Of a stretch of 64,000 bases of DNA, positions 1-64,000 are shown piece by piece. The notes beneath the pieces were generated by a model that saw only the letters and a list, made by a program, of their open reading frames with translations, did no database searches and was not told where the DNA came from. Each line of letters starts with the position of its first letter. The stretch's first letter is position 1. Made by a program: the position numbers and the translations under genes. Location: NCBI GenBank assembly GCA_027492915.1, contig JAPUDW010000327.1, positions 1-64,000 of the forward strand. Reading direction: 5' to 3'. This DNA comes from Bacteroidota bacterium. GTDB taxonomy: Bacteria; Chloroflexota; Anaerolineae; Aggregatilineales; Phototrophicaceae.

Positions 1-1
1 C

Positions 2-124
2 GAATTGCTTGTCCCCAAGCTGCCAAAGGAATACTTCGCCGAGACTAAGCCGGAGTTTACAGGCGGGGTTAATGAATTCACACCGGATCGCCTCGTTAGT
101 TTGGGAACAGTCGGGCAGCGCTAA
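2..124 (+). CDS. C-terminal end of an ABC transporter substrate-binding protein (partial)
   Basis: An open frame enters from the left edge and stops with TAA at 122-124, giving about 40 residues that end in LVSLGTVGQR. It lies 51 bp upstream of an SsuC/TauC-type permease and its ATPase, the place where the periplasmic binding protein of such operons normally sits. The visible residues (FAETKPEFTGGVNEFTPDR) have the look of the C-terminal helix of an NMT1/SsuA-like binding protein, but the piece is too short to assign a ligand. Function is inferred mostly from position. Confidence 0.5.
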   Translation, partial: ELLVPKLPKEYFAETKPEFTGGVNEFTPDRLVSLGTVGQR

Positions 125-175
125 CAAGCATAGAAATCCAGCTTGGGATAAATGAAAAGGGTATGGGGGTCGTTT

Positions 176-1057
176 ATGACCAGTGAAAATGTAGTGAAGT
201 CGAAGTCTGCCCCATTAATTTTGGAGGCAGTTGCCTCATGGCTGGCAAACAGTTTTGCAGTTGCTCAGAAGTTGATTGTTTCAGGTTTTAATCGCTACCT
301 GATCTATTGGCTGGTTCCAATCATCATCTTGGTCATATGGCAGTTGGCTGCTCAGTTCGGCTTGATTGTCGTGCGTATCCTGCCACCCCCACTCACTGTC
401 TTGCAGGCTGCCATCAAACTCGCATCCAGTGGCGAACTGCTCACCGATATTGCCGTAAGCACCGGACGCGCCCTTAGCGGTTTATTGGTTGGCGGCTCGA
501 TTGGCTTCCTATTGGGCATGTCCAATGGTTTATTCAAGCGTAGTGAAAAGCTGCTTGACACCACCGTTCAAATGGTGCGAACAATTCCCAATTTAGCTCT
601 GCTGCCACTGGTTATCCTCTGGTTTGGTATCGGCGATGGCGCACGACTATTTCTCGTGTCTTTCGGCGTGTTCTTCCCAATTTACATCAACACCTTTCAC
701 GGTATCCGCAATGTCGATCCTGATCTGATTGAAATGGGACAGGTCTATGGCCTTTCAAGGTGGCAGCTTTTTAGACAGGTGATCTTCCCCGGTGCGCTGC
801 CGTCAATTCTGGTGGGCGTTCGGTTATCGCTGGGCATTATGTGGCTGACCCTCATTGTGGCAGAAACCATCGCGGTGGATTCAGGCATCGGTTATTTGGC
901 AGCAACTGCCCGTGAATTTATCCGTGCGGATGTACTAATTTTCGTAGTTGTACTTTATGCCTTCCTCGGCAAGTTATCCGATGCGGTTACGCGCTTATTA
1001 GAAAACCGATTGCTGAAATGGCAACGACAATATCGTTCTGGTGCAGCAACCAAGTAA
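176..1057 (+). CDS. ABC transporter permease, SsuC/TauC (BPD_transp_1) family
   Basis: Membrane subunit of a nitrate/sulfonate/taurine/pyrimidine-type importer. It has an N-terminal hydrophobic segment ([19 protein letters not shown]), then the classical permease core with the ATPase-coupling EAA-like loop, seen as [20 protein letters not shown], and a late [12 protein letters not shown] segment. About 293 residues is slightly longer than the usual 250-280 because of an N-terminal extension. ATG 176 is preferred over ATG 152 because GGGGGT lies 5-10 bases before it. It is followed directly by the ATPase gene and preceded by the end of a binding protein, so the three form one importer operon. 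The substrate cannot be told from the sequence. Confidence 0.9.
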
Positions 1058-1076
1058 CTTTAGGAACAACCTTACT

Positions 1077-1835
1077 ATGGCTGAACAATCGAGTGGTATC
1101 CCTCTTTCAGTACACGATGTTTATAAATATTTCGATGATAAACAAGTGCTGCATGGGATTAACTTGGATGTCAAAGCTGGCACTTTTGTGGCTATCGTCG
1201 GCAAAAGTGGCAGTGGTAAAACGACCCTTTTACGTTTGATCTCCGGTTTGGACATACCCGATAAAGGTGAAATTCACCTTGCCGATAAACGGCTAGAAGG
1301 ACGTAACGACCAAATACGCATCATGTTTCAGGATGCCCGTTTACTGCCGTGGCGCAGTGTGATTGAGAATGTCGCGATTGGTTTAAGGGGCGATTGGCGT
1401 GCATCCGCCACAGAAACACTTGAACATGTTGGTTTAGCAAGTCGAGTCGATGAGTGGCCGAATTTACTGTCGGGGGGTGAACGTCAGCGGGTCGCGCTTG
1501 CAAGAGCCTTAGTAACCCGACCACCTTTGCTCCTATTAGATGAACCGTTAGGGGCGCTCGATGCATTAACACGCATCGAGATGCAGCGATTGATTGAACG
1601 CTTGTGGCTGGAAGATGGATTTACCGCTGTACTCATTACCCATGATGTTGAAGAAGCAATTGCGTTGTCAGATCGGGTGGTCTTGCTGGAACATGGCAAG
1701 ATTGCGCTTGATTTAGAGATTGATTTGCCGCGTCCACGTCCAAGAGGAAGCGCCCAATTTGCAGCACTTAAAGAACGGGTCTTAAGCAGGGTGATGGCTG
1801 AACCGGCGGACATAAATACGACCGGGGTCGTTTAA
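1077..1835 (+). CDS. ABC transporter ATP-binding protein, SsuB/TauB family
   Basis: Cytoplasmic ATPase that energises the permease just upstream. Walker A is GKSGSGKTT, the Q-loop is near [10 protein letters not shown], the ABC signature is [16 protein letters not shown], Walker B is [12 protein letters not shown] and the switch histidine is in [10 protein letters not shown]. The [10 protein letters not shown] stretch is characteristic of the nitrate/sulfonate/taurine subclass. The start is placed at ATG 1077, with AGGAAC a few bases upstream; a longer frame from 1041 would overlap the permease stop (1055-1057) and lacks a better ribosome site. About 252 residues is normal length. Confidence 0.92.
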
Positions 1836-1857
1836 CCACAGGCAGTTGGGCTTATGC

Positions 1858-1930
1858 GATGATGTGGCGAAGAGGTTAACGCGGTGGTCTGCAAAACCAC
1901 TATTCGTGGGTTCAAATCCCGCCATCATCT
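1858..1930 (+). tRNA. tRNA-Cys (anticodon GCA)
   Basis: A full cloverleaf can be drawn. The acceptor stem is GATGATG (1858-1864) with CATCATC (1923-1929). The D arm has GCG/CGC. The anticodon stem GTGGT/ACCAC closes the loop CTGCAAA with anticodon GCA. The T arm is GTGGG-TTCAAAT-CCCGC with one T-G pair. The discriminator base is T (U73), the identity base of tRNA-Cys. CCA is not encoded. It stands alone between the SsuB-like gene and the creatininase-family gene. It is the only tRNA I found, and I saw no copy of its 3' end elsewhere that would mark an integration site. Confidence 0.95.
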
Positions 1931-2098
1931 TTTGATTGATCCTAATATTCAAGAAGAGGTTACAGGCATGATCTGTTTATCACGACGCACATTGAAATAA
2001 CTCGTCGCATTTTCGAGCGATTCTAGGCTGCTATAGGTTGAGCATAAGTGGCAGCACGATAGCGATAAAAAGTATTTGTAAAAGTATAGGAGACAACA

Positions 2099-2851
2099 TT
2101 GAGAGGAATTGTTCTAGCAGATATTACGTGGAGCGAAGCGGTTTCCGCTTTCCAAACGCATCCGGTTGCTTTGCTCCCCATCGGTGGTGGAACAAAGGAG
2201 CACGGTTTTCATCTCCCATTGGGTACCGATTTGCTCGTTGTTGATGAACTCGCCCGTCGTGTCGTCGAAGTGTCACCTGTCGTGCTTCTGCCGTCACTGG
2301 CCTATGCCTATTATCCAGCATTTGTGGATTGGGCAGGTAGTGTTTCAATCGGTTCACAGCATTTTGCCGGATTTGTTGGAGACATCATTCGTTCACTACA
2401 CCGTCACGGGGTAAAGAAGTTCGTGATTCTCGATGGTGGTGTATCTACGCACCCTGTACTCGGAACACTCGCGCGTGATTTACATGAGGAGCTTCGTGTG
2501 AGTATTGCCGTAACCAACATTTTGGGATTAGGGGCAGAAGTACAAGATGAGATCTCCGAGCAAGAATCCGGTGGACATGCTGATGAGATGGAAACCTCCA
2601 ATCTACTCGTTATCCGTCCCGATTTGGTCAAGATGGACAAAGCTGTCAAAGAATTTCAGAAAGTTTTGCCGGGAGTAATTGGCCCAACGGGGATAAGAAA
2701 ATTTACCGTTGGCGGCAAAATGACGACTCAAAGTGGCATCAATGGTGATGCGACATTAGCAACAGTCGAAAAAGGCGAGAAGAGTCTAAAAGCTATGGCT
2801 GATGACATCATCACATTTATCCAGCATTTCGCGGCTGCACCACTGCCATAA
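2099..2851 (+). CDS. Creatininase-family amidohydrolase
   Basis: Metal-dependent amidohydrolase fold (creatininase / MftE / ArfB family), 250 residues, the usual length. The N-terminal signature reads IGGGTKEHGFHLPLGTD (residues 28-44) and the second metal/active-site block reads GGHADEMETSNLLVIRPDLV. In most members the first block is T-E-Q-H-G; here it is T-K-E-H-G, so the first metal-ligand Glu appears shifted by one position or replaced by Lys. The start is TTG 2099 with AGGAG seven bases upstream; there is no in-frame ATG nearby. It is followed closely by a peptide-type ABC binding protein and permeases, suggesting uptake and opening of a cyclic or amide compound. The actual substrate is unknown. 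Confidence 0.85.
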   Translation: MRGIVLADITWSEAVSAFQTHPVALLPIGGGTKEHGFHLPLGTDLLVVDELARRVVEVSPVVLLPSLAYAYYPAFVDWAGSVSIGSQHFAGFVGDIIRSLHRHGVKKFVILDGGVSTHPVLGTLARDLHEELRVSIAVTNILGLGAEVQDEISEQESGGHADEMETSNLLVIRPDLVKMDKAVKEFQKVLPGVIGPTGIRKFTVGGKMTTQSGINGDATLATVEKGEKSLKAMADDIITFIQHFAAAPLP

Positions 2852-2893
2852 ACCTGATTCATGTATCAATCTATTATAGGAGAAAGATGTTCC

Positions 2894-4468
2894 ATGTTTG
2901 CTAAAGCGAAAGTGTTACTCCTTATATCCCTAATAGGGATTTTCAGCACATTGGGCTTATCTATCGTTGGAGCTCAATCTGAAAGTGTATTACGAATTCC
3001 AATCAGCAGTGACCCTGCTAGTCTTGAACCGGGTTTAGTCAAAGAGTTGGTTTCCAGCCTCATTTCGGGTGCCTTACATGCGGGGTTGTTTAAGTTCGAT
3101 GACCAAACACAACTTACCCCTTATTTAGCCGAGTCTTATGAGGTTTCTGATGATGGACTGGTATACACCTTCCATCTCGCAGAAAATGCAACATGGCATA
3201 ATGGGCGGGCTGTAGTGGCGGCTGACTTCAAAAAAGGTTGGGAACGTTACCTTAATCAGGCGCTAGCACCACAGGCTGCCGGCGCACCTTTCCTACCCAT
3301 TGTGGGCGCACAAGAAATTTGGGATGGTAAAGCCACAGAACTCGCAGGGGTTGTCGCTGTGGATGAGAAAACGCTTCAAGTAACTTTAGCTGCCCCTTCA
3401 GCACGCTTCTTGGGTGATTTGGCAACGACACCAACGTGGGTTGTTCCTGCCGAGTCAGTGGTCGAAAACACGGCAGCTTGGGTCGAAAATCCCGTCGGCG
3501 CAGGCCCCTTCAAATTTGTCGAATGGACTCCCAATGTCAAAATCGTTCTAGAAGCAAATGCCGATTTCTTCCTTGGCGCGCCTGAACTTGACCGCATTGA
3601 ATTTGTCGTTGTGCCTGATGCAGCAACCGCCCTAGCACAATACGAAGCGGGTGAGCTGGATGTGGTTTCCGTGCCGGCGGGTGATCTACAGCGTGTGACT
3701 GAAGACGCGACACTCGGACAGCAAATTCAATATTTCACCCGTGCGCAACTCCAATATCTTGGCTTCAACCAGAGTCAGTTCGAGCCATTCAAGGATGTCC
3801 GTGTTCGGCAAGCGTTCAGCTATGCGATTGATCGACAGACCTTGGCAACTTCCATTCTAAACAATAGCTGGTTACCGGCTAACGGTCTTGTTCCGCCTAA
3901 CATCCCAGAACATAATGCTGAACTGGTAGCCAATGCTTATGACCCTGCGCGTGCTCAAGAACTGCTCGCAGAAGCCGGTTATCCAAATGGCGAAGGCTTC
4001 CCACCAGTTGAATTAGCTGGCTTGGACTCAACCATAGCGGAAGCGGTCGCATCTTTCCTAAACACCAACTTGGGTATCGAAGTCAGCATCATAAAACCGG
4101 AACGTGCTGACCTGATTGATGGATTGTGGGCGCACGACCGCTGGCAAACGTTCCTGTTTGGTTGGACTGCCGACCGTCCGTCCGCCAGTGTTTGGACCTA
4201 TGAACTGCTCTACAGTGGTTTGGATAGCAACTTCTCGACCTACAGTAACCCCGCAGTTGATGCTGAGGTCGATCAAGCCATTGCGTCCCTCGATTCCGCA
4301 GCAGTCATCGAACACTGGCAGCAAGCAGAAACATTGGCAATTGAAGATGCTGCTCTTCTGCCGTTGGGTTACTCACGCTATATCTACCTTGTGAAGCCTG
4401 CAATTTCCGGCTTTGCCATCAACCTGATCGGTGCGATTTCGTTTGCCGATATCGCAATAAGCGAATAA
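2894..4468 (+). CDS. ABC transporter substrate-binding protein, family 5 (peptide/nickel type)
   Basis: Extracellular binding protein of the SBP_bac_5 family, about 524 residues. It starts with a signal peptide (KVLLLISLIGIFSTLGLSIV, cleavage near VGAQ), followed by the typical LRIPISSDPASLEPGL opening. Later family blocks are visible: YTFHLAENATWHNGRAVVAADF and VRQAFSYAIDRQTL. ATG 2894 is chosen because AGGAGAAAG lies just upstream and it puts the signal peptide at the N terminus; the longer frame from 2861 does not. It delivers ligand to the two permeases downstream. No DppD/DppF-type ATPase genes are present in this locus. Confidence 0.9.
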   Translation: MFAKAKVLLLISLIGIFSTLGLSIVGAQSESVLRIPISSDPASLEPGLVKELVSSLISGALHAGLFKFDDQTQLTPYLAESYEVSDDGLVYTFHLAENATWHNGRAVVAADFKKGWERYLNQALAPQAAGAPFLPIVGAQEIWDGKATELAGVVAVDEKTLQVTLAAPSARFLGDLATTPTWVVPAESVVENTAAWVENPVGAGPFKFVEWTPNVKIVLEANADFFLGAPELDRIEFVVVPDAATALAQYEAGELDVVSVPAGDLQRVTEDATLGQQIQYFTRAQLQYLGFNQSQFEPFKDVRVRQAFSYAIDRQTLATSILNNSWLPANGLVPPNIPEHNAELVANAYDPARAQELLAEAGYPNGEGFPPVELAGLDSTIAEAVASFLNTNLGIEVSIIKPERADLIDGLWAHDRWQTFLFGWTADRPSASVWTYELLYSGLDSNFSTYSNPAVDAEVDQAIASLDSAAVIEHWQQAETLAIEDAALLPLGYSRYIYLVKPAISGFAINLIGAISFADIAISE

Positions 4469-4483
4469 CACCCATACAAATAT

Positions 4484-4520
4484 TTGAAATGTGGGCAGAA
4501 CATAGTTGCCCACATTTCAA
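4484..4520 (+). other. Stem-loop between binding-protein and permease genes
   Basis: A perfect 14-bp inverted repeat (TTGAAATGTGGGCA and its complement) with a 9-base loop lies in the 61-bp gap between the binding protein and the first permease. It is not followed by a T-run, so it is more likely an mRNA-stabilising or attenuating hairpin, which would raise binding-protein over permease expression, than a full terminator. Confidence 0.6.
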
Positions 4521-4529
4521 TAACATACG

Positions 4530-5453
4530 ATGAACAGATACTTCCTTCGACGAATCATACTCACTGTCTTTAGCTTGTTAGGTGCTACGTTTCTCGCGTT
4601 TGCTACAGCACGGCTGCTACCCGGCGACCCATTACGCTTGATGATCGGAGATCAAAATCTGTCGAGTGACATCATCGCAGCGTGGAATACCCGTTATGGG
4701 TTGGATCAACCCATATTGACCCAATATCTGCTTTTCCTTCGAAACGCGGTACAGGGAGACCTTGGCACCTCGTATCACTATATCGGTATGCCCGTCACAG
4801 AACTCATTGCACCTGCGGTTTTGGTAACTTTGAAATGGCAGACATTCGCGCTTGTGCTTGCTATCGGGGTGGCACTTGTGGCAGGCTGCGCAGCGGCGCT
4901 GAACCACAATACATGGATTGATACAGGCATCATGTTTGTTTCGGTGGTCGGTGTCTCGGTACCCGATTTTGCATTGGCAACCGTGTTGGTCGTTATCTTT
5001 GCACTTCAATTGAATTGGCTGCCTGTTGCTGGCTATGAGACAGCGGCACATTTTGTCTTGCCTGCTTTAACACTGGCAGTAGGGCCGTGTGCGCTGCTCT
5101 CCCGCATGGTACGGGCTTCCATGCTAGAAGTTATCCATCTCGAATATGTGACCACCGCTCGTGCCAAAGGGTTGAGTGAACGAGTCATTGTTATTCGTCA
5201 TGTGCTGCGCAATGCCCTGCTGCCTGTACTGACCGTGATTGGCGTTATGGTTGGGCGTGTACTAAGCGGAGCATTCATCATCGAAACGATATTTAACATA
5301 CCCGGCATTGGGCGAATTGGCGTTACAGCAGTTCTACAGCGCGATTATCCAGTAATTTTAGGAGCTACATTGGTACTGGCATTGGCGTTTCTGATAACCA
5401 ATTTGGTGGTCGATTTACTTTACAGTGTTCTTGACCCACGCATTCGAGTATAG
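4530..5453 (+). CDS. ABC transporter permease, DppB/OppB family
   Basis: First transmembrane subunit of the peptide-type importer, 307 residues. The N terminus (RYFLRRIILTVFSLLGATFLAF, with the family R-R pattern) is followed by the extracellular LLPGDPLRLMIG motif diagnostic of DppB/OppB. It then has about five further membrane spans, the ATPase-coupling loop EYVTTARAKGLSERVIVIRH, and the family C-terminal ETIFNIPGIGR block. It is separated from the second permease by two bases, so the pair is co-translated. It works with the SBP_bac_5 protein upstream; the ATPase must be encoded elsewhere. Confidence 0.92.
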   Translation: MNRYFLRRIILTVFSLLGATFLAFATARLLPGDPLRLMIGDQNLSSDIIAAWNTRYGLDQPILTQYLLFLRNAVQGDLGTSYHYIGMPVTELIAPAVLVTLKWQTFALVLAIGVALVAGCAAALNHNTWIDTGIMFVSVVGVSVPDFALATVLVVIFALQLNWLPVAGYETAAHFVLPALTLAVGPCALLSRMVRASMLEVIHLEYVTTARAKGLSERVIVIRHVLRNALLPVLTVIGVMVGRVLSGAFIIETIFNIPGIGRIGVTAVLQRDYPVILGATLVLALAFLITNLVVDLLYSVLDPRIRV

Positions 5454-5455
5454 AA

Positions 5456-6334
5456 ATGAACATTTCCACTTTAGAAAAGGTTTCCCCTCGCCCTCTAAAC
5501 TCGTGGGAAGCTGCCTTACAACGTCTACAGCGTAATCGGGCGGCAGTCCTATCAACCGTGTTTTTGTTTGTGCTGTTTGCACTTGCAATTTTTGCCGATT
5601 TTATTACCCCCTATCCACCGGATTTAGCGAACTTTGCCGCTATCCGTAAGCTGCCGGATAGCGCACATATGCTCGGCACAGATGAAATTGGGCGCGATAT
5701 TCTCACGCGATTGATCTATGGAGCACGTATTTCGTTGTTGATTGGCTTATCGGTGCAGATCATCACCACCATGATCGGTGTTGCGATTGGCCTCATTGCC
5801 GGATATTACGGCGGGTTGGTTGATGGCATTCTGATGCGAGTCGTCGATATTTTTTATGCGATGCCTCAATTTTTACTAGCCATTTTCATCATTTCCCTGC
5901 TGCAACCAACGATTGGCAGCGTGATTTTCACCTTAGTTGTCATCAGTTGGACATTCTCCGCTCGATTGACCCGTGGGCAAGTATTGAGCCTTAAAACGCG
6001 CGAATATGTGACGGCGGCAGAAGCACTCGGATCAAGCCACTGGCATATTATGCGGCATCACATATTACCGAATGCCCTTTCACCCCTTATCGTGCAGTTT
6101 ACGGTAGGGATTGTCAGCGTGATTATGGCAGAAGCAGCTTTAAGTTTCCTTGGGATTGGGATACGTCCACCCAATCCAACTTGGGGTGGCATGATTAACA
6201 AAGGACGTGAATTTATCCGCAGCACGCCACATCTGGCTATTTACCCCAGTATTTTGCTTGGATTGACCGCAGTTGCCTTCAATTTCCTTGGGGATGGACT
6301 GCGTGATGCACTTGACACTCGGTTAGAAAATTAA
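5456..6334 (+). CDS. ABC transporter permease, DppC/OppC family
   Basis: Second transmembrane subunit of the same importer, 292 residues. It has an OppC-type N-terminal domain with one membrane span (AAVLSTVFLFVLFALAIFAD), then the diagnostic LGTDEIGRDILTRLIYGAR block. The core permease domain carries the coupling loop REYVTAAEALGSSHWHIMRH, and the C-terminal PPNPTWGGMI and FNFLGDGLRDALD blocks are present. ATG 5456 begins two bases after the upstream stop. All expected motifs are present, so the permease pair looks intact. Confidence 0.92.
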   Translation: MNISTLEKVSPRPLNSWEAALQRLQRNRAAVLSTVFLFVLFALAIFADFITPYPPDLANFAAIRKLPDSAHMLGTDEIGRDILTRLIYGARISLLIGLSVQIITTMIGVAIGLIAGYYGGLVDGILMRVVDIFYAMPQFLLAIFIISLLQPTIGSVIFTLVVISWTFSARLTRGQVLSLKTREYVTAAEALGSSHWHIMRHHILPNALSPLIVQFTVGIVSVIMAEAALSFLGIGIRPPNPTWGGMINKGREFIRSTPHLAIYPSILLGLTAVAFNFLGDGLRDALDTRLEN

Positions 6335-6344
6335 AGAGGTATAT

Positions 6345-7199
6345 ATGACTGTTAAAATCACTGTCTTAAGTGAGAATACTTCAGGAACGGCTGAAGGCTT
6401 GCTTGCGGAACATGGGCTTTCACTCTATATCGAAAAAGATGATCAGCGTATCCTTTTTGATACCGGGCAGGGGGCGACGGTCATCGCAAATAATGCCTTA
6501 AGATTAGGAGTTGATCTTACGGATATTGATGCGATTGTAATTAGTCACGGGCATTCGGATCACGCAGGTGGATTAGCCCATGTCTTAGGTCTCAACAAGC
6601 GCGAACTCCCTGTACATGTTCATCCACTCGTATTTGAAGATAAATTTTCGATCCAGAAAGCGTCTGATGGAAGTGACATCCTACGCGATATTGGTGTACG
6701 TTACACGCGGGGTTATCTCGAATCCTTTGGTGCGCGTTTTGAAGTTAGTACCGAAGCCCACGAAATCTTCCCGAATGTTTTGCTGACCGGACAAATTCCA
6801 CGGGTCACTGATTTTGAAAATACCACTACTCGTCTACGGGTGCGGCGTGATGGAGAACTGATACCCGACCATGTTCTCGATGAACACAGCATTATTATTC
6901 GCACGGAAAAAGGGCTGATTCTCTTACTTGGGTGCTGCCATCCGGGTTTGATTAACACCATTAAATACGCCATTCAGATAACCGGTGAAACCCGCTTTGC
7001 CGCTGTTATCGGCGGAACCCATCTCATGTTTCACACAGAAGAGCGTCTTCAGCAAACCATCGCTGCTTTGCACAATTTTGATATTCAGCTAATCGGCACT
7101 TCGCATTGTACAGGCAGCAAAGCGAATGCACTTATCCGTTCCCAATTTCCTGATCGTTTCATGGAATGCAATGTTGGGAGTGTTGTGACTCTGGATTAA
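6345..7199 (+). CDS. MBL-fold metallohydrolase (dihydropterin synthase-like, COG1237 type)
   Basis: Metallo-beta-lactamase fold protein of 284 residues. The metal motif is SHGHSDHAGGL (H-x-H-x-D-H), preceded by ILFDTGQGATVIANNA. Later blocks LLLGCCHPGLINTI and AAVIGGTHLM match the archaeal/bacterial branch annotated as 7,8-dihydropterin-6-methyl-aminobenzene phosphate synthase-like. The annotation of that branch is weak, so the reaction should be treated as unknown hydrolysis. It starts 10 bp after the permease with AGAGGTATAT upstream, and is the last gene of the creatininase/peptide-ABC operon. It may act on the same imported compound; that is inference. Confidence 0.82.
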   Translation: MTVKITVLSENTSGTAEGLLAEHGLSLYIEKDDQRILFDTGQGATVIANNALRLGVDLTDIDAIVISHGHSDHAGGLAHVLGLNKRELPVHVHPLVFEDKFSIQKASDGSDILRDIGVRYTRGYLESFGARFEVSTEAHEIFPNVLLTGQIPRVTDFENTTTRLRVRRDGELIPDHVLDEHSIIIRTEKGLILLLGCCHPGLINTIKYAIQITGETRFAAVIGGTHLMFHTEERLQQTIAALHNFDIQLIGTSHCTGSKANALIRSQFPDRFMECNVGSVVTLD

Positions 7200-7476
7200 A
7201 CAGCTCGAACGGAACATTACGTTTAGATTTGGATTGGCCTATCACATTCATGAAAGCAGGTAAGGAAAGTATGCGTAGGGTTATCCAAAATGGTCGTATT
7301 GCTTTATCAGTTGAGGTGTGATATTTTGTGAATAACTCCACAATAAGCTGATGGAATTTGGCGACAGCATGAACTGGAAAATGTACCCACTGTGTTGTGT
7401 TTGTATGAACCACAAGAAGAATCTTGTACGGTGGGTGGCTGCGCATACCTAGCATCTAGCAATATCTGCTACGTTT
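7200..7476. other. Intergenic region before the terminator
   Basis: No credible gene was found here. The only frame, on the minus strand at 7159-7455, overlaps the end of the metallohydrolase gene and has no recognisable domain. The stretch is AT-richer than its flanks and ends in the terminator at 7477. Confidence 0.5.
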
Positions 7477-7509
7477 AAAGCCCTGACACTACCGTGTTGG
7501 GGCTTTTTT
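7477..7509 (+). terminator. Rho-independent terminator
   Basis: AAAGCCCTGACAC pairs with GTGTTGGGGCTTT (13 pairs including G-T) around a TACC loop, followed by more T residues. It ends the creatininase/ABC/MBL operon. Its position shows that the long frame opening at TTG 7494 cannot be the true start of the following gene. Confidence 0.85.
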
Positions 7510-7574
7510 GTTTGTCAAGCTATTGGCTGCTGTGGATGGTGTATTCTGTGACAGAAGCATTAGAAGGAGATCAT

Positions 7575-9098
7575 ATGAAGCGGAGTGGATTGTTCTTATT
7601 GGTTGGCTTGCTGCTTACACTCGTTCTATCGGGAACGGTGTTGGCTGCTGAGCCGGTTTACCCTGATTTGCCGGACTTGGGTGGACAGGAAGTGGTGATT
7701 GCGGTGGAAAACCTGTATCCGCCGTTCCAATTTGAAGATGCGGCCAGCAGCACGGCAATCGGCTATGAATACGATTTCATTGCAGAACTGGCAAAGCGGT
7801 TGAACTTCACACCGGTGTACCAGAATACCAGTTTCGATGTGTTGATTTCAGCAGTCGGTGAAGCGCAGTATGACGCGGGGATCACGGGGATCAGCATTCG
7901 CGAAGAACGCAAATCGATTGTGGACTTCAGCGATCCGTACATCAACTTGGATCAGTACTTGCTGGTGCGCAAGGATGAAGACCGGTTCGGCACACTGGAC
8001 GAGTTCGTTGCCAATGCCGATTTGAAACTCGGCGTACAGGAAGGTACCTCTGGCTTCTTCGTGACCGAAGGGGTTGTGCCTGAGGATCGTCGGGTGGTGT
8101 ACAAGGAATTTGGTGCGTTGGTGCAAGCCTTGATCGTGGGCGACATTGATGCCCTGCCAGCAGATGCCTCGGCGGCAGCCGGTTTCATCAGCACGACTGC
8201 GGATGCGGTCAAGCTGACGGGTGATCCCATCTCAAAAGATGAGTTTGGCATTGTCTTCCCGAAGGGCAGCGAACTGGTATCGGCTTTCAACGCCGGCATT
8301 GCCAGTGTAAAAGCGGATGGTTTCCTCGACTACCTCTATCACAAGTGGTTCTTTGATTATAAATCAGATGCTGATACCTTCTACCCTGATTTGCCGGACT
8401 TGGGTGGACAGGAAGTGGTGATTGCGGTGGAAAACCTGTATCCGCCGTTCCAATTTGAAGATGCGGCCAGCAGCACGGCAATCGGCTATGAATACGATTT
8501 CATTGCAGAACTGGCAAAGCGGTTGAACTTCACACCGGTGTACCAGAATACCAGTTTCGATGTGTTGATTTCAGCAGTCGGTGAAGCGCAGTATGACGCG
8601 GGGATCACGGGGATCAGCATTCGCGAAGAACGCAAATCGATTGTGGACTTCAGCGATCCGTACATCAACTTGGATCAGTACTTGCTGGTGCGCAAGGATG
8701 AAGACCGGTTCGGCACACTGGACGAGTTCGTTGCCAATGCCGATTTGAAACTCGGCGTACAGGAAGGTACCTCTGGCTTCTTCGTGACCGAAGGGGTTGT
8801 GCCTGAGGATCGTCGGGTGGTGTACAAGGAATTTGGTGCGTTGGTGCAAGCCTTGATCGTGGGCGACATTGATGCCCTGCCAGCAGATGCCTCGGCGGCA
8901 GCCGGTTTCATCAGCACGACTGCGGATGCGGTCAAGCTGACGGGCGATCCCATCTCAAAAGATGAGTTCGGCATTGTCTTCCCGAAGGGCAGCGAACTGG
9001 TATCGGCTTTCAACGCCGGCATTACCAGTGTGAAGGCTGATGGTTTCCTCGACTACCTCTATCATAAGTGGTTCTTTGATTACGCGCCTGCTGCGTAA
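7575..9098 (+). CDS. Amino-acid ABC substrate-binding protein with two tandem binding domains
   Basis: Secreted binding protein of SBP family 3 (glutamine/histidine/polar amino acid type), 507 residues. A signal peptide (LFLLVGLLLTLVLSGTVLA) is followed by two successive binding domains of about 234 residues each. The domain opening VVIAVENLYPPFQFED and the block AGITGISIREERKSIVDFS appear twice. The two domains differ by a single visible residue (Ala to Thr in the block NAGIASVKADG). Known two-domain family-3 proteins usually have diverged domains, so this looks like a recent in-frame duplication. ATG 7575 has GAAGGAGAT upstream. The permease at 9222 is its likely partner; no ATPase gene is adjacent. 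Confidence 0.92.
   Translation: MKRSGLFLLVGLLLTLVLSGTVLAAEPVYPDLPDLGGQEVVIAVENLYPPFQFEDAASSTAIGYEYDFIAELAKRLNFTPVYQNTSFDVLISAVGEAQYDAGITGISIREERKSIVDFSDPYINLDQYLLVRKDEDRFGTLDEFVANADLKLGVQEGTSGFFVTEGVVPEDRRVVYKEFGALVQALIVGDIDALPADASAAAGFISTTADAVKLTGDPISKDEFGIVFPKGSELVSAFNAGIASVKADGFLDYLYHKWFFDYKSDADTFYPDLPDLGGQEVVIAVENLYPPFQFEDAASSTAIGYEYDFIAELAKRLNFTPVYQNTSFDVLISAVGEAQYDAGITGISIREERKSIVDFSDPYINLDQYLLVRKDEDRFGTLDEFVANADLKLGVQEGTSGFFVTEGVVPEDRRVVYKEFGALVQALIVGDIDALPADASAAAGFISTTADAVKLTGDPISKDEFGIVFPKGSELVSAFNAGITSVKADGFLDYLYHKWFFDYAPAA
7659..9083 (+). repeat. Tandem 723-bp in-frame duplication inside the binding-protein gene
   Basis: Copy 1 is 7659-8360 and copy 2 is 8382-9083, offset exactly 723 bp (241 codons), with a 21-bp linker. 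By eye the first 563 bp are identical; the first difference is 8222 T versus 8945 C. The few differences, mostly silent, are confined to the last 140 bp of the unit. Confidence 0.95.
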
Positions 9099-9132
9099 AT
9101 TGGATCGTTAGGGCGACCAATACAACTAGAGA

Positions 9133-9168
9133 GGGTATAAATGGTGGCATGATGCACTGTTTATACCC
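9133..9168 (+). other. Stem-loop between binding-protein and permease genes
   Basis: GGGTATAAA pairs with TTTATACCC across an 18-base loop in the 123-bp gap. It has no T-run. It occupies the same place as the hairpin at 4484-4520 and may likewise separate high binding-protein expression from low permease expression. Confidence 0.5.
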
Positions 9169-9221
9169 GCCTGTGTTGTATACTCATATTTTCGTTTTGT
9201 ATTCTTGCTAATGAGCTGTTT

Positions 9222-10109
9222 ATGGCTTCCCACATCCAATCAACTTCTGAACAACCACCGCGTTTTTATAAACGTAACCTGCTCATTCGCCGTATATCGC
9301 GTGCCCCGTGGTGGTTACTGGTAGCTGCCATCATTATTCTCTTGTTTGTATCGAATGCATCATCAGACCAAACTTACCGGGAAGTATGGGGGCAGGTCAG
9401 TCAAGGAATTAAGACGACGGTCTGGGTCAGCGCGGTTGCCTATGGTTTTGCCTTAGTGGTTGGGTTGGCAATAGCGTTATTGCGGCGATCCCATAATATT
9501 ATCGTTTATCAAATCGCTACTTTTTACGTCGAGATTGTGCGCGGTATTCCCACATTGGTGCTGGTCTATTACATTGTGTTAGCGGTTGTCCCAGAACTGG
9601 TACGTTTAGGCAACGAACTAGGTGCATGGTTGGTTATTAACAATGTTTTACCCTCGATTGGGAATGCCTTAGCGGCTCTAAAAACACGCGACATTGATAA
9701 CACTTATCGTGCTATTTTCGGCCTGTCAATTTCTTACAGCGCATTTTTGTCAGAAGTTTTCCGAGCAGGCATTGAGAGCATTAGCAGTGGTCAGCACGAA
9801 GCCGGTATGAGCTTGGGTATGTCGCGCTGGCAAATCATGCGCTACATTGTATTACCCCAAGCAATACGAAATATCCTGCCGCCTTTAGGCAACGATTTCA
9901 TTGCGATGCTGAAGGAAAGCTCACTGGTGTCAATTGTTGGCGTAGAAGACATTACGCGGCAAGGCGCAACTTATGCTTCTGCCAATTTCACATTTTTTAA
10001 AAGTTATAACGTTGTCGCACTGACCTATCTTGTGCTGACACTATCGCTTGCCATGTTAGTCAAGCTGATGGAATTTTATTTGGATCGGGGTAAATCTCGG
10101 TCGACTTAA
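9222..10109 (+). CDS. Amino-acid ABC transporter permease, HisM/GlnP family
   Basis: Membrane subunit, 295 residues. A hydrophobic N-terminal span (WWLLVAAIIILLFVSNA) precedes the HEQ-type permease core: GIKTTVWVSAVAYGFALVVG, then EIVRGIPTLVLVYYIV, then SAFLSEVFRAGIESISSGQHEAGMSLGMSR, split here by the reading limit but continuous, and IRNILPPLGNDFIAMLKESSL. These blocks are diagnostic for polar amino-acid importers. Residues 120-150 carry an insertion relative to compact GlnP proteins. The start ATG 9222 has a weak ribosome site. It follows the duplicated binding protein and must borrow an ATPase from elsewhere. Confidence 0.9.
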   Translation: MASHIQSTSEQPPRFYKRNLLIRRISRAPWWLLVAAIIILLFVSNASSDQTYREVWGQVSQGIKTTVWVSAVAYGFALVVGLAIALLRRSHNIIVYQIATFYVEIVRGIPTLVLVYYIVLAVVPELVRLGNELGAWLVINNVLPSIGNALAALKTRDIDNTYRAIFGLSISYSAFLSEVFRAGIESISSGQHEAGMSLGMSRWQIMRYIVLPQAIRNILPPLGNDFIAMLKESSLVSIVGVEDITRQGATYASANFTFFKSYNVVALTYLVLTLSLAMLVKLMEFYLDRGKSRST

Positions 10110-10267
10110 CTTTTTGAGTTCGTTGGTTCCTATTCTGCCGAAATGATCGGGTTATGAGCCGTAGTACTAATTTTGTGGACTAAACCCGTTTTATAGACTG
10201 AGCTAAAAATAACTTGAAATAAAAGAGTTGGCTAACAGCAGACTTTTGATACAGAAATTATCTAATT

Positions 10268-10299
10268 ATTCAGGGAGGTGTATGTATACCTCCCTGAAT
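10268..10299. terminator. Bidirectional terminator-like hairpin between convergent genes
   Basis: ATTCAGGGAGGT pairs perfectly with ACCTCCCTGAAT (12 bp, 8-base loop). It lies between the plus-strand permease (ends 10109) and the minus-strand binding protein (ends 10333). T-runs are weak on both sides. Confidence 0.65.
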
Positions 10300-10332
10300 G
10301 GATAAAGCGTTACGCTACTAGAGCGAGTGCTC

Positions 10333-11523
10333 TTAGCTCGCGGGCGTCGCTTCCGCTGTAGCCTCTGCTGATGTTACCGTCGGAATATATTGGAACTGAT
10401 TATCCTTGACCTGAAAAATGTAGAATGCCGCGTTTTTGACATCGCCATTCTCGTCGAAGGATAATGGGGTTCCCAGAACACTCAATGTTTGATCTGTATT
10501 CGCAACTTCATCGCGCACAGCCTCACGGGACAAATTCCCGGCTTCATATGCCCGTTGGATCGCCTCTAAAACCACAGTGGTAGCAGCATAAGCCGCTGGC
10601 CCGTAAGTGCCAAATTCACCGTACTTCTCGGTGTAGCGTGCTACAAGATCAGCTTGTGATTCAAGATTGTGGATATCAGGTGCAAAACCAGATACATATG
10701 CGCCCTCGGTTGCACCCGCAGCACCTAAGATAAAGTCATCGACCGAGATGAAGCTGTCGCCACCAAACAGGATTGCAGTGACCCCCTGCTCCTGAAGCTG
10801 GGTAGCGAGTAACGCCCCTTGAGAGGCAATTTGTCCGGGGAAGAAAATAACCTCTGCATTAGATGCCTTGATTTTCGTGACCAGTGTCGAAAAATCAGTA
10901 TCATCTTGTTTCACCGAATCACGCCCGACAACTGTGCCACCCGCAGCTTCAAAGGCTGTCGAAGTTTCGTCCACCAAACCGCTTGAATACGATGTTTGGT
11001 CGTCAATGACGAATAACTGTGTTGCCTTGAGTTCATTAGCAATAAAAGCACCATCGGTTGGGCCTTGTGCTGCATCGGTCGGTACCACACGGAAAAAGGT
11101 GTCATAGCCACTCTGGGTAAGTGAGGTACGGGTGGCCGAGCTTGATATATGAACCAGTCGCGCTTCCTTGAGGTTACTCGCAATCGCTTCTACTTCTTGG
11201 CTGCCCGCTGGCCCAACCAAGCCGTAAATATCACTATCAGCAATGAAACTTTCTGCGACAGTGATGGCGGTAGCCGGATCCAGTGCGGTGTCGCCCTCGA
11301 CTAATTCGACACTCCAACCCGTTGCAGCATTGAAATCTTCAACAGCTAATTTAGCCCAATTCAACTGCTCGGTTCCGACAGAAGCGGCTCCACCGGTGAA
11401 TGGCCCTAATATGCCGATTTTCACATTGACCTCAGGTGCTTGAGCCAATGCGACTGCATTAAACCCAACCAGAACAAAAGCAAATAGTAGTATCCCGACG
11501 AATGATTTACGAACGCTAGACAT
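10333..11523 (-). CDS. Branched-chain amino-acid-type ABC substrate-binding protein (LivJ-like, Peripla_BP_6)
   Basis: Secreted type I periplasmic binding fold, about 396 residues. The signal peptide (SFVGILLFAFVLVGFNAVALA) ends near AQAPEV, then comes KIGILGPFTGGAASVGTEQLN, the family opening. Later blocks include YGLVGPAGSQEVEAIAS and DTDFSTLVTKIKASNAEVIF, and a C-terminal Ala/Glu/Thr-rich tail. ATG 11523 is chosen because it places the signal peptide at the start; the frame extends 40 codons further without signal character. No LivHMGF genes are nearby, so it is an orphan binding protein, common in this phylum. Confidence 0.88.
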   Translation of the reverse strand: MSSVRKSFVGILLFAFVLVGFNAVALAQAPEVNVKIGILGPFTGGAASVGTEQLNWAKLAVEDFNAATGWSVELVEGDTALDPATAITVAESFIADSDIYGLVGPAGSQEVEAIASNLKEARLVHISSSATRTSLTQSGYDTFFRVVPTDAAQGPTDGAFIANELKATQLFVIDDQTSYSSGLVDETSTAFEAAGGTVVGRDSVKQDDTDFSTLVTKIKASNAEVIFFPGQIASQGALLATQLQEQGVTAILFGGDSFISVDDFILGAAGATEGAYVSGFAPDIHNLESQADLVARYTEKYGEFGTYGPAAYAATTVVLEAIQRAYEAGNLSREAVRDEVANTDQTLSVLGTPLSFDENGDVKNAAFYIFQVKDNQFQYIPTVTSAEATAEATPAS

Positions 11524-11756
11524 GATTGTCTTGACCTTTCTAATGGACGGTGATGAGTAATGTGAGTGAGAATCTTGTGCCATTGAGGTATAGAAATGCA
11601 GCCGACAATCGAACGACATACAGTTGCTCATTACTGCGAACACACTTCTACACGACCTGTAAGAGTCCAGTCTTACAACAACAATCAGATGAATTTGTCA
11701 TCTTAATAACCTCGCTTTCAAGCTATTGTGAAGATCAATTGCAGCGCTTGAGTGAA

Positions 11757-11792
11757 ACAAAAAGAGCCAACCCGGTTACCGGATTGGCTCTT
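11757..11792 (-). terminator. Rho-independent terminator, minus strand
   Basis: Read on the minus strand, AAGAGCCAA pairs with TTGGCTCTT, with an inner CCGG/CCGG stem and a TAA loop, followed by TTTTTGTTT. It is well formed, but no recognised minus-strand gene lies just upstream. Confidence 0.75.
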
Positions 11793-12084
11793 ACAAGCGC
11801 AAAGACTAATGAATAAAACTTAGCGCGCCTCAGCCCCCCAATAGGCAACCTCTACTAGCTGTATGTCAGAAACCATACACATGTGATAACACATACAGGA
11901 GGTTGAGTGGGCGGAAAAGCTATTCATAATAAGCGATACTAACACAGTATTTTACAAAAGCAAGCATTAAACCAAGTTATAGCAATTTTATTGAGTAACC
12001 CGGCAATTAATTACTATATTTAGTCGATTAATATCCTTCATAAGGCTATCACACCCTAGTCGGCCTCGAACATTTCTTGGCAAC

Positions 12085-12108
12085 AAAAAAGCACCGCTTT
12101 GGTGCTTT
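12085..12108 (-). terminator. Rho-independent terminator, minus strand
   Basis: On the minus strand AAAGCACC pairs with GGTGCTTT around a 5-base loop and is followed by further T residues (plus-strand A-run 12085-12090). It may end an unrecognised small transcript between about 12110 and 12400. Confidence 0.65.
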
Positions 12109-12413
12109 CTCGCGTGTGTGACCCCACGGACACCCAAAGTGAACCCGAAAACGCTTTTTCTTCCCCTGGGATTCAAGATGTCATGCAATTTCTAGAATAC
12201 ATTAGTTTTCCTCAACAGTCAGCCCTCAAACACCTTCTTACTGATGAATAGTATCAACTGAGTTGTGCTTTGTGGTGGTCAGGGAGAGGTCATCCCCTCC
12301 CCCAACCCACCTTAAAGTCTCGCTGGTACCGGCAGCGCGACCCTGAAGATAAGTCTAGCAGGGTTGGCAGCCTCTCGGCGAACTGTTCGTCATTTTTATT
12401 GAGGAGGTTTTGT

Positions 12414-13241
12414 ATGACCCGCGTTTTCGCATTGACCAATCACAAAGGGGGTGTCGGAAAATCGACATCCGCAACCAACATTGCCTTCGGCATGGTGGGA
12501 TTACTCCGCCGTGCTGGAGCGCCGAATAATCGTGTCCTGTTAATTGATACCGACAGTCAAGGACATGCCACATTGGTTACCACTGGTCGCAACGATTTTG
12601 GTGCCGATGACAGCCTGTACTCGGTGTTGATGGCGGATCGTCAAACCGCTCCGCAGGTATTGGCAAACGCCATCGTCCAAAGTCATTGGGATATTGATTT
12701 ACACGTATTGCCTGCGTCGTCGCTGCTTGAAGGTGCAGAACGCGAAATGATGGGTGTGGCGGGAGCACCCTATCGTCTTGCTGATCCACTCAGCAAACTC
12801 GCTGGACATTATGCAGCGATTGTCATCGATACCCGACCCTCATTTTCTCTGATGACAGAAATGGCGCTGGTAGCGGCAACCGATGCTCTTATTCCAGTCG
12901 AACCACGCTATCTGGAAACTGTTGGGTTGCTCAGCGTGTTGAGCAAGATCAACGATATTCGCGAAGGCTGGCGGCGGCCTGACTTGCGCGTGGGCGGTAT
13001 CCTCGTCACCAAAATGGACACCCGTGTACGGGGACATCGACATTTATTGGATGAACTCAAAAATCACAATATCCTTGGCAAGATGTTGTGTGGTGTTATC
13101 CCAGCAAACGAAGCCGTGTCCTATGCTCACCGCGACCATCAGAATGTGTTCAGCTACGATCCGAAAGCGCCCGCCAGCAAAGCCTACGCCCAACTGGTCG
13201 GGACGTTGATGCGTCGCTTGGTAGCAGGAGCTGCCACATGA
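12414..13241 (+). CDS. parA: ParA-family partition ATPase
   Basis: Deviant Walker-A ATPase that moves or positions DNA by forming dynamic filaments or gradients on the nucleoid. The N terminus reads TNHKGGVGKST (residues 8-18), with both the signature lysine and the phosphate-binding lysine. It is followed by LLIDTDSQGHATL (Walker A') and AIVIDTRPSFS (Walker B). About 275 residues is typical. ATG 12414 has a strong GAGGAGGT site upstream; the frame from 12270 has none. The stop overlaps the parB start (ATGA), so the two are co-translated. It probably maintains the outer element during cell division. Confidence 0.93.
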   Translation: MTRVFALTNHKGGVGKSTSATNIAFGMVGLLRRAGAPNNRVLLIDTDSQGHATLVTTGRNDFGADDSLYSVLMADRQTAPQVLANAIVQSHWDIDLHVLPASSLLEGAEREMMGVAGAPYRLADPLSKLAGHYAAIVIDTRPSFSLMTEMALVAATDALIPVEPRYLETVGLLSVLSKINDIREGWRRPDLRVGGILVTKMDTRVRGHRHLLDELKNHNILGKMLCGVIPANEAVSYAHRDHQNVFSYDPKAPASKAYAQLVGTLMRRLVAGAAT

Positions 13242-14446
13242 GCGGCAAACGGGATAACACTGCCAAGTTAGATGCCTTATTGGCCTCCGTCACCGACGAC
13301 ATGCTCGGTGGCACAGTACTAGAGCAATTTCAAGATTACGGACTACGAGTTGAGCGTATCTTGCTTGAACTGGTTCGCCCCGACCCGGTACAGCCACGCA
13401 GAGTACTACCTGAGCGGTTGCATTTTGCCTTCCATAATAACCGCATGACACCCACTCAGGCACTACGTGAACTGGTTCAAGCGGCACAAATCGCCGCCCG
13501 GCAACGTGGTCGTCCGTTTGATGGATTGCTTGATCTTCTCCCGAATGCTGACGATGAGAGTGATGAGGAAATAAAGGCAGCACCTTCGCCAGAAGAATCC
13601 TTCCTGCGTGATTTAGTCAATCTAGCTCTGACCATACGCGATGATGGACAGGTCAATCCCGTCACGGTGGTAGATGCCAGTGAGGGCGTGACACGGCTCT
13701 ATCGCATTGAAACAGGTGAACGGCGATACTGGGCATCATGGCTGCTGCGTGATTTCATACCGGGGTACACAGGCGATGGGATGATCCCTTGCATTATCAT
13801 TCCAGTCCATCAGGCATCACCTTTTCGTCAAGCGAAAGAGAATACAGCACGTTCCGGTTTGACTGCTATCGCGATGGCTCGGCAAGTAGCTTTGCTCCTG
13901 TTAACTGTGCATGGCTATGAAATCCCCTATCTTGCTGTCACCAATGACTTTTACCGCCAAGCTTTAGAAATTGACCTACGAGGTAAGAAAGAATTTACAG
14001 GCGAAATCCTGAGTGCAATGGGAGGAATCAGCCGGATGCACCTCAGTCGATATAAAGCGTTGCTTAAATTGAGCGATGAAGCAATAGACCTAGCTGATCG
14101 TTACAACATTGAAGAGGGCAAACTCCGTCATATTGTTTTGCTGGCTCCAGAATATCACATGGAGTTAGTACGTCAGGTTGTCGATTTGAACCTGACCAGC
14201 AAGCAAATTAAGGAGATTTGTGAAACAGAGGGCAATGAAGGAGAAAATGTTTCACAACCTCACGAAATGATCCCAAAACAAGCAATTCAGATGGCTAGAG
14301 TGGCTAGGAACAGTGCTACGACATCCGGGCAAGATTTTGCACGAGCACTACTACAGCAGGATCAGAATATTCATCTTGCCCGTGCTCGTATTGAAACCAT
14401 GCGACGCATTTTAGACGAAGCTGACCTTCATTTGCGTAGTGAATGA
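13238..14446 (+). CDS. parB: ParB-like DNA-binding partition protein
   Basis: Centromere-binding partner of ParA, about 402 residues. The ParB/sulfiredoxin-fold block is recognisable: LVRPDPVQPRR, then DGQVNPVTVV, then YRIETGERRYWAS (the GERR nucleotide-binding motif) and ENTARSGLTAIAMARQVALL. An insertion of about 60 residues separates QPRR from the rest. An HTH region (SRMHLSRYKALLKLSDEAI) follows, then a helical C-terminal part. It starts at ATG 13238, overlapping the parA stop. Its stop codon lies inside the 28-bp palindrome that may be its own binding site. Confidence 0.88.
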   Translation: MSGKRDNTAKLDALLASVTDDMLGGTVLEQFQDYGLRVERILLELVRPDPVQPRRVLPERLHFAFHNNRMTPTQALRELVQAAQIAARQRGRPFDGLLDLLPNADDESDEEIKAAPSPEESFLRDLVNLALTIRDDGQVNPVTVVDASEGVTRLYRIETGERRYWASWLLRDFIPGYTGDGMIPCIIIPVHQASPFRQAKENTARSGLTAIAMARQVALLLLTVHGYEIPYLAVTNDFYRQALEIDLRGKKEFTGEILSAMGGISRMHLSRYKALLKLSDEAIDLADRYNIEEGKLRHIVLLAPEYHMELVRQVVDLNLTSKQIKEICETEGNEGENVSQPHEMIPKQAIQMARVARNSATTSGQDFARALLQQDQNIHLARARIETMRRILDEADLHLRSE

Positions 14447-14472
14447 GATTGTAACCACGTGGTTACAATCTC
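14445..14472. promoter_or_regulatory. Perfect 28-bp palindrome, candidate parS site
   Basis: GAGATTGTAACCAC followed at once by its complement, with no loop, overlapping the parB stop codon. The centre is CACGTG, the same core as the chromosomal parS consensus (TGTTTCACGTGAAACA), though the flanks differ. A perfect palindrome with no loop and no T-run suits a protein-binding site better than a terminator. Confidence 0.55.
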
Positions 14473-14707
14473 TTAGGAGAAGTATCTTGAGTTTCAATGC
14501 ACGAGGTCCACCACTGACACCATAAATACCAAAAACCCACCGGCAGATGCTGAGGTGGGCGGGCGCTGGAGCGCGGTTGACAATTACATTGTTGTGGCTG
14601 GATACCCAACAATGTATCACGTCCCGAATCTCCACGCAAGTAAATTTCACCCATTATGGTCATGTTTTTGACATGGCTTATCTTAAATTTTGCTTGGAGA
14701 CAAGATG

Positions 14708-17284
14708 ATGAGCATTGACTTGGAACATATCCGCAGTCGCAATCCGATTGAAGATGTGGTGAATGAGAAATTTGCACTGCGAAAAACAGGTAATCGCTTT
14801 GTGGGTATTGAACATGACAGTCTAGTGGTGACACCGCGAATGGGCTTCTACTTTTGGAATTCGCAGGGTGAATTTGGTGATGTATTCGATTTTACGGGCC
14901 GCTATCTTCTGAACTTTGGAACCTCATGGAATAACCGCGATACCACGATGTTCATGGAGAGTGTACGTCACCTCGCCCAACGTGCTGGAATGACGTTAGA
15001 GACAAACAGTGATTTAAAGCAATCAGTAACTTGGGCACAAAGACAGCTTGTCACCCGGCTACACGAAGCGCTTCTGAGCCATAAACCCGCCTTCGATTAC
15101 GTCACTTACAAGCGTGGGTGGCAAACCACGACCATCCGCGCTGCTCGATTGGGTTTCATGCCTCAAGATCGACGAAAATTGTTAGCTGATCTCAATCTCA
15201 CAGATTCTTGGCAGTCAGTGGTGAACAAATTCCCACCAGATATGGTCGTCTATCCACATTTTGAAAAAGGGCGATTGGTTTATCTGAGCGGACGTTCTAT
15301 CGAAGGCAAGCGGCACTACAATCCACCTGCCGATATTATTGGTGAACGGCACCCTTACTTCAACACAATGTACAGTGATGATGCTGATCAGGTGATCGTG
15401 GTTGAAGGACAGGCCGATGCAATTACATTTGCCGAATGGAGTATTCCGGCAGTTGCGATTGGCGGTATGACTGTCAATGATGACCTGATTAACAGGCTGA
15501 GAGGACACCGGCGCTTGTTTGTCGGATTGGATAATACGCCTCCGGCGATGCAGAAAGCATTGGAGATTGCCCGTACGCTCCATTCGGAAACCTATATCCC
15601 TGCATTACCTAATGGAGTAAAAGATGCCAACGAGTGGCTAGTGAAGAGTCGGGCAACATCGGACGATGCTGCCATCTTACTCAACAAAGCACGAAACTGG
15701 CTTGAAACGGAAATTATCTATACCGCTGATCAAGAAGGTTTGGCGCGACAAGATGGTCTGCGAGATTTGTTCAAATATGCCGTTGACCTTGATGAATTTG
15801 CGTTAGCTGAGTTCAAAACACAGATGGGTAAAGTCGGTATCAAAGGGCGCGTTTTCAGTGACATTCTTAAAGCCGCTAAAGCTCAGAGTGAAAAACTGGA
15901 ACAAGCTGAAAACGATATGCCACAGATTTTAGGCGACGACGTGCCGTTGTTATCTCCAGCCCTCGGTTTCCAGCGTGATGTGGCATTGGTAACGGTCGCA
16001 CTGATTGAACGTACAAAAGACAATCGGCTCAATACGCAGCCTTATCTGGTTACCGGTACACGAGAATTGAGACGCTTGACCGATGAACAAATTATCCAAC
16101 TCAATGGGCATGAAGTCGCGCTACGCGTTATTCCAGAAGGTTCGGAATTTCTGATGCGCTGGCGTTTTAGTGACATTCAGCGCTTTTTGAATGGGGAAAC
16201 AATCACTCCAATTGTGGTATTCAATACTATACATGATCTATTTGCCACTTATCTCGACTTTAAAACCCCTGTCGAAAGTCGTGTGCTTACTTTATGGGTC
16301 ATCGGAACATACCTTTACACAATGTTTCCTGCCTATCCTTACCTTGCGCTCAACGGGCCGAAAAACAGTGGTAAAAGTACAGTCCTTCGCGTTGCACAGC
16401 CGCTGGCATTCAACATGGTCAATACATCCGACCCAACTGGACCTAGTATGTTCCGCCTTATCCATACTACAAGCTGTACTGTTGGTATTGATGAAGCCGA
16501 ACGATTTCATAATCCCAAAGATCCTGGAATGCAGCAGATTCGGCAACTTCTGAACAGTGGTTACAAGCAAGGGATGCCCGCGATTCGTATCACTGGCGAT
16601 GACATGAAACCACAGGCATTTGATGTGTATTCACCCAAAATCCTTGCTGCGATTGCAGGTCTAGAAGATATCCTCGCTAGTCGCTGCATTGCGGTTCCAA
16701 TGCGGCGAACAGATCGTAAGATGCCCACTTTTCCAGCAGATTTTGATGGTGCAGCCATCAGACATCAGTTGTACACCCTTGCACTTACTCATTTTCAGTC
16801 GATTTATCGCAATTACTTTGAGCGACCTGAATTGCATACGCTACATAATCGTTCTGGCGAATTATGGTCGCCATTAGTCGCACTTGCTGCTTTCTTTGAA
16901 GAAGAAGGGGGTATCGCTGGATTACTGGGTGCGATTTCCGAAGCGGCAACATGGGACGAACAGTTGAGCCAAGGTAAAGCTCTTTCTGATCGTGAAGAAG
17001 CGGTTCTGCAAGCTCTCGAACTCCTGACACGGGGACATAGTGGTTCTTTGATTTGGATCCGTGCCGCTGATTTACGTGAGCGTGTAGCAGCACTACTCGG
17101 ACAATCGATTGAGCGGATGGGTGATTCTCAGTGGATTGGTCATATCCTCAAGCGTTTGCATCTTGCTGATGAAGGGCGACGTAAACGGAGTACTGATGGG
17201 ATGAGCTATGCGATTGAACCAGAAGAAGTTTTGGACATGATGCGTCGATATGAGGTGCAACCGATTGATGAATTGAGCGGCTAA
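14708..17284 (+). CDS. Toprim primase-like protein fused to a P-loop ATPase/helicase domain
   Basis: About 858 residues. Residues 1-65 resemble the DnaG N-terminal domain (IRSRNPIEDVVNEKFALRK, ending GEFGDVFDFTGRYL) but lack the zinc-binding cysteines. A Toprim domain follows: VIVVEGQADAITFAEW (about residue 228) with the catalytic Glu, and RLFVGLDNTPPA (about 270) for the acidic D-x-D region. The C-terminal half has a P-loop (GPKNSGKST, about residue 550) and an acidic CTVGIDEAERFHNP block like Walker B. It is likely a replication primase-helicase of the outer element. GGAG lies 8 bases before ATG 14708; ATG 14705 is an alternative. It follows parAB after 260 bp containing a GC-rich inverted repeat (CCCACC/GGTGGG). 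Confidence 0.75.
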   Translation: MSIDLEHIRSRNPIEDVVNEKFALRKTGNRFVGIEHDSLVVTPRMGFYFWNSQGEFGDVFDFTGRYLLNFGTSWNNRDTTMFMESVRHLAQRAGMTLETNSDLKQSVTWAQRQLVTRLHEALLSHKPAFDYVTYKRGWQTTTIRAARLGFMPQDRRKLLADLNLTDSWQSVVNKFPPDMVVYPHFEKGRLVYLSGRSIEGKRHYNPPADIIGERHPYFNTMYSDDADQVIVVEGQADAITFAEWSIPAVAIGGMTVNDDLINRLRGHRRLFVGLDNTPPAMQKALEIARTLHSETYIPALPNGVKDANEWLVKSRATSDDAAILLNKARNWLETEIIYTADQEGLARQDGLRDLFKYAVDLDEFALAEFKTQMGKVGIKGRVFSDILKAAKAQSEKLEQAENDMPQILGDDVPLLSPALGFQRDVALVTVALIERTKDNRLNTQPYLVTGTRELRRLTDEQIIQLNGHEVALRVIPEGSEFLMRWRFSDIQRFLNGETITPIVVFNTIHDLFATYLDFKTPVESRVLTLWVIGTYLYTMFPAYPYLALNGPKNSGKSTVLRVAQPLAFNMVNTSDPTGPSMFRLIHTTSCTVGIDEAERFHNPKDPGMQQIRQLLNSGYKQGMPAIRITGDDMKPQAFDVYSPKILAAIAGLEDILASRCIAVPMRRTDRKMPTFPADFDGAAIRHQLYTLALTHFQSIYRNYFERPELHTLHNRSGELWSPLVALAAFFEEEGGIAGLLGAISEAATWDEQLSQGKALSDREEAVLQALELLTRGHSGSLIWIRAADLRERVAALLGQSIERMGDSQWIGHILKRLHLADEGRRKRSTDGMSYAIEPEEVLDMMRRYEVQPIDELSG

Positions 17285-17290
17285 AAATAC

Positions 17291-17355
17291 TCTACATACC
17301 GTGCAAAACCCTACATACCCTTCATATCTAACCGAGAGCTATGTAGGGTATGTAC
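17291..17355. repeat. Clustered TACATACC repeats, direct and inverted
   Basis: CTACATACC occurs at 17292-17300 and again at 17311-17319. The inverted form TATGTAGGGTATGTA lies at 17340-17354, so CCCTACATA (17309-17317) can pair with TATGTAGGG (17340-17348). It lies just after the primase gene. It may be an operator, an iteron-like site or a weak terminator. The rest of the gap to 17665 is AT-rich with no gene seen. Confidence 0.5.
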
Positions 17356-17665
17356 GGTTATGAAGGCTTTTTGTACCTTGCTCATTATGCCTAATAATCC
17401 GCAGAAGCAGCCCATATAAACATCTGAAATTATGCTACTTATCAAAGGTTAACTCGGAAATACCCATTAGTTAGCTGACCGAGTCTTTTGCATGAATTTA
17501 GATTTATTAACTTTCTGTGATAAATACCTATTTTAATGATATTATAATCAGTAGTTGGCTACTTAAATAGATATGCAGCCACTATGTATAGGTTTTCTTG
17601 CGAAAGAAAATTGACCATGGTGTTTACTTAATATGACGAAGCCAACTTGTTTAGGAGGATGGTGT

Positions 17666-18307
17666 ATGGCAACTAAGATTATTTTGGCGGATGACAGTGA
17701 TTTGATGATGGTTGGAACGGAAGCCATCATTGAATCCAAACTCGAATATCGCGTGGTTGGCAAAGCGCATACGCTAAACGAAGTTCTCCAGTCTATTGAG
17801 CAGCAAAGCCCAGAAATTGCGATTTTGAGCGAGTGTCTTTATGATACGGATATTCTGAGCGCTGTAGATGCCGTGCGACATCTTTCCCCAAAGACATTCA
17901 TTATTGTTGTCGGCATGATGACTGACGGTACTCTGATCCATAATTTGTACATGCACGGTATAAAAGGTTACCTGTATCGCGGCGACCCCCTACAAGAGTG
18001 CTTACTACCGGCTATTCGCACCGTCCTCCAAGACCGTCCTTATCTTTCACCGACTGCCAATGCTGAGTACCTGATTACGCTGCAATCAGGGCATCCTGTG
18101 CCGCAATTGAATGCCGAAGCACGGGCGGTCCTGAATTATTTGGCGCAAGGGGTTTCTATCAACCAGATCGCCTACCAAATGGGCACATCGCCACGACGGA
18201 TCTATGCGATACGTGACCGTTTACGTCGCCGCTTCGGAGTCGAAACCAATGAGCATCTCATCAGTAGGGCGGTGGCAGACGGCTTCACTGTTATAAGCAC
18301 GTTGTAA
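17666..18307 (+). CDS. NarL/LuxR-type response regulator with a degenerate receiver
   Basis: Two-domain regulator of 213 residues. The receiver opens with IILADDSDLMMVG, keeping the acidic pair. At the expected phospho-acceptor position it reads IAILSECLYD, with Ser55 in place of Asp. The conserved Lys near GYLYRGD is Arg. A LuxR-type helix-turn-helix follows (LAQGVSINQIAYQMGTSPRRIY). Such pseudo-receivers usually act without phosphorylation. ATG 17666 has AGGAGG seven bases upstream. It precedes the secretion operon by about 100 bp and may control it; that is inference. Confidence 0.85.
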   Translation: MATKIILADDSDLMMVGTEAIIESKLEYRVVGKAHTLNEVLQSIEQQSPEIAILSECLYDTDILSAVDAVRHLSPKTFIIVVGMMTDGTLIHNLYMHGIKGYLYRGDPLQECLLPAIRTVLQDRPYLSPTANAEYLITLQSGHPVPQLNAEARAVLNYLAQGVSINQIAYQMGTSPRRIYAIRDRLRRRFGVETNEHLISRAVADGFTVISTL

Positions 18308-18415
18308 GTTTCCTCATCGTGGATGAAATTTTCCTTCCCATAACTTGTAAAATTTCAGCTATTGGTCGTGCCACTCTTGCTACTCTGAGATGGAGGAGCA
18401 GATGAGGAGGTCACG

Positions 18416-19642
18416 ATGCGACGACGGATACTGTGGATCTTACTAATGTCTTGTGTGGTGGTGTGGGGCATCGCGGCCTTTCTCTCTGTGCCGTTACTGA
18501 GCGACCTGTCGGCAGATGACTTGCCGACTTTGATGGTATTACCATCGCTCACACCTTCGGCACGTCCTACGACAACGCCTTTGCCCACGATTACATCCAC
18601 ACCGACACAAACTTTTACGGCCACCAGTACGGCAACCGTGACACCGAGTGCGAGTCCTACTGCAACCGCAACGTTAGCGACGCGGGTATTATCGTTGAGC
18701 GCTGTTATGCCGGGAGTTTACCTTTCTCCGTCCCTCACACCTTTTCCATCAGGGACGATCTTGCTGTCTGCGCCACCTGACCCGGTTGAACCACTGCCAG
18801 ATGCCACTTTACTTCCCCCACCGTATCCCGGCTGGTACAGCTTTGAGAGCGACAATCCCAATGTTATTTATTCTTCTCCTTGGGAATCGCGTTTGGTGCA
18901 TGAAGCCAGTCGCGGTGAATATCACCGTTCCGAGGACATCCGCAGCACGATAGCCTTCGTCTTTGAAGGTGAGGGGCTGCGGGTGCGTTATGTGGCAGCT
19001 CGCAACATGGGCCTGTTTGACTTAATCGTCGATGGGAAGCTCCTCGATACTATTGATGCCTATTCACCTGAATTGTCTTTCCTTGGTACTCATGTGTACT
19101 TCGTTGGACGAGGGACACACCAACTTCTGATTGGCAATAGCGGTCGCAAGAATAATGCCAGCGAAGGCAACACAGTCGGGCTGGATGCTATTCAGGTCTT
19201 TCATGGCAGCAGTAATACCTTAATCTTCCCGCCGCCAAAAATGACTCAAACTGTAACACCCGCCCCAATTCCGGTGAAACACATTGAACTCATTAGTGCG
19301 CCACCCACGCTTCAACCGACAAACTTACCGATTACACCTAGCCCAACCCATGTAACCGTCCTCATTGCCTACGATGAAAATCGCAATCGGGCAGTCGATC
19401 CGGCTGAAGGGGTGGAAGGCATTCCGGTGCGGATTGTCACAGTGGGGACCAACCGGGTGATTGCACAGGGATTCACCGACAGCAGCGGCTTCGCCCAAAT
19501 TGAGTTACTGCTCGATACCGACGTACGGGTGGTCGTGCCTTATTTTGGGCGTGTTTGGAATCTCCCGCGCAGTCGCAGTGGCGACATAGCGCCTTTCACC
19601 CTGCTGCTGACACCAGGCAATCAACCGAGCTTAATCCCCTAA
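18416..19642 (+). CDS. Secreted or membrane-anchored protein with Thr/Pro linker and SdrD-like C-terminal domain
   Basis: 408 residues. An N-terminal hydrophobic anchor (WILLMSCVVVWGIAAFLSV) is followed by a long Thr/Pro/Ser-rich linker. A beta-rich domain of about 130 residues begins at YPGWYSFESDN and includes LRVRYVAARNMGLFDLIVDG, which resembles carbohydrate-binding-like surface domains. After a second Pro/Thr linker, the C-terminal VLIAYDENRNRAVDPAEGVE block resembles the SdrD B-like fold with its acidic Ca-binding loop. A strong GAGGAGG site lies before ATG 18416. It is the first gene of the outer secretion operon, so it may be a surface-exposed part of the transfer machine. The family is not recognised. 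Confidence 0.7.
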   Translation: MRRRILWILLMSCVVVWGIAAFLSVPLLSDLSADDLPTLMVLPSLTPSARPTTTPLPTITSTPTQTFTATSTATVTPSASPTATATLATRVLSLSAVMPGVYLSPSLTPFPSGTILLSAPPDPVEPLPDATLLPPPYPGWYSFESDNPNVIYSSPWESRLVHEASRGEYHRSEDIRSTIAFVFEGEGLRVRYVAARNMGLFDLIVDGKLLDTIDAYSPELSFLGTHVYFVGRGTHQLLIGNSGRKNNASEGNTVGLDAIQVFHGSSNTLIFPPPKMTQTVTPAPIPVKHIELISAPPTLQPTNLPITPSPTHVTVLIAYDENRNRAVDPAEGVEGIPVRIVTVGTNRVIAQGFTDSSGFAQIELLLDTDVRVVVPYFGRVWNLPRSRSGDIAPFTLLLTPGNQPSLIP

Positions 19643-19656
19643 AGGTGATTTTTATC

Positions 19657-20292
19657 ATGCACCATCATTCAAACTGTTTGAAGCGGCCTATTTGTCTTTT
19701 GATCGTGCCTATTCTGTTGATCGTGTCGGAGTTGGCTTGTACTGGTACGCTGGCGGAAATGCAGGTCAGAGGGCAGCCCATTTTTCAGTGTCCGACGGCT
19801 ATTCCCGTCATCCAACCGACTACACCACCCGGTTTTCCAACAGCCATCCCACAGCCGACATTAACACCAGTCGTCATTCGTCCACCGCAGCCTTTTTATT
19901 TGGATGATCGTGTCGAAGCGGGTGGCATTCAGTTTCGCCTGTCGAATGTGGCCGTTCTTTCAGGCACACAGCCCATTGCCGTATGGCAGTTCGACGTGTC
20001 GAACCGGCGCTCAACGCCTTATGAATTCTTTCCTGCCGGACAGATGGTTGTCAGTCAGTTGGCGGACGGACAAATCGGGCAGTGGGGCGCATCCGAAGCG
20101 GCTGCGCGTGAGGCCGGTATAGCCTTTCGTTATGAGAGCTACGACCTCAATCCGGATGAGACCCAAACGGTGCAGATGGCGGCTTATCTACCCTCAAGTA
20201 ACCCGGCTCAGTTTGTTTATCACCTTGATCCAAGGGACTCAGCTATGACCCGTGTTATTACGTGGGTGAACCAGCCTAATCCTTATTGTTAG
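19657..20292 (+). CDS. Putative lipoprotein of the secretion operon
   Basis: About 211 residues. The N terminus has basic residues, a hydrophobic stretch (ICLLIVPILLIVSELAC) and a Cys that suits signal peptidase II cleavage. A Pro/Thr linker leads to a single beta-rich domain (FYLDDRVEAGGIQFRLSNVA, then IAVWQFDVSNRRSTPYEFFP), similar in style to DUF4352-like extracellular domains. ATG 19657 is chosen because AAAGGTGA lies 8 bases upstream and the lipobox is then well placed. It lies 14 bp after the previous gene and 8 bp before the VirB6-like gene. It could play the part of VirB7; no sequence evidence shows that directly. Confidence 0.65.
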   Translation: MHHHSNCLKRPICLLIVPILLIVSELACTGTLAEMQVRGQPIFQCPTAIPVIQPTTPPGFPTAIPQPTLTPVVIRPPQPFYLDDRVEAGGIQFRLSNVAVLSGTQPIAVWQFDVSNRRSTPYEFFPAGQMVVSQLADGQIGQWGASEAAAREAGIAFRYESYDLNPDETQTVQMAAYLPSSNPAQFVYHLDPRDSAMTRVITWVNQPNPYC

Positions 20293-20300
20293 GAGCGATC

Positions 20301-22712
20301 ATGCCCTTTATTGACGACATCCTGCGCGGGATGCAAATTCAGATTGATGCTTTCTACTACAACCTCTTGTTTTCGCTGGCTTCAATTCACTGGAGTATCC
20401 TGCGTGCCTTCATCATGATGGGGTATGCCATCGAACTCTTCAATCGCTGGCTAGCGGAAAAAGCCTTTGTCCCCCTCATTCAGCAAACCAACGCCAGTTT
20501 AAGTTTGGTCGTCAATGTGGCATTGATCGTCGCTCTGTTTGTACTGGGCATTACCTACTTACTGTCGGTCTTTGTTCGTTTGAATGTGGTCGAACCCCGC
20601 AGCGCTTTACTCTGGTATCTGGCAGGTGCCTTGTTTTTTAGTATTGGCCCATCTCTGTTTCAGGGGATGAACGACATTCGCCAGGGCATCGGCCAAGCCT
20701 TTTATCTGAGTGCGCTTAATGGCTTGCAAGCCAATGCCGGCGGCGCGTTCAATTCGCTGAGCAGCGTCGAAACCGATGAGCTGGGATTGCTGCCACTGTG
20801 CGACAACTTAGGAACGTATCTGCCCGGTGTGACCACACCGCAGAGCATTGATGGGTTGGATGTGGCATTATCCTATTTGCGGGCGGATGGCATCGACATC
20901 ATGGGCTATCATCCGCCGTTTCGCGATTTCGCCTGTCGCCCGCATCCCCCTGACCCGGCTACAGGACGCTACACGGCTCGTGCGCTCCCTAACGAATGGG
21001 ATTGGCTTGGTTCGTTTTTCGACAACACTCAGAGCGGTCAGCTGTATGAACTACTGACGGATGAAGAACGCCAACACAGCCTTGAAATGGCTTCTAAAGC
21101 CCAAGGACGTTTGCTGACCTCGTGGCCGCTGGTGCTGTTCGGCTTGTGTGAGCAGTTGGTGTATCTGCTGCTGACAATCGCTCAGGGGCTAACCTTCATT
21201 TCCTTTAGCTGCGCCATCCTGTTTGCTTTCTTTAAACGGACGGAGATTATCGCCCGCTCCATTTTAGAGCTGTGGGTGGAACTCATCATCCAAACCCTCA
21301 TCATTGCCCTGATCCAATCGCTAGTAGTAGCCTTCTTTCTGGTGGGTACCGCCAGCGGCAATGGCTTAGTCGTACTGGGCATTGGTTTGATTTGTCTGGT
21401 ATTCATGTTGATTGTTTTGTGGTCAGGTATTAAAGCCGTTTGGAACAGTTTCAACCGATTGTTCCGCGCCTTTGGTCAAGCCAGTGGTGGTGTATTCATC
21501 ACACCGGGCGCAGCAGCGGCACTGACAGCGGGAGCCGGTGCGGCTGTCGTCGGTGGCACACTGGCAGTAGGCTCAAACGCTTTGTCAGGAATGAATGCTT
21601 TGGTTCAAGGAGCGACCCCGGCTCAAGCGGCTGGTTTGGCATTGGGCGGTGTACAGCAGCTCACTAGTGCTGCCCGAACCTTGGCTTATCTACCGGGTGT
21701 CCGCAATACGCCACTGGGTGAAGCCGCCGAGCAATTCACTGAGGGTGCGACTACCCGGCGCGTGGCCGGACCACTCTTCGGAACAGCTTTACTGACGGAT
21801 CGCGATCCCACTGCGGCTAACTATGATGACCAGGGGCGTGTGATCAGTCGTCCGATGCTCATTCCAGCAGTCGGCGAGACACTTGAAAGTTGGACGGTTC
21901 CGATTGGCAGTCAACGGAAGCGCGACACCACCGATATGCACGCCGTTGACGACTGGTATGAAGATGAAGCCGGACAATTCGTTCCTATATATCCTCAGCG
22001 GATGGGAACCTTTACGGCGGTTGCTTTGCCTGAAAATCAGGCTGAATACCAGCGCACTGATTATGCTGCGGAGATGAACGAGGAAGAATTGGAGCAAGAT
22101 ATATCCGACACGATGAGTAGCAGTGGTTCGGTGCCTCATTCCCGACTAGATGAGGCTGCCATCCGGCTCGAACAGGCGGCTGACGCACTGGGCAACAGTG
22201 CCCGTTCCCAATTGCTTACAGGGCAGTTGAAAGTGAGTGGTAGTGAGAATGTCGCCGGGGTTTTGGGTGATGTCATTCGTCAGACCCAGACTGAACGCGG
22301 CAATACTGGGCAACCGCTTACCGGTGGCATGGATCATCTGGCCGTTGCCAGTGCAATGGCTCAAGCGATGGGACTGAACCCGCTTCAAGGGCAAACACCC
22401 ATCAGCGAGAACCTGAGCCGCTTCGGTTTATTTACCGACCAAGCCTTGAGGCTGGGGTTATCTGGCGAGCAGACGGAGAAGGTCATCCGCGAAGTGAAGA
22501 CTTCACCCGATGGGACGCTACAACCGGATACCCGTGAAGCGTTAGTGGGTCAGGTCAAGCAAGAACGTAATTTGTCATGGGACGATGCCCGCGGCCAAGT
22601 CGACACTCTGGAAAATCGGGCGCGGCTGCTGCCGGAACAAATTGTGGCAGTGGGTCAAATGTCCATACCGGTTGACGTGAACGTACAAGTCAAACCGGAG
22701 GTGACGGTATGA
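20301..22712 (+). CDS. Polytopic membrane protein, VirB6/TrbL-like
   Basis: About 803 residues. The N-terminal 420 residues contain several long hydrophobic segments, among them LSLVVNVALIVALFVLGITY, LVYLLLTIAQGLTFISFSCA, LIIQTLIIALIQSLVVAFFL and LVVLGIGLICLVFMLIVLWS. A Gly/Ala-rich segment follows, then a hydrophilic, charged tail of about 350 residues. This layout (polytopic core and soluble C-terminal extension) and its place before virB2/3/4-like genes fit the inner-membrane channel protein VirB6/TrbL. No short motif proves the family. TAGGAG lies before ATG 20301, and the stop overlaps the next start (ATGA). Confidence 0.65.
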   Translation: MPFIDDILRGMQIQIDAFYYNLLFSLASIHWSILRAFIMMGYAIELFNRWLAEKAFVPLIQQTNASLSLVVNVALIVALFVLGITYLLSVFVRLNVVEPRSALLWYLAGALFFSIGPSLFQGMNDIRQGIGQAFYLSALNGLQANAGGAFNSLSSVETDELGLLPLCDNLGTYLPGVTTPQSIDGLDVALSYLRADGIDIMGYHPPFRDFACRPHPPDPATGRYTARALPNEWDWLGSFFDNTQSGQLYELLTDEERQHSLEMASKAQGRLLTSWPLVLFGLCEQLVYLLLTIAQGLTFISFSCAILFAFFKRTEIIARSILELWVELIIQTLIIALIQSLVVAFFLVGTASGNGLVVLGIGLICLVFMLIVLWSGIKAVWNSFNRLFRAFGQASGGVFITPGAAAALTAGAGAAVVGGTLAVGSNALSGMNALVQGATPAQAAGLALGGVQQLTSAARTLAYLPGVRNTPLGEAAEQFTEGATTRRVAGPLFGTALLTDRDPTAANYDDQGRVISRPMLIPAVGETLESWTVPIGSQRKRDTTDMHAVDDWYEDEAGQFVPIYPQRMGTFTAVALPENQAEYQRTDYAAEMNEEELEQDISDTMSSSGSVPHSRLDEAAIRLEQAADALGNSARSQLLTGQLKVSGSENVAGVLGDVIRQTQTERGNTGQPLTGGMDHLAVASAMAQAMGLNPLQGQTPISENLSRFGLFTDQALRLGLSGEQTEKVIREVKTSPDGTLQPDTREALVGQVKQERNLSWDDARGQVDTLENRARLLPEQIVAVGQMSIPVDVNVQVKPEVTV

Positions 22713-24049
22713 GCGACAACCTGACCTTCCACACGGTTGACGAACTGCGCGGCTTGCCCAGTGAAGCCTTGACTGCACTCTGGGAACTCGTGCCAACGGA
22801 TCGCCAGAAGTCTTATAAAGCGGCTTATGATGGCGAAGTCCGCGCGGCAGGTGCGGCGGGTTCCGACATCCTTGAACGGCAGTTGGCTGGCGAACTACTG
22901 CGACGCTATCTGGAAACGGCACTTGTTCCGGTGGGTTCCCGCTGGGCACGGACACCAACCCGTGTGCAGACCGCTGCAAAACAGGATGATGGCCTTGAAA
23001 TAAGCGGTGCTGATAGCAAGCAGCATCCGCCTTCGTTTAAGCTGATGGCTATCGGTGGAGTGGTTGCGCTGATTTTTGTGGGGCTGATTGCCATCCGACT
23101 CTTGGGCAGTCGATCCCCTTCTGTAGGGGCTCATACCGCTACACCTTCGCTTACACCAACGCTCCGCATTAGTCCAACACCCACGCCGTTGGCACTGGAA
23201 GAACAGGACGCCATCGTTCAATCCGGCGATGCGGATCGGGCAGCCGCTTATCCCGTCAGCTTGCAAATTAGCACAGCAGCTAATGACGCGCCACGTGTAT
23301 GGGTAGTACAGCGACGCACTATTCGCGCGGCTGAGTGGAAATTCGACGACAACCCCGACACTGCTTCCTTCTTGAGTGGCATGTCGGTGCGTCCCGTTAT
23401 CGGTATTCCTTATGCACCGGAAAATGCTATCCTCTTTCGCCATCTTCAAGCGGGATCAATTTTTAGTGTTACCCTCAATACCGGCGCGATTTTGACCTAC
23501 GAGTTTGCGACCAAACGTAGTGTGAACCGCAGCGAGATCGATATTTTTCGCCAGATTAGCCCGGGCTTGGTGCTGCTTTTGATTGGTGAAACCGACCGCG
23601 ATGGACTGCCCACGGGAACGCGGACATTAGTGACTGGTAGCTATTCGCCCGATCAAGAACTGACCCGAACAGGTGAGTTGATTGGGGCGGGTTTGCTGCC
23701 ACCAGTTGAACCGACACTCGTGTTGACGCCAAGTGCACTGCCAGCACGTTTTGCTGGAGTCGATGTGCAGATTATCGCGGTGACGCAAACGGAGGGACAA
23801 ATAACCACACGCCTGCGTTTATACAACGGTGGAACCAGCACATTAAATCTCATGCCGGATGACATCTGGCTGGCGTTGGGCTATGCGCCACAACCACCTG
23901 GACCGCGCATCCCCGCTGAAAGTATCTCGGCCTTTGACCTGCTGCCCGGACAAGCGACAGATCTCACACTTATTTGGCCTTGGACAGGTGAACCCTACGC
24001 GAGTTTAGGAATCGGCGGGTATCGTTTTGCACTACAATTCACACAATGA
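22709..24049 (+). CDS. Bitopic membrane protein of the secretion operon, extracellular beta-rich C-terminal part
   Basis: 446 residues. A cytoplasmic N-terminal region of about 110 residues includes a helical DRQKSYKAAYDGEVRAAGAA stretch. One membrane span (LMAIGGVVALIFVGLIAIRL) follows, then a Thr/Pro linker (TPSLTPTLRISPTPTPL) and two beta-rich extracellular regions. The first (VIGIPYAPENAIL through ALVLLLIGETDRDG-like residues) loosely resembles a sortase fold without the catalytic Cys, which I treat as a guess. The last 100 residues resemble DUF4352-like domains. The start overlaps the upstream stop. It may connect the membrane channel to the cell surface. Confidence 0.6.
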   Translation: MSDNLTFHTVDELRGLPSEALTALWELVPTDRQKSYKAAYDGEVRAAGAAGSDILERQLAGELLRRYLETALVPVGSRWARTPTRVQTAAKQDDGLEISGADSKQHPPSFKLMAIGGVVALIFVGLIAIRLLGSRSPSVGAHTATPSLTPTLRISPTPTPLALEEQDAIVQSGDADRAAAYPVSLQISTAANDAPRVWVVQRRTIRAAEWKFDDNPDTASFLSGMSVRPVIGIPYAPENAILFRHLQAGSIFSVTLNTGAILTYEFATKRSVNRSEIDIFRQISPGLVLLLIGETDRDGLPTGTRTLVTGSYSPDQELTRTGELIGAGLLPPVEPTLVLTPSALPARFAGVDVQIIAVTQTEGQITTRLRLYNGGTSTLNLMPDDIWLALGYAPQPPGPRIPAESISAFDLLPGQATDLTLIWPWTGEPYASLGIGGYRFALQFTQ

Positions 24050-24100
24050 AAATTCAACAATCCATAACGAGAGAATGTTGCATGATTTAACACCAGATAC

Positions 24101-24559
24101 TTAGACTTGTGATTGAATATCTTGTATAAACCGGCTAATGTTGCCGAGGCAGCAACTCCCCTGTGGATTACGCCAGTCGCAGGCACACTGCTCCATGCGG
24201 ATTCCTTCATTAATGTCTTCAAGGACTGTACTTTCATCCGATTGGGCAACTTTCTGACGAATCTCGCCTAATGTGTGTTGAAAGCAGTAACAAATCAAGA
24301 CATCATTCGATTCCGGCTCTTTCTGATAGACACGTTCACGAATATCAGCTGTGCTGAATAATTGCTTACTATCTTCAGTGAAATAAACCACTGGACAATC
24401 TCTGGTCGAACAAAAACGATAGGTTACATTGCGCACCAGACGTAAGCTCAGCGATAGCATGGACTTCACAGTTGCTCCATCTACTATCTTTCCTTTGACA
24501 CCGCAGTTCGGACAGATTTTTTGCTGAGTCGATAGGTTTGTTTTGATTTCATCACTCAT
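24101..24559 (-). CDS. CopZ-type iron-sulfur/zinc protein next to a MerR regulator
   Basis: About 152 residues, soluble. The N-terminal half has a zinc-ribbon-like CPNCG, then YRFCSTRDCPVVYF. The C-terminal half has ICYCFQHTLGEIR, followed by CACDWRNPQGSCCLGNI, a cysteine pattern like BFD-type [2Fe-2S] domains. This architecture is known from the large CopZ-like proteins next to copper or mercury regulators; the metal handled here cannot be told. ATG 24559 is preferred over 24568 because GAGG lies 9 bases upstream. It overlaps the merR-type gene stop by 8 bp, so the two are one transcript, opposite to the surrounding secretion genes. Confidence 0.78.
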   Translation of the reverse strand: MSDEIKTNLSTQQKICPNCGVKGKIVDGATVKSMLSLSLRLVRNVTYRFCSTRDCPVVYFTEDSKQLFSTADIRERVYQKEPESNDVLICYCFQHTLGEIRQKVAQSDESTVLEDINEGIRMEQCACDWRNPQGSCCLGNISRFIQDIQSQV

Positions 24560-24980
24560 TGTTTCCATCCTCTTTTGGTAAACCTATCTTTATTAGATGA
24601 CAAACGCAGCGTTTCATCTCAATATCTTCAGGCATGGTCAAACCGACGCGATACAGTGTTGCTAACTCCTTGCGCAAACGTTGTAAATCGGTAATGCGTT
24701 GTTCAATCTCTGTGATTTTGTGCCCGATCACATCCATGACATATTGACAGGGAGGCTCATTCTGATCTCGAAATGCCAGAATCTCGGCAATATCTTCTAG
24801 AGTAAAATCTAACCTTCGCGCTCGACTGACAAAGCGGAGACGCTCAGCATCTTGGTCGTCATACATCCGATAGCCATTGTTCGCTCGTTTGGGTTGCGGA
24901 AGCAGGCTTATTCCCTCGTAGTAACGGATTGTCTGAGTTGACACCCCTGTTTGTTGGCTGAGTTCACTAATTGAAAACAT
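24552..24980 (-). CDS. MerR-family metal-responsive transcriptional regulator
   Basis: 142 residues. The winged-helix N terminus is ISELSQQTGVSTQTIRYYEG, followed by GYRMYDDQDAERLRFVSRAR. A dimerisation helix follows. Cysteines lie at PPCQYVMDVI, at the start of the helix, and at CVCHLIK, near the end, the places used for metal binding in MerR/ZntR/CueR. ATG 24980 has GGAGG upstream. The promoter upstream has the 19-bp spacer typical for this family, so the gene probably controls itself and the CopZ-like gene. Confidence 0.88.
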   Translation of the reverse strand: MFSISELSQQTGVSTQTIRYYEGISLLPQPKRANNGYRMYDDQDAERLRFVSRARRLDFTLEDIAEILAFRDQNEPPCQYVMDVIGHKITEIEQRITDLQRLRKELATLYRVGLTMPEDIEMKRCVCHLIKIGLPKEDGNNE

Positions 24981-24999
24981 CAGTTGCCTCCATGTGTTT

Positions 25000-25030
25000 A
25001 TGCTAAAGCTTATAGTCACTATAAGGTCAA
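25000..25030 (-). promoter_or_regulatory. MerR-type promoter/operator with 19-bp spacer
   Basis: On the minus strand TTGACC (25030-25025) and TAGCAT (25005-25000) are separated by 19 bp, longer than the usual 17. In the spacer sits a perfect dyad CTTATAGT-G-ACTATAAG (25025-25009). Long spacer plus centred dyad is the hallmark of MerR-controlled promoters. Confidence 0.8.
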
Positions 25031-25287
25031 GTCCTCAAAATCCGAATTCTTAACAAGGGCAGTGACGACTACTTCCTCACTTTTCTTGTTCACCTCGTAA
25101 TTTTCATGCACCACGAGTGAAATTTTCGCAGGGTCGCTCAACCCTCTTTTGCTACGCTGAATCTTGAGTCAGGTGGGTATTCGTTTCTCGTGCCAGATGA
25201 CCTCAAAGTATCAATCGTCACTTGCGTCATGGCGCACAGCATTCCACCTGACTCGCCATCATCAATTCAGTCAGAGGAGTTTAGCTG
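25031..25287. other. Leader region of the second half of the secretion operon
   Basis: No gene was seen. It holds a possible extended -10 (TTGCTACGCTGA, 25149-25160), similar to one before 18416 (TTGCTACTCTGA, 18377-18388), and GAAATTTTC upstream of it in both places. This suggests that transcription restarts after the inserted MerR cassette. Confidence 0.35.
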
Positions 25288-25527
25288 ATGACTATTGCCG
25301 AGTTTATTCAACAGTTGTTCGGGGATGTCCAGGGGATTGTTCAGGTTATTGCGCCGATTGCCGCCGTCATCGGTTTTGTCGGGTTGGGCATCATGTATAT
25401 GGGATCCTCGTGGCCGCTGCTGGGGGATTGGAAGAAGGACAATCCAAAAGCGGCCAGTCAGGTGGTCATCGGACTGCTATTCGTGATCTTCGCCGCCAGT
25501 GTCACCACGCTCATCGCCTTTACCTAG
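25288..25527 (+). CDS. Small two-span membrane protein, VirB2/TrbC-like pilin candidate
   Basis: 79 residues with two hydrophobic segments (VIAPIAAVIGFVGLGIMYMG and VVIGLLFVIFAASVTTLIAF) joined by a short charged loop (DWKKDNPKAASQ). This size and topology match mature VirB2/TrbC pilin subunits. It stands directly before a VirB3/PrgI-like gene and virB4, the standard order. No cleavable signal peptide is obvious. GAGGAG lies 8 bases before ATG 25288. The assignment rests on topology and order. Confidence 0.65.
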   Translation: MTIAEFIQQLFGDVQGIVQVIAPIAAVIGFVGLGIMYMGSSWPLLGDWKKDNPKAASQVVIGLLFVIFAASVTTLIAFT

Positions 25528-25538
25528 GTGATTAACCC

Positions 25539-26009
25539 ATGTCAGCCGATTTCAAATCACATGTGCTGCTGCGGGACGAAAAAGGTTTTCTGGGCATCCC
25601 TTTTAAGCGACTGCTGCTGGCGGCCGTCGGTGGAGGTTTGGTCTACACCATCGTCCGCTTCGCCTCGGCTGGCGCTTCTATACCGGTTGGGGCAGTCTGC
25701 GGTATTACGCTGCTAGTCATGACCGGAATGCGCGGTGGTCTGCCCTTGTGGCAGCGGTTGCTGTATCAAGTGCGCGGGGTGCTGTTACTGGCTGCTGCTT
25801 ATGAACCCACAAGCAGCTTGGGCAAGCTGGCTACCGCATTGGAACTGCCGTCGGGCCTCGCCCAGTTGGATGGGACGGTGGTTTTTGCCTCGCTCCAGTC
25901 CGATGTCGGAATTGATTTGCGGGAGTGGACATTGTTCACGTCGCCAGTTGAGGCGGATCATGACGATGGCCTACGCTTTGTCAGCGATCCGCTGGAGGAA
26001 GTGTCATGA
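25539..26009 (+). CDS. VirB3/PrgI-like membrane protein
   Basis: 156 residues. It has a short soluble N terminus, then two hydrophobic segments (LLLAAVGGGLVYTIVRFA and IPVGAVCGITLLVMTGMRGG), then a basic segment (LWQRLLYQVRG) and a soluble acidic C-terminal part. The gene lies 11 bp after the pilin-like gene, and its stop overlaps the virB4 start (ATGA). In single-membrane conjugation systems a PrgI/VirB3-type protein of this shape precedes virB4 and anchors it to the membrane. The family is inferred from topology and order. Confidence 0.6.
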   Translation: MSADFKSHVLLRDEKGFLGIPFKRLLLAAVGGGLVYTIVRFASAGASIPVGAVCGITLLVMTGMRGGLPLWQRLLYQVRGVLLLAAAYEPTSSLGKLATALELPSGLAQLDGTVVFASLQSDVGIDLREWTLFTSPVEADHDDGLRFVSDPLEEVS

Positions 26010-27889
26010 GCGATCCGGTTCACACCTTTCGTTTGGAACCCTTTGACATCATGCTGCATGCCACTCAAGAAGGCGTGACTTCATTGCAATCCCGCTTCGC
26101 CAATTGGGCGCGGACGCTGTCGGGACCGGCGCGTTTCATCTGCTGGCAAATGCCCGCCACGCTCGACGACAAGATTGTAGCGATAGGGCAGACCCTCAGC
26201 GCCACTGATGATGTGCAGCGAGCGCAGCTGCTGATGGAATACCGTCGTCATTATGAAGGACTGCAAGCGGATGCGGCTTACCAGCGGGCCTTATGTGGGA
26301 TGGCCGTGTGGTCGGAACATAATCCCCGCGCGCAGGCGGCGGCCATGACCTCGGCCTTTGATACCGCCGTTTCCGTGGCAGATTGGCCGCCGCTGTTTGA
26401 GGGGCAGTATGCTATGCGCGAGACACCTCTTTGGTATTTAGCGCCCAAAGGGCGTCCGGGTGGTCGCCCCTACTGGACGGTTTTGTCCAGTTATGAATTT
26501 ACGCCTGCCACATGGAACTTCTTCCGACCGCTGCCGGTGCTGCTGCTCCTCAATTTCCCGCTGGCAATCTGTGTGGATATTCCCAAATCCTATGACCGCA
26601 ACAGTGGCATCAATGCGGTCGAGAACATCATCCAAGCCTATCAAGTTCATTTGGCGGGGATGACCGGCGAAGACAGCCGTTCGGTACAACGTATCGCCGA
26701 CTGTCGGAAGACGCTGGCCGAGATCAACGCCGGGGATTTGCTGCACACGGTCGGTATTCATATTGCGGTGGCGGCAGATGATTTGCGTACGCTGAAAGAA
26801 CGGGTACAAGCCATCCTGTCGGAAACGCGGGCGTGGTTCAGTTTGCGTCAGGAAGTGGGCGAACTGCTAGCCCGTTCGGTCAGTTTCTTTTCACCGAAAA
26901 GTACCAAAGAGATTGGTCTCCCGGACACAACATGGCCGGTGACCTCGCGTGAACTGGCCTTGATGCTCTCACCATTAGGCTACCGCAAGCTGGCGACCAC
27001 AGACGGAGTGCTGCGTGGTGAAGCGGTCGGGGCGTTCTATCCGGTCTTCCATAACTCATGGCGTGATAAACGCGCCACCCATGAAATCTGGGTGGGTTCG
27101 TCGGGTTATGGCAAGACCTTTGCCTTGAACTGTTATTTGACCCGCGAATATGCTGAAACCGGGATCGCCTTCGACATGCTGGAGCCGATGGGACATGGCA
27201 AATACATTGCCGAAGCCTTCGGACTGCCGTGGTATGTCATGAGTGCCAAAGCCACCTGCCTCAATCCCCAAGATGTCATGTTTCCGACCCTAATTGAGCA
27301 GAAGAATCACACCATCCGCATTTATGAAACGGTCATGGGACGCTCGCTGTCCGGCGGTCAGCGCGAAAATCTGGAACGCGGTTTGCTGGGCGAAGCACTG
27401 GAAGTGTTGTTCGGCGGCTTCCCTGAGTTAGGCAAAGTCACCCCAGATTTGTCGCCAACCTGCGACATCGTATGCGATGTGCTTTCAGGCTTAGGCGATA
27501 GTCCCCAAACCAAGAACATCGCCCGCAATCTGGCACAGGAAATCGCGGGGTTGTGTACCGGCAGCGGTCCGTGGTCGAGTTTTCTGAATGGTACCACCAA
27601 TGTCGATTTGACCCGTGGCGGACGGGATTGGATCGGGCCGCGCGTGTTCAGCTTCCATGATCTGGAAAGCGATCCGATCTTGCAGGCACTGGCTTATACG
27701 CAGGTCTTAAGTGCCATCCGCCGCGACAGCCTGATCGATGAAACCCCGCGCATCATCGCAGTGGATGAGGTTTATCGCCTGATGCGCCATCCGTCGCTGC
27801 TCGATTTCCTGATTGAAGCGGCCAAGACCTTTCGCACCCGGCGCAAAAAGCTGATTTCCATCGACCAGTCGAAGCATAACTCGCCGTGA
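26006..27889 (+). pseudogene. VirB4-like ATPase, 5' part, interrupted by the inner element
   Basis: Conjugation ATPase that powers pilus and channel assembly. Codons 1-621 are native virB4. Walker A is GSSGYGKT (about residue 363), Walker B is PRIIAVDEVYRLM (about 584), then AAKTFRTRRKKLISIDQ, ending at the conserved Gln that follows Walker B in this family (ATQ in many members). After CAG 27866-27868 the frame reads only SKHNSP from the inner element and stops. The family should continue with a C-terminal region of about 80 residues, which is found in frame at 53316-53567. Joined, the protein would have 704 residues, a normal length. It overlaps the VirB3-like gene at its start. Confidence 0.88.
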
Positions 27890-29873
27890 ATTGCGGCAGC
27901 GGCTTGAACGGAGCAGCCATCTCCGCCTGGTACTCAGCCGTCTCCGTCCACGATACCGTCCGGGGATAGGGACGCTTGCCCTGATAATGCCTCGGGTAGT
28001 GATCCCCATTCCAGCGGTAGGCGTAACGTTCGAGGAGTGACCGCCAGGTCGCACCCGGGAAGGCCCGAAGAATCTCCACCTGATCGACATGCCCGTCAAT
28101 CATCTGTCGCAGCTTCTCCAGATCATCTTCTTCCCAGAAATAGCCCCGGCTCAGGTGGCCGGACACCCGCTCCGAGGTGCTACCGTCGCGCCAGTGGATG
28201 ACCAACCGCTTGTGGTGGCGGGAATATTTGGTGATGGTTAGATGGGTGGCGAATTGCTCGAACAGCGACCGCTTCTCTTCGCGGGGGACTTCGCTCCAGC
28301 GCCGGATGATGGTCTCCAGCACCGGACGGGCATCCACCAGCGACCGCGCCTGCTGGTCATCCGATTGCAACCGGCTCAGCTCTTCATGCAGGCTGGCGAG
28401 TTCACTTTCAGCGGCTTCATAACGGGCTTGCGCTCGTGCCACCATCTCCGGGTTGGTCAGTAACCCCAGACTGGCGATGATATTGTCTTTGGTCTGCTCG
28501 GCTTGCCGGATAGCCGCCTGCACCCGGCGGATGTCACCCTGATCGACCTGTTCATGACTGGCGAGGGCCGCTTGCCAGAGGGCTTCATCAATCGTGGTCG
28601 CCTGCAGTCGTTCCAGCAGCATCCCATCCACCAGACTGTCCACGATTTCGGCGCGGATGTTCCAGACATTCGCCTTGTAAGGCAGCTGCGCCAGTTGGTA
28701 CTGATACTTCCCGGCATAGGTGTTCCAGATGCAGGCCAGCCGCTTATGCGGCTGCTCCGGCAGATCATCGCTGTAAGCCAGATAGGCGTAGGTCGGCGGC
28801 GGCTGAGTCCGCTCTTCTTTGGGATGCCGTATCCAGGGGCGATACGGGACATAATCCGGGTTGGGCTGCCCGTAGAAGTCGGTTGGCGACAACCGGTTGT
28901 AGGCGTACATGAACAAGTCGAGCGGCACAATCGCCTCGTGATTGTTGAACTGGACAATCGCCCCTTTGTGAATCCAATGCCCGATGTAAGCCACGTTGGT
29001 CAACATGTAAGCGAGGCCGGTCTGGGAAGGAGTCAGTCCGCCGGTGAACGGTGAACGCCGGATCAGATGGTCCGTGACCTTGAAGCCTTCTGGCACGGCA
29101 CCGGCTGGGATCTCCGGGAAGACCGGGCCCCCGTGATCGATCTGCTGCCAGGTCTTCTTGAAGTTGCCCTCGTTGGCGCGAAACAACTCGTAGTAGGCGA
29201 GCAGCACATCGGCGTAGAGGTCGAAGCGTTTGTACTTGCGGAAGTCGGGGTTGAGCGACCCATTGGGCAGATGACTGCGGGTATCGACCATGAAGCCAGG
29301 CAGCACCTTGCGTCCCGTCCACAATCCGCTGGCATCCCGCCGCTGGCGGGCTTTCACCAGTCGTCCGCGAATCTGGTATTCGAGATAATCTGCCGCCCGC
29401 TGCGACTCCTCGCGGAACATCTTGATGTGCGACGACCCCATGATGGGATGGGCGAAGTCGTAGATCATCATCGGGGTCATGACTTTGACGTTGTTACGTT
29501 TGCAGGCGTCAATGAAGATGTTGGTCTCGATCATGGTCACATCGCGGAAGAAGCGATCCACGTCCTGCGCCGCCACCAGCCCAATCTGACCACGCTCGAT
29601 CAGGTCGTAGAGCATGGACATGCCCCGCCGTTCCTTGATCTTCTTCTGCCCGCTGACCCCAGCATCCATGTCGATCATGTGGACGCTCTCGCGCACCCAG
29701 CCCTGCCGCAGCAGGTGTTCGATCATGTCCACCGTTTGCAGCGTGGTTGAGATGTTGCCGATCTGACCCTCGGACGACTGGCGATAGTAGACGGCCGCCG
29801 GGCGACCGACCGGCAGGGGTTCCAGCTTGTAGGGATCGACCGGCGCTTCCGGTCGTTTCAGCGGGCGTGGCAT
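27753..29873 (-). CDS. Large serine recombinase, C terminus altered by integration
   Basis: Site-specific recombinase of about 706 residues. The resolvase domain has AAVYYRQSSEG, with catalytic Ser33 in the Y-x-R-x-S motif, then MIDMDAGVSGQKKIKERRGM and LVAAQDVDRFFRDV. A recombinase domain (GLAYMLTNVAYIGHWIHKG), a long coiled coil (AAESELASLHEELSRLQSDD) and a C-terminal DNA-binding part follow. ATG 29873 is used; TTG 29906 is possible. Downstream of the junction codon (27869-27867) the frame continues through antisense virB4 (GRWKSAFCAGCERSW...) to 27753, clearly not native. A more natural tail is encoded at 53167-53312. It probably integrated the inner element. Confidence 0.9.
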   Translation of the reverse strand: MPRPLKRPEAPVDPYKLEPLPVGRPAAVYYRQSSEGQIGNISTTLQTVDMIEHLLRQGWVRESVHMIDMDAGVSGQKKIKERRGMSMLYDLIERGQIGLVAAQDVDRFFRDVTMIETNIFIDACKRNNVKVMTPMMIYDFAHPIMGSSHIKMFREESQRAADYLEYQIRGRLVKARQRRDASGLWTGRKVLPGFMVDTRSHLPNGSLNPDFRKYKRFDLYADVLLAYYELFRANEGNFKKTWQQIDHGGPVFPEIPAGAVPEGFKVTDHLIRRSPFTGGLTPSQTGLAYMLTNVAYIGHWIHKGAIVQFNNHEAIVPLDLFMYAYNRLSPTDFYGQPNPDYVPYRPWIRHPKEERTQPPPTYAYLAYSDDLPEQPHKRLACIWNTYAGKYQYQLAQLPYKANVWNIRAEIVDSLVDGMLLERLQATTIDEALWQAALASHEQVDQGDIRRVQAAIRQAEQTKDNIIASLGLLTNPEMVARAQARYEAAESELASLHEELSRLQSDDQQARSLVDARPVLETIIRRWSEVPREEKRSLFEQFATHLTITKYSRHHKRLVIHWRDGSTSERVSGHLSRGYFWEEDDLEKLRQMIDGHVDQVEILRAFPGATWRSLLERYAYRWNGDHYPRHYQGKRPYPRTVSWTETAEYQAEMAAPFKPLPQFTASYASTGRWKSAFCAGCERSWPLQSGNRAATDGASGDKPHPLR
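27853..27885. other. Left junction of the inner element (attL candidate)
   Basis: virB4 codons (ATTTCCATCGACCAG) run up to 27868, then element sequence TCGAAGCATAACT begins. ATAACT (27876-27881) is half of a dyad whose other half, AGTTA, lies near the right end (53297-53301). When the ends are joined, AGTTA and TAACT flank the CTG core at nearly equal distance, as expected for a serine-recombinase site. Confidence 0.65.
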
Positions 29874-29971
29874 GGGATTGTCGAAATCTCCTGATGAACG
29901 TGCCAAACAAAAACGCCCTGCACGCCGCGAGTGGGTACGGCAAGAGCAGAGCGCATGGGTTACAATGCGAT

Positions 29972-30193
29972 CTAGCCCTGCGACGTGCCTCTATCACTCG
30001 CGGGGTCAGCCGGATCGGGGTGTTCCATCACCTCGGTCTGGCGTGAATGAACTTCCCCAGCAGTGTACTCCTGATCCTCCAGCCGCGCAACAATTCGGAG
30101 CAGCGAGCGATACACCCCCAGCAGGTTGATGGGTTCGGTGTAGCTGCTTGGCTGTACGTCGAGGGTTTGAATAGATGGCTGCTTGAGGGTCAA
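29972..30193 (-). CDS. Small hypothetical protein upstream of the recombinase gene
   Basis: 73 residues from a TTG start with GGAGG seven bases upstream (read CCGGAGGCCAAGCGTTG). The visible core is NLLGVYRSLLRIVARLEDQE, an amphipathic helix, with an acidic, Pro-rich C-terminal tail. The frame stays open further upstream to 30379, but that part looks non-coding. It is transcribed toward the recombinase gene. Small proteins next to serine integrases are sometimes directionality factors; here that is only a possibility. I do not recognise the family. Confidence 0.45.
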   Translation of the reverse strand: MTLKQPSIQTLDVQPSSYTEPINLLGVYRSLLRIVARLEDQEYTAGEVHSRQTEVMEHPDPADPASDRGTSQG

Positions 30194-30414
30194 CGCTTGG
30201 CCTCCGGTGGTTGGACACGTCTGACCCTCACAGGATAGCAAAGTCAAAGAGCCGAAAGCGCAGAAGATTTCAGGTTTTGGGATGCAAGATTTCAAGTGGG
30301 TGAAGCAGGATTTCAGACGGTTAGAATCGAGCCAGGTGATGTTAGAAGTCAGTTGCACCCCTTGCACATGAGCATACAATTATCCATAGTCGCTACTTGT
30401 GTTGGGGGAGTCCA

Positions 30415-30512
30415 TGACAACTAAACTCAATATCTTCATCAGCTCGAAGATGGTCGAACTCAAAGCTGAACGTGATGCCCTCTACGCTCTGCTTCCGACC
30501 CTCAACTATGGG
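30415..30512 (+). pseudogene. 5' fragment of a DUF4062-like gene
   Basis: MTTKLNIFISSKMVELKAER, followed by DALYALLPTLNYG, is the typical start of DUF4062 proteins (FISST-x-x-EL-x-x-ER pattern), often the N-terminal domain of large signalling or NTPase proteins. It begins with GTTGGGGGAGTCC before ATG 30415. After about 32 codons it ends abruptly at the edge of the IS3 remnant (about 30512). The rest of the gene is not next to it. Confidence 0.6.
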
Positions 30513-31145
30513 GTGCGCCCTCAGCAGGTTGCGATAATCGTCGCTGGTATACTGACTACCCCGGTCAGAATGATGGATAAGCGGACCGCTGGGTTGCCGT
30601 TGAGTAAGTGCCATGTGCAAAGCGGCTTCGGTCAGTTCGGAAGGCAGATGGGATGCCATGCTCAGTCCAACGATTTGGCGCGTGTACAAGTCCATGACAC
30701 CCGCAACATACAGATAGCCTTCATCAGTGGGAATATAGGTGATGTCGGTCAACCAGACCGCATCGGGTTGGGCGGTGTCAAAGTGTTGCTGAAGCACATT
30801 CGGTTCAAAACGGTGATCGGGATTGGACTGCGTGGTACGCGGCTGCCGTCTGCGAGACCCTTTGCCGCGTAAGCCCAGCTGCTGCATGATCCTGGCAACG
30901 CGATTGTGACCGACAACCTCGCCTTTCGCTTGCAGTTGAGCATGAATGCGTGGCGCACCATAAATCCCACGAAACCGCTGCCAGATCGCTTGCATGCGCT
31001 CGCCTAAACTCCGGTTGGCTTGCTCCCGTTGGCTCACGGGGCGATTGAGCCAGGCGTAGTAGCCACTCTCGGATACCTCCAACACCTCACACAGGCGGCT
31101 GACCGGAAACTCATTCTCACAGGCGGCAACTGCAGGGTATTTCAT
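30513..31145 (-). pseudogene. IS3-family transposase OrfB, truncated
   Basis: DDE transposase with an N-terminal helix-turn-helix (LCEVLEVSESGYYAWLNR), then GIYGAPRIHAQLQAKG. The rve core has AVWLTDITYIPTDEG (first Asp) and LIHHSDRGSQYTSDDYRNLL (second Asp). The third catalytic residue (Glu, in the region normally reading N-x-x-A-E-S-F) is missing because the frame runs into antisense DUF4062 sequence after RNLLRAH. ATG 31145 overlaps the orfA frame, as usual for this family with its -1 frameshift. It is inactive as it stands. Confidence 0.8.
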
Positions 31146-31420
31146 GAATGGAGATCCTTGGAGAATATCTGCACTGTGTTTTTAGAATATCCCGCTCCTG
31201 ACGGGTGATGTCTAGCTCACGCTTGGCCTGGCGCAACTCCGCTTTCAACTCTTCGACCTCACTCCGTTCCAGCCCATCCGTCACCGCATTCACTTGATAG
31301 CGCTTTTTCCACTGGCGCAACAGGTTATGGCTCAAGCCCAATTCATCCTCGATTGCCCCCACGGACTTCCCGCTACTTTCCTGGAGGCGAATCGCAACCC
31401 TAAGGGGAAATCGATTTGAA
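31117..31420 (-). pseudogene. IS3-family OrfA, 5'-truncated
   Basis: HTH protein of the transposase. The readable sequence is LRVAIRLQESSGKSVGAIED, then ELGLSHNLLRQWKKRYQ and a leucine-zipper-like AELRQAKRELDITRQERDIL ending near an A-run, the usual frameshift place. No start codon with ribosome site lies before LRVAIRL; the frame goes to an in-frame TGA near 31450, so the 5' end looks lost. Confidence 0.65.
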
Positions 31421-31666
31421 ATTGTCGTGATTAAATCTGGGTATTGAACTCATTCACCCTCTTGAAAAGCGATAACTTTAATTCGTTTCTCGATAAACTT
31501 TGGGAGCCACCTCCAAAGAATTAAGAAGATTCACGCTTAGTGTTTGGGAAATATGCCGTAAAATGAACATAAGGTAAGCAATCTGCTGTGCCAACATTCG
31601 AGCATGGTTTGATTGTCTACTCATTGCACAGAAGCACGAATCTAGCACTACGTACTGGAGACAATT
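31421..31666. other. Leader region of the giant surface-protein gene
   Basis: About 250 AT-rich bases with no gene seen. It must hold the promoter of the 14-kb gene; CTGGAG (31655-31660) is its ribosome site. Confidence 0.4.
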
Positions 31667-34600
31667 ATGATACGGCATGGTTCAATCACCACCCTTTTGC
31701 TCGTCCTATCGATATTCTTGCTCTCTGGAACTGTATTGGCTGAGGTCCGCTTTGTAGTCGTACAAGAGCCGATCTCTACACCTGGTGTGATCCCTGTCCC
31801 GGTGCCAACTGAAGAACCGGCTGCTCCCACAGAAGAGATACCCGCTCCTACAGAAGAGGCGCCGACTGAAGAAGTCACGGAAACACCGGCACCCACTGAG
31901 GAAGCTACACTTACCTCCTCACCGGAACCAACAACCGAAACCCCATCACCGTCTGAAACACCGGTCATAATCCGGGTTGCTATGAACGCCAGCCCATCTA
32001 GTGGCAATGGCCCACTAACTGTGATCTTCAGCGATGCCAGCACGGGTTCCGGCATCAACGATTGGTCGTGGGATTTTGGTGACGGCACCAGCGCCAGCGG
32101 GCAGGGGCCGCATAGCCATACCTATTCGACACCTGGCACCTATACCGCCAGCCTGACCGTCCGGGGTGCGAGTGGCAGCGCCACCGCCAGCCAGCAGATT
32201 GTTGTCTTTTCGCCGGGCAGTACAGTTGAAGCCAATTTCACCTATCAACAAACCAGTGCACTGGAAGTCTGCTTTAGCAATAGTAGCACTGGTGCAATCA
32301 CTTCGTCAGTGTGGTCATTCGGTGATGGCAGCAATAGCGCAGAAACCAGCCCCTGCCACACTTATGCCGCACTGGGTCAATATACCGTCAGCCTGAGTGT
32401 GACCGGGGAGGGCGGGCAAACTTCGACCGCTTCCCGTACTGTCACACTCCTGCCGCAAACAGAGCCACCGAATGCAGCCTTTACCCCAGACCGCACTACC
32501 ATTGCACCGGGTGGCACTATCCGCTTTAGCGATCAAAGCACCGGCATCATCCGCTCTTGGGCGTGGGACTTTGCTGACGGCATCACCAGCAATGAACGGC
32601 ATCCGTCTCATCAGTACAGCACAATTGGAACTTACATCGTTACCCTGACCGTCAGTGGGCCGGGCGGCTTCGACCAGGTAACCGCCACCATCACGGTTGC
32701 GCCGGAAACTGTGTTGACCTGTTCTTTCAACGCGCCGAGCCGGGTATTTGCAGGCGAGCAAGTCACCCTGCGGAATACCTCCCGCGTGTCACCGGGCAGC
32801 TTCAGCGGCTTCACCTGGTTTGTGAACGGGGAAACTGCTGCCACTACAACCGACTTCACCACTTCTTTTGGCGAGGCTGGCAGTTACACTGTCCGTTTGG
32901 TAGGGCTGACTCTGGATGGTCAGACTTGTCAGTCTGAACGCACAGTAACGGTTCTGCCTTCCAACGGTGTCATTGCGGATTTCACCGGAACGCGCAATGT
33001 TATTGTTGGTGCTGAGATTTGCTTGCGAGATCGCTCACGCGGGACAATCCTCTCCCGTTCCTGGGATTTTGGTGATGGCACCAGCAGTGCGGAAACCGAC
33101 CCTTGCCATAGCTTTGGCAGCAGCGGTCGCTACAGTGTGAAGCTGACGGTCAACGGGGAAGGCGGAGCCACCGACAGCCGCGCCCGGACGGTGAATGTCT
33201 ATGACGCACCCACGTTGACGGCTTCCGCCAACCCGGTAAATGGGGTTGCGCCGCTTTCAGTCGATTTCTCTGCAACTGGCACCAACATCAGTAATTATGA
33301 GTGGGTATTCCCGGACGGTTCACGCGCTTTTTCTGCCAATGCCAGTTTCCTCTTTGACCAACCCGGCGAATATACCGTCACCGTGAGTGGCAGCGGCCCG
33401 GTGGGTTCGTTGTCTTCCAGCCTGACCGTTCAGGTGCGGGCAGCCCGTGATGTGCGGGCAGCTTTTGGTGCCTCGGCCTGGAATGGCATCGCGCCAGTTG
33501 AAATCTGTTTCACCGATCACAGCGAAGGGGAGGAGATCACCTCGTGGGCATGGAACTTTGGCGATGGTGCCACCAGCAGCCAGAGCAATCCTTGCCACAC
33601 CTTTACCAGTGCCGGGCAATACACCGTCACACTCCAGGTAAGCAATAGTGACGGCATGAGCGCCAGCGCCAGCAATACAGTGCGGATTTACGATCCGGGC
33701 AGCGGCAGTGCCTCTTTACGCATTACCTCGGTGAACGAACTCACCGTGTGCTTTGGCAGCACCCTCGATGCCGGTATGAATATCGTGCGGTGGGAGTTTG
33801 GTGATGGTAGCACCAGCACCGAAGCAGAACCCTGTCATCCTTATCTAGCAGATGGCACCTATGCGGTGAAGTTGATCGTCACAGACATCAGTGGCACCGA
33901 GCGGGCGTTGACAGCGAGCATCTCCGTCAAGGAAGACGAGGCCGAAGAAGTAACAGCAACACCGCCACCGACTGAAACGCCTGAAATCAATGTCTTTGAC
34001 CCGGCCCTGAGCAAGCTGGGCTACCTGCCAGCAGGCAGCATCGGCCTAACCGGTGAAGAACTGCACTGGTTGACGACCGTCACCAACAACGGCAATGCAG
34101 CCGGGGCAAATGTGGTCATCGTAGATAACGTCCGCCCAGAACTGCGGATTGACGCAGTGCAGGTTGCCTCCGGCAGCAGCTACACCATCAACGGACAGCA
34201 GGTTCGGGTAACGATCCCCACGCTGCTACCGGGTGAGCGCCAGGACTTCACTATCGTCACGACGGTGCTGACCAGCCCGAGATCCGGCACCATCAACAAT
34301 ACGGTCCAGATTAACGAGACTGGCGATAGTGCCACCGCCACGATCGTCATTCCGGGCATGATGATGATTCAGGCCGCGCCACCCACTCCAAACGGCCCCA
34401 TCCCACTGATCAACGGTGTGCCGGAACTAACCGACTTTGCCGGTGAAGAGTTCTGTATCACGCCCAACTTCACCAATGCGGGTAGTAATGAAGGCTATGG
34501 CCCGTATATCACGCTAGTGCGGGATGCCAACCTGTCCCTGAACAGCATCGACTACCTGGGCGTAAACCTGATGGCATCGCCCTTCCTGGTCTCCTCTGGT

Positions 34601-37600
34601 TTCCTGCCCGCCAATGATCCCATCGAAGGACGCGCCATTCCGGGAATAGCCGGTCAGCAGTGGATTACCGTCCGCCTGCCGATTGGCTCGCTCGAAAGTA
34701 CCAGCCCGGCTATCCCCATCCGCCTTTGTATGCAGAGCGCACCGCTGGCGGCTTTCGGCGTGCCGCTGCCCATCACCATTTTCCCCGGTTATGAGTTTGG
34801 CGATACCCCGACGGGTGCCAACGGCCCTATCTCCAACTTGAATGATGTTGGTGGGATGGATAACGCCGGTTCATTCACGCCGATCCTGGTGACGTTTGAA
34901 AAGGGCAATAGCCTGCCGGAGAGTGAAGTAATCCCAAGCTGCTATCCCGCGCCACCGGTGGGCGCTCCGGGGCAGCCTGGCCCGGCCTGCGCTGTGCCGC
35001 CGGGCGTCCAATGGCCCTATGAATACTTTTTGGACATCGAACTGGCTGCTGGTCAAACCCTGACTACCAACAGCTATACCGATGTCCTCGACCCGGCCTT
35101 TGAGTTCTACCCGTACACCTTCCCGGTGACGACGGTAGCGAACGCCGTTATTTCCAGCGGCACCTGCACACCGACGGGCATCACCGCTACCTTCAATAGC
35201 AACCCGATTACAGCACTGCCTGCGCTGGCACCGCCCGGTGGCGGCACGTTGCAGGTGGATATTGCCAGCATCGTCAACCCGTCTGCCGCGACAACCTGTA
35301 CACTCCGCTTGAGCTATCGCGGGTTCATCAATGACATTCTGAGCGAAACAGCGGCACCCACCACCTACGCGGCGACGAATAACGCCAGCTTTGGTTACAA
35401 CCATGTCAGCGGCCCACAGCCGATCCTGACCGATACGGATGTGGTAGATGTCCGTAATCTCGAAATTCAGAAGTCGGCCTCGCCCACAACAGTTGTGCCG
35501 GGCGATGTGGTGACGTACACCCTCTCCTTCCAGTTGAGTGAGTACATCGGCATTCAGGCGCTGAGTGTGACCGACATCATCCCGGATGGCATTGACTACA
35601 ACGTGGATTCTGCCACCGTGACCGTGCCGGGGTTGGGCAGCGCACCCATCACAGGTGCCAATCAGAGCATCAGCTATGGGGCAGATACTGGCACCCTGGT
35701 CTTCAATGTGACCGGCGCACGCCCTGGCCCGTACTCTGCGGCAGGTACGGTGAGCATCACCTACACCGGCACCGTCCGGCAGACCTACCGGGCAGGCGGT
35801 TCGTTGACCGGGTTTGTCAGCGCTAATGACAACCTGAACAATACCATCACCGCCAACTTCACCACCACTGGTGGGCAGACCTTCAATGATGAAAGTAGCG
35901 CCTCGGTCACCGTCGTTCCGAATAGTTTGACAAAGGAATTGGTCAGCACACCAGTGGATTCTGCTGCCGGGTTTGTTCCCGGTGAGCCTGTGACCTTCCG
36001 GCTGACGCTGCGGGTGCCTTCCGGCGATACGCGCAATCTGGTCATTGAAGATAACTTCCCGCTGCCGGTCTTCCAGGTGCAGGATGGTGACTTCGGCATC
36101 GAAGCCCGGACAATCACCCTGCCAGACCCCATCGGGCGCTCGGCTCCCTTTGACGTGCCGAATACCGATGGCTATTGCAGCAGCTATGACGATCCCAATC
36201 CGACCTTCCCGGCGTATACACGCGCCTGCGGTCTGCGTTTCGTCTACGGTACGGACGGCACCAACCTGCCCGCTGGCTCATCCGTCACCGTAACGCGGGT
36301 GGGCAATACCGTGCGGCTGAATGTGGATGCGCCGGTTGAAACCAACCTGACCGAAGAACGCCGCATTGTGGTTGAACTCACGGCGGGCATCATTGACCAA
36401 CCTTTCAATGACGGCCTGTTCCTGTCGAATCGGTCGCTGGCCCGTTATACCAATACACTTGGTTCGGTTGTCACCCTGAACGCCGATGACTATGTGGATG
36501 TCGCCGCACCGGATGTCCGGATCTGCAAAGGCATTTCTGCTACCACCAATGCCTCCAGCGTGGCGGCTGCCGGTGCAGCCTGCCAGGTGACTGGTGCGCC
36601 CAACAATAACCTGACCAATGTGGATGCCGCTGATGTCCTGACCTACACAATTACGGCACAGAATGTGGGCAGCGCCCGCGCTTACGGTGTGGTCATCTCG
36701 GACAACGTGACCACTATCCCTCAATTGACGGGTTGTACACTGGTCAGTGTACGGGATGGCGCTGGAGCCGCACTGGCTTTTACCGGAACTTTCCCAACGC
36801 TCACCCTGACTAATCCGTTGCCGGGGGATGGCAGCGCGGGCGTTTCCACTGCACAGGCCACCGCTGTTGTGACCTATCAATGCACAGTTGCGAGCAATGT
36901 TGTCCCGCTGACAGCACCTATCGTCAACCAGGCGAGTGTGGTCTTCGCCGCCTTTAGCGATATCCTGCCGGGTGGCCCGCACCTCAACCCGCCAACTGTG
37001 CCCTTCGCGCCGCGCACCGATGTTGCCAACTTTGTATCGGCTGCGCCGAACATCACCAAGGCTCGCACACCGGCAACTGCCACCATTGGCGACCTCATCA
37101 CCTATACACTTGCGGTGGACATCCCCGGCGGGACGATGAATAACGTCTCGATTGTGGATACACTGGATTCCGGGCTGGCCTTTGTGGACTGCACCAGTGT
37201 GAGTGTCACCAGCGGCACGCTGACCAGCAGCCTAGGCGCAATCAACACTGCCAACTTCTGCAACGATCCCACCAACCCGGTGATTGGCGCAGGCGGCGGT
37301 GCCGCCACCTGGAACTTCGGCAACCTGACCGATACGGGTAGCAATAACACCGACCTCGATACCATCACCATCACCTATACGGCGGTGGTGCTGAACACGG
37401 CTGCTAACGTCCGGGGGCAAGACCGCAACAACAGTGCAGAACTACGTTGGGCTAACCCGGCGGGCGGGCAGTTCACCGATAACGCCAGCGCACCGGATAC
37501 ACGCCTGGTCGAGCCAACGCTACTAGTCGACAAGACGGTGGCTCCGGCGACTAATCTGGATGCCAATGATTTAGTAACCTTCACCATCGACATCCGTCAT

Positions 37601-40600
37601 GCTGCCGGTAGCGATGCGACTGCTCACAACATTGCCCTCAGTGATGTCATCCCATCAACCCTGACCTACGTCCCTTCATCGTTGGTTTTCGTCGCAGGGA
37701 CAGGGCGGGTTGCACCAGTCACCTTGAGTGAAGCGGCTGGCACCATCACCGCCACCTGGACGAGCCTGACCACCACTCAAACCAGCCGCCTGCAATTCCA
37801 GGCGCGGTTGGTCAATACGGTTCAGCCCGACCAGCCCATCACCAATACAGCAGGCATCACCTGGACGAGCCTGCCCGGTAGCCCAACCAACACGACTTAC
37901 AATCCGCTGGGTGTGGAACGCACGGGCGACCCGACGGGCCCCGGTGGTGCTGCCAACACCTATACCGCGACTGATCCAGCTACGCTGACGGTCGCCAGTC
38001 CAACTGCGACCAAGACCGTTGTATCGACTTCTTTGGCAGATACCGGCAATGGCAGTGATACCGACCCGGATTTGACTATTGGCGAACAGGTGACGTATCA
38101 GATCACCATCACTTTCCGCGAAGGTGTGACCAATAACGCCGTCATTCGGGATGACTTGCCGACGGGAGCGGCGGTGCTAGGCTACATCAGCAGTCGGATC
38201 ATCAGCATCGGCAGCAACCTGAGCTTCAGCAGCGCGACTCCAACAGTCGGTCTGGCAGGAACAGCTACCGACACCAACGCCGATACGATCCTCAACCGAA
38301 TAGATTGGAACTTGAGCAACGTCACCAACACGCCTGATAACGTTGCGAACGCCGCCGACCAGATTGTGGTCGAAATAGTAGCCCGTGTGATCAATGTGGC
38401 TGACAATAGCGGCCTTAGCCCGACGCAAGACCTGAACGTGGTCAATACCGGGCGAATCCGGTATACCAACTTCGCCGGGGCGACGGTTGCCCAGAATGGC
38501 ACCACAACGGTTGATATTGTCGAACCACGCCTGATTATCAACAAGAGCGCCAGCGTCCCCCAGGCCGATGCAGGCGATACCGTCACCTATACCGTGACGG
38601 TTCAGAACACTGGTACTGCCCTTGCCTACAATGTCGTCATCACCGATCCCATGCTGCCGGAGCTTGAACTGCTCACCGGCACGGTGACAACCAGCGCCGG
38701 GGCGGTGACCCTGGGCAATACTGCCGGGGACACGACTATCCGGATTGATGCCGTCTCACTGGCGATCAATGGGACCATCACCATCACCTATCAGGCGCGG
38801 CTGCGGCCCAGCGTCTTCCCCGGTCAGAATTTGGTCAACACGGCGTCACAAACGTCCAACAGCCTGCCGGATGGCACCGGGCGTACTGGCAATAGCAGCG
38901 ACCCGGCAACAGTGTTGGTGCTCCTGCCGCAATTCAACAAGGATATTGTCAGCACGTCGGAAGGCGCGACCTTCCCCGGCGTTGGCACAACCGATCAGTA
39001 CACGGCAGCACCTGATCTGGCGATTGGCGAGACCATCACCTACCAAATGACCATCGTCGTGCCGGAAGGCACCAGCAACATCCTGCGCCTGGTCGATACC
39101 CTGCCCAGCATCGGCGCGGGCGACCCCGGCACCCTGGATCACATCAGTTCCCGCGTGGTCAGCATCGGTGCCAACATCAGCAACTCGGCACTGGCAGTCG
39201 GCGCATCGGGTAGCGTCGTGGGGCAAGTTATCACCTTCAACTTCGTCGGTGGGACTCCGATCTCCAACGTGGCTGATGGCCTGAGTAACGCCGCTGATCA
39301 GATGGTGGTTGAAGTGGTGGCACGGGTCAGCACCATCGCTGCCAATGCCAACGGCGACCTGCTGACCAACCGCGCCCGCCTGACCTACGATGGCAACAAC
39401 ACGCTGGACGCCAGCGCAGCAGCGGATGTGGTCGAGCCGAACCTCAATATCGACAAGAGCGCCAACCCGACCACTGGCCTGAACGCGGGTGATGTCATCA
39501 CCTACACGCTGGTCATCAACCACACCGCCACTTCGACCGCTGATGCCTTCGATCTGCGGATCACCGATGTGATCCCGGCGGGTATCACCTACGGTTCAGT
39601 GACGACTGCGGCCTCCACCTGCGATGAACGCGCCGGTTGGTCGGCGGATGTCAGCAGTTTGCCCGGCACGGCCGTCTACCGCTTTGACGATCTCCCACTG
39701 GGCGTGTCCTGCACCATTGTCTACACGGCGACCCTCGCCAACACCGTCACCAACGGCATCACACTGACCAACACCGCCAGCCTGCGTTATTCCTCGCTGG
39801 ATGACGGCACGCCGGATATCAACGACCCGAATGAGCGCGTCTACAACGATAGCGACCCGGTCTCGGTGACAACTAACCTGGCTCCGCTGTCCTTCACCAA
39901 GACAGTGGTGGATAGCTCAGAGACCTACACCGGCGCGGGTCAACACGGGGCAACCCTGACCGACCTGACCATCGGTGAGACTGTGACCTATGAACTGCGC
40001 GCCCGCCTGCAGGAAGGGACGGTGCCGCTCACTATCACCGATACGCTGCCCGCTGGCCTGACCTTCGTCAGCGCCACCTTGAACCTGCCCGCCCCGACCA
40101 ACATCACCATCCCGGGTGGCTTCCCGGCACCGACCCTCGCCGGTCAGGTGATGACGCTGACGCTGGGTAACGTCGTCAACGCCGCCGATAACCTGGTCAA
40201 TGCCGACGATGATCTGGTCATCTGGGTAGTCGCCCGTGCCAGCAACGTGGCTGCCAACAACGGCACCACCGGCCTTGATAAGATCAACACTGCCCGACTC
40301 AATTGGGGCGGCGGCACCCTCACCGATACCGAGACAGTCGAAATCATTGAGCCGAACCTCAATATCGACAAGAGCGCCAACCCGACCACTGGCCTGAACG
40401 CGGGTGATGTCATCACCTACACGCTGGTCATCAACCACACCGCCACTTCGACCGCTGATGCCTTCGATCTGCGGATCACCGATGTGATCCCGGCGGGTAT
40501 CACCTACGGTTCAGTGACGACTGCGGCCTCCACCTGCGATGAACGCGCCGGTTGGTCGGCGGATGTCAGCAGTTTGCCTGGAACGGTCATCTACCGCTTT

Positions 40601-43600
40601 GATGACCTCCCGCTGGGCGTAAGCTGCACCATCGTGTACACGGCGACCCTCGCCAACACCGTCACCAATGGGATCACGTTGACCAATACCGCTACAATGG
40701 GTTACTCCTCGCTGGATGACGGCACGCCGGATGCCAACGACCCGAACGAGCGCGTCTACACTGACACCGACAATGCGGTCATTGATACCAATGTCGCGCC
40801 GCTGTCCTTCACCAAATCGGTGATTGACACCTCGGAGGCTTACACCGGCGCAGGTCAACACGGGGCGACACTGACTGACCTGACCATCGGTGAGACCGTG
40901 ACCTATGAACTGCGCGCCCGCCTGCAAGAAGGCACGACGCCCATCACCATCACCGATACACTGCCAACCGGCCTGAGTTTCGTCAGCACCCAACTGGCAC
41001 CGACCAACGGCGCGAATGTCACCATCACGGGCGGCTTCCCCGCACCGACCCTCGCCGGTCAGGTGATGACGCTGACGCTGGGTAACGTCGTCAACGCCGC
41101 CGATAACCTGGTCAATGCCGACGATGATCTGGTCATCTGGGTAGTCGCCCGTGCCAGCAACGTGGCTGCCAACAACGGCACCACCGGCCTTGATAAGATC
41201 AACACTGCCCGACTCAATTGGGGCGGCGGCACCCTCACCGATACCGAGACAGTCGAAATCATTGAGCCGAACCTCAATATCGACAAGAGCGCCAACCCGA
41301 CCACTGGCCTGAACGCGGGTGATGTCATCACCTACACGCTGGTCATCAACCATACCGCTACTTCGACCGCCGATGCCTTCGACCTGCGGATCACCGATGT
41401 GATCCCGGCGGGCATCACCTACGGTTCGGTGACGGCTGCGGCCTCCACCTGCGATGAACGAGCGGGTTGGACTGCTGACATCAGCAGCTTGCCGGGTACC
41501 GTTGTCTATCGCTTTGACGACCTCCCGTTGGCAGCCAGCTGTACCATCACCTACACGGCGACTCTGGCCAACACCGTCACCAACGGCATCACACTGACCA
41601 ACACCGCCAGCCTGCGTTATTCCTCGCTGGATGACGGCACGCCGGATGCCAACGACCCGAACGAGCGCGTCTACAACGATAGTGACACTGCGGTCATTGA
41701 TACTAATGTGGCACCGCTGTCCTTCACCAAAACGGTGGTGGATAGCTCTCAAACCTACACCGGCGTGGGTCAACACGGGGCGGCCTTGACCGACCTGACC
41801 ATCGGCGAGACCGTCACCTATGAACTGCGCGCCCGCCTGCAAGAAGGCACAACGCCCATCATCATCACCGATACGCTCCCGGCTGGTCTGGTCTTCATCA
41901 GTACCCAACTGGCACCGACCAACGGCGCGAATGTCACCATCACCAACGGCTTCCCGACCCCAACTCTTGCCGGTCAGGTGATGACGCTGACGCTGGGCAA
42001 TGTGGTCAATGCCGGGGATAACACCGTCAACGCCGACGATGATCTGGTGATCTGGGTGGTTGCACGGGTCGCCAATGTGGCGGGCAATATCGGCACCACC
42101 GGCCTTGACAAGATCAACACCGCCACCCTCGACTGGGGCCCCGGCACCCTCACGGATACCGAGACGGTCGAAATCGTTGAACCCCTGTTGGACATCACCA
42201 AGAACGCCGCGCCGAACATCGGCCTGGACGCCGGGGACATCGTGACCTACACCTTCTCGGTGACGCATACGGGGGCTTCAACAGCAGATGCCCAGGATGT
42301 CAGCATCAACGATCTGCTGCCTGCCCATATGACCTACGTGGGCAATGTCGCCACCGTGACTGGGCCTGCGCCGACCGTCACCAATAGCTCACCCAACATC
42401 ATCTTTAGTTGGGCGAACCTGCCGCTGGGTGCCACCTATACCTTCACATTCGAGGTCTCTATTGACCCGACCGTTGGGCCAGCCGCCAGCCTGACCAACA
42501 CGGCGACGCTCGGTTGGTCAACGCTGCCCGGCGCTAGCCCTAACGAACGCACCTATACCGATACCGCCAGTGCGGTCGTCACCACCATCCCGCCGACCAT
42601 GGAGAAGTCCATCTTCACCACGTCCCTGACCGAGACGGGTTCAGCCCAGCATGACCCGACCATCGTGGATGTGAACATCGGTGAGACTGTCACCTACTAC
42701 ATGACCATCACCATGCCGGAAGGCACCGCGCCGCTCACCCTGACCGATAACCTGCCAAACGTGATGACGGTCGTCAGTTCGCGGGTCTTGAGCCTGGGTG
42801 CCAATATCACCACCACCGGCCTTGGCGTTGGTCAGCCGGGCGTGGTCAGCGATGCGAACTTCGCCGATGGCTTGCCTGACCGGGTAGTCTTCAACCTCGG
42901 CACGGTTCTGAATGCGCCGGATGGCATCGACAACGCGGAAGACCAGATCGTCCTCGAAGTGGTGGCGCGGGTTGATGAAAACGCAGCCAACCGCAATGGC
43001 GATCAGTTGACCAATACCGCCACGCTGAACTACGGTACTGGAACTGTTACCGATACCGAAGTCGTGGAGGTCGTAGAACCGGAACTCAACATCGACAAGT
43101 CGGCGCTGGTCGTCACCGGGCGTCCCGGCGACATCATCGAATACACCATCGTGGTCGATCATGTGGGTGGTTCCAACAGCCCGGCCTACGACATCGTGAT
43201 TACCGACCCGATGTTGCCCAATCTCAACTTGATCGTCGGCAGTGTCACCGCTACCCCTGGCAATGTCGTCCTCGGCAATAACGCCGGTGATACCACGCTG
43301 CGGGTGGAACTGGGTGTCCTCAACCCCGGTGATAGCATCACCATCACCTATCAGGCGCAGATTGACGCGTCGATCACCCCGCCGGTGACGTTCGTCAACA
43401 CCGCCACCCTCAACTACGATAGTGCTGCCGGGCCGGGTGGCCGCCCTGGTACCGACGATGACACTCATACCATCCGCGTCAATGATGATGTCTATCGCTA
43501 CTCGAAAACAGTGGTGGATACATCCCTGATCGACACCGGCGATAGCCAGTTGACCGGCGCACCGGATGTGACCATCGGCGAGCGCGTGACTTTCCATATC

Positions 43601-45997
43601 GAAGCCTATCTGCCGGAAGGGACAACCACCAACTTCACCATCACCGATAACTTGCCGGACGGCATGATCGTCGTCAGCAGCCGGGTAGTGAGCATCGGCA
43701 GCAACCTCGGCGTCTCCGCGCTGGCAGTGGGCGATCCCGGCACCGCCTCCAACAGTAACTACACGGCGGATGCCTTTGATGACCGGGTGGTCTTCAGCTT
43801 TGGCGATACCACCAATGTCATTGACGGCATCGACGATGACCGTGACGTGGTGGTCGTCGAAGTGGAAGCCCGCGTATACGATAACCAGTTGCTCAATCGT
43901 GGCGGCACCACCGTTACCAACGAGGCCATCATTGACTACGGCCCCAACCGCCGCCGTGCGGAAGCCGATGTGGACATCGTTGAGCCAAACATCAACCTGA
44001 CCAAGACCTTTAACCCCCGTATTGAAGGGCGCGGGCATAAGCTGTTCATGACTCTTGAACTGGTCAACAGCGGTAGCTCCATCGCTTACAAGGTATCCCT
44101 GCGCGACCCGCTCAACCCCGGCCTGTGCCTGGATACAATCAGCGTGGACGCCTCTGGAGCGCCGGGGACGACCTTCACCAATACCTCTACCAGCGGCTGT
44201 GGTGGGATCGTGCAGATCGACTTCACTGACCTGGGCATTGGCGAGCGCATCGTCGTCACGGTTGAACTGACTATCGACGCCGCGCTGGAACCAATCCCGC
44301 AGGACATCCCCAATACGGCGACCGTAACTTACCAATCCATCCCTGTCGGTCACCCGGATGAAAGCGAAGCCCGTCAGTATAATGACAATGCTACCGACAT
44401 CCTGACGGTAGATGAACCAACCATCGAAGTGACCAAAGTCGGCAACCCGCAATCGGTGCGGGCTGGTGGATTGCTCACCTACACTGTCACCGTCACCAAC
44501 ACTGGCGAACCACCCATCGATGCCTTCCAGGTGGTCATCACCGATGTGCTGCCGCCTGAACTCACCTATGTCTCGGCTACACCGGCGAAGGGGGTTTGTA
44601 CCGCCAACGGTCAAACCATCACCTGTATCATCGACAAGCTGCTGCGTGGGGAAACCACCACCATCCTGATCGAGACTCGGGTCGCGGCTGGCCTGGCGGC
44701 TGGTACCCGGATCATCAATCTGCTGGGGCTGACCACCCTGGAGGGTGTGTCGGTCGAAGCTGATGCCCTGAATGTGGTGGCCTCGGAAGCCGTCTGTAGC
44801 ATCGGCTGCCCGGATGCCCAGATTTACCACAGCGACCAGACCGGCGACTGGGAAATCTTCCGGCTGGTGGGCGGCACCACACTTGAGACTGATGCTGATC
44901 AAAACCTAACCCAGAACCCTGCCGATGATGTCGAACCGAGTCAATCTCCGGATGGCAACTGGATGGCCTTCGCCAGCAACCGGGACGGCAATTGGGAAAT
45001 CTATGTCACCCCGACAACGGTGATTGATGGTCAGCCCACCCGCACCCGCCGCGTCACCACCAACACTATCGCGGTCGATACCGACCCGGTCTGGGGGCCG
45101 ACCGATCATCTGGTGTACGAATCAACCCGCGACGGCAACTGGGAGCTATACCTGCTCGATTTGCGGACAGGCATCGAAACCCGCCTGACCAATAACCCAG
45201 CCGATGACCTGAATGCGTTCTGGTCGCCGGATGGCTCGCGCCTGGTCTTCCAGAGCAACCGTAGTGGTCGCTGGCAACTGTATGAACTCAACTTGCAGAC
45301 GGCAACGCTGCGCCTGCTCAGTGACGGCAGTGGCGATGATATGGATGGAGCCTACGCCAACAATGGGGAACGGATTGTCTTCCGCTCGGTCAACCCGGAT
45401 GGCACCATCATCACGTTGATGAATGCGGATGGCAGCGGACGCACTCCCATCAGCGAACGCAGCAGCCGTGCGGCTAACGCGGTTTGGTCGCCGGATGACA
45501 GCCTGATTGTGTATCAATCGGACACGGATGGCGACCTGGACATCTACGTCTACGGTGTTGCAACGGGTCAAGTCCGTAAGCTGACCGCCAATGATGTGGA
45601 TGACTATGCCCCGACCTGGTTATGCGGTAGCTTGCAGGTGATCTTCACCTCGGATGAACCCGGCAACCCGGATATCTTTCAGGCGAATGCCCTGCCGCTG
45701 ACGGCCCCGGCCTTAGTGGTGATGGACGACACCACCCAACTGACGATTGACTCGAACCGCGACCTGTATCCGCAGGGCGCACCCTCGGAGGAGAACGCCA
45801 GCCTGGAAGGGATACTGCCGGATACTGTTTCGGCTGAACCTGGTCATACACAGATTTTGAATCTCGATATGGCGGTCACGCCTGAAGACCAGACGCTAAA
45901 TCGGGATGAAGTGTGGGAAGCGATCACAGGTTGTGCAGAGATAGATCTCAATTCATCGCCACCACCTTATGCGCTGTCGCTGCTGCCTACGCGTTAA
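31667..45997 (+). CDS. Giant secreted protein: PKD repeats, DUF11 repeats, PD40 beta-propeller
   Basis: 4776 residues. The signal peptide (TTLLLVLSIFLLSGTVLA) is followed by a Pro/Thr/Glu-rich linker. About eight PKD domains (residues 110-760, with WSWDFGDGTSASG and variants) come next, several with paired cysteines. Then a spacer domain and more than a dozen DUF11-type beta domains (pattern N-x-x-K-x-A-x-P, D-x-x-TYT-x-x-x-N, L-x-N-x-A). Near the C terminus are TolB/PD40-like propeller blades (NWMAFASNRDGNWEIYV, SPDGSRLVFQSNRSG). No sorting motif or terminal membrane span was seen, so how it is held is unknown. It probably acts in adhesion or as an S-layer-like fibre. It is cargo of the inner element, flanked by gene fragments. 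Codon use is GC-richer than its borders. Confidence 0.9.
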   Translation: MIRHGSITTLLLVLSIFLLSGTVLAEVRFVVVQEPISTPGVIPVPVPTEEPAAPTEEIPAPTEEAPTEEVTETPAPTEEATLTSSPEPTTETPSPSETPVIIRVAMNASPSSGNGPLTVIFSDASTGSGINDWSWDFGDGTSASGQGPHSHTYSTPGTYTASLTVRGASGSATASQQIVVFSPGSTVEANFTYQQTSALEVCFSNSSTGAITSSVWSFGDGSNSAETSPCHTYAALGQYTVSLSVTGEGGQTSTASRTVTLLPQTEPPNAAFTPDRTTIAPGGTIRFSDQSTGIIRSWAWDFADGITSNERHPSHQYSTIGTYIVTLTVSGPGGFDQVTATITVAPETVLTCSFNAPSRVFAGEQVTLRNTSRVSPGSFSGFTWFVNGETAATTTDFTTSFGEAGSYTVRLVGLTLDGQTCQSERTVTVLPSNGVIADFTGTRNVIVGAEICLRDRSRGTILSRSWDFGDGTSSAETDPCHSFGSSGRYSVKLTVNGEGGATDSRARTVNVYDAPTLTASANPVNGVAPLSVDFSATGTNISNYEWVFPDGSRAFSANASFLFDQPGEYTVTVSGSGPVGSLSSSLTVQVRAARDVRAAFGASAWNGIAPVEICFTDHSEGEEITSWAWNFGDGATSSQSNPCHTFTSAGQYTVTLQVSNSDGMSASASNTVRIYDPGSGSASLRITSVNELTVCFGSTLDAGMNIVRWEFGDGSTSTEAEPCHPYLADGTYAVKLIVTDISGTERALTASISVKEDEAEEVTATPPPTETPEINVFDPALSKLGYLPAGSIGLTGEELHWLTTVTNNGNAAGANVVIVDNVRPELRIDAVQVASGSSYTINGQQVRVTIPTLLPGERQDFTIVTTVLTSPRSGTINNTVQINETGDSATATIVIPGMMMIQAAPPTPNGPIPLINGVPELTDFAGEEFCITPNFTNAGSNEGYGPYITLVRDANLSLNSIDYLGVNLMASPFLVSSGFLPANDPIEGRAIPGIAGQQWITVRLPIGSLESTSPAIPIRLCMQSAPLAAFGVPLPITIFPGYEFGDTPTGANGPISNLNDVGGMDNAGSFTPILVTFEKGNSLPESEVIPSCYPAPPVGAPGQPGPACAVPPGVQWPYEYFLDIELAAGQTLTTNSYTDVLDPAFEFYPYTFPVTTVANAVISSGTCTPTGITATFNSNPITALPALAPPGGGTLQVDIASIVNPSAATTCTLRLSYRGFINDILSETAAPTTYAATNNASFGYNHVSGPQPILTDTDVVDVRNLEIQKSASPTTVVPGDVVTYTLSFQLSEYIGIQALSVTDIIPDGIDYNVDSATVTVPGLGSAPITGANQSISYGADTGTLVFNVTGARPGPYSAAGTVSITYTGTVRQTYRAGGSLTGFVSANDNLNNTITANFTTTGGQTFNDESSASVTVVPNSLTKELVSTPVDSAAGFVPGEPVTFRLTLRVPSGDTRNLVIEDNFPLPVFQVQDGDFGIEARTITLPDPIGRSAPFDVPNTDGYCSSYDDPNPTFPAYTRACGLRFVYGTDGTNLPAGSSVTVTRVGNTVRLNVDAPVETNLTEERRIVVELTAGIIDQPFNDGLFLSNRSLARYTNTLGSVVTLNADDYVDVAAPDVRICKGISATTNASSVAAAGAACQVTGAPNNNLTNVDAADVLTYTITAQNVGSARAYGVVISDNVTTIPQLTGCTLVSVRDGAGAALAFTGTFPTLTLTNPLPGDGSAGVSTAQATAVVTYQCTVASNVVPLTAPIVNQASVVFAAFSDILPGGPHLNPPTVPFAPRTDVANFVSAAPNITKARTPATATIGDLITYTLAVDIPGGTMNNVSIVDTLDSGLAFVDCTSVSVTSGTLTSSLGAINTANFCNDPTNPVIGAGGGAATWNFGNLTDTGSNNTDLDTITITYTAVVLNTAANVRGQDRNNSAELRWANPAGGQFTDNASAPDTRLVEPTLLVDKTVAPATNLDANDLVTFTIDIRHAAGSDATAHNIALSDVIPSTLTYVPSSLVFVAGTGRVAPVTLSEAAGTITATWTSLTTTQTSRLQFQARLVNTVQPDQPITNTAGITWTSLPGSPTNTTYNPLGVERTGDPTGPGGAANTYTATDPATLTVASPTATKTVVSTSLADTGNGSDTDPDLTIGEQVTYQITITFREGVTNNAVIRDDLPTGAAVLGYISSRIISIGSNLSFSSATPTVGLAGTATDTNADTILNRIDWNLSNVTNTPDNVANAADQIVVEIVARVINVADNSGLSPTQDLNVVNTGRIRYTNFAGATVAQNGTTTVDIVEPRLIINKSASVPQADAGDTVTYTVTVQNTGTALAYNVVITDPMLPELELLTGTVTTSAGAVTLGNTAGDTTIRIDAVSLAINGTITITYQARLRPSVFPGQNLVNTASQTSNSLPDGTGRTGNSSDPATVLVLLPQFNKDIVSTSEGATFPGVGTTDQYTAAPDLAIGETITYQMTIVVPEGTSNILRLVDTLPSIGAGDPGTLDHISSRVVSIGANISNSALAVGASGSVVGQVITFNFVGGTPISNVADGLSNAADQMVVEVVARVSTIAANANGDLLTNRARLTYDGNNTLDASAAADVVEPNLNIDKSANPTTGLNAGDVITYTLVINHTATSTADAFDLRITDVIPAGITYGSVTTAASTCDERAGWSADVSSLPGTAVYRFDDLPLGVSCTIVYTATLANTVTNGITLTNTASLRYSSLDDGTPDINDPNERVYNDSDPVSVTTNLAPLSFTKTVVDSSETYTGAGQHGATLTDLTIGETVTYELRARLQEGTVPLTITDTLPAGLTFVSATLNLPAPTNITIPGGFPAPTLAGQVMTLTLGNVVNAADNLVNADDDLVIWVVARASNVAANNGTTGLDKINTARLNWGGGTLTDTETVEIIEPNLNIDKSANPTTGLNAGDVITYTLVINHTATSTADAFDLRITDVIPAGITYGSVTTAASTCDERAGWSADVSSLPGTVIYRFDDLPLGVSCTIVYTATLANTVTNGITLTNTATMGYSSLDDGTPDANDPNERVYTDTDNAVIDTNVAPLSFTKSVIDTSEAYTGAGQHGATLTDLTIGETVTYELRARLQEGTTPITITDTLPTGLSFVSTQLAPTNGANVTITGGFPAPTLAGQVMTLTLGNVVNAADNLVNADDDLVIWVVARASNVAANNGTTGLDKINTARLNWGGGTLTDTETVEIIEPNLNIDKSANPTTGLNAGDVITYTLVINHTATSTADAFDLRITDVIPAGITYGSVTAAASTCDERAGWTADISSLPGTVVYRFDDLPLAASCTITYTATLANTVTNGITLTNTASLRYSSLDDGTPDANDPNERVYNDSDTAVIDTNVAPLSFTKTVVDSSQTYTGVGQHGAALTDLTIGETVTYELRARLQEGTTPIIITDTLPAGLVFISTQLAPTNGANVTITNGFPTPTLAGQVMTLTLGNVVNAGDNTVNADDDLVIWVVARVANVAGNIGTTGLDKINTATLDWGPGTLTDTETVEIVEPLLDITKNAAPNIGLDAGDIVTYTFSVTHTGASTADAQDVSINDLLPAHMTYVGNVATVTGPAPTVTNSSPNIIFSWANLPLGATYTFTFEVSIDPTVGPAASLTNTATLGWSTLPGASPNERTYTDTASAVVTTIPPTMEKSIFTTSLTETGSAQHDPTIVDVNIGETVTYYMTITMPEGTAPLTLTDNLPNVMTVVSSRVLSLGANITTTGLGVGQPGVVSDANFADGLPDRVVFNLGTVLNAPDGIDNAEDQIVLEVVARVDENAANRNGDQLTNTATLNYGTGTVTDTEVVEVVEPELNIDKSALVVTGRPGDIIEYTIVVDHVGGSNSPAYDIVITDPMLPNLNLIVGSVTATPGNVVLGNNAGDTTLRVELGVLNPGDSITITYQAQIDASITPPVTFVNTATLNYDSAAGPGGRPGTDDDTHTIRVNDDVYRYSKTVVDTSLIDTGDSQLTGAPDVTIGERVTFHIEAYLPEGTTTNFTITDNLPDGMIVVSSRVVSIGSNLGVSALAVGDPGTASNSNYTADAFDDRVVFSFGDTTNVIDGIDDDRDVVVVEVEARVYDNQLLNRGGTTVTNEAIIDYGPNRRRAEADVDIVEPNINLTKTFNPRIEGRGHKLFMTLELVNSGSSIAYKVSLRDPLNPGLCLDTISVDASGAPGTTFTNTSTSGCGGIVQIDFTDLGIGERIVVTVELTIDAALEPIPQDIPNTATVTYQSIPVGHPDESEARQYNDNATDILTVDEPTIEVTKVGNPQSVRAGGLLTYTVTVTNTGEPPIDAFQVVITDVLPPELTYVSATPAKGVCTANGQTITCIIDKLLRGETTTILIETRVAAGLAAGTRIINLLGLTTLEGVSVEADALNVVASEAVCSIGCPDAQIYHSDQTGDWEIFRLVGGTTLETDADQNLTQNPADDVEPSQSPDGNWMAFASNRDGNWEIYVTPTTVIDGQPTRTRRVTTNTIAVDTDPVWGPTDHLVYESTRDGNWELYLLDLRTGIETRLTNNPADDLNAFWSPDGSRLVFQSNRSGRWQLYELNLQTATLRLLSDGSGDDMDGAYANNGERIVFRSVNPDGTIITLMNADGSGRTPISERSSRAANAVWSPDDSLIVYQSDTDGDLDIYVYGVATGQVRKLTANDVDDYAPTWLCGSLQVIFTSDEPGNPDIFQANALPLTAPALVVMDDTTQLTIDSNRDLYPQGAPSEENASLEGILPDTVSAEPGHTQILNLDMAVTPEDQTLNRDEVWEAITGCAEIDLNSSPPPYALSLLPTR
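39440..42184 (+). repeat. Three tandem 915-bp repeats inside the giant gene
   Basis: Units start at 39440, 40355 and 41270 (each 915 bp, 305 codons) with the words NLNIDKSANPTTGLNAGDVI. Each unit holds two DUF11-type domains. Units 1 and 2 match almost exactly in their first 200 bp and units 2 and 3 share a long identical block around 41040-41340. The end of unit 3 is more diverged. The pattern points to recent unequal crossing-over or gene conversion. Confidence 0.9.
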
Positions 45998-46002
45998 ACT
46001 GA

Positions 46003-46058
46003 CTACCCCTCATACAGAACGCACTCCTTGACCGAGATGCGTTCTGTATGAGGGGTAG
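46003..46058 (+). terminator. Long perfect hairpin after the giant gene
   Basis: A 21-bp perfect stem (46003-46023 with 46038-46058) and a 14-base loop, starting 5 bp after the stop codon. There is no T-run after it, so it may act as an RNA-end-protecting hairpin or a terminator needing other factors. Confidence 0.7.
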
Positions 46059-46098
46059 AGTTGGAGGGTGAGTCTGCGATAATGCGGGCAGATCATTC

Positions 46099-46251
46099 GT
46101 GAGTTTGCCCCCTGAAACGGAACAGTCGCAACGTATAGATATTGATGAGAAACTTCGCCACCATCTCTCAAGGGCCTTAGATATTGACCCGACTAAGCGT
46201 CCAACTATTGAAGAGATGATCGATGTATTGAGTCCAACTCGCCCCGTATGA
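46099..46251 (+). pseudogene. 3' fragment of a serine/threonine protein kinase gene
   Basis: The frame encodes KLRHHLSRALDIDPTKRPTI, followed by EEMIDVLSPTRPV and a stop. The pattern L-x-x-AL-x-x-DP-x-x-RP-T is the last conserved subdomain of bacterial Ser/Thr kinases. The frame is closed by a stop at 46069, so only about 50 codons remain and nothing of the catalytic lobe is present. Together with the DUF4062 fragment it shows that cargo genes have been broken on both sides of the giant gene. Confidence 0.5.
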
Positions 46252-46445
46252 TTTTCTGAGGGCCATGGTCAATGTATAAGGGTTCTGCTCTCTAATGTAC
46301 ATCATGCTTTCTTTGTGCGTAAGCTGATCTATTTCGGATAGAGCCCAATAGAGAGTTGTGAGCGTTAGGTAAGTGGAAGCACAGTATCATGATTAGCTAA
46401 CAGCGTCCAACAGTTGCTCATGATTGGTTAACGACGCCTAGCTCA
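46252..46445. other. Non-coding region with a short direct repeat
   Basis: No gene was seen. CATGATTAGCTAACAGCGTCC and CATGATTGGTTAACGACGCC-like words (about 46388-46408 and 46419-46438) form an imperfect direct repeat of about 20 bp. Confidence 0.4.
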
Positions 46446-46697
46446 GTTCACAGGTTTCACAATCTTCACAACTCGGTAGTGATCGACATGAAAGCGTTGT
46501 TTGAGGGTGGGCCAAATCTTCTGCAAATCAGCACGACAATGCTTATGACCTGTGATTTCTGTGAAGACTGTGATGAAAACAACTTATACCAATAGAAAAG
46601 CCTGTGTTCACAGGTTTCACAACCTTCACAGGCTTTCTTCGGGCTTCACCCCTTGAGCCTGTCAGTTTTCGTCTTCACAACCCTCACAAGTTTCACA
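46446..46697. repeat. Iteron-like TTCACA repeats next to the primase gene
   Basis: GTTCACAGGTTTCACAA plus TCTTCACA at 46446-46470 recurs with one mismatch at 46606-46630. An inverted relative (CTGTGATTTCTGTGAAGACTG) lies at 46550-46570, and a fourth copy at 46670-46697 encodes the CETCEGCED tail of the primase. Such arrays beside a replication gene suggest an origin, or decayed copies of the primase 3' end. Confidence 0.6.
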
Positions 46698-49574
46698 GCC
46701 TAGAATTTCAGGCTTCAACCGCCATAGACGAATGACACTACCGCGCACACTGCGTTGCACCGTGAGGTTAGTTTTGCCGGGCAGCAGCAAGCCATCTTCT
46801 TTGAGTTGCGTGCCGATAGCAAAGGCGGTAAAGCGGAGCGGCTGGATTTTGTTCACCTCACGTAAAGCGACATCTGGCAGTAAGTAGATGAAGCTCTCAT
46901 CACGGTAGCCTGCGACGACCGCCCCAGGCGTTGGATCACCTTGTGCGCGCAATGATGGTTCGATAACGCATTGCCCACTGCCGATGATCTGCCCCAGAAT
47001 GTTCAAGAACATCTCACTGGCACGTTCCTGACGCAGCGTGCGGACACTCTCGACAATTACATCCTGCCAGCCAGGGAGCAGATAGTCTTCGTCCATCTCA
47101 GATAGAAATCGGGAGAGCATTTGGTAGACCGTTACCAGCACTGCCCAATTCTGGATTACACGTCCGGTATTGGATTGCCCACCCGCTTGTTTTGCAAGCT
47201 TTTCGCGGTAGCCACGCATGTTGTTGCTGAAGCGGTTGGCGATGTCGGTTTTCAGATCACCTTGCTCAAGCTGTTTCGCTATCCACGATGCGAAATGTGC
47301 AGTGAAGCCTGGCAGGTATTCACGTAAACGTTCCGCCTGTGCCAGCGCCTTAGCGCCCGGGTCACGCTTCTCCCAGGGCGGGATTTCCAGTACCAGCATT
47401 CGCGCGACAACCGACATCTCACCCTCGATAGTCGTTTCGCCAGTAGAGAGGATTAGCCCGCGACAGGGTTTCTCATGACGAACCTTCGCCTCACGAGTCA
47501 AACGTCCTCGTCCCATGCCGCGCGAGTAGGATTGCAGAAAACGGGTGAACGTCTTCTCGTCTGCGTAGATGCTCTTGTAGTCATCAACCCAGAACAGACT
47601 GTCTGCCAGTGGATAGCCCAATGTTTCGACGGTGTTGATCGTATCCCCCCATTGTGCAGGCGGTGTATCCCGGCCGAACTGCCCGTAGAAGCTGGTCAGG
47701 AGCGAAGCAATCTCCGACTTGCCACTGCCGGATGTTCCTACCAAATGGACAGCAGGTCGTGGCGCGGCAGGCGGAAAGAAGCGTTGAAGCAAAGGCAGGA
47801 GCGCAAAAGCGATGAGCGATGATGCCATCCGGGGTGGCAGCACCTTTGTGACTGCATCAAAGGCTTGAAGACTCTCTGGCCAGCTAGTCGTCTGCAAGCC
47901 GTAGTCTCGCAATCGTTGGTCGAGTTCAACCGCTGGTGAATCTGTCAGTTTGCCCTTCTCGGTGATGCAGTCCTGCGGTGAAATGTAAACCCACTTTCCA
48001 TCCATTTGCATCCAGCCCATGAAGTTATAGTGACGATGCGTGGGAAACTCGCCAGACAACTGCACAATCGCCGGTACAAGATGCTTGGACATCCCTGCCC
48101 GCACGACGTACTGTGAACCGGCATTCGCTCCAACAAAGCGGCGCAGCGCAATATCATCGACAAATACTTCTCCCGGCACATCCAGCTTCTTTACAGAGTC
48201 ACCGCGCCGGAGTTCAAGGGCTGTCGTGTGGGTTTCCTTGCTATCGTCATCAAGTTGACAGGTCTGGTAGATCACCTTTGCAGTCCAATCTGTGACCGTG
48301 TTTTCTATCGTGCCGCGATAGGTTTCTTTGTGATGGATGATTTTGCCATCGCGCAGCAGATAGCTCTCGGTATCAATGTACCCCTGCTCCCTCTGCTGGA
48401 AGCTAGCACGCTTCTTCTCTTTATAAAGATGATCAATGTCCCCGATTTTCAATCCATCACCGCATAGCACTTTCAGGCGCTGTCGCTCTGCCGCCCACTC
48501 AACAGGATTGAGATGGATACATGCTTCAACTGCGGCGACAATCTGAGCAGTAGTAGGACGTTCTGCTTTCTGATCAACCTGAAACTGTCCTACAAGTTGG
48601 TCAACAATTTGGCGTGCCTGCTGGCTTCTTTCTGCGATAGGCTCACGCGGCGGGCGGCTGTAGGTACTGCGGATGGTCGCCAACGCCTCACGCTCATTGC
48701 ATCCGTCAGCCACGTAGCGTGGGACAAGCTGGGCCTCGGCATCGGATAGGGAATTGCCCGCATCGCGCAGTTGACAGGCAGCGGCGAAAAGTTCCTTGTT
48801 GCGCTGATGTACTGGCGCACCAGCTATCAGATACCCCTCGGTGCGCCGAGGCAACGGATGCTGCCCATTTCCATTCAGGGTGACAACTTTGAGATTACCA
48901 ACTCTGGTTGGCTCGACCGGCTGGCGCAGCCAATCGAATTGGGCAAGTGAATAGCGCCGGGTGGGATCGCCTTCAACAATGCTGACGATGGCACCGTTAC
49001 GTTCAGGCTTGGTATTGATGCTGCCGGGCAGTCGCATGACAGAAGCCACCGACTTGACATAAGCCGGGTCGCCACCCAGGGCGGAAGCCAATCCCCGCAG
49101 CACATCAGCAATGCGGGTACGAGCAGCTTCATCAGTCAGGACAAAGGGTTCATCCAACAGCCAGTAGCTGTGCCAGCCGCCACCACTATCGAGTATGAAT
49201 GAAGGTGCTGGGTCAAACGCCCTTAGTCTCTCCAGCAGGCGGTCTCGTTGGGTGGGATCTTCATCGGCATCTACATCCAACCAGAGGGCCGGGACGAGCG
49301 CAGCGGACTCGGCACTGCCCTTGCTCTCAGAGCGCAGGCAGGGGGCGAAGTAGAGACCAAAGACTTCGCGGTTCAGGGTGTCAGCCTGCTTGAAGCTGGT
49401 CATCAAGCGGCGTTTGTCGCCAACCTTGCTCCACAGGGTCTTGACCTCGCCGGTTTCCGGGTGAATGCAGCGTAGTTCGAGATAGAGATCATCCGGGCAG
49501 CCTTGATAAAGTGCGCTCAGAAAGGCGCGGCGATCCAGCGCCGACAGCTTGTCGGTAGTCAGGTTGTGTGCCAT
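46662..49574 (-). CDS. PrimPol-type DNA primase fused to a P-loop helicase
   Basis: 970 residues, probably the replication initiator of the inner element. The N-terminal archaeo-eukaryotic primase domain has LWLDVDAD (acidic residues Asp100 and Asp102), then SFILDSGGGWHSYWLLDE with His135, and VMRLPGSINTKP. A linker region follows. The C-terminal ATPase has VHLVGTSGSGKSEI (Walker A, about residue 611) and SLFWVDDYKSIYADE (Walker B). The last residues are GCETCEGCEDEN, a Cys/Glu repeat matching the DNA repeats behind the gene. ATG 49574 has AAAGGAA upstream. It is the last gene of the leftward relaxase operon. Confidence 0.88.
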   Translation of the reverse strand: MAHNLTTDKLSALDRRAFLSALYQGCPDDLYLELRCIHPETGEVKTLWSKVGDKRRLMTSFKQADTLNREVFGLYFAPCLRSESKGSAESAALVPALWLDVDADEDPTQRDRLLERLRAFDPAPSFILDSGGGWHSYWLLDEPFVLTDEAARTRIADVLRGLASALGGDPAYVKSVASVMRLPGSINTKPERNGAIVSIVEGDPTRRYSLAQFDWLRQPVEPTRVGNLKVVTLNGNGQHPLPRRTEGYLIAGAPVHQRNKELFAAACQLRDAGNSLSDAEAQLVPRYVADGCNEREALATIRSTYSRPPREPIAERSQQARQIVDQLVGQFQVDQKAERPTTAQIVAAVEACIHLNPVEWAAERQRLKVLCGDGLKIGDIDHLYKEKKRASFQQREQGYIDTESYLLRDGKIIHHKETYRGTIENTVTDWTAKVIYQTCQLDDDSKETHTTALELRRGDSVKKLDVPGEVFVDDIALRRFVGANAGSQYVVRAGMSKHLVPAIVQLSGEFPTHRHYNFMGWMQMDGKWVYISPQDCITEKGKLTDSPAVELDQRLRDYGLQTTSWPESLQAFDAVTKVLPPRMASSLIAFALLPLLQRFFPPAAPRPAVHLVGTSGSGKSEIASLLTSFYGQFGRDTPPAQWGDTINTVETLGYPLADSLFWVDDYKSIYADEKTFTRFLQSYSRGMGRGRLTREAKVRHEKPCRGLILSTGETTIEGEMSVVARMLVLEIPPWEKRDPGAKALAQAERLREYLPGFTAHFASWIAKQLEQGDLKTDIANRFSNNMRGYREKLAKQAGGQSNTGRVIQNWAVLVTVYQMLSRFLSEMDEDYLLPGWQDVIVESVRTLRQERASEMFLNILGQIIGSGQCVIEPSLRAQGDPTPGAVVAGYRDESFIYLLPDVALREVNKIQPLRFTAFAIGTQLKEDGLLLPGKTNLTVQRSVRGSVIRLWRLKPEILGCETCEGCEDEN

Positions 49575-49655
49575 ACTCTTGCTATTCCTTTTGTATGCAG
49601 GGGCAGGACGCGCTATCGGTCGCCAAACTTCCAGTGCGTCCCGTCCCTGTATGCT

Positions 49656-50654
49656 TTACAAGTCGATTTCCATCGCTGGCTGGTCCGGTTCCAAATCCTC
49701 CAGCAAGGCCGAACGTTCCGCTGGTGTCATCTTCCCCAGCACCCCGGCCAACTGCTTCAGCTGCTCCAGGTCACCTTTCATCCCAATTCCCAGAACTTGT
49801 GCCAGTTGCTCGGCCTCTTCGTGAGTTAGACCACTCAACAGCGGACGGAACTGAACGGTGACAGACTCCTCGTCGTCATCGGTCGGCGTGGCATAAGGTC
49901 GATAGAAGCCCAGGCTGGTAGTCGTTTCGCTGGTGCGGCGCAAGCCACACCAGACCGGCCACTCTCGGTCATCCTTATCAATCGTCCATCCATGCGGGTC
50001 TCCGTCGGTGATCGCTATCTGCTGCTCACGGATGTCTGCTAACTGGTCATGGCGTGTTTCCCATTCCGGCCCGACATAACGATCCATGAGCGCGACCATC
50101 TGGCCTTCTGTCGCCCGATGCAGCATCTCGATGTGGTCGACCTTGCGATTGCGGCTGAAGAAGAGCGGCACCCGGCAGCTATGTTCCTCACTGTAGACCG
50201 TGCCGGGCAGGACAGTGTGAGTATGCGGGTTGTGCAATCCCGGTGCCTCTAGATCGTTGGTCAAACGATGATGCAGCACTGTTGAAAACTCGATACCTGT
50301 GTCCAGTCCCCGGCGGTCGAAGAAGTCCTCGATGACTCCCTCGGTCAGTTCCCACATAAACGCCTCCCGATCTTCCGGCGCGACCATCGCTATCAGGTCA
50401 GGATTAGGATTTGTGACCAGGCTGAAGGCCAGCACATGCTCACTTTTCAGGGCGTCGCAGCGAGCGGCAATCTCGGCGACCGATCCGCCCATGCCGTGAT
50501 CCCGCCAACGATCCTTCCCGGCTGCGTGGCGAGCAGCCTCATCCCGGCTCTCCCTGTACGTCAGGTAGTGCAAAAGATTCTTCGACTGCTTTGCGCCATC
50601 AGCGGACGGCTTCTTGTATTGCACATTGGCGACACACATCTGCTTGTGATCCAT
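49656..50654 (-). CDS. Relaxase-like mobilisation protein of the inner element
   Basis: 332 residues. The N-terminal LLHYLTYRES and the later GLHNPHTHTVLPGT (His141, His144, His146) form the three-histidine metal centre pattern of single-strand DNA relaxases. The candidate catalytic Tyr is among Tyr30 and Tyr33. The C-terminal part is acidic and helical (LEQLKQLAGVLGKMTPAE). It is clearly related to the gene at the right edge of the window (63358-64000), which shares the LVTNPNPDLIAMV / VISPAPDLMALV and THTVLPGT / THVVLPGT blocks. AGGAGGG lies 12 bases before ATG 50654. It nicks oriT to start transfer; the MOB class is not assigned. Confidence 0.8.
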   Translation of the reverse strand: MDHKQMCVANVQYKKPSADGAKQSKNLLHYLTYRESRDEAARHAAGKDRWRDHGMGGSVAEIAARCDALKSEHVLAFSLVTNPNPDLIAMVAPEDREAFMWELTEGVIEDFFDRRGLDTGIEFSTVLHHRLTNDLEAPGLHNPHTHTVLPGTVYSEEHSCRVPLFFSRNRKVDHIEMLHRATEGQMVALMDRYVGPEWETRHDQLADIREQQIAITDGDPHGWTIDKDDREWPVWCGLRRTSETTTSLGFYRPYATPTDDDEESVTVQFRPLLSGLTHEEAEQLAQVLGIGMKGDLEQLKQLAGVLGKMTPAERSALLEDLEPDQPAMEIDL

Positions 50655-50658
50655 GCCG

Positions 50659-50967
50659 TTACTGTCCCTCCTGGCGGCGGCGAATGCTGTTCACAAAGTC
50701 GTTGAACTGCCCCGTCAGCGCGTCCAGCTTGACCTCGATCCCATCCACCTTGCGCTCAATACCTTTGGCGATGGCTCGCCTCGATCCGGGCAGGTCATCC
50801 TGCGAGGCCAGGTAGTAGTTGACGGCATCGCGCAGCAGGTCGTTCTTACTGACGAAGCGACCGGCACGAGCGCGAAGGTTGCGGAGTTCCTCCAACCGCC
50901 GCATTTGCTCGGGGGTCAGATTGACGGTCATGCGTTCGCTGTAAGCATTGGGTGTGCGTCGTTTCAT
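50659..50967 (-). CDS. Ribbon-helix-helix protein, MobC-like relaxosome accessory
   Basis: 102 residues. The beginning RMTVNLTPEQMRRLEELRNL is a typical RHH strand followed by a helix, and FVSKNDLLRDAVNYYL is the second helix. The C-terminal part is a helix (IERKVDGIEVKLDALTGQFN) that could pair with another chain. GGGAG lies 8 bases before ATG 50967, whose first bases overlap the stop of the HU-like gene. It precedes the relaxase by four bases, so it is likely the DNA-binding helper that places the relaxase on oriT. Confidence 0.75.
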   Translation of the reverse strand: MKRRTPNAYSERMTVNLTPEQMRRLEELRNLRARAGRFVSKNDLLRDAVNYYLASQDDLPGSRRAIAKGIERKVDGIEVKLDALTGQFNDFVNSIRRRQEGQ

Positions 50968-51254
50968 TCGGTTGCTCCCTTCCCTATCCCCAGAACGGCT
51001 TGCTTCAATTTGGCAGTGGGTCGGAAGCGCAGATACAGGCGCTTGAGCCGTCGCCGTCCGACAAATCCGCCTGCCTCCATCTGCTGCACTTCCACCACCA
51101 GCTTGCCCAGGTCGCCCAGGGTGATTGAGCCTTCAGGTAGACTGAGGTCTGCCAGCCAGAGTTCATGCTGAACGGCCAGCACCTCGGTGATGTCGCGACG
51201 TTTGAGGCGCGGCAGCCGCCTCGCAATTTCACGGACGAGTTGACAGTGATTCAT
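50964..51254 (-). CDS. HU/IHF-like DNA-bending protein of the inner element
   Basis: 96 residues from ATG 51254 (GGAGG nine bases upstream). The sequence has the HU order: QLVREIARRLPRLKRRDITE (first helices), then GSITLGDLGKLVVEVQQMEA (strands), a short arm with the basic VGRRRLKRLYLRF, and a closing helix. It matches the layout of the outer element's HU-like gene at 60887. Such proteins bend DNA in relaxosomes. The upstream DNA (51255-51570) holds the hairpins suspected to be oriT. Confidence 0.7.
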   Translation of the reverse strand: MNHCQLVREIARRLPRLKRRDITEVLAVQHELWLADLSLPEGSITLGDLGKLVVEVQQMEAGGFVGRRRLKRLYLRFRPTAKLKQAVLGIGKGATE

Positions 51255-51299
51255 GTGTGTAAGCCTCCGTATACTGACTGGTGCATGGGTTCTTCGCAC

Positions 51300-51500
51300 C
51301 CCGGTACCGGGTGCGGTCAGTGGGTGCGGCTCACCGCATCCACTGACGCGGCGTGTGCCTCACACCGCCGCCTCGGTGCCAGCGCCGCAGGCCGCTGCAC
51401 CGCAGCCCTCCGGCGCATGAGGAGCCAGCGATTTAGCTGGCCTGCGCGGGGGTGGAATGAGTTACTCATCCAGAGTGAGGGTGTTCCACCCCACCCCCGC
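51300..51500. other. Hairpin-rich non-coding region, candidate oriT
   Basis: The stretch 51255-51570 carries no credible gene. It has GTCAGTGGGTGCGG pairing with CCGCATCCACTGAC (51316-51347, 14 pairs, 4-base loop), GCCAG/CTGGC at about 51424-51442, and GCGCGGGGGTG with CACCCCCGCGC (about 51448-51500). It lies directly before the HU-like, RHH and relaxase genes, the usual place for an origin of transfer. Confidence 0.5.
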
Positions 51501-51570
51501 GCGTGGTTGCCGCGCCCCGACGCGGCAACCGGGCGGCTCTGCCGCCCCTCTGCTCTACGTATGACGGACA

Positions 51571-51960
51571 TCACCAGCCCCGATCCTGAATGCGCTTCGA
51601 CCGGCGCTCGCTCTCGTTGTCTGCCATGCCTGTAGCCCATGCGGGAGCTTGTACTGCAGGAGTAAGTTGCACTGTCGGACGAGCAGCTAACTCATGCAGG
51701 TAACTCTCCAACCAGGCAGGCATGTCGGACAAGGCTTGTCGTATCCAGGCGGTGTCATGCTGCAACACGCTCAGTTCCGGGATGCTCAGGCGTTTGGCGG
51801 GCCTCATGCCCAGCCCCAATCGCTCCCGGATTAGGTCGCGCAGCGCCTCACTGCGCTCGCCTTCGGTGCAGCCTTCCCACCAATCCAGGATGTCAGCGTC
51901 GCTATCGTAGTAGGCTTTGAACGAGATCATCTTGTAACCGCGTCTCGGCTTCTTCGGCAT
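51571..51960 (-). CDS. ParR-like centromere-binding protein
   Basis: 129 residues. The N-terminal ISFKAYYDSDADILDWWEGC and RSEALRDLIRERLGLG show a strand-helix-helix arrangement like the RHH domain of ParR/StbB. A less conserved, Pro/Ala-rich C-terminal part of the kind that contacts the filament follows. It is encoded right after the actin-like ATPase gene in the same direction (79-bp gap), as in parMR operons. AGGAGGG lies five bases before ATG 51960. The gene just upstream makes the assignment likely though the similarity itself is weak. Confidence 0.6.
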   Translation of the reverse strand: MPKKPRRGYKMISFKAYYDSDADILDWWEGCTEGERSEALRDLIRERLGLGMRPAKRLSIPELSVLQHDTAWIRQALSDMPAWLESYLHELAARPTVQLTPAVQAPAWATGMADNESERRSKRIQDRGW

Positions 51961-52039
51961 GGTTCCCTCCTTCCCTCAAGAAACTGGTCGGACGTGTCAG
52001 GACGAATGGTTGGACGTGTCCAACCCGGCTCTGTCAGCT

Positions 52040-53116
52040 TCACTTGCTCCTCCCCATGAAATTGGCGTAGTACAGGTAGCCACGAGCGTTTGCCATCTGC
52101 GCCTGCGGCACCAGTTTGGTCTGCGGATAGGCTCGATAGACTTCCTCATAAACCAACTCGGCTCCGCCGCCCGACAGGTAAATCACATCGACGGTGGTGC
52201 CGCGTTGCCACTTCTCGCTCATCAGGTTCAGGGTCGCACTGCGAAGTGGTTGTAAGGCTTCTTCGACCTCGCCTCGGTAATCGATGGTCTTGCCATGCGC
52301 GGTGAACATGCCCGTCTTGAGGACGCTCTCGACGATCTTGTGGGGAATCTTCTCGCGGTAGTCGCGCTCCAGCATGGCGGCAATGCGCTCCTGAGCGGTG
52401 TAGACTCCACTCTCGACCGAGCCGCTTTCGGCATCGACGTAGTCACCATCGTCATCCAGCACCAGATCGACAGTGTACGTCCCGACATCACACACGCCCG
52501 TTCGCATCCAGGTGTGGTAGACATTGATCTCCCCGGCGGGGGTCAGCATCATGGCGTAGGCACTACCATAGGGCTGCGGCATGACCATGACCTCGGTGAT
52601 ATTCACTACGAAGTCCGCCGCGTCGGTCTGGATACGATGCTGCCCAACCAGCCCGGCTTTGAACTCCCCGGCATCGCGCATGTAATCGACCGGCAACCCC
52701 GACGCCAGGCGCAAATGCACGACATCGCCATTGCCAACGCTGCCTCCGAGCAGCTTGCCCAATGCCGCTTTTGCCAATCGCAGCCGGAAGGCATTGCCCA
52801 TCGTTGCCTCGTTGGCCGTGCGTCCCCGCAGCCGCAGGATTTCGCCCGCCGGGAGTTGATTGAGTGCCAGATCGCCGACGAACCAGTGACCCTCCTCATC
52901 GATGAGCTGATCCCCCGGATAGCGGCTCGCCAGCGTCTCGGCCTGGAACTTGATCTCGCGGGCATGACCCGACACCGATGGGAAGCTAATCTCCGCCGTA
53001 TCGGTGACCGCCTTGACCACCCCGTAGCCGACATCCAACCCCACCGTCAGCACATTCATGGACGGCATGCCGCCTCCGCCTGCCATCCCCACTACACCTG
53101 TCTTTCGCTTGTTCAT
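52040..53116 (-). CDS. parM: ParM/StbA-like actin-family ATPase
   Basis: 358 residues, filament-forming plasmid segregation ATPase. Phosphate 1 motif: LTVGLDVGYGVVKAVTD. Connect/phosphate 2 region: CDVGTYTVDLVLDDDGDY. Adenosine motif: VIYLSGGGAELVYEEV. The LASGLPVDYMRDAGEFKAGL segment is typical for the ParM/Alp branch. The start ATG 53116 has GGAG eight bases upstream; the longer frame from 53170 runs into the recombinase tail region. It pairs with the ParR-like gene. It lies at the right end of the inner element and would stabilise the excised circle. Confidence 0.85.
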   Translation of the reverse strand: MNKRKTGVVGMAGGGGMPSMNVLTVGLDVGYGVVKAVTDTAEISFPSVSGHAREIKFQAETLASRYPGDQLIDEEGHWFVGDLALNQLPAGEILRLRGRTANEATMGNAFRLRLAKAALGKLLGGSVGNGDVVHLRLASGLPVDYMRDAGEFKAGLVGQHRIQTDAADFVVNITEVMVMPQPYGSAYAMMLTPAGEINVYHTWMRTGVCDVGTYTVDLVLDDDGDYVDAESGSVESGVYTAQERIAAMLERDYREKIPHKIVESVLKTGMFTAHGKTIDYRGEVEEALQPLRSATLNLMSEKWQRGTTVDVIYLSGGGAELVYEEVYRAYPQTKLVPQAQMANARGYLYYANFMGRSK

Positions 53117-53166
53117 CTCACTGCTCCTTTCCTGAGCAACACAAAATCGAGCCAGGGACACCCGCC

Positions 53167-53312
53167 TCAAGAACGGGGTTTGGCTCGTTTACGACCTCGG
53201 TTTTCGGTTTCCGATGGGGACTTGGGGAGATACCGCTCGACGGCGCGGGCTACCTCGGCCAGATCGAACGGCGCGGCTGCCGCAACTTGTTGGTCAGTTA
53301 CAACTCCACCAA
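53167..53312 (-). pseudogene. Displaced 3' end of the inner serine recombinase gene
   Basis: Read on the minus strand from the junction, in the recombinase frame, it gives VGGVVTDQQVAAAA, PFDLAEVARAVERYLPK and SPSETENRGRKRAKPRS, then TGA (53169-53167). The helix and Lys/Arg-rich tail look like a natural protein end, unlike the antisense virB4 now attached. Joined to codon 27869-27867 the recombinase would have about 717 residues from ATG 29873. Confidence 0.65.
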
Positions 53313-53330
53313 CAGATGAGCGTCATGCTG
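53296..53330. other. Right junction of the inner element (attR candidate)
   Basis: Element sequence AGTTACAACTCCACCAACAG ends at 53315, and virB4 codons resume with ATGAGCGTCATG at 53316. CAG (53313-53315) is shared with the left junction. AGTTA is the partner of ATAACT at the left end. Confidence 0.65.
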
Positions 53331-53567
53331 GAGGGCAAAGCCCGCCTAGTATTTGAGAATAGTCCCATCCGGGTGATCTTCTCGCAGCGGCAGGGCATGA
53401 ATGTCTTCCACGAAGATGCCGCCTTCCAGCATCTCAACCAGCAGCACCGCGACATCATCGCCGCCTTACCACGCTTTCACTACGTCCTCGATATCCAAGA
53501 TGAAGGCTTGTGGTACCTCTACAACCGTCCCACCGTCGGCGAACTCGCCCGTTTCAGGAGTACCTAA
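53316..53567 (+). pseudogene. VirB4-like ATPase, 3' part, separated by the inner element
   Basis: 83 codons in the virB4 frame. MSVMLEGKARLVFENSPIRV matches the family block after the post-Walker-B Gln (L-x-x-x-EAR-x-x-x-ENS). The end, LPRFHYVLDIQDEGLWYLYN, is the usual VirB4 closing segment. An upstream frame (from 53214) is element DNA, not virB4. It is followed after three bases by the next outer-operon gene, showing that this piece is in its ancestral place. Confidence 0.85.
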
Positions 53568-53570
53568 ACC

Positions 53571-53759
53571 ATGTCCAAAAAACAATCCAATGCTCCGCCG
53601 TGGCAGGCGATTGAAGAACAAGCCTACCACGCTTACCGCGAGTGGCCGATCTGGCTCGTCCTGCGCGAACGCGAACTGGCCGCGCATCTCAGCTTACACA
53701 AATCCCCTGAAAAAGCAGAACCGACAGCCAAGCCGGTTCGGAAGGAGAAACCGTCATGA
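53571..53759 (+). CDS. Small hypothetical protein of the outer operon
   Basis: 62 residues, hydrophilic, with an aromatic helix (AYHAYREWPIWLVLRERELA) and a Lys/Pro-rich tail. It starts three bases after the virB4 stop and overlaps the topA start (ATGA), so it is part of the outer transfer operon. No family is recognised. Confidence 0.65.
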   Translation: MSKKQSNAPPWQAIEEQAYHAYREWPIWLVLRERELAAHLSLHKSPEKAEPTAKPVRKEKPS

Positions 53760-55498
53760 AACTCATGATCGTCGAATCGCCGGCCAAATCCAAAAAGATT
53801 GCAGGGTACTTAGGCGCAGGCTGGCGCGTGGAAGCCTGCCTCGGCCACATCTGTGACCTGCCCGAAGCCGAACTGGGGGTGGAAGTCACAGCGGATTTCC
53901 GCCCGACGTATGTAGTACTTCCCGGCAAGAGCAATCTGGTCAAGAAACTGCTCAAAGCCGTTCAGGAGGCCCAAGCGGTTTATGTGGCGACTGATCCCGA
54001 CCGGGAAGGCGAAGCTATCGCCTGGCACATCCTCAAGTTGGCGAATATGCCGAATGACAAGCCGGTTTATCGGGTGATGTTCCACGCCATTACTCAAGAG
54101 GCGGTGCTGGAAGCGGTCGCCCATCCCCGCGCGTTGGACGTTCATCTGGTTGAAGCCCAGCAGACGCGGCGCATTGTGGATCGCTTAGTTGGTTATCTGG
54201 CTTCCCCACTAGCCGCCAAGGCACTGGATGGCAAATTCTCTGCCGGACGGGTGCAGAGTGTCTGCCTGCGGCTGGTTGTTGAACGGGAGCGCGAGATTGA
54301 AGGCTTCACCTCCGAAAGTTACTGGACACTGGCACTGAAGTTGGCTGCTGATGCAGAAGAGTTCACGGCTAAGCTGTACCAGATCAAAGGTGCGGACAGC
54401 ACCTTTAAGATGCGGGAACCGCTGGACAAACTGGTGGCACTCCTCAGTCACGCGCAGCTCTGGGTAGGGAATACGGGACGCACGGTTAAAGCACGGCATC
54501 CACTACCGCCCTTCACTACGGCATCCCTTCAGCAAGCGGCCTCCAAAGGCTTGGGACTATCGCCTGAAAAGACGATGGCACTGGCCCAGACTCTTTACGA
54601 ACAAGGGTTGATTACCTACATGCGCACCGATGGTGTATCCGTTGCGCCGGAAGCCCAGACGGCAGCGCGTGACACTATCACCCGTGAGCATGGCGCAGAC
54701 TACATGCCGCCTGAAGCCCCCACCTACACCGTGAAAACGGCCAATGCACAGGAAGCGCACGAAGCCATCCGCCCAACCGACATCACTCATCTCCCACAGG
54801 ATGCCAAAGGCGATGGTGCCGCCCTCTACGGCCTGATCTGGAAGCGCTTCCTCGCCTCCCAGATGGCTCCTGCCCTCTACACCCTCACAGGTGCGGTCAT
54901 TTATGCCGGCAAAGTACCGGGGCAGCCGTTTCCGATGGAGTTCCGGGTGCAGGGACGTTCACTGCTGTTTGACGGCTTTCTCAAAGTCTATCAAGAACCG
55001 GCGGATGAGGGCGAAGAATCTGAGATTGATCGGATACTGCCCATGCTAACTGAAAACCAGACACTCAAGCTGGTCGTGCCGCAGGTAGAGGAACACCAGA
55101 CCCGCGCACCCACCCGTTACACCGAAGCAGGACTGGTGCAAGCACTGGAACAGCGCGGGATTGGACGACCCTCAACCTATGCCAGCATGGTCAAAACGGT
55201 CAAGGACAAGGGCTATGTCAAGCTCAGTCAAAAGCGGTTGGTTCCCACTGAAGATGGGCTGCGGTTGTGTGATTTTCTGATGACCCATTTTGCTGGAGTG
55301 CTGGCCTATGACTACACCGCTCAACTTGAAGAGCAGCTCGACCAGATTGCAGCGGGTGATACCACCCGCTTAGAGGTGCTGCGCGGGTTCTGGAAGGACT
55401 TTCAACCACAGGTGATCCAAGCGACCGAGTATGCCTTAGCGCAGCTCAAGGGACGCGCTGCTCCCAAACCGCTGATGCTGCATCCGGCACAGGAGTAA
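53756..55498 (+). CDS. topA: DNA topoisomerase I (type IA)
   Basis: 580 residues; relaxes negative supercoils by cutting one strand. The Toprim domain has LMIVESPAKSKKIAGYL and VYVATDPDREGEAIAWH with its acidic triad. The central domain has KFSAGRVQSVCLRLVVERER. The active-site Tyr is Tyr288 in LITYMRTDGV. IRPTD and GIGRPSTYASMVKTV complete the family blocks. The C-terminal zinc ribbons of chromosomal TopA are absent, so it is a shorter, element-type enzyme (like TopB/TraE). It overlaps the preceding small gene and lies 4 bp before the next one. It may prepare the DNA for transfer or replication. Confidence 0.95.
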   Translation: MKLMIVESPAKSKKIAGYLGAGWRVEACLGHICDLPEAELGVEVTADFRPTYVVLPGKSNLVKKLLKAVQEAQAVYVATDPDREGEAIAWHILKLANMPNDKPVYRVMFHAITQEAVLEAVAHPRALDVHLVEAQQTRRIVDRLVGYLASPLAAKALDGKFSAGRVQSVCLRLVVEREREIEGFTSESYWTLALKLAADAEEFTAKLYQIKGADSTFKMREPLDKLVALLSHAQLWVGNTGRTVKARHPLPPFTTASLQQAASKGLGLSPEKTMALAQTLYEQGLITYMRTDGVSVAPEAQTAARDTITREHGADYMPPEAPTYTVKTANAQEAHEAIRPTDITHLPQDAKGDGAALYGLIWKRFLASQMAPALYTLTGAVIYAGKVPGQPFPMEFRVQGRSLLFDGFLKVYQEPADEGEESEIDRILPMLTENQTLKLVVPQVEEHQTRAPTRYTEAGLVQALEQRGIGRPSTYASMVKTVKDKGYVKLSQKRLVPTEDGLRLCDFLMTHFAGVLAYDYTAQLEEQLDQIAAGDTTRLEVLRGFWKDFQPQVIQATEYALAQLKGRAAPKPLMLHPAQE

Positions 55499-55502
55499 GC
55501 CG

Positions 55503-56660
55503 ATGAGCGCCAATGACTTCATGCCAGAGCCGCCCCCGACTGACTATGACGACTGGGGACCGCCCGACGAACTGTATTCGATGCCTGAGGATCCCTTCCC
55601 GGACGATCTCTTTACCGGCGCGCCCAACGACTTCGACCATGTGGCGCTCAATGATCCCTGGCTGCCGGACGATGACCATTTCGTGCCCAGAGATATGGAG
55701 GAATTGCTCGATGTGCCACCCTCGCAGGATGGGTTGCAGGGCTTTGAACGACCCGAACCATTAGATGAAAACTGGGGTTGGCATGACGCCCGCTTGATTG
55801 GTGTCGAGCGCGAGACCGAGGACAACACCCGCTATGAGATTGGCGCGATGGATGTGTACGCCAACCTCAACACGGGCGATCTAGGCGGGAGCTACCTGCC
55901 GATTGCCTCTTTTGAGGATGTCGATGTGGCGGCTGTTTACTACCACACACTCAGCGACCAGATTCACGATCAGGGATTGGCGGCCTATCAAGTTCCTGAG
56001 TTTGCTGAAAAGCAAGCCTTGGCTATGAACGCCGAACCCGAGTCTTGGCGCGGGGCAGCACCCGAAGAATACGCTGCCTACGAACACCTGCGCGATCTGG
56101 ACGACGGCAGTATTGCTGGACGAGATGACCCGCCGGACTACATGATGGATCCGCTGCTTCAGACCGCCATTGAATTGGGTGGAGTCGCTCCAGTTGCCGA
56201 ACAATATCTGCCGGTTGAAGATCAGTCCGCCTTTCAAGCCTTGAATGCGATTGGTATCCAAGCGGAAGGGTTTGACCCGACCAAAGACCCGCCGCCTTTT
56301 TATGATGCTGAAACCGGGACAGCCTACTGGATCGGGGTCTTCCAACCAGACAAAGATGACCACGAGAACTGCGTCACCAGTATTTTGTCTCTGGGGCGGA
56401 ATCCTGAAACCGGAGAGATGGAAGCCCAGCTCGCGCCGTGTGTGCCCGGTGAGTGGGACAAAGCCTATACCGCCGCCGAGTACTTGATTGAGGTCGCCCA
56501 AAAGGGTGGAATTGACCACTGTTTCGATGCGGCTGAAGGCATGGCATTGGCGACCGATCAGCGCGAGTTGTGGGACAAGGAACGCGGTGTGGAGATCGAA
56601 CCGAATGTGACCCGCGACATCGCCGATTACACCCGCGACAACTGGGAGATAGACCTATGA
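55503..56660 (+). CDS. Acidic hypothetical protein with transfer-region repeat module
   Basis: 385 residues, strongly acidic; the first 80 residues are mostly Asp, Glu and Pro (EPPPTDYDDWGPPDELYSM). Two similar modules follow. Each has a beta-type block (ARLIGVERETEDNTRYEIGA and TAYWIGVFQPDKDDHENCVT) and a helical block (TLSDQIHDQGLAAYQVPEFA and AEYLIEVAQKGGIDHCFDAA). The helical block resembles those repeated in the protein at 56874. Such acidic multi-module proteins between topA and virD4 could be DNA mimics (antirestriction) or protein injected with DNA; this is inference. ATGA overlap with the next gene. Confidence 0.7.
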   Translation: MSANDFMPEPPPTDYDDWGPPDELYSMPEDPFPDDLFTGAPNDFDHVALNDPWLPDDDHFVPRDMEELLDVPPSQDGLQGFERPEPLDENWGWHDARLIGVERETEDNTRYEIGAMDVYANLNTGDLGGSYLPIASFEDVDVAAVYYHTLSDQIHDQGLAAYQVPEFAEKQALAMNAEPESWRGAAPEEYAAYEHLRDLDDGSIAGRDDPPDYMMDPLLQTAIELGGVAPVAEQYLPVEDQSAFQALNAIGIQAEGFDPTKDPPPFYDAETGTAYWIGVFQPDKDDHENCVTSILSLGRNPETGEMEAQLAPCVPGEWDKAYTAAEYLIEVAQKGGIDHCFDAAEGMALATDQRELWDKERGVEIEPNVTRDIADYTRDNWEIDL

Positions 56661-56887
56661 GCGAGTCCAAATCGTCAAGCTTCAGTGTCCGTCTCAGTCC
56701 GGAAGAAGATCAGCGTTTACACCAGTTGGCGGACGAGTGGCAGGTTAAGCGTTCGATGGCCGTGCGACTCCTCATCCAACGCACCATTCAGTCGCCCACT
56801 GCCTTTAGACCTGTGGGTGTCTTTACGCCCGTCGGTACACAGCAACTTCAGCCAATGGTGATTGGAGGCGATCATGAACGCCCATGA
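56657..56887 (+). CDS. Ribbon-helix-helix DNA-binding protein
   Basis: 76 residues. SSFSVRLSPEEDQRLHQLAD is the strand and first helix, and QVKRSMAVRLLIQRTI is the second helix of an RHH fold. A Pro-containing tail (FRPVGVFTPVGTQQLQPMVI) follows. It starts inside the stop of the previous gene and its end overlaps the next start by 14 bp. It could be a relaxosome accessory protein of the outer element or an operon autorepressor. Confidence 0.75.
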   Translation: MSESKSSSFSVRLSPEEDQRLHQLADEWQVKRSMAVRLLIQRTIQSPTAFRPVGVFTPVGTQQLQPMVIGGDHERP

Positions 56888-58760
56888 ACCGCTGTCAAGT
56901 CGTCAGCGCTCTGACCTCTTGATGCAGCACTTAGACGCGGTGGCTCAAAATCCGGATTATTTGAATACGCCTGCTCGATCTGTATTGCAGAATGAAAACA
57001 ATTCAATGGAGCAGAACGTCCCAGCGACCCGGGCGGATTATTACTTTGGTTATGGTATTGGCCCGAACAATATTCCGTCACTGGAAGCCGTGAAAACATG
57101 GTTGGATGGCAGCGAACGGCGCTTCGATACCTTTACCATTGCTGAATATGGCATGTGGGACGAAGCACGAAGCGATGAACACGAATTACAGAATGTCCTA
57201 AAAACACAGGGACTAGAAATGGCACTCAATCAAGCTGAACGCACGGCAGTAGCCGGTGGCTATCTTGACCCTAATCGCGACGACCCGCGGGTGTTTTTTG
57301 AGAACAATGCGCCTCTTGATCCCTTTATCACCGAACGTGAACGAGTCGTGGAGCAAATGATGCCGCAAGAGGAACCCTTACAAACGGTAGACTACAGTAT
57401 CGATGCGATTGCCGCCAACGGTGCGTCGCGCCTGGATGTCACGAAATCGTGGGGAGAAGAAGATCATGAGTATGAACGGCTGCTCATTCCTCAACCCGAT
57501 TGGGAAACCGCACGAGCCAATGCTGAGACGGCTCATGACCTACTGGACAAAGGCGATTTGCAAGCAGCCATGATGCTGGTGGAATTAGCGGGTGTGGAAG
57601 CACGTGTGATCAATCCGGATCGGGATGATCCACGCCTGTTCACTCAGGGACCACCCGATCCATTTACCACCATCCGCGAATATGAACTGGGTATCTCTGA
57701 GATGGATACCGAACCGGATACACCGATGATGGTTCGTGAACAGACTAATGTATCGGCCAGCGACCGCGAGGCAAATGCCGCACTAGAAGGATTGGTGTGG
57801 TTTGAGACGACTTTCGAGCAGAGCCCAATCGAATTGCTCGAACCCATAAATGAGAACGTGAACTATGCCGTGGTGCTACGGGGCGCTGATCCGTGGACAG
57901 AAGAACTGGCCGTCGAGAAGTATTGGAAAGAACCCGGTGGCTATTTAGGGATGCAGTCCGTCACCCTCAACACTTACGATTCGGATGATGAGCAAAGACA
58001 TGAACAGGCGCAGCAAGCGCGGGATGGGCTGCTCGAAGTCTATGACGAGCGCGGATTGAAAGCCATGATGCATAAGGCCGAACTCACGGCTATGCAGAAC
58101 GGCTGGTTGGACGGGAATCGGGCCGACCCGCGTTTGTTCACACAAGGCCCTCCTGACCGATTCGAAACATTGGCGCAGCATTTGGAAGGAGAGATCAATC
58201 CCTACTGGAATACCGACGGTGAGAAGATTCAAGATCTTTTGCCAGAGGCGGTAGCTGAAAAGCCCTATTGGCGATTGGACACGCTGCCCGTGAATAACCC
58301 GGAAGGTGAATCTTTGGGTCAGGCTTTACATATGGTGGTCTATCCCGGTATAGAGAGCAATTCGGATATGAGTGATATTCCGGCGATACCACAAGAAGAA
58401 CCATTTCGAATGCTGGAGATGGCGCACTTTGAAACAACAGCCGCATCTGATAAGTTTGGCAAGGAATTTAACGGCTATCTGATGCCGGGAGTGCTCGATG
58501 GACCGGAACTAGCGGAAGAAGTGGCACGGCTGGAAGGGCTGTCGGTGGAATGGAAGACACTGGAAGGTGACGACCTGAAAGCCTACCAAAATGATGAATT
58601 GACACTCACCCACGATTCGGCAGATTGGCATCCCTATAACCCGAATGCCGAGCACGATGCCCGCATCGAGGCCGAGGGACTCCCTTCGAACCCAGTTCAA
58701 CAACTTGACAAGCCGGACGAAGCTGGGATTGCCCCCGCTACACCGGAATTGGATTTCTAG
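56874..58760 (+). CDS. Large acidic repeat protein of the transfer region
   Basis: 628 residues, acidic, no membrane segments. A module is repeated three times: a beta part with DAIAANGASRLDVTKSWGEE or similar, then a helix of the type LKTQGLEMALNQAERTAVAG, then the signature NRDDPRVFF, DRDDPRLFTQGPPDPF or NRADPRLFTQGPPDRF. A fourth, shortened module ends the protein. The same helix type occurs in the 55503 protein, so both come from one family. GGAGGC lies before ATG 56874. No known domain was recognised. Its place before virD4 suggests a role linked to DNA transfer or protection in the recipient, which is inference. Confidence 0.72.
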   Translation: MNAHEPLSSRQRSDLLMQHLDAVAQNPDYLNTPARSVLQNENNSMEQNVPATRADYYFGYGIGPNNIPSLEAVKTWLDGSERRFDTFTIAEYGMWDEARSDEHELQNVLKTQGLEMALNQAERTAVAGGYLDPNRDDPRVFFENNAPLDPFITERERVVEQMMPQEEPLQTVDYSIDAIAANGASRLDVTKSWGEEDHEYERLLIPQPDWETARANAETAHDLLDKGDLQAAMMLVELAGVEARVINPDRDDPRLFTQGPPDPFTTIREYELGISEMDTEPDTPMMVREQTNVSASDREANAALEGLVWFETTFEQSPIELLEPINENVNYAVVLRGADPWTEELAVEKYWKEPGGYLGMQSVTLNTYDSDDEQRHEQAQQARDGLLEVYDERGLKAMMHKAELTAMQNGWLDGNRADPRLFTQGPPDRFETLAQHLEGEINPYWNTDGEKIQDLLPEAVAEKPYWRLDTLPVNNPEGESLGQALHMVVYPGIESNSDMSDIPAIPQEEPFRMLEMAHFETTAASDKFGKEFNGYLMPGVLDGPELAEEVARLEGLSVEWKTLEGDDLKAYQNDELTLTHDSADWHPYNPNAEHDARIEAEGLPSNPVQQLDKPDEAGIAPATPELDF

Positions 58761-58838
58761 ATGACTGCCACTGCAATGATGGATCCTAAACCGTGTGCAG
58801 TTGACGAGATCAAAATCACTGAATAGAAAGCATGGCTC

Positions 58839-60890
58839 ATGTTCTATTGGCTTTTCACGGAGGGGCGCGCACTGCTTGGCGGGTGTCTCGCTCCCCTGCT
58901 GTGTTTGACACTGCTCTTACCGATCATCGTGAGTGCGTTGCTCGGAGCGGGTATCCAACGCACCAGCGACTCACAGCTTGGAATGGGATGGAAACGTGGC
59001 GCACAACTGCTGACCTATTGCGTTGTTTTAATGGGCGTTTCAACGATCTATCTGACGCTGTCGGACAAGATGGCAGTGCAACTTATACGTGGACGACAGA
59101 CGACGAGTAGTTTTGTACAGCTCCTGAATGGCGCACCACCCAATGTGAATGCAATGCGCTTGTTTCTATTTGGCATAATGCTCGTCATGCTTTGGTTTTT
59201 CGTGACCATCGGACTGCATAGCGGCATTAAGAATGGCGGTTGGCTGCGAGAAAGGGTGGATCGTCTCCGCAATCCGCAGGTCAAACGCGGTGCTCTGGGT
59301 TCATCGCATTTCTGTACGATGCGCGAGTACAAGCGGTTCCGTCGCGAAGATGCGGAAGGTCTAACACTGCTTGGCGCATTCTGGGGCGAGGATAAACGCC
59401 GCCTTGACCTTGGCATGGGGCGGTTCTCATTCAGTGGTGAAGATGTGGCGCGGGGTATCCTGACTCTCGGTGGCCCCGGTTCTGGTAAAACTCAGGGTAT
59501 CATCCTGCCCGCTATTGCCGACCGGATGCTGGCAGGTCACTCCCTCATTGTGGCTGACCCGCAGGGTGAAATTACGGGTCATATCCTCAAGTATGCAGCG
59601 GTGACACGTCATCTAGTGGTTGTCCATGATCCGACCAGTGCCATCGGGCCGTGTTACAATTTGGCCGAAGGCATCGATAATGTATCCGATGCCCGCGCCA
59701 TTGCCGATGTGCTGGTACCCTCGGCGGCAGGAGACAACCGCTTCTGGACAGACAGCGCAGCGGCATTGCTGGCTGCTTGTCTGATTCGCTTCCCCAATCT
59801 CGGTGAAATCTACAATGCCATGAATGATCTCAAGGGATTAGCACAGAAGCTCGCTTCCAAGAAAGACGATGCCGCACTGTTGGCAAACAGCTTTATTGCC
59901 TCAGTGGGTTCAGATGGTAAAGTTGCATCCAATGTGGTGGCGACTTTGGCAACGGCGCTCACCGGTTGGGCTTCCACTGATGTCCGTGCTAATACCTCTG
60001 CATCGGACTTCGATACCGAACTGGTGGTGGAGCAACCTACCGTTGTTGTACTAACCTGTCCTGGACGGATGCGGGCGGTGTATGCCTCTTACCTCGGCGC
60101 GACACTTCGTAAGCTGATGCTCGACCTCGACACCATCGGTGAGCGCAACAAGGGGCCACTTCCCGTTCCCGTCGCTGTAATCCTTGATGAATTTCCAACC
60201 CTTGGCAAGTTGGATAGTCTGGTCGCTGATGTAAACCTCGTCCGCAAACGCCGTATCTCGATCATGATTGGTGCCCAGACCAAGGGGCAGTTTCACATGA
60301 TTTACGGCAATGAGGGTACGCAGGCGTTATTCACGGGTCTGGCGACACAAGTCATTTACGGCGGATGCGACGCGGATACGGCCGAGTTCTACAGCAAAGC
60401 CAGTGGAACAGCGACCACCGATGCGAATACCGACGATCCCAATAGCCATCTCCGGCAGCGTCCGCTGTTGACGGTGGATGAAGTTATTACGCCACAGGTA
60501 GGTAACTGTACGATTTTCGCTCGTTATGTGGAGGTAGGTTTTGCTACGCAGATTGTTTTGAATGCTCGCCTGACACGCTTCTATGAGCGCGACGACTGGA
60601 AACAGCGGCTCAATGCCACTAAAGATATACAACCGCTGCTATTGGAGCGTGGCATCTCACTGGATTTGAACCAAGAAGAATCCCTTGTTTCACCAAAACC
60701 AGAGCTTATACCTGTCGAAACGGCCCCTACATCCAATCCAACGCTTGAATTAGCAGCCTCAGTATTGATGGCAAAAGTTGCTGCTGAAACTAAGAACCAG
60801 AGCAAAGGTAATGTCCAAATAGTGAGTTCAACAGAAATGCGTCAAAATCGTCAAAAACGATTGCTAGTCTCCAAAGAAGTGATCTCATGA
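58839..60890 (+). CDS. VirD4/TraG-type coupling protein
   Basis: 683 residues. Inner-membrane ATPase that brings the relaxase-DNA complex to the secretion channel. Three or four N-terminal membrane segments (PLLCLTLLLPIIVSALLGAG, LLTYCVVLMGVSTIYLTLSD, LFLFGIMLVMLWFFVTIGLH) precede the P-loop LGGPGSGKTQG (about residue 211). Walker B is VAVILDEFPTLGKLD (about 445), then ISIMIGAQTKGQ and the C-terminal sensor region. The ending is hydrophilic. A 78-bp gap separates it from the acidic protein and ATGA overlaps with the HU-like gene. It belongs to the outer element; the inner one has none. Confidence 0.93.
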   Translation: MFYWLFTEGRALLGGCLAPLLCLTLLLPIIVSALLGAGIQRTSDSQLGMGWKRGAQLLTYCVVLMGVSTIYLTLSDKMAVQLIRGRQTTSSFVQLLNGAPPNVNAMRLFLFGIMLVMLWFFVTIGLHSGIKNGGWLRERVDRLRNPQVKRGALGSSHFCTMREYKRFRREDAEGLTLLGAFWGEDKRRLDLGMGRFSFSGEDVARGILTLGGPGSGKTQGIILPAIADRMLAGHSLIVADPQGEITGHILKYAAVTRHLVVVHDPTSAIGPCYNLAEGIDNVSDARAIADVLVPSAAGDNRFWTDSAAALLAACLIRFPNLGEIYNAMNDLKGLAQKLASKKDDAALLANSFIASVGSDGKVASNVVATLATALTGWASTDVRANTSASDFDTELVVEQPTVVVLTCPGRMRAVYASYLGATLRKLMLDLDTIGERNKGPLPVPVAVILDEFPTLGKLDSLVADVNLVRKRRISIMIGAQTKGQFHMIYGNEGTQALFTGLATQVIYGGCDADTAEFYSKASGTATTDANTDDPNSHLRQRPLLTVDEVITPQVGNCTIFARYVEVGFATQIVLNARLTRFYERDDWKQRLNATKDIQPLLLERGISLDLNQEESLVSPKPELIPVETAPTSNPTLELAASVLMAKVAAETKNQSKGNVQIVSSTEMRQNRQKRLLVSKEVIS

Positions 60891-61168
60891 CACTTACAAA
60901 GAATCGTATAGTACAGCAAATTGGACAGCGTACACGATTGAAAAACCATGCCATACAATTGATGCTCGAAGCACTCATTGATGTATGGACAGAAAGTCTC
61001 ATTGCTGGTGAGCGCATTGAGCTAGAAAATCTCTTCGTTCTCGAAACGCAGCTTATTGACCGAGGTGAAGCAGGTGGGGTGTTAAGTGGAAAACCTGCAC
61101 CCCGCTACATCCGCCGCTTAACCTTGCGAACCAGTAAACGATTGAAAAAGGATCTCAACAGAGCTTAA
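60887..61168 (+). CDS. HU/IHF-like DNA-bending protein of the outer element
   Basis: 93 residues with the HU layout: KNRIVQQIGQRTRLKNHAIQ, then LMLEALIDVWTESLIAGERI, strands ELENLFVLETQLIDRGEAGG, a short arm with RYIRRLTLRTS and a basic closing helix. The DNA arm is shorter than in bacterial HU (no clear G-RNP-x-T motif). It overlaps the virD4 stop. Its relative is the HU-like gene at 50964 in the inner element. Confidence 0.75.
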   Translation: MTLTKNRIVQQIGQRTRLKNHAIQLMLEALIDVWTESLIAGERIELENLFVLETQLIDRGEAGGVLSGKPAPRYIRRLTLRTSKRLKKDLNRA

Positions 61169-61210
61169 CAATTCGCCCTGAAATTTAGTCCTGTATAGCC
61201 AAATTGATCC

Positions 61211-61594
61211 TTACGAAAGGGTTTGCAATTCCATGAGTTCGCGAGCCAAAATCTTCGCCATAGCTGTCTGACGAGGATCATTGCTTCTTTGGAAAGCATC
61301 CTGCCATGCTTGCCACGTTTTCACTGCGTTCGCCAGATTTCCCGGCTCATTTGTAAACTGAGCAGCAATTATAGATAAATCGGCGCAGATCTTACGACGG
61401 TGTGCAAGGGATGCTTCCTCATTTTGACTTTTTGACAGAGCAAGAACCTGCCAACCCGTCACCAAATCTCCCATTGTCGCATCATCAGGAGTATAAGTAA
61501 AAAGCTGCTGAAGCATACCAATCAGGTGTTGTACACGACTCACTGGCTGCATTTGCTGTTCGACGGCTTCAAGAAATGGTTGGAAATTGATCAC
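61211..61594 (-). CDS. Hypothetical helical protein
   Basis: 127 residues from GTG 61594 with AAGGAAAG just upstream; the frame extends to 61621. It is almost wholly helical and soluble (INFQPFLEAVEQQMQPVSRV, then VKTWQAWQDAFQRSNDPRQ). It points toward the outer transfer operon from the other side. The family is not recognised. The gap to the next gene (61622-61756) shows nothing notable. Confidence 0.55.
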   Translation of the reverse strand: MINFQPFLEAVEQQMQPVSRVQHLIGMLQQLFTYTPDDATMGDLVTGWQVLALSKSQNEEASLAHRRKICADLSIIAAQFTNEPGNLANAVKTWQAWQDAFQRSNDPRQTAMAKILARELMELQTLS

Positions 61595-61756
61595 GATCTT
61601 TCCTTCATGACTAATCAACAAATTGCTTGCTTGAGAAACATGAGCATGTGAGATTCGAGGAGACGACTTACTGACGAATACTCGCTCATCGAGCGGTAAA
61701 TCACCCGACTCCCGTGTTGCCCTTGAACGATCTGATTGTCATACATCTTAGGCGGA

Positions 61757-62317
61757 TCAAAGTTGATAAGGATTCATTGCATCCACAGTCTGCTGCTCAA
61801 TACGTAGCTCCTGCTGTTTACGCCATCCATACCGAGTCATGCCTCTCGGCTTGTATACATTAAGTACTTGAATGACGAGCAACACCAGCAGACCGACACC
61901 AGCATGAAAGAGTTCACCCGATAGCCCGCTTCGCAACTCGTCGATATTGCTATTGTCCAATTGAACTGCTACCGCTGCGAGAAAATTCACTGTCTGCATG
62001 TGCTGTAGCAAGACACCGGTGGCTAGGATCGTTAGGACGAGTGAGAGCAAGACCCAATAGTGCTGAAACAAGCCCCACTTGGTGCCTAACGACATGACAA
62101 GCCCGGTTAGTAGCGAGATAAGACTCAAGGGGACAATAGAAAACGAACCAATTAACCCCATCGCTATCCAGCTAGCACGCAAAATCTGAGCATCTTGGTT
62201 AGCCATAGCGGCTACGACGAGCGCTAGATAAGCAACGACCGCGCCAATCCACCCGACCGAGCTTGTGACATGAACAATGAGTACCAACTTACGGAGACGA
62301 GGGGACATAACCATCAT
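61757..62317 (-). CDS. DUF2269-like integral membrane protein
   Basis: 186 residues with four membrane segments. The first has LVLIVHVTSSVGWIGAVVAY, the H-x-x-x-x-x-GW pattern of the DUF2269-like family. The others are LIGSFSIVPLSLISLLTGLV, YWVLLSLVLTILATGVLLQH and FHAGVGLLVLLVIQVLNVYK. The C terminus is basic. The start overlaps the previous gene's stop, so the two are a translational pair under the TetR-type regulator promoter. The function is unknown; members often lie next to TetR genes. Confidence 0.72.
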   Translation of the reverse strand: MMVMSPRLRKLVLIVHVTSSVGWIGAVVAYLALVVAAMANQDAQILRASWIAMGLIGSFSIVPLSLISLLTGLVMSLGTKWGLFQHYWVLLSLVLTILATGVLLQHMQTVNFLAAVAVQLDNSNIDELRSGLSGELFHAGVGLLVLLVIQVLNVYKPRGMTRYGWRKQQELRIEQQTVDAMNPYQL

Positions 62318-62526
62318 GGTGTGTGGCCGCCATCAGGCATTGACTGTTCACTATGCTCAATGGGAGGTATATGACTGCTAGGACCATGCCCACCACTGAA
62401 GTGCAAAACGGCAAACAGCAGGATTAGGATGAGGGCAATGATTCCAAATACCTTTACCCAACGTGGCGTACCGGGTGACCTGTTTGTAGTCGATACACCT
62501 TTGGGTTCTGTATGAGTTTGTGACAC
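62314..62526 (-). CDS. Small single-span membrane protein
   Basis: 70 residues: a hydrophilic Thr/Ser/Pro N terminus, one membrane span (VFGIIALILILLFAVLHF) and a His/Gly/Ser-rich tail (SGGHGPSSHIPPIEHSEQSM). The His-rich end might bind a metal. It is divergent from the TetR-type gene and co-transcribed with the DUF2269-like gene. Confidence 0.65.
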   Translation of the reverse strand: MSQTHTEPKGVSTTNRSPGTPRWVKVFGIIALILILLFAVLHFSGGHGPSSHIPPIEHSEQSMPDGGHTP

Positions 62527-62617
62527 CGTTTTTTCTCCTACATAACTTGAATAGTACTGTGACTAGACTACGGTGTTTTGCAGTTGGACTTCAATAATCA
62601 AGGTGTAGGATTTGTAC

Positions 62618-62651
62618 GTTTGTGAACAATTCGCGCATATTGTTCACAAAC
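62618..62651. promoter_or_regulatory. Palindromic operator candidate for the TetR-type regulator
   Basis: GTTTGTGAACAAT (62618-62630) and ATTGTTCACAAAC (62639-62651) form a perfect 13-bp inverted repeat with an 8-bp centre, between the divergent membrane-protein and regulator genes. Its size and place suit a TetR-family operator controlling both. Confidence 0.7.
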
Positions 62652-62706
62652 CTTAAATGGATCACTTTATGTATAGTAAAGTAGGTTTAAAGTTTAAGGA
62701 TGCCTT

Positions 62707-63309
62707 ATGGTGAAACCGGATCGACGGGTACAGCGAACGCGCGAACTGTTGCAAAAAGCACTGATCGAACTGATGCAGGAGCAAGAATATGATGGGATTA
62801 CGGTTCAAGATATCGTTGATCGTGCCAATATTGGGCGTACTGCTTTTTATTTGCACTTCAATAACAAAGATGAATTGTTTATAAGCTGTCATGAAGCGAT
62901 TGTGGGCGAGTTCCATTTCGGACCGTTTTATCCACACTCACGAGAAGAACTTCTATCTTCTACAGCACCACAGGGGATGATATTGGCATTCCAGCATCTT
63001 GAAGGTGCGAGAGCATTGTTGTCCCCGATTTTTCAGGGCAAGGACAGCCTTCTGATTCTGCGGCGAATGCTCCGCGACTGGAGTGCACAAGGAATTGAAG
63101 CCAGCTTACGTTCTGCTTTCACTGAAGGGGAAAGTGCCATCCCGTTCGATGTATTAGCGAACTATCTGGCGGGGGCGCAAATTTCGCTGGTGCAATGGTG
63201 GCTGGAGAAGCGCCAACCCTATACACCTGAGAACTTGGCGCAGATGTTTCATCGCTTGCAACGCGCTGCAATCCGCGATGCATTTGAGCTTAGAAGCGAC
63301 AGTGAGTAG
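62707..63309 (+). CDS. TetR/AcrR-family transcriptional regulator
   Basis: 200 residues. The N-terminal DNA-binding domain reads VQRTRELLQKALIELMQEQE, then ITVQDIVDRANIGRTAFYLH and FNNKDELFISC, the classical TetR helix-turn-helix. The C-terminal part (with YLAGAQISLVQWWLEKRQPY) matches the TetR_C_7/C_33-like form common in Gram-positive and Chloroflexota regulators. Its promoter region carries a 34-bp palindromic region (62618-62651). It probably represses the divergent membrane-protein pair. Confidence 0.9.
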   Translation: MVKPDRRVQRTRELLQKALIELMQEQEYDGITVQDIVDRANIGRTAFYLHFNNKDELFISCHEAIVGEFHFGPFYPHSREELLSSTAPQGMILAFQHLEGARALLSPIFQGKDSLLILRRMLRDWSAQGIEASLRSAFTEGESAIPFDVLANYLAGAQISLVQWWLEKRQPYTPENLAQMFHRLQRAAIRDAFELRSDSE

Positions 63310-63357
63310 ATAAACTTTTGGGCGACGAAGTGAGTGATTCAAGGAGGCTTTTGTCGT

Positions 63358-64000
63358 TCAGCGGCGTGGAAACCATGCCTCGAAATCATTTGCATCGGGC
63401 ATTTCAGGTTCAACCTCAGGTTCTTCTTGACGCAGTTGCATCCACTCAGGTCCCACAATGCGATCCAGTGCCTCGCTGAAATGACGACTGGCGATCTCAC
63501 GGAATAATGCATCATGTCCGCGCTCTTTGTTATTATAAAAAGCCTCGCGGTCAAAACCTGGCAGGGGTGCAGTACCCGGTAGTACAACATGCGTATGTAG
63601 CTGCTGCATCGATTCACCGCTATCTTCAGAGGCTGTCTCACGATCATGGAGAATAAAACTGTATTCCGGGATCGTGAAGCCGCGTTCTAGATAATAATCC
63701 TCGACAATGTGTTCGGTAAGATCGCATACCAAATTGCGCCGCTGCTCCTCTGGCACAAGCGCCATTAAGTCAGGTGCAGGCGAAATCACCCACGTCCAAG
63801 CCAGCACATGCTTACTTTGAAGTGAATCGCTGTTCTTCATGATGTCGCGCCAGTGAAGTCCCATACCACGATCCTGCCAGCGTTCGTAATCACGATTCAT
63901 AGCAAGCTGATTTTGTACTTTGTCCCGATATTGCAGGTATTTCAGTGTGGAGCTCAGGCCTTTGCGTCCTGTGCCATGACCTTTACGTTTAGTTCCTTTA
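63358..64000 (-). CDS. Relaxase-like mobilisation protein of the outer element (partial)
   Basis: The frame is open from the right edge (KGTKRKGHGTGRKGLSSTLK, then YLQYRDKVQNQLAMNRDYER) to the stop at 63358, so the ATG at 63900 is internal and the start is outside the window. KYLQYRD corresponds to HYLTYRE in the inner relaxase, and QQLHTHVVLPGTAPLPGFDR carries the histidine centre. VIEDF/HIVEDYYLERG blocks also match. The C-terminal end is shorter than in the paralogue (no VWCGLRR region). It is followed by only 48 bp before the TetR gene end. It likely works with VirD4 at 58839. Confidence 0.75.
   Translation of the reverse strand, partial: KGTKRKGHGTGRKGLSSTLKYLQYRDKVQNQLAMNRDYERWQDRGMGLHWRDIMKNSDSLQSKHVLAWTWVISPAPDLMALVPEEQRRNLVCDLTEHIVEDYYLERGFTIPEYSFILHDRETASEDSGESMQQLHTHVVLPGTAPLPGFDREAFYNNKERGHDALFREIASRHFSEALDRIVGPEWMQLRQEEPEVEPEMPDANDFEAWFPRR

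Follow-up and report, generated by a model that had tools for sequence, protein, structure and literature searches.

The topA-A-B locus

The stretch of 64,000 nucleotides analyzed here (the window) is part of a 177.7-kb contig, and the nearest relatives of its genome are Anaerolineae (Chloroflexota) assemblies. Two long genes, termed A and B, lie in the gene order topA-A-RHH-B-virD4-HU (Table 1). The original prediction had placed A and B between topA and virD4; ORF coordinates and flanking genes agree with this, except that A and B are separated by a small RHH-like gene, which is missing from several relatives. The ATG at 56874 is the most likely start codon of B. In most loci of relatives, in which genes were called as greedy ORF picks, topA-A-(RHH)-B is kept beside virD4, HU, and a relaxase-like gene. 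The transfer genes of the locus also include a virB4-like gene, which is split in the window and was located via a relative's 704-aa protein with a weak match to PF19044; a direct PF19044 search gave no match. The relaxase-like gene of the window is part of an insertion inside this virB4-like gene. A complete type I restriction-modification system is also present on the contig.

Table 1. Features of the topA-A-B locus (positions in the window)
Feature	Positions	Strand	Description and basis
Relaxase-like protein	49656..50654	-	332 aa; tail ..MEIDL-COOH (codons 49659-49673); invariant three-His site
topA	53756..55498	+	Opens the conserved topA-A-(RHH)-B group; Pfam, NCBIfam, synteny in relatives
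Protein A	55503..56660	+	385 aa, pI 4.05; ORF, no family match, model, charge, dN/dS
Module A1	55764..56039	+	aa 88-179; module profile; predicted βββαα at aa 91-175
Module A2	56286..56582	+	aa 262-360; module profile; predicted βββαα at aa 273-350; weak match to B1
Tail of A	56643..56657	+	..WEIDL-COOH; conserved in relatives
Small RHH-like gene	56657..56887	+	76 aa, overlaps both A and B; ORF, weak RHH/CopG and Arc-like matches
Protein B	56874..58760	+	628 aa, pI 4.25; ORF, no family match, model, repeats
Module B1	57033..57326	+	aa 54-151; degenerate signature NRDDPRVFFENNAPLDPF; HHalign, model, module profile
Module B2	57387..57665	+	aa 172-264; signature DRDDPRLFTQGPPDPF; HHalign, model, module profile
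Module B3	57822..58163	+	aa 317-430; signature NRADPRLFTQGPPDRF; HHalign, model, module profile
Module B4	58257..58643	+	aa 462-590; near-constant C-terminal module of the family; model, module profile
Tail of B	58743..58757	+	..PELDF-COOH; position-wise conservation in 53 B4 proteins
VirD4-like coupling protein	58839..60890	+	Putative tail receptor; Pfam, NCBIfam

The dN/dS ratios of A (0.07 to 0.11) and B (0.10 to 0.16), alongside 0.04 to 0.09 for virD4 and topA, indicate that A and B are genuine genes and that purifying selection acts on them. As originally predicted, both proteins are acidic. Their net charges of -68 (A) and -78 (B) correspond to -0.18 and -0.12 charges per residue; the other window ORFs of more than 250 aa are much less acidic (-0.09 to +0.04). 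The charge is negative across all modules of A and B and is moderate when taken module by module (-0.09 to -0.16 per residue). The relaxase-like protein of the window, with -0.07 charges per residue, is less acidic than either.

The prediction that A and B have no recognized domain also held. Searches of Pfam, PHROGs, NCBIfam, PADLOC, and PDB sequences gave zero significant matches to A and B, and no convincing match was obtained there for the C-terminal module B4. The AlphaFold models were built from shallow alignments, and their mean pLDDT is low (58 for B and 49 for A). Structure comparison with Foldseek and VIA-align returned no trustworthy match; the best Z scores, 4.3 for B and 3.8 for A, come from low-confidence models, cover parts of each protein, and fall within the range of chance arrangements. 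Structures of dsRBD, Pur-alpha, and AP2 domains appeared among the matches, but they were weak and tied with unrelated structures and were rejected. A match to a known enzyme or structural domain, which would have spoken against the original prediction, did not arise, an absence that carries little weight with models of this quality.

Of 396 genomes of the class, 11 contain A and the same 11 contain B, and these all belong to one order; among 400 genomes drawn phylum-wide, A was found only in the window's own genome. For module B4 alone, the count is 35 among 154 genomes from this order. The A/B family is restricted to this one order of Anaerolineae. Neither protein was found in plasmid or viral-contig collections, and B was not found in phage records.

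Variable modules and a conserved C-terminal tail

Protein A comprises an acidic, Pro-rich N-terminal stretch (aa 1 to 88, low pLDDT), two βββαα modules, and a C-terminal tail; B comprises modules B1 to B4, a variable linker, and a tail. AlphaFold predicts the βββαα topology in B at residues 55 to 128, 173 to 242, and 329 to 408 (mostly pLDDT of about 70 to 90 in these parts) and twice in A, at residues 91 to 175 and 273 to 350 (pLDDT of about 50 to 73). B4 is predicted to be a divergent βββα module at residues 464 to 532 of B (pLDDT under 50). In HHalign comparisons, B1, B2, and B3 match pairwise with probabilities of 97 to 99% and E values of 2e-11 to 7e-18; these three modules are thus clearly homologous, and the repeat in B is not due to chance. 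The first module of longer relatives, BN1, matches B1 in profile comparison (94%), and the second module of A matches B1 weakly (58%, HHalign). The beta-plus-helix module that A and B had been proposed to share is supported by the predicted βββαα topology; this weak profile match and relatives in which A-type and B-type modules co-occur within single proteins are in line with it. The signature PRLFTQGPPDPF, described previously as repeated in the second protein, is present there three times, as LDPNRDDPRVFFENNAPLDPF, INPDRDDPRLFTQGPPDPF, and LDGNRADPRLFTQGPPDRF. It is confined to B, in modules B1 (degenerate), B2, and B3, with none in A. The number and order of modules vary among B proteins, with 2 to 7 detected by the module models in distant relatives (up to 7 in L009 and L053), and B4 is the last module throughout, near the C terminus.

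Protein A ends in ..NWEIDL and B in ..TPELDF, giving the tail pattern [DE]-Φ-[DE]-Φ-COOH. Position-wise conservation was determined for 53 unique B4 proteins. Their final four positions follow an acid-hydrophobic-acid-hydrophobic order, with a class entropy of 0.68 to 0.83 versus 1.06 to 1.86 over the 26 preceding positions, and the linker between B4 and the tail varies freely. The pattern Φ-[DE]-[LFIMWR] fits 42 of these 53 protein ends. Among unique tails, the strict pattern fits 16 of the 22 from A and 18 of the 20 from B; among 375 other genes it fits 4, and three of these encode module proteins of the A/B family. Fisher values for this enrichment are about 1e-20 and below; they ignore the relatedness of the proteins and are not to be taken literally. 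Within 100 kb of the contig, the only tail carriers are A, B, and the relaxase-like protein.

Relaxase-like proteins and DUF488 fusions

In an alignment of the relaxase-like protein and its relatives, three histidines (H128, H144, and H146) are invariant in 27 of 27 sequences, and tyrosines are found near the N terminus (Y30 in 26 of 27, Y33 in 24 of 27). No relaxase family model of Pfam or NCBIfam matched, hence the term "relaxase-like." The three-His site and N-terminal tyrosine of the tail-sharing proteins are the hallmarks of HUH relaxases, and the assignment is based on these residues. Their endings in the order are MEIDL, PEFEL, PTIDF, SFDL, PSLDL, PSMDL, PEIDF, PEIDL, and WEIEW. Two relatives from outside the order, one of them short, end without the tail, and the main exception to tail sharing belongs to the outer element, whose relaxase-like proteins form a second family, shorter and ending in ..DLDAWFPR. 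Because the relaxase-like gene of the window is in an insertion inside the virB4-like gene, the shared tail links proteins of two elements that would use one transfer machine.

Genome G381 has relaxase-like proteins with the tail, but A, B4, and the window-type VirD4 were not detected in it. A contact of the relaxase with its own element's A or B is therefore not a sufficient account of the tail. We considered whether the transfer genes missing from G381 could identify the receptor of the tail. They do not decide the matter, since G381, which also lacks the element-type topA, looks as expected of a mobilizable element.

The B4 module and tail are also found on other proteins. In some relatives, the B-like gene is followed by one for a protein with a DUF488 domain (E value, 3.7e-7), two B4 modules, and a tail ending in ..VFDLEI or ..VFDLDL. 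Another fusion is a shorter DUF488-B4 protein (E value, 1.2e-9), and B4 matches were also found in a third DUF488 protein; the tails of some DUF488 proteins are degenerate. In PADLOC, candidate defence models match the DUF488 part as well. Distant B4 proteins have no Pfam match beyond DUF488 and a weak PAS match. Different N-terminal parts, DUF488 enzymes among them, share a constant end composed of B4 and the tail. This is the layout of BID-type substrates of type IV secretion systems (T4SS) (PMC6509941).

Coupling proteins recognize C-terminal signals (PMC6509941, PMC3297438), and signals that they read can be common to relaxases and other substrates (PMC6509941). The BID substrates (Bartonella Beps, toxins, and relaxases of alphaproteobacteria; PMC6509941) resemble the proteins described here in having a C-terminal domain and a short charged tail, varying N termini, and linkage to a VirD4-type protein. 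A C-terminal signal common to relaxases and other substrates is a further point of resemblance; the relaxase-like proteins here share the tail without B4. The BID tail is positively charged, unlike the acidic [DE]-Φ-[DE]-Φ tail, and translocation in the present case is a proposal. The BID domain has no match in B, in which B4 is a predicted βββα module.

Polyvalent proteins (PMC5512222) are a second point of comparison. Like the proteins described here, they are multimodular, vary in architecture, are linked to T4SS genes, sometimes contain enzymatic domains, and have been suggested to pass into the recipient together with the DNA. They are defined by two to fifteen domains, and we found two modules in A, four in B, and up to seven in relatives; their linkage with transfer genes is matched by topA-A-B, whose neighbors include virD4, HU, and genes of the relaxase-like and virB4-like types. 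Neither A nor B showed any of the domains catalogued for polyvalent proteins (ArdC-N, MPTase, YodL, LPD families, and others), and DUF488 is not mentioned in the polyvalent-protein paper (PMC5512222). Among known element-encoded proteins, ArdC and TraC1 travel with DNA (PMC5512222). According to the part of the pED208 report considered here (PMC8406263), the F-type plasmid pED208 co-delivers ParA, ParB, SSB, PsiB, and PsiA through the coupling protein, a precedent for one machine delivering several element-encoded proteins. That cargo, unlike A and B, consists of known maintenance or SOS-suppressing proteins, and the same part of the report describes no C-terminal tail shared among them. The literature searched contained no description of the A/B family and no study of Chloroflexota conjugation proteins. 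The A/B modules are a new, order-restricted family that works like polyvalent proteins and BID substrates and is filed in neither group.

Models for the function of A and B

The linkage of A and B to transfer genes and the sharing of the tail with relaxase-like proteins, together with the precedents for C-terminal signals and protein co-delivery (PMC6509941, PMC3297438, PMC8406263, PMC5512222), suggest that A and B dock on the transfer apparatus and may be delivered with the strand. In the model that we favor, at somewhat less than an even chance, A and B are modular co-substrates or docking partners of the conjugation machine. They would be accessory proteins of a Chloroflexota conjugation system, built like beads from variable βββαα modules. 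The tail, with B4 in the case of B, would dock on one transfer component, most probably the VirD4-like coupling protein, and docking would make A and B co-substrates of the relaxase-bound strand. The variable modules may then act in the recipient, in protection, anti-defence, or establishment, and the DUF488 enzymes may be alternative cargo on the same B4 and tail end. The original prediction had suggested transport with the DNA strand; the tail common to A, B, and relaxase-like proteins and the constant B4 and tail end on varying N termini lend it indirect support, and the delivery step itself is conjectural. A more specific version is that B4 and [DE]-Φ-[DE]-Φ-COOH constitute a new acidic type IV secretion signal of the Anaerolineae, carried by relaxases, modular proteins, and DUF488 enzymes that are injected with the strand; we put this forward tentatively, as a reading that may well be wrong. 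Most of the C-terminal signals known from T4SS are hydrophobic or carry positive charge rather than being acidic (PMC6509941, PMC3297438). This runs against docking and delivery, as do the lack of B4 in A, the different ending of the second relaxase-like family, and a relaxase assignment based on residues and not on a family match. A docking tail, moreover, need not imply export.

The main rival of delivery relies on the same docking. In it, the tails would tether A, B, and the relaxase on the donor side to VirD4, the VirB4-like ATPase, TopA, or the RHH protein, assembling a complex of relaxosome and topoisomerase from which only the relaxase and the strand are exported. We regard such a scaffold as possible but doubtful. 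The same linkage and tail data apply to it, and the operon contains topA and often the RHH gene; however, the RHH gene is absent from several loci in which the tails persist, the DUF488 enzymes on B4 and tail resemble cargo more than scaffold, and module number changes more freely than is usual in a fixed structural component. Under antirestriction by DNA mimicry, also raised in the original prediction, the acidic modules would stand in for DNA in the manner of ArdA and inhibit restriction enzymes or other DNA-binding enzymes of defence; the tail would be incidental or used for delivery. A and B, like ArdA-type mimics, are acidic proteins of conjugative elements, and the strong negative charge extends across all modules. 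Restriction enzymes are at hand in the type I restriction-modification system on the contig, whose presence does not settle the matter either way. Yet A and B have no sequence match to the ArdA-type mimics or any other antirestriction family and, with poor models, no trustworthy structural match; they are much longer than the mimics, are modular, and end in a conserved tail. The acidity of individual modules is moderate, the tail-sharing relaxase-like proteins are less acidic, and nothing ties the modules to a target. We consider mimicry, for which acidity is the basis, improbable.

We give even less credence to the possibility that the tail has nothing to do with transfer and is a general motif, such as an SSB-type peptide, a sliding-clamp motif, or a degradation tag. 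The C termini of SSBs are acidic with a terminal hydrophobic residue, and endings such as ELDF or DLDL bear a loose resemblance to QL[SD]LF, the clamp motif. However, the conserved Gln of clamp motifs is missing from the tail, and in 100 kb only three element proteins bear it. SSB-tail mimicry was rejected: DIPF or EIPF is the usual ending of the SSBs in these genomes, with proline where the A/B tail has an acid, and the SSB-type ending [DE]-[DEG]-I-P-F was not found in the tails of A, B, or the relaxase-like proteins.

Conjugation transfer signals outside the well-studied phyla are hardly known. If co-delivery by way of the tail is correct, a short C-terminal tag on relaxases and accessory proteins would let transfer substrates be read directly from genomes, and it would name candidate proteins that might enter the recipient, including the DUF488 fusions.

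The insertion in the virB4-like gene

In the window, an insertion of 25 kb breaks the virB4-like ATPase gene at a single codon (..IDQ / ..MSV). The gene is broken likewise, at about the same codon, in the genomes G083 and G333, while it is unbroken in G326, G252, G270 and locus L011. A large serine recombinase is encoded at the left end of the insertion, which also carries a RepB-primase/DUF927 gene, ParM and the relaxase-like gene whose product bears the acidic-hydrophobic C-terminal tail; the 4776-aa repeat protein is apparently its cargo. The insertion looks like a mobilizable element whose target is virB4 in a conjugative element.

Features of the window, its contig (C327) and related loci
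Feature	Position	Strand
virB4-like ATPase gene, two parts	window 26006-27889 and 53301-53558	
Insertion inside virB4-like gene	window about 27868-53310	
Large serine recombinase	window 27753-29906	
4776-aa protein (PKD, DUF11, beta-propeller-like repeats)	window 31667-45997	+
Second relaxase-like family member	window 63358-64035	-
Complete type I restriction-modification system (hsdM, hsdS, hsdR)	C327 64300-73328 (L076)	
SSB, then PRTRC-like genes (ThiF, prokaryotic E2 family D)	C327 74867-82575 (L076)	
DUF488 enzymes fused to 1 or 2 B4 modules	L053 9285-11609; L144 6630-8417; L153 3162-4406	
Interrupted copy of topA, A and virB4-like gene	L060 (G326, C1:4326001-4345000)	

The second relaxase-like family and the adjoining contig

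The second relaxase-like family, in the window and in relatives, has a different conserved C-terminal tail, D-L-D-x-W-F-[PG]-R, which is also preceded by an acidic linker. The type I restriction-modification system starts just past the window end, and the SSB encoded farther along the contig terminates in GDIPF.

Fusions and decaying copies in relatives

The genes for the fusions of DUF488 to B4, the divergent βββα module, adjoin those for B-like proteins, and the L053 fusion matched PADLOC candidate defence models. One of the three copies in G326 has topA, the acidic protein A gene and the virB4-like gene all interrupted, and the A genes of L007 and L062 each contain a frameshift; these copies at L060, L007 and L062 are decaying.
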